Below are positions 1 to 23,430 of a DNA stretch of 23,430 nt, in pieces. The stretch comes from a virus. The notes beneath the pieces are model-generated. The model was not told the origin of the DNA. It ran no database searches and saw only the letters and a list, made by a program, of their open reading frames with translations. Within the stretch, counting starts at the first letter, position 1. Every line of letters begins with the position of its first letter. The translations under genes and the position numbers were made by a program. Location of the stretch: positions 1 through 23,430 of IMG/VR virus record IMGVR_UViG_3300033388_002374; one strand, given 5' to 3'.

Positions 1-184
1 GGAGGGCTGCGGCCTAGGTTGGTGGGGGTCGGGAGGGCGGAGCCCGCCTGCCCGGCGGGGCAGCGAGCGCTGGTCGGCGTGCCGCTCGAGGCCTCGCTGT
101 CGCTTTGGCCCGAATCCGACAGCGCCAGACCGGTTGGGCCGCCTCGGACGGCGCGGATGGCCTGTAGATCAGAGACGGACGCGT
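1..184. other. Left edge, no gene recognised
   Basis: This stretch lies downstream of the last leftward gene. I see no open frame with a credible ribosome-binding site on either strand. It holds one perfect GC hairpin at 48-63 (CTGCCC, loop GGCG, GGGCAG) with no T-run beside it. It could be the 3' untranslated end of the leftward transcript, but nothing more can be supported. Confidence 0.5.
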
Positions 185-625
185 CTATCCTTCTGAGGAG
201 GCCCCCCCACCCCCTCGCAGGGGCCCACCGGGCGCGCCGGGACCTCTATATGGGACCTTCACGCGCATGCTCTCTGGTTCTGGTATCAGCTCCATCTGTC
301 CTGGCACGATCTGCGGTGAGATGTACTCCCCGTTCTGCCGGGTCTTGATGACGTGGCAGTTCGCGCATCGGAGGGTCATGTCTGGGACGTCGCCGGCGCG
401 GGAGAGGATGTGCCGATAGAGGCGTTCACGGGAGGTGAATTGGGCTCTGTGGGCGGCTCCGTCTCCGTTGACATGCTCGATCTGTAGGACGCGATGGTCG
501 ATATTTCCGCAGTCGAGGCATGCGTTTCCGAGGAGGTCGAGTACACGGCTTCTGAGCGCGGCGCGGTACCGTTGCTTCCCGCGTCTGTGGGTCTCTCGGC
601 CTCTGAGGGTTTTCGATCGGGGCAC
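185..625 (-). CDS. HNH-type zinc nuclease-like protein
   Basis: A 146-residue protein with an HNH-type pattern: a first Cys pair at residues 36 and 39 (CLDC), then IEHVNGDG at about 49-56 carrying the central His and Asn, then CANCH at 87-91 followed by a Lys/Arg-rich stretch. The basic N-terminus (1-27) would suit DNA binding. The last 25 residues are Gly/Pro-rich low complexity. The start is GTG at 625, preceded by GGGAGGAG. Small HNH proteins of this kind are common in phages, as free-standing homing endonucleases, nicking partners of terminase, or nucleases of unknown role. This one is remote from the terminase and on the opposite strand, separated from the rest of the leftward operon by 234 non-coding bases, which suits a semi-independent unit. 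The fold call is fairly firm; the cellular role is unknown. Confidence 0.75.
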   Translation of the reverse strand: MPRSKTLRGRETHRRGKQRYRAALRSRVLDLLGNACLDCGNIDHRVLQIEHVNGDGAAHRAQFTSRERLYRHILSRAGDVPDMTLRCANCHVIKTRQNGEYISPQIVPGQMELIPEPESMRVKVPYRGPGAPGGPLRGGGGASSEG

Positions 626-745
626 TCTCTCCTCCCTGCCGCCGAGTTTCTGCTCGGCGCCAACCGAGCTTCGAGGGCGGCAGTCTTTCCGGCTGGGCTG
701 GCGTCCGGAGGAGGTGGATCTTGGGAGGCCCAGGTTCGCATAGCG

Positions 746-761
746 CTGACATTTCTGTCAG
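746..761. repeat. Perfect 6-bp hairpin with a GAAA loop on the minus strand
   Basis: The minus strand reads CTGACA, GAAA, TGTCAG: a perfect six-pair stem closed by a GNRA-type tetraloop. It lies 15 bases after the end of a local GC-rich stretch and has no T-run, so a classical intrinsic terminator is doubtful. It could be an RNA structure or a protein-binding dyad. Confidence 0.45.
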
Positions 762-812
762 TCCAGCTCTGGTTGTGCTGTCGATCCTCCCCGCGGCGCG
801 ATTTCCCTGTAT

Positions 813-851
813 GGGGCGATTTAGGGGTGATCTGGGGCGATCTCAGGCGAT
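813..851. repeat. Four phased GGGGCGAT-like repeats
   Basis: Imperfect direct copies begin at 813 (GGGGCGAT), 824 (GGGGTGAT), 834 (GGGGCGAT) and 844 (CAGGCGAT). The intervals are 11, 10 and 10 bases, close to one DNA helical turn, so all copies face the same side of the helix. They sit in the non-coding gap just downstream of the gene that ends at 860. This resembles a small operator or iteron-like array; no binding protein is identified. Confidence 0.45.
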
Positions 852-859
852 TATCTTCA

Positions 860-1126
860 TCACTGTAGTCCGTAACTTCCTGTATACGGCGGAATGCTCT
901 GTATTTCGCCGGATTCTGGGTCTTGGGGTGTGCCTGTGATGGTCTTCTTCCGGGCCTTCCGTTTCTTCGGGCCGCAATTCTGCTTCAGGTGCGCGGCTTT
1001 GCAGCGTCTGGGGCTGGCCTGGTGGGTTTCGTAGGTGGTTCTGCACATGAGGCAGATCATGTCGTCATCGAAGGAGTGTCCTGCGGCGCCGTACTGTCCT
1101 TTGACGCGGCGGATGGGTTTCTTCAC
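860..1126 (-). CDS. Small Cys/His-rich, basic protein
   Basis: An 88-residue protein with probable metal-binding residues: CLMC at 25-28, His35, Cys42, His46 and Cys51, followed by a very basic run (about 53-61). The pattern suggests a small zinc-binding, nucleic-acid-binding protein, but it does not fit one family that I can name. The start is GTG at 1126, which overlaps the stop of the preceding gene in a GTGA arrangement. There is no strong ribosome-binding site, so translation is probably coupled to the gene upstream. Two stop codons in tandem end it. Confidence 0.6.
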   Translation of the reverse strand: MKKPIRRVKGQYGAAGHSFDDDMICLMCRTTYETHQASPRRCKAAHLKQNCGPKKRKARKKTITGTPQDPESGEIQSIPPYTGSYGLQ

Positions 1127-1323
1127 TTATCCGCGATCTCCGCGACGGCGGTGGCGATGTCTCCCAGGGCTTCTCCTAGTGGTCGGCGCAGTCCCTCTCC
1201 TGCCAGCGCCATCGCGATGGCCTCGAATGCCCCTGGCCCGTACTGGTCACTCTTGATGGAGTTCGCGGCGTCCCTGATAGCTCTCAGGGTGTCGATGATT
1301 TCCGTCCTCAATTCGTCGTCCAT
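1123..1323 (-). CDS. Small helical hypothetical protein
   Basis: A 66-residue acidic protein predicted to be helical throughout, with a heptad-like pattern of Leu/Ile/Ala. No family is recognised. The ATG at 1323 is well supported by TAGGAGACC four bases upstream. The gene follows the exported-type protein by 14 bases and overlaps the next gene by four bases, so it is part of the leftward operon. Confidence 0.65.
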   Translation of the reverse strand: MDDELRTEIIDTLRAIRDAANSIKSDQYGPGAFEAIAMALAGEGLRRPLGEALGDIATAVAEIADK

Positions 1324-1327
1324 GTCG

Positions 1328-1334
1328 GTCTCCT
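1328..1334 (-). promoter_or_regulatory. AGGAGAC ribosome-binding site (gene at 1123-1323)
   Basis: AGGAGAC on the minus strand, four bases before the ATG at 1323. It is one of seven occurrences of this exact heptamer directly upstream of a chosen start in the window. Confidence 0.7.
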
Positions 1335-1337
1335 ATT

Positions 1338-1556
1338 TCATTGGCACCAGACGGGTCCTGTGAGGAATTCGTCTCGGCCGTCGTCGCATTTCCAGACTTC
1401 GCGGTAGCAGCGGCCTGCATCGGTGGAGATCCAGAGACCTGTCCAGGCGCAGTTGGGGAGCGGGATGGAGAATGAGGGTCCCAGGAGCCAGTTTCGGGTT
1501 TCGGGTGGTAGGAAGCAGGCCTGGGTGAGGAGGGCCAGTAGGACGAGGAGTCTCAT
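1338..1556 (-). CDS. Small exported or lipoprotein-like protein
   Basis: A 72-residue protein that opens with a hydrophobic signal-like segment (MRLLVLLALLTQAC) ending in Cys14. The LTQAC sequence approaches a lipobox, but Gln at -2 is not canonical. The remainder is short and has four more Cys (36, 50, 57, 71), which suggests disulfides outside the cytoplasm. The ATG at 1556 overlaps the stop of the Tat-like gene (ATGA), with no clear ribosome-binding site. A small Cys-rich exported protein next to another exported one could belong to lysis (outer spanin-like) or superinfection exclusion. This is inference; no family is recognised. Confidence 0.6.
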   Translation of the reverse strand: MRLLVLLALLTQACFLPPETRNWLLGPSFSIPLPNCAWTGLWISTDAGRCYREVWKCDDGRDEFLTGPVWCQ

Positions 1557-1789
1557 CGGTGATATCTTGGTGGTATGACCTTGATCTGCCCGTAGCCTGA
1601 CTTGTAGGTGTCGACTGCCGCGTAGGTGTCGATCGCGAGGATGCCGTAGGTCTGGTGCATCTCGTCGATCAGGTACTCGCGGAACAGGATTTCGATCTCG
1701 GGGGCCGGCACGGCTGTCACGGTCGCCCGCATTCCCAGTAGGGTGAGTGGCGCGGCGATCAGTGCCTTGAGGAGCTCGCGGCGTCTCAC
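1553..1789 (-). CDS. Small protein with a Tat-like signal peptide
   Basis: A 78-residue protein. Residues 1-30 look like a twin-arginine signal: RRRELLKAL, then a hydrophobic stretch, then a plausible cleavage region near AVPAPE. The mature part, under 50 residues, is rich in Tyr and acidic residues and matches nothing I know. The start is GTG at 1789, preceded by GGAG nine bases upstream and overlapping the stop of the 21-aa micro-ORF (GTGA). Its stop overlaps the start of the next exported-type gene. A Tat signal normally implies that the protein is folded before export, which is unusual for such a small phage protein. The signal is read by eye only. Confidence 0.6.
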   Translation of the reverse strand: MRRRELLKALIAAPLTLLGMRATVTAVPAPEIEILFREYLIDEMHQTYGILAIDTYAAVDTYKSGYGQIKVIPPRYHR

Positions 1790-1851
1790 GTCTTCTTCTC
1801 CGGCGGCTTCAGGGTGACGAGGACCATCCGGCCCTTGGGCTTCGGCTTCAC
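1786..1851 (-). CDS. 21-aa basic micro-ORF
   Basis: A GTG at 1851 follows TAGGAGGACCACC, one of the best ribosome-binding sites in the window, and opens a frame of 21 residues (starting MKPKPKGRM, ending PPEKKT). The stop TGA overlaps the GTG of the Tat-like gene by two bases (GTGA), so this is either a real micro-protein or a leader that delivers ribosomes to the next gene. The strong site lies directly after the stop codon of the HAD-like gene. The peptide is Lys/Pro-rich at both ends; no function is known. Confidence 0.55.
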   Translation of the reverse strand: MKPKPKGRMVLVTLKPPEKKT

Positions 1852-1861
1852 GGTGGTCCTC

Positions 1862-2227
1862 CTACTTGTTCCAGGGGACGAAGGCCAGCATCTCCTCGAT
1901 CGTGGGGAACTCCCCCACGAAGCACATGGCGCGGTCGTCGATCGTGAGGAAGGCGGCCGGCTTCTGGGTCGGGAACTCGATCTGGCTCAACTCCTTCGCG
2001 GTGATGAAGTGCTGGATGAGCCAGTCCTGCATCGCTTTGATGCCGCCATCCTGTGAACTCCGCGAGGAGTAGATCGCCGGCTGCACCTCCTTGTCGTGGA
2101 CCAGCTCCGCCAGCCAGTCGATCGCGCCCGAGACGGGCGGATCCGCGACCACGTCGGCCCCCTGCCAGCCCGACGTGTAGGAGTGCAGGACGCCGTCGAA
2201 GTCGATGCAGATCGTTCGGACGCTCAT
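1862..2227 (-). CDS. HAD-superfamily phosphatase-like protein
   Basis: A 121-residue protein with HAD motifs: ICIDFDGVLH at 6-15 gives the nucleophile Asp9 and Asp11, a Ser pair follows a strand at 52-55, Lys89 lies in PTQKP, and LTIDDRA at 94-100 supplies the late metal-binding Asp pair (97, 98). There is no room for a large cap, so it would be a minimal HAD fold, as in small phage nucleotidases or polynucleotide 3'-phosphatases. A longer in-frame version starting at 2470 exists, but its extra 81 residues are the shadow of the neighbouring gene. The ATG at 2227 overlaps the previous stop (ATGA). Substrate unknown; nucleotide or nucleic-acid phosphates are the likely guess. Confidence 0.8.
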   Translation of the reverse strand: MSVRTICIDFDGVLHSYTSGWQGADVVADPPVSGAIDWLAELVHDKEVQPAIYSSRSSQDGGIKAMQDWLIQHFITAKELSQIEFPTQKPAAFLTIDDRAMCFVGEFPTIEEMLAFVPWNK

Positions 2228-2529
2228 ACCCGATTCTCGTCGATCTGGTGGTCCCCGCACCAGTCGGTCCAGAACATGACCGGCCAGCCGGACATGGTCG
2301 GTGCGTGCCGCCGGCAGCGGCCGACCTCCTTCCGGAGGACGGGGCTCGGATCGGGTCCCTTCCGGACGTAGAACCTGCAGCCCCGGCAGATCATGTGAGT
2401 GGAGCGGCCGGCCCAGTTGTCCTCCGGCACGGGGCCTTCCTTCGGGGTGTCCTCGGTCATGGGCTCGCACTCCGTCTCCTGCGACATCTGCCGCCCCGAC
2501 GTCCCTTCGATTCGTGTCTTGATGCTCAT
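2224..2529 (-). CDS. Cys/His zinc-binding conserved phage protein
   Basis: A 101-residue protein. The N-terminal 40 residues are acidic and probably disordered. The C-terminal half has a regular metal-ligand pattern: CRGC at 48-51, CRRH at 72-75 and CGDH at 91-94, which may bind one or two zinc ions. Short proteins with this type of Cys/His arrangement and the WPVMFWTDWCG flavour occur in many phages without known function. The ATG at 2529 has an AAGGAGACCCAG leader and lies behind a UNCG hairpin element. The stop overlaps the HAD start. Confidence 0.7.
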   Translation of the reverse strand: MSIKTRIEGTSGRQMSQETECEPMTEDTPKEGPVPEDNWAGRSTHMICRGCRFYVRKGPDPSPVLRKEVGRCRRHAPTMSGWPVMFWTDWCGDHQIDENRV

Positions 2530-2565
2530 CTGGGTCTCCTTGCCCCCGAAGGGGTGTTCTGGTTA
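2530..2565 (-). promoter_or_regulatory. Spacer module B: UNCG hairpin plus AGGAGAC site
   Basis: On the minus strand this 36-base spacer begins with the TAA of the upstream gene. It then forms CCCC (2554-2551), loop TTCG (2550-2547), GGGG (2546-2543), two bases, and AGGAGAC (2540-2534), with the ATG at 2529. The same layout occurs at 3868-3901. The C(UUCG)G tetraloop is exceptionally stable in RNA. It could tune translation or protect or process the transcript. Position and repetition are seen; function is inferred. Confidence 0.6.
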
Positions 2566-3021
2566 TCGGAGGTGCTTTCCGTGCTGGTAGTACCCGTGCA
2601 TGATGCGGTTGGTGAGGGCCTCCTGGTCGAGGTCTTCGGTCCAGTCCAGCTCGACGATCGCGGCGGCGATTCCGGCCGCGACCCCTCTGCTGTACTGGGC
2701 GTCCCAGCCGTACTCCCTGTCGATCGCGCTCCGCCCGAAGCCGGTCATCTTGAGCGCGTGCTCGCGGATGGCGCGCATGATGCCGATCACCACGTCCGGG
2801 TGGAGAATCGTAGGCTGGCGGTTCTCGAGGTCTCCGTCCCGCGCGGCGTTGAAGTCCATCGGGGGCATGACAGCGAAGTTCACTTTCTTGGTCGCGACCC
2901 CGATCGACATCTCATCGATCGCGCCGTGGAGCGTGACGAGCTCCATGCGAAGGCGGTCGATCTCGGCGGCGCATTCGTGGTGGGGGTCTGATCGGCTTCG
3001 TCGGTCTTCTGGTGGGCTCAT
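2563..3021 (-). CDS. Conserved-looking hypothetical protein
   Basis: A 152-residue protein that I do not recognise. The N-terminus is polar and charged and contains a likely helix (about 17-38). The C-terminal half is Ala/Ile-rich and helical and ends with MHGYYQHGKHLR. The ATG at 3021 is preceded by TAGGAGACCCAG, whose TAG is also the stop of the ParB-like gene, so the two are adjacent in one transcript. The sequence from AGGAGACCCAG through ATGAGC is identical to that of the gene starting at 2529, which suggests duplication or selection on the start region. Confidence 0.65.
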   Translation of the reverse strand: MSPPEDRRSRSDPHHECAAEIDRLRMELVTLHGAIDEMSIGVATKKVNFAVMPPMDFNAARDGDLENRQPTILHPDVVIGIMRAIREHALKMTGFGRSAIDREYGWDAQYSRGVAAGIAAAIVELDWTEDLDQEALTNRIMHGYYQHGKHLR

Positions 3022-3030
3022 CTGGGTCTC

Positions 3031-3867
3031 CTACTCGATCTCGGGGATCTTTTCCTGCTTCACCTTGAAGCTCAGGATCCGGACCTTCTTCCCGCTGCGG
3101 ACCATGTTCCAGGCCTTGATGGTGAGCCCGAGGATCTCCTTCTGGGTCATCTTCTTCGACGCGCCGCGGTTCGATATGAGCCGCTCTCGGAGCTGGAACT
3201 GGGGTTCCTTCGCCCTCATCAGCTCGCCCGTGGTCACGTCCTCGAAGAAGGAGTCGGCCAGGGTGTCGTCCTTCTTGGAGAAGGCCCAGTGGCAGAATCC
3301 CAGGACGGACGGCCGCCCCATGCGCTTCCAGGCGAGCTGGGCCGAGAGGTGCGCGCTGCGCCGGGCGTCGGGGTGCTTATCCAGCATCTCCTCCAGCTCG
3401 GCGTTCGACGGTACGTCGCTATTCTGGGAGAGGGTCTCCCGTTCCAGGCGCCAGATCATCGCCAGGATGGCGGAGAGCTGGGTGGCGTTCTTCTCGCCGT
3501 GCTGGAGGGTCAGCATGTCGGCGCCGCTGCGCGACCGATTCTTGTCCACGGCCACCCGGATGGCCGGGTCGGCCCCCGTCACCACGATCGACACGAAGGT
3601 CGTGTCGCTCATCGCGCAGGCGTGGAGTCGATGCTGACCGTCGACCAGGACGCCGTCCCAGTCGAAGATGATCGTCCCTACCCCGAGCAGCCACTTCTCG
3701 TTCTTCATGTCGCGCATCAGGCGGAGCGTCTGATTCTTCGACAGGCTCCGGTTGCGCGAGTTGTACTCGAGCCACTGCCGCGCCATCTTCGGCGTGATCT
3801 TCATCGTCTGACTCTGAAGACCCGCGTCCTTGTCTTGCTGATGTAGCCGAAGCACCTTTGGCTTCAT
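3031..3867 (-). CDS. ParB/DGQHR-domain protein
   Basis: A 278-residue protein whose N-terminal half matches the ParB-like nuclease (sulfiredoxin-type) fold found alone in many phages. ITPKMARQWLE and LSKNQTLRLMRDM at about 24-54 are followed by a strand-rich segment and the DGQHRLHA box at 76-83; the DGQHR motif holds the phosphate-binding or catalytic residues of the family. The C-terminal half (about 130-278) is helical, with a basic end, and is not recognised. There is no neighbouring parA, so plasmid-like partition is unlikely from context. A role in DNA binding, nicking or nucleotide-dependent regulation is more plausible. The ATG at 3867 has AAAGGAGAC three bases upstream and sits behind the first UNCG hairpin. 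Confidence 0.8.
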   Translation of the reverse strand: MKPKVLRLHQQDKDAGLQSQTMKITPKMARQWLEYNSRNRSLSKNQTLRLMRDMKNEKWLLGVGTIIFDWDGVLVDGQHRLHACAMSDTTFVSIVVTGADPAIRVAVDKNRSRSGADMLTLQHGEKNATQLSAILAMIWRLERETLSQNSDVPSNAELEEMLDKHPDARRSAHLSAQLAWKRMGRPSVLGFCHWAFSKKDDTLADSFFEDVTTGELMRAKEPQFQLRERLISNRGASKKMTQKEILGLTIKAWNMVRSGKKVRILSFKVKQEKIPEIE

Positions 3868-3901
3868 CTCGTCTCCTTTCCCCCGGAGGGGTGTTGGGTT
3901 A
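3868..3901 (-). promoter_or_regulatory. Spacer module A: UNCG hairpin plus AGGAGAC site
   Basis: On the minus strand this 34-base spacer begins with the TAA of the upstream gene. It then forms CCCC (3891-3888), loop TCCG (3887-3884), GGGG (3883-3880), two bases, and AGGAGAC (3877-3871), with the ATG at 3867. It parallels module B at 2530-2565. The loop change from TTCG to TCCG keeps the UNCG consensus, which favours a selected RNA structure over chance. Confidence 0.6.
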
Positions 3902-4090
3902 TCTCAAAATCCACCAGACCATGAACCAGAACCCGCAGACCAGGCACCCGGTGAAGGTCCCCTTGAAGAAGGCGCGGGTGAAGCAGTCCTCGGCCCAGTC
4001 TCGGTTGGCATAGGCGGCTGTCTGCCACTGCTCGGAGGCGTCCTTCCAGGCCTTGACCTCCTTCTTCAGATCCTCGATGCGGTCACTCAT
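3899..4090 (-). CDS. Small coiled-coil protein with a C-terminal membrane segment (holin-like?)
   Basis: A 63-residue protein. Residues 1-40 are a charged helix with coiled-coil character (IEDLKKEVKAWKDASEQW). Residues about 44-62 form a hydrophobic membrane segment rich in Trp and Phe, ending in Arg. This N-terminal helix plus C-terminal membrane anchor recalls XhlA-type phage holin accessories, but Tyr/Trp-rich tail-anchored proteins of other function look the same. The start overlaps the preceding stop by eight bases, and the leader TGGAGGACCCCG supports the ATG at 4090. The first five residues (MSDRI) nearly match those of its upstream neighbour (MSDRF). Confidence 0.65.
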   Translation of the reverse strand: MSDRIEDLKKEVKAWKDASEQWQTAAYANRDWAEDCFTRAFFKGTFTGCLVCGFWFMVWWILR

Positions 4091-4301
4091 CGGGGTCCTC
4101 CACTCCCACCACCACTTTCAGGCGCTCGAGTAGGTGTTTCACGGTGCCGGCGGAGAGGGGTATCGGCGCCAGCAGCTCCATGTCGCGCGCGGTGCAGCGG
4201 ATGATCGCGCCCGGTCGGGAGTGCATCAGCAGGTCGTCCTGGCACTGGCGGCTCAGCTCCTCCCAGACGGCGAAGAGCAGGCCCTCGAATCGGTCACTCA
4301 C
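4083..4301 (-). CDS. Small hypothetical protein
   Basis: A 72-residue, mainly helical protein with two Cys (20 and 36). No family recognised. The start is GTG at 4301, supported by AGAGGAG upstream. It overlaps both neighbours by eight bases, so it is translated as part of the same cassette. No membrane segment or signal is seen. Confidence 0.6.
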   Translation of the reverse strand: MSDRFEGLLFAVWEELSRQCQDDLLMHSRPGAIIRCTARDMELLAPIPLSAGTVKHLLERLKVVVGVEDPDE

Positions 4302-4545
4302 TGGGCGGCTCCTCTGGTGGTGGGGCTGGCGGCGTCTCTGGCGGGGCCTCGTCTGGCACGGGCAGCCCGGCCAGATCCCTGCGCGACCAGACGATCGCCT
4401 GGATGCCGGACTGGATCCGGATCGCGTCGTCCTGCTGGCAGTTCTCCTTGACGGTGGTGTTGACCAGGACGAAGACGCCGCTCTCTGGGTCCTCCCAGCA
4501 GCCGGCGCCGTACCAGATCATCAGGGCCAGGATGGTGGAGGTCAT
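4294..4545 (-). CDS. Small hydrophobic-start, proline-rich-tail protein
   Basis: An 83-residue protein. The first 16 residues (TSTILALMIWYGAGC) are hydrophobic and end at a Cys, but no basic residues precede them and the lipobox is poor. The last 20 residues alternate Pro and Glu (PPETPPAPPPEEPP), a rigid extended tail. I chose the ATG at 4545 because it overlaps the previous stop (ATGA) and follows CGGGAG; the 66 extra residues of the longer in-frame version from 4743 are the shadow of the neighbour. A membrane-anchored protein with a Pro-rich arm could be a spanin-type lysis protein, but that is a guess. Confidence 0.6.
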   Translation of the reverse strand: MTSTILALMIWYGAGCWEDPESGVFVLVNTTVKENCQQDDAIRIQSGIQAIVWSRRDLAGLPVPDEAPPETPPAPPPEEPPSE

Positions 4546-4799
4546 CTCGACTCCCGGATGTTCGTAGCCACCTGGATGACCGCGGCCGTCAGGCGGTCGA
4601 TGGCCTCCACGACGCGCGCGATCTCCTGGGGCCCATCGTCGGCGCCGATGAAGATGTTGGGTAGGTCTCCCGGTGTCGGCAAGTCGACCTGGGGGGTGTC
4701 GGTCACGACGATCGGCCTGCCTGGCTCGGCATGGGGCGAACATGCCTCTCCGGGGTGGGCCGGGCCGCCGCAGTACGCGCAGACTTCCGGGAACGGCAT
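4542..4799 (-). CDS. CCHC zinc-knuckle-like small protein
   Basis: An 85-residue protein. CAYCGGPAHPGEAC at residues 7-20 fits the CX2CX4HX4C zinc-knuckle spacing exactly. The middle is Pro/Asp-rich, and the last 25 residues form a helix (ARVVEAIDRLTAAVIQV). Zinc knuckles usually bind single-stranded nucleic acid; whether this short one does so is unknown. I chose the ATG at 4799 rather than an upstream in-frame start at 4817 because AGGAGGAGACTG directly precedes it and it overlaps the previous stop as TGATG. Confidence 0.7.
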   Translation of the reverse strand: MPFPEVCAYCGGPAHPGEACSPHAEPGRPIVVTDTPQVDLPTPGDLPNIFIGADDGPQEIARVVEAIDRLTAAVIQVATNIRESR

Positions 4800-5413
4800 C
4801 AGTCTCCTCCTGCCCACTTCCGATGGGCTTCGAGTAGGTTATCGATCGGGGTCATCCGGTGGTCCGCCACGCACCAGGGCCGGTTGTACCCATCTTCCTT
4901 GCGGCCGAAGGCCATCTCCTCGGCCTCGGCCTCGAATCTCTGGGTGCAGATCCACCCGATGATGTCGACCCAGCGGTCATTGGGGGCCCGGTCCATGAGG
5001 TTGCCGGGGGTGTAGCAGAGGATGGCCCCCGCGAGTTCGTCGGCGCTCATTCTGGTCTGGTACTGCAGCTTCATGTAGCCGGGGTTCCTGTAGGAGCCAT
5101 CGAAGGAGATGGTCTTCACCCCGAACCGGCACCCGAAGATGATCAGGTCGGCCCCTCCGTCCCCGCCGATCCCCGGGATGATCTCGTCACTGATGGGCAC
5201 CGCGAAGAGGTTGGAGCAGACCCTCTCCCCGGCCCGGCCGCGCATGGTGGCCGCGATCGGCTCTCCATCGCGCCGGACTTCCTCCTGGTTGAAGTAGGTC
5301 CGAGACTCCGGCGGCTTCACCGAGTTGATGTCCCTGACGACCTGGAGGTCGTGGTTCCACTGCTCGGGAGGGAAAGACACCCCCCACCGCCAGGGCAGGT
5401 ACAGCCCGCTCAC
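4799..5413 (-). CDS. Hypothetical with degenerate PD-(D/E)xK-like motif
   Basis: A 204-residue protein. Its central GDGGADLIIFG at 84-94 followed by FGVK at 97-100 resembles the core of PD-(D/E)xK nuclease-fold proteins of phages, where an Asp after GDGG and an acid-x-Lys pair on the next strand build the active site. Here the acid position before VK is Gly98, so the site looks incomplete and the protein may not cut DNA. The remainder includes a Cys- and Trp-containing segment (about 150-165). The start is GTG at 5413, overlapping the stop of sulfotransferase 2 (GTGA) after GAGGA. The fold assignment is tentative. Confidence 0.55.
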   Translation of the reverse strand: MSGLYLPWRWGVSFPPEQWNHDLQVVRDINSVKPPESRTYFNQEEVRRDGEPIAATMRGRAGERVCSNLFAVPISDEIIPGIGGDGGADLIIFGCRFGVKTISFDGSYRNPGYMKLQYQTRMSADELAGAILCYTPGNLMDRAPNDRWVDIIGWICTQRFEAEAEEMAFGRKEDGYNRPWCVADHRMTPIDNLLEAHRKWAGGD

Positions 5414-6057
5414 GCCCGGTCCTCGTACTTCCAGCCGAAGTGCTCGAGCTCCTTGGCGAAAATCTCCTCTACGCGCGCGCGGGACTTGGCCGTGAAGAAG
5501 GCCGAGTAGTGCCTGGGGTCGACCTTCCGGAAGCGGCTCTTCGCCTTCGGGAGCCAGCCGTCCCAGGGGATCCCGAGCTGGTCGCAGAGGCTCTTCAGCT
5601 CAGCGTCCAGGTCGTCATAGAGCAGGATCTTGTCCACGGCGACAGCGCCGTATTCGTTGGTGTACCGGTCCCAGTCGGTCGGGATGAAGGTGTCGTCCTG
5701 CTGCATCCACCGCTCGAAGCTGTAGCGCTTCCGATCGGTGGAGTAGAAGTACATGCTCACGCACTTGTCCCACGGATTACGCTCGATCGTCCATGAGAAG
5801 ACCTCTTTCAGCCAGAGGTGTTCCTTGATCTCGGAGAGGGGCATGTGGTTGTAGAAGCGGGTCTTCCCGGTCTCTGGGTCCTCCCAGTTCCGCGGGCCGC
5901 CGCCGAAGCGCCAGCGCGTGACCTCGTCCTCGTCCGAGACGACGGTGATGATGTCTTCCTTGTGCTTCATGTAGCGGGAGAGGGACAGCTCGACGGAGGT
6001 GCCGGCCGTCTTCCTGGTCTTCACGAAGAGGTAGGAAGGGTCATGCGACAGGAGCAT
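5410..6057 (-). CDS. Sulfotransferase 2 (Sulfotransfer_2-like)
   Basis: A 215-residue cytosolic sulfotransferase-fold protein. The PAPS 5'-phosphosulfate loop is visible at about 11-22 (FVKTRKTAGTSV), the likely catalytic His71 lies in YNHMPLSEI, and the 3'-phosphate-binding pair Arg93 and Ser101 lie in ERNPWDKCVSMYFY. The ending HYSAFF...VEEIFAKELEHFGW is typical of carbohydrate 2-O/6-O type families. It would transfer sulfate from PAPS to a sugar or other hydroxyl acceptor; the acceptor is unknown. No PAPS-synthesis genes are in the window, so PAPS would come from the host. The ATG at 6057 overlaps the upstream small gene by 17 bases and has only a weak ribosome-binding site. Confidence 0.87.
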   Translation of the reverse strand: MLLSHDPSYLFVKTRKTAGTSVELSLSRYMKHKEDIITVVSDEDEVTRWRFGGGPRNWEDPETGKTRFYNHMPLSEIKEHLWLKEVFSWTIERNPWDKCVSMYFYSTDRKRYSFERWMQQDDTFIPTDWDRYTNEYGAVAVDKILLYDDLDAELKSLCDQLGIPWDGWLPKAKSRFRKVDPRHYSAFFTAKSRARVEEIFAKELEHFGWKYEDRA

Positions 6058-6217
6058 TGGCCGTCCGTCTCTCGATGATCTGCTCCAGGCCGGAGATCAT
6101 GCGCTGGAGTTCTGTGATCTCCAGATCCTTTCGCGCGAGCCGCTTCTCGGCCTTGATCAGGTCCAGCCGCAGCCGGGCGTTGTCATCAGCCAGTCTCACC
6201 TCTCTCTTGGGTGGCAT
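6041..6217 (-). CDS. 58-aa coiled-coil protein
   Basis: A 58-residue, highly charged protein; residues 8-50 form an almost continuous heptad helix (LADDNARLRLDLIKAEKRL). It lies between the two sulfotransferase genes and overlaps both (32 and 17 bases), so the three are probably translated together. A longer in-frame start at 6325 is rejected because the ATG at 6217 has CAGGAG six bases upstream and the extra residues are a shadow of sulfotransferase 1. It may be a partner or oligomerisation factor for a neighbour; nothing shows which. Confidence 0.65.
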   Translation of the reverse strand: MPPKREVRLADDNARLRLDLIKAEKRLARKDLEITELQRMISGLEQIIERRTANAPVA

Positions 6218-6830
6218 AGGTCGCTCCTGGTGGTGGAAGCGCGTTGAAGCGCCTCTTGGTGGGTCGGATCCGGTCATCCTCTGGGATCTCGAGGAAGTCG
6301 TGCAGGGTCGCGAGGATGACGTCATTGTTCAGGTCCCGGGTGGACAGGTGCATCTTCGGCCCTTCGAGCTGGCCCATCATCCGCTCGCAGAGTTCCCAGT
6401 AGACCTCCCAGGAGGTGTAGGAGTCCGCGGCGTCGATCGTGGGGAAGACGTTGACGTAGGCCTGGCGGTTCGGGTCTCGGTGGACCTCGGCCTTGTCTAT
6501 CGGCCGGAGATTCCCGCCTCCGCCGGACCAGCGGAGGAAGGACTCGACGGTCTCTTTCTTCGGCCGGTGGAGGCACACGATCCGGAGATCGGGCTTCTCC
6601 TTCTGCATGTGGGGGATGTGAGGCAGCCAGAAGCTGGAGCAGTCCCCTATCAGGGATGCCTCGCAGTCCTCGAACCAGTCCAGGGCCCGGATAATCTCCG
6701 GCTGGTCGGGCGGGCCGTACCAGAGCGGCCCGAATTGCTCATGAGAGACCTCGCTCTCGGGGGTCAGATTCAGCATGCGGGCGAGCGACATTGTGCCGCA
6801 GCGCCCCGTCCCAGTGCCCAGAAAGCGCAT
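6186..6830 (-). CDS. Sulfotransferase 1 (P-loop sulfotransferase family)
   Basis: A 214-residue protein and the first gene of the leftward block. GTGRCGTMSLARML at 7-20 is the PAPS 5'-loop. IVCLHRPKKETVESFLRW at 84-101 supplies the 3'-phosphate-binding Arg89 and Ser97. The late HDFLEIPED is typical of sulfotransferase C-termini. It is only distantly similar to sulfotransferase 2, so the two are probably not a recent duplication and may act on different acceptors. The ATG at 6830 has AAAGGAGCC upstream and opens onto the divergent control region. Sulfotransferases are known in some marine and actinobacterial phages, where their targets are largely unknown. Confidence 0.82.
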   Translation of the reverse strand: MRFLGTGTGRCGTMSLARMLNLTPESEVSHEQFGPLWYGPPDQPEIIRALDWFEDCEASLIGDCSSFWLPHIPHMQKEKPDLRIVCLHRPKKETVESFLRWSGGGGNLRPIDKAEVHRDPNRQAYVNVFPTIDAADSYTSWEVYWELCERMMGQLEGPKMHLSTRDLNNDVILATLHDFLEIPEDDRIRPTKRRFNALPPPGATYATQERGETG

Positions 6831-6887
6831 ATTGGCTCCTTTGGGGCCAGCTTACAACATCCGTTGCGGCAACTCCAGGGGGAAAGA

Positions 6888-6899
6888 GCCGACCCACCC
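6888..6899. repeat. Direct repeat copy 1, GCCGACCCACCC
   Basis: First copy of a 12-base direct repeat in the divergent region, matched exactly at 6928-6939 (40 bases on, close to four helical turns). A pair of same-orientation sites at this spacing suits a regulator binding one DNA face. Confidence 0.55.
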
Positions 6900-6927
6900 C
6901 AGGAAAAGGAACCGAAACCCAGAGGGG

Positions 6928-6939
6928 GCCGACCCACCC
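6928..6939. repeat. Direct repeat copy 2, GCCGACCCACCC
   Basis: Second exact copy of the repeat at 6888-6899. Both are preceded by a purine-rich AG-containing stretch (GAAAGA and GAGGGG). Confidence 0.55.
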
Positions 6940-7009
6940 GGAGCCCCCCACCAGCGGTTGTCCCCGGGCGCCACATACTATACCGTCCTCCTGTGACGTC
7001 CGATTCTCT

Positions 7010-7019
7010 CCGGCGCCGG
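7010..7019. repeat. GC palindrome copy 1, CCGGCGCCGG
   Basis: A perfect ten-base palindrome, repeated at 7040-7049. The centres are 30 bases apart, about three helical turns. It is a candidate operator upstream of the packaging and structural genes. Confidence 0.5.
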
Positions 7020-7038
7020 GCCCGGATCTGCCCGTCCA

Positions 7039-7050
7039 CCCGGCGCCGGG
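7039..7050. repeat. GC palindrome copy 2, CCCGGCGCCGGG
   Basis: A perfect twelve-base palindrome containing the second copy of CCGGCGCCGG. It ends 21 bases before the first rightward ATG, so a bound protein could block the promoter or the early transcript. As RNA it would also fold into a hairpin close to the ribosome-binding site. Confidence 0.5.
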
Positions 7051-7071
7051 GATTTCGGGGAGGGGGGACCG

Positions 7072-7260
7072 ATGCCACTCAAGGCAGGCAAGGCCGATAC
7101 CGGCACGAAGGAACTCGGGAAGCGTGAGGACCAGGGTGGGGATTCCGATTCCGTAACCGGCTCCCAGGACTGGCCAGGACAGGCCTCCGGGGGGAAGTAC
7201 TCGGTGAATCAGTCGCCCGGCCGCGAGCGCAAGGCTCCGGCGAGCGACGGCGGGAAGTAG
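7072..7260 (+). CDS. Small hydrophilic hypothetical protein
   Basis: A 62-residue, Gly/Lys/Ser-rich protein that is probably disordered. It is the first gene of the rightward block, with a purine-rich leader (GGGGAGGGGGGACCG) before the ATG at 7072. It has no recognisable family. The following gene's GTG overlaps its last base. Confidence is limited because the composition alone does not prove coding. Confidence 0.5.
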   Translation: MPLKAGKADTGTKELGKREDQGGDSDSVTGSQDWPGQASGGKYSVNQSPGRERKAPASDGGK

Positions 7261-7523
7261 TGCCGGACGAGAACGCCCAGGAAGAAGGGGCGGTGGTCAA
7301 CGAAGGCATGACCACTGAGGTCCACCTTGGATCGCCCAAATCGGACGCGGCGCTCGGCGAGGAGCTACAGGCGATATCGGATTCGATGCAGCCTCCGAAG
7401 CCCACGTCCGAGATCGGCCCGTGGATCGCGGAGCAGCTCGGAGTTCTCGAGTTCGTCATCGCCTCGATCAGGCGCAATGTCGAGTCTCTAGAGAAAGCTG
7501 TAGCGCACCTCAGAAGGTTCTGA
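7260..7523 (+). CDS. Small acidic hypothetical protein
   Basis: An 87-residue protein. The first 50 residues are polar and acidic; the last 35 form a helix ending in a basic tip (LEKAVAHLRRF). The GTG at 7260 overlaps the stop of the previous gene by one base, after GGGAAG. Its position just before the terminase genes suggests a packaging accessory, but no family is recognised. Confidence 0.6.
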   Translation: MPDENAQEEGAVVNEGMTTEVHLGSPKSDAALGEELQAISDSMQPPKPTSEIGPWIAEQLGVLEFVIASIRRNVESLEKAVAHLRRF

Positions 7524-7526
7524 CCC

Positions 7527-7928
7527 GTGGGCCACAAAGGCTCCCAGAAGTTCTCGGGCGCCCGGGGGCAGATGCCGGCCCCTGAGATCGAGACGGCCTT
7601 GGAGGCCGCCCTGGACCGCAGCGTTCAGGAGCTGGCCGCCGGCCACCGCGAGCGCGCGATCGAGATCCTCGCGGAGTGCATGGATTCCTCGAATGCGAGC
7701 TGGGCCGCGAAGTGTACGGCCGCGCGCGACATCCTGGCCTACGCGGACGGCCGCCCCCACGCGCAGGCCGTGAGGGACACTGCGGACACCGGGATCACGA
7801 TCAACATCGTGCGCCTGACCGATGGGCGCACTGAGACGATCGAGGTCAAGACGGCCGCGAGGGTGATCGACGCACCGACTGTGATCACCGCGCAGACCCG
7901 CGCGGAGCAGCTCCTGGGGATCGGATGA
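7527..7928 (+). CDS. Candidate terminase small subunit
   Basis: A 133-residue protein directly upstream of the large terminase, with a four-base overlap (ATGA). The helical segment SWAAKCTAARDILAYADGRP at about 58-77 resembles the central helices of several phage small terminases, which form a ring and recognise the packaging site. A basic N-terminus could touch DNA. A classical helix-turn-helix is not clear by eye, so the call rests mainly on position and length. The start is GTG at 7527, with AGAAGG about nine bases upstream. Replacing this with another DNA-binding protein would be the main alternative. Confidence 0.6.
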   Translation: MGHKGSQKFSGARGQMPAPEIETALEAALDRSVQELAAGHRERAIEILAECMDSSNASWAAKCTAARDILAYADGRPHAQAVRDTADTGITINIVRLTDGRTETIEVKTAARVIDAPTVITAQTRAEQLLGIG

Positions 7929-9226
7929 ACATCACGGTCCCAGTCGACTGGTCGCCGCGCGACTACCAGATGCCGCTCTGGGAGGCACTCGAGGGCGGGG
8001 TGAAACGCGCGTGTGTAGTGTGGCACCGGAGGGCGGGGAAAGACCTCTTCTCTCTGAACTGGCTCTGCACGCAGATCTTCCAGAGGGTGGGGATCTACTG
8101 GCATGTCCTGCCTACCTACCGCCAGGGCAGGCAGATCGTGTGGGAGGGGAAGACCTACGAGGGCCGCCCCTTCCTGAGCCACTTCCCTGAAGAGACGATC
8201 ATCAGACAGCGCGACGACGAGATGACTCTCTGGTTCTCCAACGGCTCGCGCTATCAGGTGATCGGCGCGGACGACCCAGACCGTCTGGTCGGCGCCAACC
8301 CGGTCGGGATCGTGTTCTCGGAGTGGAGCATCATGATGCCCCGCGTGTGGGAGCTGACCTGGCCGATCCTCGCCGAGAACGATGGGTTCGCGATCTTCAT
8401 CTACACGCCGCGCGGCCGGAACCACGGCTTCCGCACGCTGGAGAACGCGAAGAAGAGCCCGGACTGGTATCACCAAGTCCTCTCAGTGGACGACACGCAC
8501 GCCGTCGACTTGAAGGTGATCGAGGAAGCTCGAGCTGCCGGAATGCCGAAGGAGATGATCCAGCAGGAGTTCTGGGTGTCCTTCGATGCCCCTCTGGCAG
8601 GCAGCTACTGGGGCGACCAGATCGAGGATGCGCGCAACGATGGCCGCATCGGCAAGGTCCCGTGGGAGCCTCTCGCCCAAGTTACGACGGCCTGGGACCT
8701 CGGGATCGGAGACTCGACGGCGATCTGGTTCGTCCAGCAGATAGGGAAGGAAGTCCGGATCATCGACTACTACTCGGCCAGCGGAGTCGGCCTGGAGCAC
8801 TACGCGAAGGTTCTCTCGGAGCGGCCGTATGTCTACCGAGACCACCTCTTCCCTCACGACGCCGCGGTCAGGGAGCTCGGATCTGGCAAGAGCCGAATCG
8901 AGATGCTCCGGTCGATGGGCATCAAATGCAAGTTGGTGAAGAGGGTCAGCGTCAACGACGGAATCAACGCCGTTCGCGCGCTGCTGCCAAAATGCTACTT
9001 CGATGAGGTGAAGTGCGAGAAGCAGAAGGGGATCCAGGCCTTGCGCGAGTACACGAAGGAGCGCCTGGCAGGAGAGCAGGACGCGGACGGTCAGCCGATT
9101 TATCGCGATAAGCCCCGCCACGACTGGACCTCCCATCCCGCCGATGCGCTACGCACCCTGGCGGTCGGCCTTAAACCAGTGAGAGAACATCGAGAGCAGT
9201 TGCACCCGCAGCTCGCGATCGTGTAG
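7925..9226 (+). CDS. terL: Terminase large subunit
   Basis: A 433-residue ATP-driven packaging motor and nuclease. Walker A is WHRRAGKD at 33-40. Walker B is GIVFSEW at 128-134, with Glu133 catalytic; this family uses Ser in place of the usual Asp. The RNase H-like nuclease follows, with TAWDLG (Asp258), IIDYY (Asp281), HDAA (Asp312) and HPADALR near the end (Asp407). Length and motif order are complete. It takes procapsid and concatemeric phage DNA as substrates and would work with the small subunit upstream and the portal downstream. The start overlaps the previous stop (ATGA). Confidence 0.95.
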   Translation: MNITVPVDWSPRDYQMPLWEALEGGVKRACVVWHRRAGKDLFSLNWLCTQIFQRVGIYWHVLPTYRQGRQIVWEGKTYEGRPFLSHFPEETIIRQRDDEMTLWFSNGSRYQVIGADDPDRLVGANPVGIVFSEWSIMMPRVWELTWPILAENDGFAIFIYTPRGRNHGFRTLENAKKSPDWYHQVLSVDDTHAVDLKVIEEARAAGMPKEMIQQEFWVSFDAPLAGSYWGDQIEDARNDGRIGKVPWEPLAQVTTAWDLGIGDSTAIWFVQQIGKEVRIIDYYSASGVGLEHYAKVLSERPYVYRDHLFPHDAAVRELGSGKSRIEMLRSMGIKCKLVKRVSVNDGINAVRALLPKCYFDEVKCEKQKGIQALREYTKERLAGEQDADGQPIYRDKPRHDWTSHPADALRTLAVGLKPVREHREQLHPQLAIV

Positions 9227-9235
9227 GAGTGGACA

Positions 9236-9460
9236 GTGGGCCTCATCAAGACGGAACACGATGTGAAGGTGCTCTTGAAGAGGGTCGATGCACTAGAGTC
9301 CCTAGTGAAAGCGCTGCAGAAAGACCTGTCCGAGACCAATGGAGAAGCAGAAGCCTCGCCGGCACCCGGCCTGAAACATCCGGCGTTCCCTCGCGCCCTG
9401 CGCGAGCTGGGATTCGAACCCCCGCCGATAGGAGACAGTCAGGATGAGTGCCCAATTTGA
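9236..9460 (+). CDS. Small coiled-coil protein before portal
   Basis: A 74-residue protein. Residues 8-32 form a heptad helix (DVKVLLKRVDALESLVKAL), followed by a Pro-rich tail. The GTG at 9236 has TAGGAG seven bases upstream, and the TAG of that site is the terminase stop. An overlapping frame starting at 9229 is rejected because its start would abut the same site. It overlaps the portal start by 17 bases. Function unknown; small helical proteins between terminase and portal are common. Confidence 0.6.
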   Translation: MGLIKTEHDVKVLLKRVDALESLVKALQKDLSETNGEAEASPAPGLKHPAFPRALRELGFEPPPIGDSQDECPI

Positions 9461-11633
9461 AGAAGCCGAGCGTGCCATCGCGCAGCTCCTGAGCGAGGAT
9501 ACCCAGTACACCCGGCCGGAAATGGACATGTCGGACGCTCCCCTGGACGTCGAGGTCCGCGAGGAGGGCATGCTGCCGGCCGTGTTCTCCGAAGATCCAG
9601 TCGAAACGTACCGGAAGATCCGCCCGTTAGAAGAGGACGAGATCAAATCGGTGGTCAGCCAGGAGATCTCCAGTGCGATCGGCGGGCTAGGATCCGAGAT
9701 CTCACGCCAGCGGACCCAGGCGATCGACTACTACTACGGCCGCCCCTTCGGGAACGAGGTCGAAGGCCGCAGCCAGGTCGTGATGACGGACGTGGCCGAC
9801 ACGATCGAGTGGATCATGCCATCCCTCACCCGCGTCCTCCTTGGCGGCCGGCACACTGCTCGGTACACCCCGAACTCGGAAGAGGACGAGGAGATGGCCG
9901 ACCAGGCGACCGAGGTGATCAACCACCTTTTCAGGCATGAGATGGACGGGTGGATGGTCTGCCACGACTGGTTCAAGACGGCGCTGCTGGAGAAAAACGG
10001 CTTCGTTCGGTCCTACTACGAGGAGAGGGTCGACCCGCAGCAGGAGGCCTACGAGGGCCAGGACGAACTGCAGATGGAGATCCTCCTGAAGGATCCAGAC
10101 GTCCATCCGGTCGAGTTCTCTGACAGGGGGGACGGAACATACGATGTGCGGATCGTGCGCCGAGATGTTCACCGCGCGATCAAGGTCGACGGGATCCCCC
10201 CCGAGGAGTTCCTGATCGCGCGGCGCGCGACGAAGCTGGACGATCAGACGCCCTTCTGCGCGCAGCGGAAGAAGGTCACGATCAGCGACCTGACCGCGAT
10301 GGGGTACGACCCGGAGGTCATCGCGGATATCCCGAGCGACGACTCCCCGGAGTTCTCCGAGGGCCGAGCTACTCGGTACAGTGACGAGGAGACGTGGCCG
10401 ACAGGAGGGGCGGAGAGGGCCGACGCGGCGTCTCGCGAGATGTGGCTGACGTACTGTTACATCCGCATCGACGAAGATGGCGATGGCTTCGCGGAGGGTA
10501 GGCTGATCACGGTGGTGGGGGAGGACTCTCTCTACATCCTCGACGACCGACAGATCAACCATAATCCTTTCAGCTCGATTACTCCCGTGCCCATGCCATA
10601 CAAGTTCTTCGGTCTCTCGATCGCGGACCTCGTCATGGATCTGCAGCTCATCCGCTCCACGCTGATCCGGCAGATGTTGGACAACCTCTACAACATCAAC
10701 AACTCCCGCACGATCGTAGAGGAAGGGGCCGTCGAGATCGACGACCTCCTGGTCAGCCGGCCGGGCGGGATCGTCCGGGCCGATCACGTCGATGCCGTGA
10801 AGCCGCTGGAGACTGCGGCCTTCGGGCCGATGGCCTTCAACATGGTGGAGTGGCTGGACACGGTCAAGGAAAACAGAACCGGAATTACCAAGTACAACCA
10901 GGGACTTGATGCGGAGTCCCTAAACCAGACGGCGACCGGGATCTCGAAGATCATGGACGCCGCGCAGGCCCGCATCGAGCAGTTCGCCAGGGTCTTCTCC
11001 GAGACTGGCCTCAAGGATCTCTTCCGAAAGCTCCTGAAACTCTACGCGAGTTCGCCCATGAAGGAGCGCACGATCCGACTCCGGGGGGAGTGGGTCACGT
11101 TCGATGCTTCCAAGTGGAACACGAACATGGATGTAGAGATCGAGGTCGGTCTCGGGGTAGGCCAGGCGAACGATCGGATCCGTCAGCTCCAGATGATCCT
11201 CGAGCTGTACGGCCAGATGCAGGACAAGGGCATCGCGGAGATGTTGGTCACTCCCCGGCACATACACCACACCGTCACGAAGCTGGTCGAGGCGATGGGC
11301 TTCAAGATCCCCGAGGACTTCTTTGCGGATCCGGCGACCCAGAAGCCTCCGCCCCCGAAGCCGAGTCCGGAGATGGAGAAGATCAAGGCCGATGCCACTG
11401 CCAAGGGCGAGCAGAACGAGCTGAAGGAGAAGGAGCTGGATCTGAAGGCCCGGGACATCGAGCTGGACGCCGAGATCAAGAGGGAGGAGATCGCCATGCG
11501 CCGCGAGATGGAGCTGGCGAGGATCGCGAGCAATGAGGCCATCGCCCTGGCCCAGGGGGCGGTTGAGCTGGAGCGCGAAGGGATGAAGGAATCCACGAAA
11601 GGCCGGCAGGCCGAAGGAGGGAGTGGGGCATGA
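9444..11633 (+). CDS. Portal protein, P22-like
   Basis: A 729-residue portal that forms the dodecameric ring at the packaging vertex. The signature IDYYYGRPFGNEVEGRSQVV at about 94-113 followed by DTIEWIMPSL marks the P22-type portal clan, as does the length. From about residue 634 a Pro-rich linker leads into a strongly charged coiled coil (643-713), which would fit a helical barrel inside the head. The ATG at 9444 follows TAGGAGACAGTCAGG. It packages with the terminase upstream and binds the adaptor encoded later. Confidence 0.92.
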   Translation: MSAQFEEAERAIAQLLSEDTQYTRPEMDMSDAPLDVEVREEGMLPAVFSEDPVETYRKIRPLEEDEIKSVVSQEISSAIGGLGSEISRQRTQAIDYYYGRPFGNEVEGRSQVVMTDVADTIEWIMPSLTRVLLGGRHTARYTPNSEEDEEMADQATEVINHLFRHEMDGWMVCHDWFKTALLEKNGFVRSYYEERVDPQQEAYEGQDELQMEILLKDPDVHPVEFSDRGDGTYDVRIVRRDVHRAIKVDGIPPEEFLIARRATKLDDQTPFCAQRKKVTISDLTAMGYDPEVIADIPSDDSPEFSEGRATRYSDEETWPTGGAERADAASREMWLTYCYIRIDEDGDGFAEGRLITVVGEDSLYILDDRQINHNPFSSITPVPMPYKFFGLSIADLVMDLQLIRSTLIRQMLDNLYNINNSRTIVEEGAVEIDDLLVSRPGGIVRADHVDAVKPLETAAFGPMAFNMVEWLDTVKENRTGITKYNQGLDAESLNQTATGISKIMDAAQARIEQFARVFSETGLKDLFRKLLKLYASSPMKERTIRLRGEWVTFDASKWNTNMDVEIEVGLGVGQANDRIRQLQMILELYGQMQDKGIAEMLVTPRHIHHTVTKLVEAMGFKIPEDFFADPATQKPPPPKPSPEMEKIKADATAKGEQNELKEKELDLKARDIELDAEIKREEIAMRREMELARIASNEAIALAQGAVELEREGMKESTKGRQAEGGSGA

Positions 11634-11764
11634 GCGGTAAGGAATTGGCCAAGAAGATCATGGACCTGATGGCAGTCGGGGATCCCGGCGCCCAGGTGGT
11701 TCGCATTCACGGCCTCTGCAACGAGGTACTGACCGACAACGTGAAGAAGAAGAAGGGGCCCTGA
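11630..11764 (+). CDS. 44-aa small protein after portal
   Basis: An ATG at 11630 overlaps the portal stop (ATGA) and is preceded by AAGGAGG at about 11613-11619, a near-perfect ribosome-binding site. The product is 44 residues, helical at first (SGKELAKKIMDLMAV) and ending in KKKKGP. No family recognised. The strong site and overlap make it more credible than its size suggests. Confidence 0.6.
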   Translation: MSGKELAKKIMDLMAVGDPGAQVVRIHGLCNEVLTDNVKKKKGP

Positions 11765-11771
11765 ACGGACA

Positions 11772-12086
11772 GTGAGGGAGAAGGAACACCCGGAGGACGT
11801 CCTCCGGAGAGCGCGCCGGGTCGAAGCTATCATGGGCGAAGACCAGCCTGTTCCGCAGGCCCTCGCCCTGATGCGGGCGGCAATTCTCAGGGCGTGGAGG
11901 AAGTCCGATGTCGACTCGACGCGCGAGCGCGAGATCCTCTACCTGCGCTACTGCGCGGTCGGGGTTCTGGAGACTACCTTGACCCGTTACCTGGAGGCGG
12001 GTAAGATGGTGATGGTCGAACTCGCCAAGAGCGAGGCAACCGAAGGAGATGACCCAGCAGGAGACTCCGCAAGGATCCGCCGCTGA
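11772..12086 (+). CDS. Helical hypothetical between portal and scaffold
   Basis: A 104-residue, mostly helical, Arg/Glu-rich protein with a central REREILYLRYCAVGVLETTL segment. No family I can name. The start is GTG at 11772 with a weak site; an internal ATG at residue 21 is an alternative. It overlaps the scaffold gene by 38 bases. Such genes between portal and scaffold often encode virion accessories. Confidence 0.6.
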   Translation: MREKEHPEDVLRRARRVEAIMGEDQPVPQALALMRAAILRAWRKSDVDSTREREILYLRYCAVGVLETTLTRYLEAGKMVMVELAKSEATEGDDPAGDSARIRR

Positions 12087-13146
12087 ATCAGACATCGAGT
12101 CCAGGGTCGCAGAGTTCTTAACCAAGACCGACCCCTCCTTCGCAGAAGACGACGAGAAGAAGGAAGGCAGAGATACCGAGCCTTCACCCTCCGACGAAGA
12201 GACGGAGGAACATCGCGCAGCAGAAGAGGAAACACCCGATACCCCCGACGAGCAAGAGGGGGACACAGAAGAGGGTGAGTCCGCTTCAGAAGACGACGAA
12301 GAGCGCGCAGTCCAGACCCTCGGCGACCTGGCTGAGCACTATGGGATGGACGAGTCCGAGCTCCTGGGCGAGCTGAAAGTACAGGACGCGGACGGCAAGG
12401 AAATCACCCTGGGCGCGGCCCTGGATACCTTCCGCTCTCGCGAAGATCCCGCCGCGGTCAAGGCCCGGGTGGATGAGCTGAACCTCCAGCGCCTGGGCGA
12501 GGCCCGCCAGTACGAGCAGTCGATGGGCGCCATGAAGGAGGCGACCGACCAGCTCCTGAACCAGCTCGAATCGAAGCCGAAGCTCTCGGCCGAGCAGTGG
12601 AAGGAGCTGGAGGACGACGATCCGGTCGAGTACATGAAGCTGAAGATGAAGGACGCGGAGCAGCGAGACGCTCTCACGGCCAGCATCCGCCAGATCGAGG
12701 AGGCCGAGGCGAATCATCAGCGAGATGCCGCCGAGAACTCCGCGAAGGTCTTTCAGGAGCAGATGCACTCCTTGATCGCCAAATCCGGCGAACACGGCCT
12801 GCCGGACTGGAACGAGGCGGCCGAAGGCAAGTCGGCCATGAAGCTCATCGAGAAGCACATGACGACGGAGAGCGTCGGCTTCGATGCGGCCGAACTCGCA
12901 GCCGTGGAAGATCACAGGTTTCTACAGGTGGCGTGGTACGCCGCCAAGTATCTCGAGACGTTGAAGCTGGGGAAGGAAACGGTGTCGCGCGTCCGCGATG
13001 CAAAGCTACCGAAGTTCAGTAAGGCAACGGCACGGCGGGATCCAGAGAAGAAGTCCGCCGAAAAGGCGATCAATGCCAGGATGGCACGCCTGCAGGAAAC
13101 CGGGGCGGATGAGGACGCAGTCCGTCTATTCGAGGAGATGCTGTAA
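12049..13146 (+). CDS. Scaffolding protein, putative
   Basis: A 365-residue protein placed directly before the capsid gene. Residues about 15-85 are very acidic (long Glu/Asp runs), the middle is a Gln/Glu-rich helix (about 135-235) and the C-terminus is basic (KFSKATARRDPEKKS), the usual layout of a scaffold that binds coat through its basic tail. It would guide procapsid assembly and then leave or be cleaved. The only upstream start in frame is the ATG at 12049, which abuts GAAGGAG with no spacer; a GAGG at 12033-12036 lies 12 bases away. Translation may depend on coupling with the overlapping upstream gene. Confidence 0.78.
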   Translation: MTQQETPQGSAAESDIESRVAEFLTKTDPSFAEDDEKKEGRDTEPSPSDEETEEHRAAEEETPDTPDEQEGDTEEGESASEDDEERAVQTLGDLAEHYGMDESELLGELKVQDADGKEITLGAALDTFRSREDPAAVKARVDELNLQRLGEARQYEQSMGAMKEATDQLLNQLESKPKLSAEQWKELEDDDPVEYMKLKMKDAEQRDALTASIRQIEEAEANHQRDAAENSAKVFQEQMHSLIAKSGEHGLPDWNEAAEGKSAMKLIEKHMTTESVGFDAAELAAVEDHRFLQVAWYAAKYLETLKLGKETVSRVRDAKLPKFSKATARRDPEKKSAEKAINARMARLQETGADEDAVRLFEEML

Positions 13147-14105
13147 TGGTACTCGTAGCCGGTGGTTTCACCACCTACCTGGGAGTGGGCCTTCGCGAAG
13201 ACCTTTCGGATATCATCTATTCGATAGCTCCATCCGAATGCCCCATGATGAACATGTTCGGTCGCGGCTCGGCTTCCGGTGTGAAGCATGAGTGGCAGAC
13301 CGACTCACTTCGGACGCCCGCTGCGAACGCGCAGCTCGAGGGGGACGTGGCAGCGGCGTCGGCCACCACGGCCACCGTGCGTCTGCACAACTTCTGCCAG
13401 ATCAGCTACACCGTCCTGGGGATCACGGGCACCGAAGAGGCCGTGGACAAGGCGGGTCGCAAGTCGGAGCTGGCCTACCAGCTCACGAAGCGCGGCAAGG
13501 AGCTGAAGACGGACGTCGAGTTCGAGCTGGGCGACAACGCAGTCGGCACGACCGCCGGCGGAGCGACCACGGCGCGAACCGCCGCAGGGCTTCCCGTCTG
13601 GTACGAGACCAACGGGGTCTACGGTGCCGGTGGTGCGAACTCGGTGAAGAGCGGCACCTACCAGCCGACCAGCGCCACGGCGACGGACGGCACGGTGCGT
13701 GGCCTGACCGAGAGCCTGATGAAGTCCGTCATCCAGTCCTGCTGGACCCAGGGTGGTAATCCCACGACGCTCCTCTGCGGGCCGTTCAACAAGACGGTCA
13801 TCAGTGGGTTCACCGGCGGGTCGACGCGGTTCGACATCGGTGAAGACAAGAAATTGGTGGCTGCGATCGACGTGTATGTCAGCGATTTCGGTACACACAG
13901 GTGTGTCGCATCCAGAATAAGCAGGGAGCGCGATCTCCACGTCCTCGATCCGAAGATGTGGTCGGTCGACTACCTGCGAGGCTTCCGCCAGTTCCCGCTG
14001 GCGAAGACCGCGGATGCGGAGCGGAGGCAGCTCCTGGTCGAGTGGACGCTGCGGTCTTCCAATGAGAAGGCCAGCGGCCACGTCGCAGATCTCAGCACTT
14101 CGTAA
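13146..14105 (+). CDS. Major capsid protein, SU10/DUF5309 type
   Basis: A 319-residue coat protein. Characteristic segments are LREDLSDIIYSIAPSECP at 16-33, HEWQTDSL at 48-55, QISYTVLGITGTEEAVDKAG at 85-104, GPFNKTVISGFTG at 212-224 and VYVSDFG at 243-249, followed by LDPKMW and an AKTADAERRQLLVEWTL segment at 286-302. These match the DUF5309/SU10 major-capsid family, an HK97-fold coat of podoviruses. The ATG overlaps the scaffold stop (TAATG), with GAGGAG eight bases upstream. A hairpin follows the gene. Confidence 0.92.
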   Translation: MVLVAGGFTTYLGVGLREDLSDIIYSIAPSECPMMNMFGRGSASGVKHEWQTDSLRTPAANAQLEGDVAAASATTATVRLHNFCQISYTVLGITGTEEAVDKAGRKSELAYQLTKRGKELKTDVEFELGDNAVGTTAGGATTARTAAGLPVWYETNGVYGAGGANSVKSGTYQPTSATATDGTVRGLTESLMKSVIQSCWTQGGNPTTLLCGPFNKTVISGFTGGSTRFDIGEDKKLVAAIDVYVSDFGTHRCVASRISRERDLHVLDPKMWSVDYLRGFRQFPLAKTADAERRQLLVEWTLRSSNEKASGHVADLSTS

Positions 14106-14116
14106 TCACTGAGGTT

Positions 14117-14143
14117 CCCGGCCCCTGGTAACAGGGGGCCGGG
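14117..14143 (+). terminator. GC hairpin after the capsid gene
   Basis: Twelve bases after the capsid stop, CCCGGCCCCTG pairs with CAGGGGGCCGGG around a GTAA loop, an eleven-pair stem with one bulged G. No T-run follows, so it may be a weak or factor-assisted terminator, or an RNA end that protects the capsid message. An outer pairing between GAGGTTCCC (14111-14119) and GGGAAACCTC (14166-14175) could form a competing structure. Either would lower transcription of the genes after coat. Confidence 0.6.
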
Positions 14144-14197
14144 GGCCGTCTGACCGGGTGAAGAGGGAAACCTCGGAACGCCAAGGAGACAAGAGAC

Positions 14198-14554
14198 GTG
14201 CGAACTCTCAATGACTATTTCCTGTACGGAGGCACCTGGGCCGAGCTGAAGGACAACACGGACGTCTCGGACACGATCGCGGTCGTGACGGATGCCGGAC
14301 GTGTCTACTCGTACATCATCAATGTCCACACCGCGATCGGCGGCGCGACTCCCACCAGCTTCGACATCCTCTTGAATGACGCGGACACGGGAGTGGACTG
14401 CGTCATGCCGGGTGGCCTCGCCGACGAGACCGGTTTCGAGATGGTGATGCCGGCCGAGATCCATGTGGAGCCCGGAGATGCTCTCGGAATCCGGTCCAAC
14501 GGTGAGCAGGTCGCCAACACGGCAGCGGACGGGACCTGGGTCATCCGAAGGTAG
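14198..14554 (+). CDS. Beta-rich head protein, paralogue 1 (decoration-like)
   Basis: A 118-residue, strand-rich protein. It ends with EIHVEPGDALGIRSNGEQ and a GTWVIRR strand, resembling jelly-roll or cement-type virion proteins. It is a clear paralogue of the next gene: the segments GRVYSYIINVHT, FDILLN and DALGIRSNGEQ recur with few changes. Position just after the coat protein suggests a decoration or cement protein on the capsid surface. The start is GTG at 14198 after CCAAGGAGAC. Function is inferred from context. Confidence 0.65.
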   Translation: MRTLNDYFLYGGTWAELKDNTDVSDTIAVVTDAGRVYSYIINVHTAIGGATPTSFDILLNDADTGVDCVMPGGLADETGFEMVMPAEIHVEPGDALGIRSNGEQVANTAADGTWVIRR

Positions 14555-14566
14555 GGGGGCGAGCCA

Positions 14567-14941
14567 GTGGATCTCACAAAGTACAGCCTGTACGGTGGAA
14601 ATTTCACCGCCGTCCAGACCATCGACAACACGGCCGACGTCGTGGCCGTCGTCCCTGACAGGGGCCGGGTCTACTCCTTCATCATCAATGTCCACACCGT
14701 CATCGCAACGGCGGGTGGTGTGGATCAGACCTTCGACATCCTGTTGAACGGGACCGACACCGGCGTCAACGTCGGATTCGTCGATGGCCTGGTCGATGAA
14801 ACCGGAGTGGAGATGATCGTGCTCAACCAGCCGACCGATGAGATCCATGTGGAAATCGGAGACGCCTTGAGCATCCGGTCGAACGGCGAGCAGGCAGGGG
14901 CCACGACCGCCGATGGCATGTGGGTCATCGAGAGGGAGTAG
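14567..14941 (+). CDS. Beta-rich head protein, paralogue 2 (decoration-like)
   Basis: A 124-residue paralogue of the gene at 14198-14554. It shares GRVYSFIINVHT at about 33-44, FDILLNGTDTGV, VDETGVEM and DALSIRSNGEQ. It differs by two short insertions (AGGV and a segment near NQPTDE). Near-identical nucleotide stretches around 14308-14337 and 14668-14697 suggest a fairly recent tandem duplication. The start is GTG at 14567 behind TAGGGGGGCGAG. The pair could form a mixed trimer or coat two different sites of the capsid. Confidence 0.65.
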   Translation: MDLTKYSLYGGNFTAVQTIDNTADVVAVVPDRGRVYSFIINVHTVIATAGGVDQTFDILLNGTDTGVNVGFVDGLVDETGVEMIVLNQPTDEIHVEIGDALSIRSNGEQAGATTADGMWVIERE

Positions 14942-14944
14942 CCA

Positions 14945-15994
14945 ATGCTGCCCGGACGGTTGACTCGGGACTACATGCACTCCGGGGGCCTGAGCGGGCC
15001 CCCGGTGATCCGGACCAACACGCGCCTGTACACTCTGGGTGCTATCGCGACCTCCGAGAACTTCGGGATTCCGCCTACTACTGCCCCAGGGACGGTGGCG
15101 GCCGAGGGGTGGGTCTTCTTCGCCGGTAATCCCAACGCCGCGGAGTTCATCACCCTCAACGGCAAGGACTGGACTTTCGTAGCCGGAGCGCCAGCCGGGA
15201 ATCAGACACAGAGGCAGGGGAGTCTCGCAGCCACCCTTACCCAGTTGGTTAGCGACTTGAACGGATCAGCCGACACCGACATCGATGACGGACAGTATGG
15301 TGAACTGTCGGGCTCGCTGCTCTATGTCAGACACAAGATACTCGGCTACGAGGGGCATCGGTATACACTTGCCGACGACGGCGTTATCGCGGCGACCCTC
15401 TCTGGCACGCACTTGACCGGAGGAGCAGGGAATGGCCCTCGGTTCGTGATGCTGCACCACTTGCATGCGGCTCCTATCCCTCTATTTGCTCAGCCGAACT
15501 GCCATGATCTTCCGACTTACGCGCAGATGGCTCCGATCCAGGCGGCCCAGTACCCACTGAAAGCGGCGATCCTTCACGTCGAGGGGTGCAGCCATATCGC
15601 TGTCGCGTGCAGCGTGGCGGCCCCGTTCAATATCACGGCTCTCGAAAACAGGAGTATCCACATGATCGGTCCACCCGTAATCCGAGCAGATGCCGTCGAC
15701 CAGGCCATCGGCGGTGGCGCCGGGGCGATGGTCGACCTCACCATTCCGAACAACGCAGCAGGGAAGCTGCCGAAGTACGTTCTTCTGGGGTGTCTGGCGA
15801 GCGACGTGATCCTCTGTAAGCCGGCCATCACCGGCGACACCACGGCCTACGCCGACCTCCCCGTGGTCATCGGTCTCTACGATGGCCCGGTAATCCTCGA
15901 TGTGGCCGGGTGCGACTTCCTGCGGATGGCCTCGGTCGGCGCCGCAGATGTCCGCCTTGTGGCCTTGGAAAACAGTGGAAGCGCGTCGATCTAA
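14945..15994 (+). CDS. Virion structural protein with tail-fibre-like repeats
   Basis: A 349-residue, strand-rich protein. At about 55-130 it has the pattern EFITLNGKDWTFV, then NQTQRQGSLAATLTQLVSDLN, then GHRYTLADDG, which matches a small domain found repeatedly in phage structural proteins (a hairpin, 'thymine-like' ring-insert and helix order). The C-terminal half carries an internal repeat: HVEGCSHIAVACSV...ITALEN and DVAGCDFLRMASVG...LVALEN lie about 113 residues apart. It has no membrane or signal segment. The ATG at 14945 follows GAGGGAG. A head fibre or large decoration protein is plausible. Confidence 0.6.
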   Translation: MLPGRLTRDYMHSGGLSGPPVIRTNTRLYTLGAIATSENFGIPPTTAPGTVAAEGWVFFAGNPNAAEFITLNGKDWTFVAGAPAGNQTQRQGSLAATLTQLVSDLNGSADTDIDDGQYGELSGSLLYVRHKILGYEGHRYTLADDGVIAATLSGTHLTGGAGNGPRFVMLHHLHAAPIPLFAQPNCHDLPTYAQMAPIQAAQYPLKAAILHVEGCSHIAVACSVAAPFNITALENRSIHMIGPPVIRADAVDQAIGGGAGAMVDLTIPNNAAGKLPKYVLLGCLASDVILCKPAITGDTTAYADLPVVIGLYDGPVILDVAGCDFLRMASVGAADVRLVALENSGSASI

Positions 15995-16455
15995 TGGATC
16001 AACTGCTGCTAAAAGATCAGCAGGCGGAGCTGGATTCGCGGGGGAAGCTTTCGAATAGAAGGCCCGCGAAACTCAAGTACTCCCCCTTCGAGCGGGTGAA
16101 GCAGTTCAGTACTGGTCGGCGGGCCAAGGAACTCGCCGGCCGGGCCCAGGCCCTGGGGATGTTGCACGAAGAGGCCTACTACGATCACACGACGGATGCG
16201 CTGATCGTCAAGACGCATGTGGATTCAGAGCCCCTCCACAAGAGGAACCGCGAGTTGCAGAACGCCGGCCTCGTCGGAGACCTCTTCAGCCCGTCGCGCG
16301 AGTTCCGGTGGGTCGCGTCTATCTCCCCGGAGGTCCAGATGGAGTGGATGGCGGAGGGCGTCGACGCGATGAACGATGATCACTGGCCCGAGGTCCAGCG
16401 CCGGCTCAACGATTCCAACTGGCAGCATACGAGGACTGGTCTTGGGAGGATCTGA
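15994..16455 (+). CDS. Conserved phage protein near the connector
   Basis: A 153-residue protein. Segments such as YYDHTTDALIVKTHVDSEP (about 68-86) and FRWVASISPEVQMEWMAEGV (about 111-130) recall a conserved hypothetical found beside connector genes of many podovirus-like phages; its role is not known. The ATG at 15994 overlaps the previous stop (TAATG). A longer in-frame start at 15910 is rejected because its first 28 residues are the shadow of the previous gene. The ribosome-binding site is weak, so coupling is likely. Confidence 0.65.
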   Translation: MDQLLLKDQQAELDSRGKLSNRRPAKLKYSPFERVKQFSTGRRAKELAGRAQALGMLHEEAYYDHTTDALIVKTHVDSEPLHKRNRELQNAGLVGDLFSPSREFRWVASISPEVQMEWMAEGVDAMNDDHWPEVQRRLNDSNWQHTRTGLGRI

Positions 16456-17084
16456 TGTTCAGCAATTACGGCGAGCTGCTCGAGCATGTCGAGGACTGGC
16501 TGGTCCGCCCGGACCTGTCTGACGAAATCCCTGCGCTGATCTACCTGGCGGAGATCCGGGTCCAGCAGGATCTGAAGATGCCGTCGATTCACGCGGAGAC
16601 GACCGGGAACCTCTCCACGTCGAATGACTACATCTCCCTCCCTGCCGACTGCCTGGAGCTGGAGTTCTTCGGCGTGCCCGGGAATAGCCCCCCGAGCCAG
16701 ATCGAGATCGTCCCCCAGTCGACATGGGAGCGGGTTAAGTACCAGTACCTGGGCAGCGGCACGATCAAGTGCGGGACCGTGATCGGGAAGCGGCTCTACC
16801 TGGCCGGGGCTCCGACCGCGGCCAGCGAATATAAGCTCACCTACAGGAGCGGGATCGAACACCTCTCGACCACCAACACGACCAGCGACCTCCTGACCTA
16901 CGACCCGAATCTCCTGCTGTACGCGACCCTACTGGAGAGCGCACCGTTCGTTGGAGACGACCAGCGGCTGCAGACCTGGGGGCAGCTCTACGAGGATCGC
17001 AGGAAGACGAAGAGGAAGTCACTCTTCCGTCTCAGGACAGGCGGCGGTCCTTTGCGGACGCGGCCTGACACGATCACTCCATGA
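16455..17084 (+). CDS. Head-to-tail adaptor (SU10-like)
   Basis: A 209-residue protein with the layout of the podovirus adaptor family. The N-terminal helices include LLEHVEDWLVRPDLSDEIPA and LIYLAEIRVQQDL (about 8-40). A beta-rich centre includes YISLPADCLELE at 59-70 and LYLAGAP at 114-120. A C-terminal helix pair includes DPNLLLYATLLESAPFVGDD and LQTWGQLYED (150-181). Twelve copies would bind the portal and carry the nozzle. This agrees with the SU10-type coat protein. The ATG at 16455 overlaps the previous stop (TGATG), with GGGAGG six bases upstream. Confidence 0.8.
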   Translation: MFSNYGELLEHVEDWLVRPDLSDEIPALIYLAEIRVQQDLKMPSIHAETTGNLSTSNDYISLPADCLELEFFGVPGNSPPSQIEIVPQSTWERVKYQYLGSGTIKCGTVIGKRLYLAGAPTAASEYKLTYRSGIEHLSTTNTTSDLLTYDPNLLLYATLLESAPFVGDDQRLQTWGQLYEDRRKTKRKSLFRLRTGGGPLRTRPDTITP

Positions 17085-18607
17085 AGTACAAGTTCGGCCC
17101 GTGGACCCCTGACCTCCCTTCGATGGTGGTAGGAGGGGACGGCCTCTTGGTCGCGCGGAATGTCGTACCGCGCAAGGCTGGATACGGGCCTCTGCCCGGC
17201 TTCGAGGCGGGAGCCTACGGCTATCTGGATCAGCGCCCGCGCGGGCACATCGCAGCCCTAGCCAACAACGGGATCCCTCATAACTTCGCAGGGGATGCCA
17301 ACTGCCTCTACCACCTGGGCTCCTACACCCTGTCTGACCCGGTGGGCACGATCGTGGACGCGAGCGGCGGGCTGTATACGATGGCCGAGAAGGATGGCTG
17401 GGAGTTCGTGCGGTTCGGCAACTCGGTCTTCGCGGTCACTCCTGACCACGAAATCCAGTACTACAACATGCAGAGCTCCACGGTGTTCGCCGACATCACC
17501 GATGATCGAAGCTCGCCCAAGGCCCGGCACGTCGGGGTCCTCGGGAGCCACATGATAGTGGGCAACACCTACGATGTGAGGGACGGGAAGGTCCCTGGTC
17601 GGATCTGGTGGCCGGCGATAGGCAACCCCTTCTCCTGGCCGATCCCCGGGACGGACAACGCGATGATCGCGCAGAGCGGCTACCAGGATCTCGAAGGAGA
17701 GGGCGGCGAGGTCATGGGGGTAACCTCTGGCGCGGAGGTCTCGGCCATCTTTCAGGAGGGCCAGGTCTCGCGGATGCAGTACATCGGTGGCGATCTGATG
17801 TTCGCGATCGACGCGGTCGAGACCGATCGAGGTCTCCTCATCCCTGGCCTGGCGATCCCTCGCGGCCGCGAGGTGCTCTACCTGGCCGAGGACGGCTGGC
17901 ACATCTTCGACTACACGCAGTCCCACCCGGTAGGCGAGGACGTGATCAACCGGACCTTCTTCGCGGACCTGGATTCGAGCTACCTGGGGCGGCTCTCATG
18001 GACGACCGATCCGAAACTGCCTCTCTCGTACATCCTGTATCCGGGGAGCGGGAACGTCTCCGGCACGCCGAACAAGATGCTGATCTTCAATTGGGTCACA
18101 CGCGCGTTCGCGGACGCCGCTCCCGGGAACCTCGAGATGGTCTGCCAGATGATGCCGCCGGTGGCCTCTCTCGATGCCGATCCTCAGGTCGAAGACCTGG
18201 ACGCGGTCGATCCGTACACCAGCTTCGATGATCGCGAGTCCGCATACAACGCCAGGGTCTTCGCCGGATACAATACCTCCAACATTCTCGGCACGTTCAG
18301 CGGGGCGAACCTGACCGGTAGGCTGGATCACGGAGACCTGGAGCTGGCGGCTGGCAGGAGGAGCCATCTCAGCGAGGTAAGGCCGCTGGTTCAGGGTTCA
18401 TCGGCGACCGTCCAGGTCATCGGTCTCGACACGCAGGAGGAGACTGCAGTAGACGCAGACTACGGAGCGGTCAGCAGGCAGGCGCGCGACGGGGCGTGCA
18501 AGTTCCGCGTGGACGCACGATATCACCGCATACGCACAAATCTGCCGGCCGGCTTCACGAGCGCCATCGGTGTGGACGTTCATTCTATGCCGACCGGAGT
18601 GTATTGA
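17081..18607 (+). CDS. Tail nozzle / stabilisation protein (P22 gp10-like)
   Basis: A 508-residue, strand-rich protein. The opening PWTPDLPSM (7-15) and ARNVVPRKAGYGPLPG (25-40) are characteristic of the P22 gp10-like stabilisation or nozzle proteins, which close the portal channel below the adaptor. Repeated aromatic strands with Asp/Gly turns fit a beta-propeller. The ATG overlaps the adaptor stop (ATGA) without a separate ribosome-binding site, so the two are probably translated together. Confidence 0.82.
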   Translation: MKYKFGPWTPDLPSMVVGGDGLLVARNVVPRKAGYGPLPGFEAGAYGYLDQRPRGHIAALANNGIPHNFAGDANCLYHLGSYTLSDPVGTIVDASGGLYTMAEKDGWEFVRFGNSVFAVTPDHEIQYYNMQSSTVFADITDDRSSPKARHVGVLGSHMIVGNTYDVRDGKVPGRIWWPAIGNPFSWPIPGTDNAMIAQSGYQDLEGEGGEVMGVTSGAEVSAIFQEGQVSRMQYIGGDLMFAIDAVETDRGLLIPGLAIPRGREVLYLAEDGWHIFDYTQSHPVGEDVINRTFFADLDSSYLGRLSWTTDPKLPLSYILYPGSGNVSGTPNKMLIFNWVTRAFADAAPGNLEMVCQMMPPVASLDADPQVEDLDAVDPYTSFDDRESAYNARVFAGYNTSNILGTFSGANLTGRLDHGDLELAAGRRSHLSEVRPLVQGSSATVQVIGLDTQEETAVDADYGAVSRQARDGACKFRVDARYHRIRTNLPAGFTSAIGVDVHSMPTGVY

Positions 18608-18615
18608 GGTGATGA

Positions 18616-18939
18616 GTGACGGCACGCTACAGAGCAGTCCCACTATTCCACAAAGGAAGGACCGAGGAGCATACGCGGATCATTGCCCAGACCGTCAACG
18701 GGATGCTGAGGGGGAGATCGAACAACACGACGACCGTCACGCTGGCTGCAAATGCGACGGAGACGGTCATCGAGGACGACAGATACACGCGCGACACCAT
18801 CCCATTGCTGGTGCCACAGAGTGCGAGTGCGGCGGCGGCGGTCGGTGTGTACGCGGTGGGGTCAGCGGGGAAGATCACGATCGGACATGACAGCTCAGAA
18901 TCTACAGATAGAACCTTTGGCGTCGTCTACTTCGGGTGA
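18616..18939 (+). CDS. Small beta-rich conserved virion-associated protein
   Basis: A 107-residue protein. NNTTTVTLAANATETVIEDD (36-55), then VPQSASAAAAVG, then GKITIGHDSSESTDRTFGVVYFG at the end, match a common small phage protein that lies by tail or nozzle genes and whose function is unreported to my knowledge. Strand composition suggests a compact beta-sandwich. The start is GTG at 18616 after TTGAGGTGATGA, which includes the previous stop. It overlaps the next gene. Confidence 0.65.
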   Translation: MTARYRAVPLFHKGRTEEHTRIIAQTVNGMLRGRSNNTTTVTLAANATETVIEDDRYTRDTIPLLVPQSASAAAAVGVYAVGSAGKITIGHDSSESTDRTFGVVYFG

Positions 18940-19348
18940 GGTCAAGGCGTTCCGACTCCGGCCGCAGGATGTGGAGAGGCTCGCTCCACTCCTGGCCGTG
19001 GCGATCGGGCGTGCCGTCCGGCTGACGACCGGGCGCACCACTCCGAAGAAGATCATCCGGCAAGGGGCCCGCGCGGAGGTCCAGTTCTGGGTCGCGATGA
19101 GGGCGGAGACGGAGATCCTGGCGGTCGTCATCACCGAGTTGATCGACTACCCGACAGGGAAGAAGGCGCTTCGGATCCTCCTGGCCGAGGGTCAAGAGAT
19201 GAGGATATGGACGCCGTGGTTCGGGGAGATAGAGGCAGAGGCGAAGGACCAGGGGTGCAGCGTGATCGAGTACCACGGTCGACCAGGGTGGAGCCACATC
19301 TTCCCTGAGTTCCGCGAGCTGTATCGCGCCTACGAGAAGGAGATCTGA
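18887..19348 (+). CDS. GNAT-like conserved phage protein
   Basis: A 153-residue protein. The core (about 65-150) has a beta-alpha pattern like GNAT acyltransferases: ILAVVITELIDYP (77-89), KKALRILLAEGQEM, IEAEAKDQGCSVIEYHGRPGW (115-135) and a final helix. Podovirus genomes often carry this family near the nozzle and ejection genes; catalysis has not been shown to my knowledge. The start is uncertain: the ATG at 18887 overlaps the previous gene by 53 bases and has only a distant GGGGAAG, while a TTG at 18917 also lies in frame. A longer in-frame start at 18752 is a shadow. Confidence 0.65.
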   Translation: MTAQNLQIEPLASSTSGEVKAFRLRPQDVERLAPLLAVAIGRAVRLTTGRTTPKKIIRQGARAEVQFWVAMRAETEILAVVITELIDYPTGKKALRILLAEGQEMRIWTPWFGEIEAEAKDQGCSVIEYHGRPGWSHIFPEFRELYRAYEKEI

Positions 19349-19349
19349 C

Positions 19350-20147
19350 ATGGGTGGTTCCAGCAAGAGTTCCGAGAAGTCCAGTTCATGGAGCGGCCCG
19401 TGGTCCGGGCAGGAGGGTTACCTGCGGAATCTGTACAGCCGTGCCGAGGGTCTATACCAGGACGCCCCACTCGGGATGTACCCGGATCAGATGTACTCGG
19501 AGCAGGACCCGATGACCGGGGAGGCGCGTGCCGCAGCGGGTGCCTACGGAATGCGTCTTGGCCAGGGCGGCAGCGATGCGATGAACCAGGCGGCTGGACA
19601 GATCAGCAGGACGGCGGCCGGTGACTACATGAAGCCCAGCCCCTACCTGGACGAGACCTATCAGCGCGCCACGCAGAGCGTCGGACGGAAGTACGCGGAC
19701 ATCGTCGGCGGAGGGATCACCAGCCGCTTCGGCTCGGGTGGTAGGTCCGGCTCACCATCGGAGATGCGCGCCCTACGCGGTGCCGGCACCGACCTCGGCC
19801 GCGAGCTGGGAGGGATGGCGACGGACATCTACGGCGGAGCCTACGATCGCGAGCGCGGTCGTCAGTTCCAGGCCGCAGGTATGCTCCCGAGTGTGGCCCA
19901 GGCGCAGATGTCGGAAAAGATGGGAGGCTTCGCCGCGGCGGAGCAGGCCGGTCTTTCGCGAGAGCAGAGGGACCAGCAGGAGCTGAACGAGTTGATCGAG
20001 AGGTTCAATTTCGCGCAGGAGGAACCCTACGCGAGACTGACTCGCCAGGCGGCGTTCATCGGTGCGCCGATCACCGAGAGTACGAGTTACGGATCGGGGA
20101 GCTCGCGGTCGGGGTCCGGCCTCGGCGGCTTCTTCATGGGGTACTGA
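19350..20147 (+). CDS. Putative internal virion / ejection protein 1
   Basis: A 265-residue, Gly/Ser-rich protein. The SPYLDETYQRATQSV (97-111), SRFGSGG (125-131) and GTDLGRELGGMATDIYGGAY...RGRQFQAAGMLPSV (146-182) segments match a family found in podoviruses after the nozzle genes, thought to be carried in the capsid and ejected with the DNA. Residues 1-20 are Ser/Trp-rich and 242-265 Gly/Ser-rich, both disordered. The ATG at 19350 follows AGAAGGAGATC eight bases upstream. The role is inferred from position and family likeness. Confidence 0.65.
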   Translation: MGGSSKSSEKSSSWSGPWSGQEGYLRNLYSRAEGLYQDAPLGMYPDQMYSEQDPMTGEARAAAGAYGMRLGQGGSDAMNQAAGQISRTAAGDYMKPSPYLDETYQRATQSVGRKYADIVGGGITSRFGSGGRSGSPSEMRALRGAGTDLGRELGGMATDIYGGAYDRERGRQFQAAGMLPSVAQAQMSEKMGGFAAAEQAGLSREQRDQQELNELIERFNFAQEEPYARLTRQAAFIGAPITESTSYGSGSSRSGSGLGGFFMGY

Positions 20148-20149
20148 TC

Positions 20150-21457
20150 ATGGCGTTGATGGCATTACTCGCTCTGCTGGGTAAGGGGTTGATGGCGGGC
20201 GCGAAGGGCGCCGTGGCTGCTGGCGCGAAGGCAGGCGCGGCTGGCGGAGCGAAGGCTGCCGCCGCTGGCGGAGGGGGAGGCCTCGCCGGCGCCATGTCGA
20301 AGGGTGCGCTCATGTCTGGCAAGGCCCAGGCCGGCGCGCAGTTCGGCCAGCAACTCGCCGGGATGATGCAAATGCCGTCCGCGGGAGGTGGTGGCCAGCC
20401 GCAGCGGCCTCCCATGACGATGGCCGGCAGTGCGGCCCAGCCGCAGCCGGCAGCCTATCGAGGGATGGAAGGCACGCAGGATCTCCTCTACCGCGGAGAT
20501 CGCACGCTCAACATGGGCGGGCAGAACATGCACCAGGAGGCATCACCGCCCTTCCTCGGCGAGGGTGCGACCTGGAACCTCCGGAAGAATCCGATGTCCT
20601 CCCATCAGGACCCGGGTGCGAGCCCGGAGGACATCCGCGCAGGCATGGCGCCGAAGCCCCCCGCTACGATGGCCCTGCCCACGCCGACCGCTCGGACGCC
20701 CACTCCCGCAGTGAAGCGCCACGGCCGCGTGGTGGCTCCGCCGAAGCCTCCGACCATGATGGAGACTCTGCAGAACGTGATGATCGGCCCGGGGGCTTCC
20801 CAGCTCACGCCTTCCGAGCGCAGCATGGCGTTTAAGCAGAGCCTGTTCAAGAGCGTCCTGTCCGGAGATCCGACCGCAGGGATGTCGACGGGCAAGGACG
20901 CCCTCGCGATGTCCAGGTACAACAAGAGGATCAAGGCGATCGACAGGAAGATCCAGAAGGAGACGGATCCGGAACGGAGGGGGAAGCTCGAGGCGCAGCG
21001 TGACGACTATACGATGCCAGCGAGGACTCCGCCCGATCCGCGGATGATGGAGCAGATAACAGGTACTGGCGAGCACAGGATGGAGCAGCCGAAGACTTTC
21101 GACTTCTCAGATCGGAAGTGGAAGCCCTCCGGCCCGCCCGTCCGGAAGGACGCGCCCTCGCGGGATTCGCCTGAGTCGAGGCAGCTCGACTACCAGGGGC
21201 AGGCCTTCTGGGATGAGTGGCTCGTCTTGGACTCCGGTATGAGGAATAACCTCCTGAGTCAAAACCCCGCCGCGAAGCGGCTGATGAGGAGGAAGTTCTT
21301 CAACGAGACAGAGAAGGAGCACGATGCCCGGATGGCGATCATGAGGGACCGGGACAGGCCGGAGACGATCCAGATCCCTGGCGGCCCGAAGGTCAACCTA
21401 CAGGACGGCGTCTACCGCGATGACGAAGGCAAGAAGTGGGAGTGGGGCTATAAGTGA
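20150..21457 (+). CDS. Putative internal virion / ejection protein 2
   Basis: A 435-residue protein. Residues 1-60 are very Ala/Gly-rich and hydrophobic (LMALLALLGKGLMAG, then AAGAKAGAAGGAKAAAAGG), a pattern that may insert into a membrane. The middle (about 75-215) is Pro/Met/Gln-rich and disordered. The C-terminal third is charged and helical (WDEWLVLDSGMRNNLL). The context between two other candidate ejection proteins favours a tail-pore or ejection role. No family is confirmed. The ATG at 20150 has a weak leader. The stop overlaps the next start. Confidence 0.6.
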   Translation: MALMALLALLGKGLMAGAKGAVAAGAKAGAAGGAKAAAAGGGGGLAGAMSKGALMSGKAQAGAQFGQQLAGMMQMPSAGGGGQPQRPPMTMAGSAAQPQPAAYRGMEGTQDLLYRGDRTLNMGGQNMHQEASPPFLGEGATWNLRKNPMSSHQDPGASPEDIRAGMAPKPPATMALPTPTARTPTPAVKRHGRVVAPPKPPTMMETLQNVMIGPGASQLTPSERSMAFKQSLFKSVLSGDPTAGMSTGKDALAMSRYNKRIKAIDRKIQKETDPERRGKLEAQRDDYTMPARTPPDPRMMEQITGTGEHRMEQPKTFDFSDRKWKPSGPPVRKDAPSRDSPESRQLDYQGQAFWDEWLVLDSGMRNNLLSQNPAAKRLMRRKFFNETEKEHDARMAIMRDRDRPETIQIPGGPKVNLQDGVYRDDEGKKWEWGYK

Positions 21458-23430
21458 GCCGAGAGTGGTATCGCGTTGACGATGAGGGGAAGCGGATAGA
21501 GAAGACATGGACTCGTGTCCACGAGCCCTCCCTCGTCGAGCGCGCTTCTGAATTCGCTGATTCCGCGGCAGCGCGTGCCACTGAGTACTCCCAGATGCAG
21601 TCCGAGATCGGCCAGGAAGCCGGTGCCATCGCCCGGGACTACATCGACCAGGGCGTAGAGTCCGGGTCGAAGCTGCTCGGGCGCGCGAAGAAGGCCGCTC
21701 GGTGGGCCGCGGGGGACGTGTCGGAAGCGCTCACGCGCGAGGACGAGGGTGATCCCACCCTGGAGCACGGCCAGCAGGTATACGATGAGCGCGTCCTCCG
21801 CGAGGCCCGCGGGCGCACGATGAAGGAGCGCCTGGCGAGAGGCGCGGAGCGGAACCTGGCAGCCCTGGATGAGAGAGAGCGAGCGGCGAAGGAGTCGCTC
21901 GGCATCTTCGATGCCCTCGGGGCCGGTCTCCAGCGCGGTCTGAAGAAGGTCGAGGCCGCCGCTGGTCGGGCGTTGACGGAGCAAGGGCCCCGCCAGACGG
22001 CCGGGCCGACCGGCGGCGGTCTCCTCTACGAGGCGGGTCGGCCTCACAAGGAGAATGCCGTAGACCGTGCGCTCGACCGGGTGCAGGACGCCTGGGCTCG
22101 GTCCCACATGCCGTCCGAGGACCGCGCACGCATGCCGGATTCTCCCGGGATGATCGACGAGATCCAGAAGTACTCGGACATCACCCACGGCCGGCGGCAG
22201 CCCGATCCTCGCGATCGGAAGCTGGACGTAGCGCGCGGGGCGCCGCCCGAGCCAGAGGCGGCCGAGTGGGAGGCGCCCTACAACCCGACGATGGAGAAGG
22301 CCCAGCCGATCGATTCCCCGTCGATGAAGGCCTACGAGGCGTCGAAGAAGAGGTCGCGCACGGTAGAGAACGCCCAGATCCTGAAGCACAAGGATCGGCG
22401 GCCGGACGTGTTGCGTGCGCTCGGTCAGGGAGGCAAGGGCGCCTTCGAGCTGATGTTCCCAGAGACGGAATCGCTGCTACCCGGGATCAGTGCCTTCTTC
22501 ACCGAGAACGGCGTCTTCCCCGGGATGGATCAGATGAGCGAGAGGACGGACGCGGCGATCATCCGCGGCGTGGCCTCGGCGAACGAGACCGCCTACACCA
22601 CCTTGCTGCTCCCGATCCTGGCCGCAGGAGAGGCCGCCGATCGCCTTGGTCTAGAGAACTCCGCGCCGCAGATCGCGCGCGACAAGGCCAACGAGTGGCT
22701 GCTGAACTCGATGCGCGACACCTACGCGGCGTATCAGATCCCCGAAGACCAGATCACGATGTGGGACCAGGCTGGTGAGGTTCTCACCCGTCTCCCGATG
22801 GACATCCTCGCGGCCGTCTACATGGGGAAGGTGGTCGGCGTCGACAGGATGATCCGCGCGTACCCGAAGATGGCGCCGATGGCCTGGACCCTGCGGTTCA
22901 TGGCGCACGATGCCGGGGAGAAGATCGCCACGGGGGCGCCGGCGGAGGACATCGAGAAGGGCCTCTTCGGGATGTACGGGTCGGGGATGACCGGCGCATC
23001 GCTCGACGCGATGAAGTCCCTGGCCATGCCGAAGATGCTGCGCGCCCTTCTGTCGGGGATGTACTTCACGGCGGCCGGTCGTCACGAAGGCCAGTCCTGG
23101 CCACAGTCCCTGGGGACGGGCGCCGCGATGTTCGCCCTCCCGGCCTTGGCCGAGAAGGCAGCCCCGACGCGAGACTGGGGTCGGCAGGCTCAGCGCGGTC
23201 TCGACATCCAGGCGCGTGACCGGGCCCGCGAGAAGCAGGTAGACGAAGAGCTGGCCGAGGGGAAGAGGATCGTCGAGGACATGGCCCGGCCGGAGGCCGA
23301 GATCTCGCCGGTGGTAGAGGAGCAGCGCGCCAAGGCCGTGCCCGAGGCCGAGCGCCAGCCGCATGACAGAGAGAACACCGTCGAGCTCCTTGATCGCCGC
23401 AAGGAGGAGATGGGCGAGGACCGCGAGGAT
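21454..23430 (+). CDS. Large internal virion protein, 3' end beyond the window
   Basis: An uninterrupted frame of 659 codons runs to the last base, so the C-terminus is missing. The start is GTG at 21454, overlapping the previous stop (GTGA). The product is charged and mainly helical, with hydrophobic helices near residues 365-385 (NETAYTTLLLPILAAGEAA) and near 545-565 (TGAAMFALPALAEKAAP). The tail is Glu/Arg-rich. It has no recognised lysozyme or transglycosylase motif in the visible part. Position as the third in a row of ejection-type proteins suggests the large ejected protein, like gp16 of T7 in role only. Confidence 0.65.
   Translation, partial: MSREWYRVDDEGKRIEKTWTRVHEPSLVERASEFADSAAARATEYSQMQSEIGQEAGAIARDYIDQGVESGSKLLGRAKKAARWAAGDVSEALTREDEGDPTLEHGQQVYDERVLREARGRTMKERLARGAERNLAALDERERAAKESLGIFDALGAGLQRGLKKVEAAAGRALTEQGPRQTAGPTGGGLLYEAGRPHKENAVDRALDRVQDAWARSHMPSEDRARMPDSPGMIDEIQKYSDITHGRRQPDPRDRKLDVARGAPPEPEAAEWEAPYNPTMEKAQPIDSPSMKAYEASKKRSRTVENAQILKHKDRRPDVLRALGQGGKGAFELMFPETESLLPGISAFFTENGVFPGMDQMSERTDAAIIRGVASANETAYTTLLLPILAAGEAADRLGLENSAPQIARDKANEWLLNSMRDTYAAYQIPEDQITMWDQAGEVLTRLPMDILAAVYMGKVVGVDRMIRAYPKMAPMAWTLRFMAHDAGEKIATGAPAEDIEKGLFGMYGSGMTGASLDAMKSLAMPKMLRALLSGMYFTAAGRHEGQSWPQSLGTGAAMFALPALAEKAAPTRDWGRQAQRGLDIQARDRAREKQVDEELAEGKRIVEDMARPEAEISPVVEEQRAKAVPEAERQPHDRENTVELLDRRKEEMGEDRED

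Follow-up and report, generated by a model that had tools for sequence, protein, structure and literature searches.

Two dissimilar predicted PAPS sulfotransferases in a phage genome fragment, a candidate accessory cassette for glycan sulfation

A viral DNA stretch of 23,430 nucleotides (the whole of it hereafter the window; IMG/VR record IMGVR_UViG_3300033388_002374) carries two genes for dissimilar predicted PAPS sulfotransferases, here called STa and STb, with a small coiled-coil gene between them. Our preferred reading, to which we assign a probability of roughly 0.46 from sequences and structural models, is that they form an accessory cassette whose two enzymes would sulfate a host surface glycan with PAPS made by the host. 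What we observed are the genes and their conserved PAPS sites, the folds predicted for both enzymes, a glycan context in many relatives and the cellular affinity of STb.

Results

The virus is probably a podovirus-like phage, and the cassette lies at the head of a leftward, non-structural operon. All three open reading frames of the initial annotation were confirmed on the minus strand: STa at 6186..6830 (214 aa, a predicted PAPS sulfotransferase homologous to Sulfotransfer_4/_3 proteins), the 58-aa coiled-coil gene at 6041..6217 and STb at 5410..6057 (215 aa, a predicted PAPS sulfotransferase homologous to Sulfotransfer_2 proteins), with overlaps of 32 bases (STa/58-aa gene) and 17 bases (58-aa gene/STb). 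The next operon gene after STb (4799..5413, minus strand, 204 aa, GTG start) overlaps it by 4 bases, has no Pfam match and gave a sole PHROG match at chance level. No sigma-70-like promoter was found in a scan of window positions 1-9500.

The overlaps had been read as binding the three genes into one unit, an argument that we set aside because overlap is frequent in this operon: the 13 junctions between other listed operon ORFs (three listed ORFs overlapping others being excluded) comprise 7 overlaps, of 4, 19, 202, 8, 8, 4 and 4 bases, and 6 gaps. The trio overlaps fall at the upper end of this range, comparable to the 19, and thus say little for a special unit. The 202-base overlap implies that one ORF of that pair is probably no gene, and four listed ORFs (185-625, 860-1126, 1338-1556 and 4294-4743) have codon log-odds near zero, so their junctions are unsure. 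Codon statistics, trained on 13 other genes of the window, gave log-odds per codon of 0.33 for STa, 0.49 for the 58-aa gene and 0.59 for STb, the remaining five frames of each stretch scoring below the given one. The 58-aa ORF starts at an internal ATG within a listed 94-aa frame (6041-6325); its non-overlapping core has a log-odds of 0.74, an AGGAG lies upstream, and the heptad score of its product was reached by none of 200 shuffles. No relative of this protein was detected in viral contigs.

Both enzymes keep the 5' and 3' PAPS sites first noticed in them, and these are conserved across the 23 STa and 39 STb proteins aligned (the window protein being among them in each case). In STa, the 5'-PSB P-loop (residues 5-16; 6783..6818, minus strand) has G5, G7, G9, R10, C11 and G12 in 23/23 proteins, and both residues of the 3'-PB, Arg89 ... 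Ser97 (6540..6566, minus strand), are likewise present in 23/23; we take these two motifs to be the PAPS sites. His30-Glu31 (6738..6743, minus strand; His in 23/23, Glu in 22/23) is the candidate catalytic base, going by the sulfotransferase mechanism. Pfam families PF17784 (Sulfotransfer_4) and PF13469 (Sulfotransfer_3) matched 13 and 10 of the aligned proteins, respectively, whereas the window STa matched neither at E 0.01, stayed below the curated cut-off (PF13469 at E 0.015, 16 bits vs 27; no PF17784 row) and stood on a long branch (2.3) in a tree of 28 rows, its placement there not being settled. Both motifs and the fold of its AF2 model (pLDDT 82.8, pTM 0.79) place STa in the PAPS-dependent sulfotransferase superfamily, as far as sequence and prediction can tell.

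The best VIA match of the STa model was 5wri (TPST1; Z 13.5, 173 residues aligned, 3.4 A), the top matches being human TPST1/2 and a tick TPST (Z 13.5 to 12.7), and Foldseek gave 3rnl (E 9.7e-6). A protein-tyrosine sulfotransferase as top structural match counts against a glycan acceptor, and STa might instead sulfate protein tyrosines of a host receptor, a signal or a phage protein while STb acts on another substrate; the His-Glu after the first helix also sits where a catalytic Glu would be expected. However, the likeness to tyrosylprotein sulfotransferase is one of fold only: other sulfotransferases trail by about 1 Z unit (olefin synthase domain 12.5, curacin 12.1), P-loop kinases with no relation to them score up to 11.1 by VIA, and the relatives of STa are linked to glycosyltransferases. 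We therefore consider tyrosine sulfation improbable.

The 5'-PSB of STb (residues 13-20; 5998..6021, minus strand) has K13, T14, K16, T17 and A18 in 38/39 aligned proteins, the 39th not containing the region, while His71, the His of an NHMPL motif (5845..5847, minus strand), and both residues of the 3'-PB, Arg93 ... Ser101 (5755..5781, minus strand), occur in 39/39. We assume His71 to be the candidate catalytic base. STb resembles the Sulfotransfer_2 (PF03567) carbohydrate sulfotransferases in these conserved sites and in the matches of its relatives, 33/39 aligned proteins matching PF03567 at E up to 0.01. It differs from them in being short (215 aa) and phage-borne, and a PF03567 match to the window protein was absent even at E up to 1; it thus does not pass Pfam's curated cut-off and counts as a homologue outside the Pfam membership. 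By profile it also resembles PHROG 3347, Galactose-3-O-sulfotransferase (E 1.5e-5, residues 6-210; moron/AMG category), whose galactose specificity is annotation only.

The AF2 model of STb (pLDDT 93.3, pTM 0.89) matched the heparan-sulfate 2-O/6-O-sulfotransferase fold best by VIA, namely 5t03/5t05 (HS 6-OST; Z 10.3, 176 aligned, 3.7/3.6 A) and 4ndz (2-OST; Z 10.2, 176 aligned, 4.1 A). Its 5'-PSB, 3'-PB and His, together with this predicted fold, assign STb to the PAPS-dependent sulfotransferase superfamily as well. The top Foldseek matches by E-value were cytosolic SULT enzymes, whose substrates are small molecules, and the antibiotic-tailoring Cpz8 and the bacterial SgdX2 were among the structural matches of STa, both of which would fit a cassette that inactivates a host metabolite, a signal or an antibiotic by sulfation. 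Heparan-sulfate enzymes nevertheless rank first for STb by VIA and both families have glycan gene neighbourhoods (see below), and we rate small-molecule sulfation marginally lower still than tyrosine sulfation.

Structure prediction had been proposed as a check on each enzyme, and both models thus match sulfotransferases; the two are also of different families, as first supposed, with no detectable mutual similarity (best BLAST E 0.17). Sequence searches of solved structures found no sulfotransferase with the single window proteins STa and STb and weak sulfotransferase matches with profiles (best E 0.0063 and 0.0081).

STb was probably taken from a cellular genome, that of a bacterium, as it clusters with cellular enzymes and not with viral ones. 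The tree started from 209 detected proteins (109 + 100), of which 187 with 180-300 aa entered and 136 rows were kept once proteins more than 70 percent alike had been removed. The window STb falls in a set of 64 rows, of which 62 are cellular or plasmid-borne and one is viral, at a support (99/85) that is rough because the bootstrap had not settled; this set lies apart from the main viral clade, and in grouping with cellular sequences the window protein differs from PHROG 3347. Among named phages there was no match to the window STb, and a viral STb relative (L026) matched one uncultured phage. The named-phage matches of STa and its relative L112 were confined to 184 records, each of a Salinibacter phage and all from a single host strain.

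We also looked for the three-gene order in other viruses, as the initial annotation had suggested. Scanning IMG/VR with one protein at a time (STa, STb, the terminase, the 58-aa protein) yielded no confirmed relative, while alignment queries returned 30 STa loci, one of them (L118) through a 32-residue match missed by the profile, and 96 STb loci, from which we retained the 80 best. STb was present in 2/30 STa records (L108 and L109, close relatives of each other) and STa in 0/50 STb records in a scan run without a positive control; a local profile search of the stretches around the best 80 of the 96 STb loci found no STa either. Outside the window, among the loci examined, STa and STb adjoin each other only in L108 and L109, one lineage, without the middle gene. 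The conserved trio was not found elsewhere, in a search that distant or short relatives can escape, and relatives with one enzyme only, named at the outset as the observation that would speak against a joint unit, are largely what was seen.

The proposed joint task holds up in a weaker form, as adjacent sulfotransferase pairs recur. With profiles for STa, for STb and for a third sequence, which other sulfotransferase families would escape, and on locus stretches rather than whole genomes, adjacent pairs or arrays were counted in 10/74 viral lineages, the window included, with different partners; they apparently arose separately. This recurrence argues against STa and STb being ordinary passengers, that is, two independent accessory genes adjacent by chance and with no joint function. 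The rarity of the partner enzyme (2/30 and 0/50 records), the 64/74 lineages without an adjacent second sulfotransferase within the stretches examined and the commonness of overlaps in this operon favour such passengers, which we hold to be a doubtful but serious possibility; it is compatible with any acceptor and so not exclusive of the glycan reading. STa and STb had no match in six phage relatives, all distant, with no more than 50 percent identity in terminase or capsid, and the cassette therefore looks accessory.

A carbohydrate acceptor is suggested first by the neighbours of STa relatives. A family-2 glycosyltransferase (PF00535) lies within 2 kb of STa in 21/30 viral records, compared to 4.6 of these records, not lineages, expected by random placement. 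The records are not independent, as they fall into 20 lineages at 80 percent identity, and by lineage the count is 13/20 (80 percent identity), 10/17 (60) or 7/13 (40). STa is fused to a glycosyltransferase in two lineages (L111 and L096, the same long frame recurring in the near relative of the latter, L097), and plasmid relatives were found within a glycosyltransferase cluster in one case and adjoining a nucleotide sugar dehydrogenase in another. The window record itself contains no PF00535 glycosyltransferase, so this context belongs to the relatives only.

Some of the same neighbourhoods would suit enzymes whose acceptor is a glycan carried by the capsid or another structural protein such as that of the tail. 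In Salinibacter phage 15_1 (L001), L105 and L093, the STa relative follows the major capsid gene and precedes a family-2 glycosyltransferase gene, and Salinibacter phage 7_4 (L002) agrees with 15_1 as far as the gene layout goes. However, the viral-contig members L093 and L105 fall, with L103, into a single STa lineage at 60 percent identity, the profile score of L103 being almost that of the Salinibacter genes, and the window enzymes lie on the strand opposite to the structural genes in a record without PF00535. Decoration of the virion thus appears unlikely, though less so than a tyrosine or small-molecule target.

Relatives of STb point to carbohydrates as well, occurring in exopolysaccharide loci of Salipiger and Leisingera. 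After near-copy removal, 55/82 loci yielded 192 neighbouring proteins, which were clustered and 10 representatives scanned; 6/10 matched glycan families (Capsule_synth, GT25, GT8, TylF methyltransferase, sugar epimerase and cytidylyltransferase/mannose-phosphate isomerase). One STb relative is fused to a GH43-like domain (a sub-threshold match), and a bacterial one (L190) adjoins another sulfotransferase and a polysaccharide flippase. Against a glycan role, three of the other four representatives had no family and the fourth was a GIY-YIG endonuclease whose cluster spans 16 loci; PF00535 occurred in only 10/50 viral STb records (7 above cut-off); the plasmid-borne relative nearest to STb, Streptomyces FR1 (36 percent), lies between tRNA-dihydrouridine synthase and aroA; and two bacterial copies have as neighbours genes for tRNA synthetase and histidine kinase (L125) or Lon-like and ABC genes (L194). 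Of the original proposal, a host surface glycan or a phage product as target, a carbohydrate emerges as the most likely acceptor, by way of the relatives' glycosyltransferase neighbours and fusions and the exopolysaccharide loci.

PAPS supply genes had been described as absent, which holds for APS kinase (PF01583) within this 23,430-base fragment, a scope narrower than the whole phage. A PF01583 search of 48 of 81 records (the window, 24 STa and 23 STb) gave matches in 10, 9 above cut-off, all of them STb records and none the window or the 24 STa records. For one of the matching genes (L049), the best match was APS_kinase (8.7e-13), and another (L016) matched APS_kinase and a generic AAA family about equally.

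Discussion

According to a passage of PMC10829341, citing Iyer et al. 2013, phage systems that modify nucleotides by means of glycosyltransferases and sulfotransferases are on record, and these would be in line with a cassette that sulfates a glycosylated base of the phage DNA to evade restriction. However, the scanned proteins of the window, a fragment, gave no base-modification or glycosyltransferase family match, and the relatives adjoin capsule and polysaccharide genes, and we hold DNA modification to be the least probable of the targets considered.

Sulfotransferase auxiliary genes are known on phage genomes, according to passages of PMC10580990, PMC8290583, PMC10829341 and PMC12285232, the first of which terms their biological function unclear. 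The passages of these four papers describe neither paired unrelated enzymes nor any coiled-coil partner or glycosyltransferase fusion, and in the titles, abstract openings and passages of the open-access literature we found no description of paired phage sulfotransferases. In the relevant passages, PMC10269572 and PMC10434257 use the word sulfotransferase for PAPS reductase, and PMC13299392 makes only a passing mention of one sulfotransferase.

In the glycan reading that we prefer, STb would have been acquired from a cellular, probably bacterial, genome, and STa and STb would move sulfate from host-made PAPS onto carbohydrate, most likely at two distinct hydroxyls, or on two distinct sugars, of a host surface polysaccharide, such as capsule, O-antigen or exopolysaccharide. 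An infected (or lysogenic) cell would then present an altered, more negative surface, to which competing phages and sister virions would adsorb less readily. Here we infer activity, acceptor, location, PAPS source and benefit alike. A bolder version, in our view about as unlikely as virion decoration, is that phages repeatedly and independently build small 'sulfation codes', sulfotransferase pairs or arrays whose members are sometimes unrelated and often linked or fused to glycosyltransferases, that would set multi-site sulfate patterns on surface or virion glycans to control adsorption, the 58-aa coiled coil here joining both enzymes in one complex.

The link of the STa family to glycosyltransferases, up to gene fusion, suggests a concrete and testable acceptor class. 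If it is true that the phage sulfates host surface sugars, this would be a little-explored chemistry of superinfection exclusion and would offer a fresh angle on sulfated bacterial glycans.

Organization of the sulfotransferase genes

The right part of the window holds a rightward structural block (terminase, portal, scaffold, major head protein and DNA ejection protein) and the left part a leftward operon of mainly small genes, running from 6830 to about 185; the virus record, of 23,430 bases, is classed as linear, which often marks a fragment. Genes 1–3 of this operon are the putative sulfotransferase STa (6186-6830, minus strand; 214 aa), a coiled-coil gene of 58 aa (6041-6217, minus) and STb (5410-6057, minus; 215 aa), a putative sulfotransferase of an unrelated family. 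ORF calls reproduced the coordinates of the initial annotation, including the overlaps of 32 and 17 bases, and codon statistics backed all three as genes. The heptad pattern of the 58-aa protein was matched by none of 200 shuffles. Shine-Dalgarno-like sites were present for STa and the 58-aa gene; the upstream site of STb was weak, which would fit translational coupling.

A terminator-like hairpin (5383-5399, minus) was observed directly past STb, within the start of the next gene; nine such hairpins were found in the region versus 4.7 expected, a mild enrichment. This next gene (4799-5413, minus; 204 aa) contains the stretch GGADLIIFGCRFGVKT, by eye similar to a PD-(D/E)XK nuclease motif; it had no Pfam match, and its sole PHROG match was at chance level. 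Further downstream, 1862-2470 (minus) encodes a protein with weak HAD-type similarity and a PHROG match (2.4e-12) named phosphoheptose isomerase, a name and a fold that seem at odds.

Family assignment and predicted structures

Taken singly, STa and STb gave only sub-threshold Pfam matches, and STb matched PHROG 3347 (annotated as galactose-3-O-sulfotransferase; 1.5e-5). Once relatives were added, their family identity was clear from the alignments (window counted in): Sulfotransfer_2 was matched by 33 of 39 STb proteins, while the 23 STa proteins matched Sulfotransfer_4 (13) or Sulfotransfer_3 (10). No sequence in either alignment departs from the PAPS-binding Arg and Ser, and Glu23, His71 and Lys173 of STb and His30 of STa are likewise invariant; Glu31 of STa is kept in 22/23.

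AlphaFold models were good for both (pLDDT 82.8 for STa, 93.3 for STb). The solved structure best aligned to STa was tyrosylprotein sulfotransferase 1 (Z 13.5, 173 residues, 3.4 A), against Z 12.5 and below for non-TPST sulfotransferases and 11.1 for P-loop kinases; it is here that protein-tyrosine sulfation enters as an alternative role. The STb model aligned best with heparan-sulfate 6-O- and 2-O-sulfotransferases (Z 10.3 and 10.2, 176 residues, 3.6-4.1 A), although Foldseek ranked cytosolic sulfotransferases on top. Because the motifs are conserved and the predicted folds match sulfotransferases, both enzymes can be expected to bind PAPS; active sites predicted to be unable to do so, which the initial annotation had set against its own proposal, were not what alignments and models indicated.

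Distribution of the pair

The suggestion that the three genes form a conserved unit did not hold, as the partner is rarely present and no relative of the 58-aa protein was detected. STb was found in 2/30 viral STa records, the two being close relatives of each other; STa was found in 0/50 viral STb records in a search run without a positive control, nor in a local search of the available stretches of all 80 STb loci (the best 80 of 96). Neither enzyme had a match in six complete but distant phage relatives picked by terminase or capsid similarity. Plain passenger genes are a rival reading.

Adjacent same-strand sulfotransferase genes occurred in 10/74 viral lineages (window counted in), three of them with dissimilar families: the window, the locus pair L108/L109 (STa then STb, with a one-base overlap and no intervening gene) and the pair L089/L090 (STa then a Sulfotransfer_3 protein). 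The remaining seven are STb tandems, with two or three genes in six lineages and as many as five consecutive genes in a single viral contig (L049:3111-6365). In the STb tree, whose support values are rough, the window row lies within a 64-row set (support 99/85) in which 62 rows are of cellular or plasmid origin and one is viral, and the L109 row lies outside both this set and a 31-row viral clade. Since the two rows sit in different parts of the tree, the STa-STb pairs of the window and of L108/L109 probably have independent origins.

Genomic context of relatives

A family-2 glycosyltransferase lay within 2 kb of STa in 21/30 viral records, compared to 4.6 expected from random placement on the same records, and in 13/20 lineages at 80 percent identity. 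Fusions also occur: one viral relative (L111) joins a glycosyltransferase domain and the sulfotransferase in a single 452-aa protein, another (L096) combines the sulfotransferase with family-2 and Galactosyl_T domains in 957 aa, and in its near relative L097 the frame and family-2 domain are arranged alike. In Salinibacter phage 15_1 (L001:4989-5630) and two relatives (L105:7977-8636; L093:7989-8627), STa lies between the major capsid and family-2 glycosyltransferase genes. This order suggests a sulfated, glycosylated capsid in these phages, and virion decoration is accordingly a rival to sulfation of a host glycan.

For STb, some plasmid relatives belong to exopolysaccharide loci that also carry a glycoside hydrolase and export genes, a genome relative (L190) has a polysaccharide flippase and another sulfotransferase as neighbours, and a 495-aa viral protein (L029:8001-9488) unites an STb-type sulfotransferase with a GH43-like domain (sub-threshold match). 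Six of ten representative viral neighbours belonged to glycan-type families (capsule synthesis, GT25, GT8, TylF-type methyltransferase, epimerase or cytidylyltransferase); the other four were a GIY-YIG endonuclease and three proteins without any match. Against a glycan context count the presence of the family-2 glycosyltransferase PF00535 in only 10/50 viral STb records, the position of the closest plasmid relative between tRNA-dihydrouridine synthase and aroA, and the housekeeping genes adjoining some genome relatives (L125, L194). APS-kinase-like genes occur on STb-bearing viral contigs (L049:10094-10930, fused to a cytidylyltransferase-like domain; L016:15842-16270); the family exceeded the cut-off in 9/23 STb records, and a search of 24 STa records gave no match.

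Proposed role

The data directly show the three genes, their motifs and predicted folds, what surrounds their relatives, and the grouping of STb with cellular sequences; most likely, the trio is an accessory cassette. The phage would have taken it up, with STb coming from a cellular genome, and would express it as the first genes of the leftward operon. Using host PAPS, both enzymes may add sulfate to a surface glycan at two sites, which would alter its charge and the receptors used by other phages. DNA modification and small-molecule sulfation are further rivals to this reading. LpsS of Sinorhizobium meliloti, a bacterial lipopolysaccharide sulfotransferase, offers a precedent for surface sulfation, its biological relevance being called not well understood in an excerpt of PMC12445080. 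Phage-borne sulfotransferases are described as auxiliary genes in excerpts of PMC10580990, PMC8290583, PMC10829341 and PMC12285232, the first of which calls their biological function unclear, and no description of paired phage sulfotransferases was found in the literature listings and excerpts searched. The finding is therefore a variation on a known theme: it is real and offers a testable acceptor class, yet it does not amount to a conserved new system.
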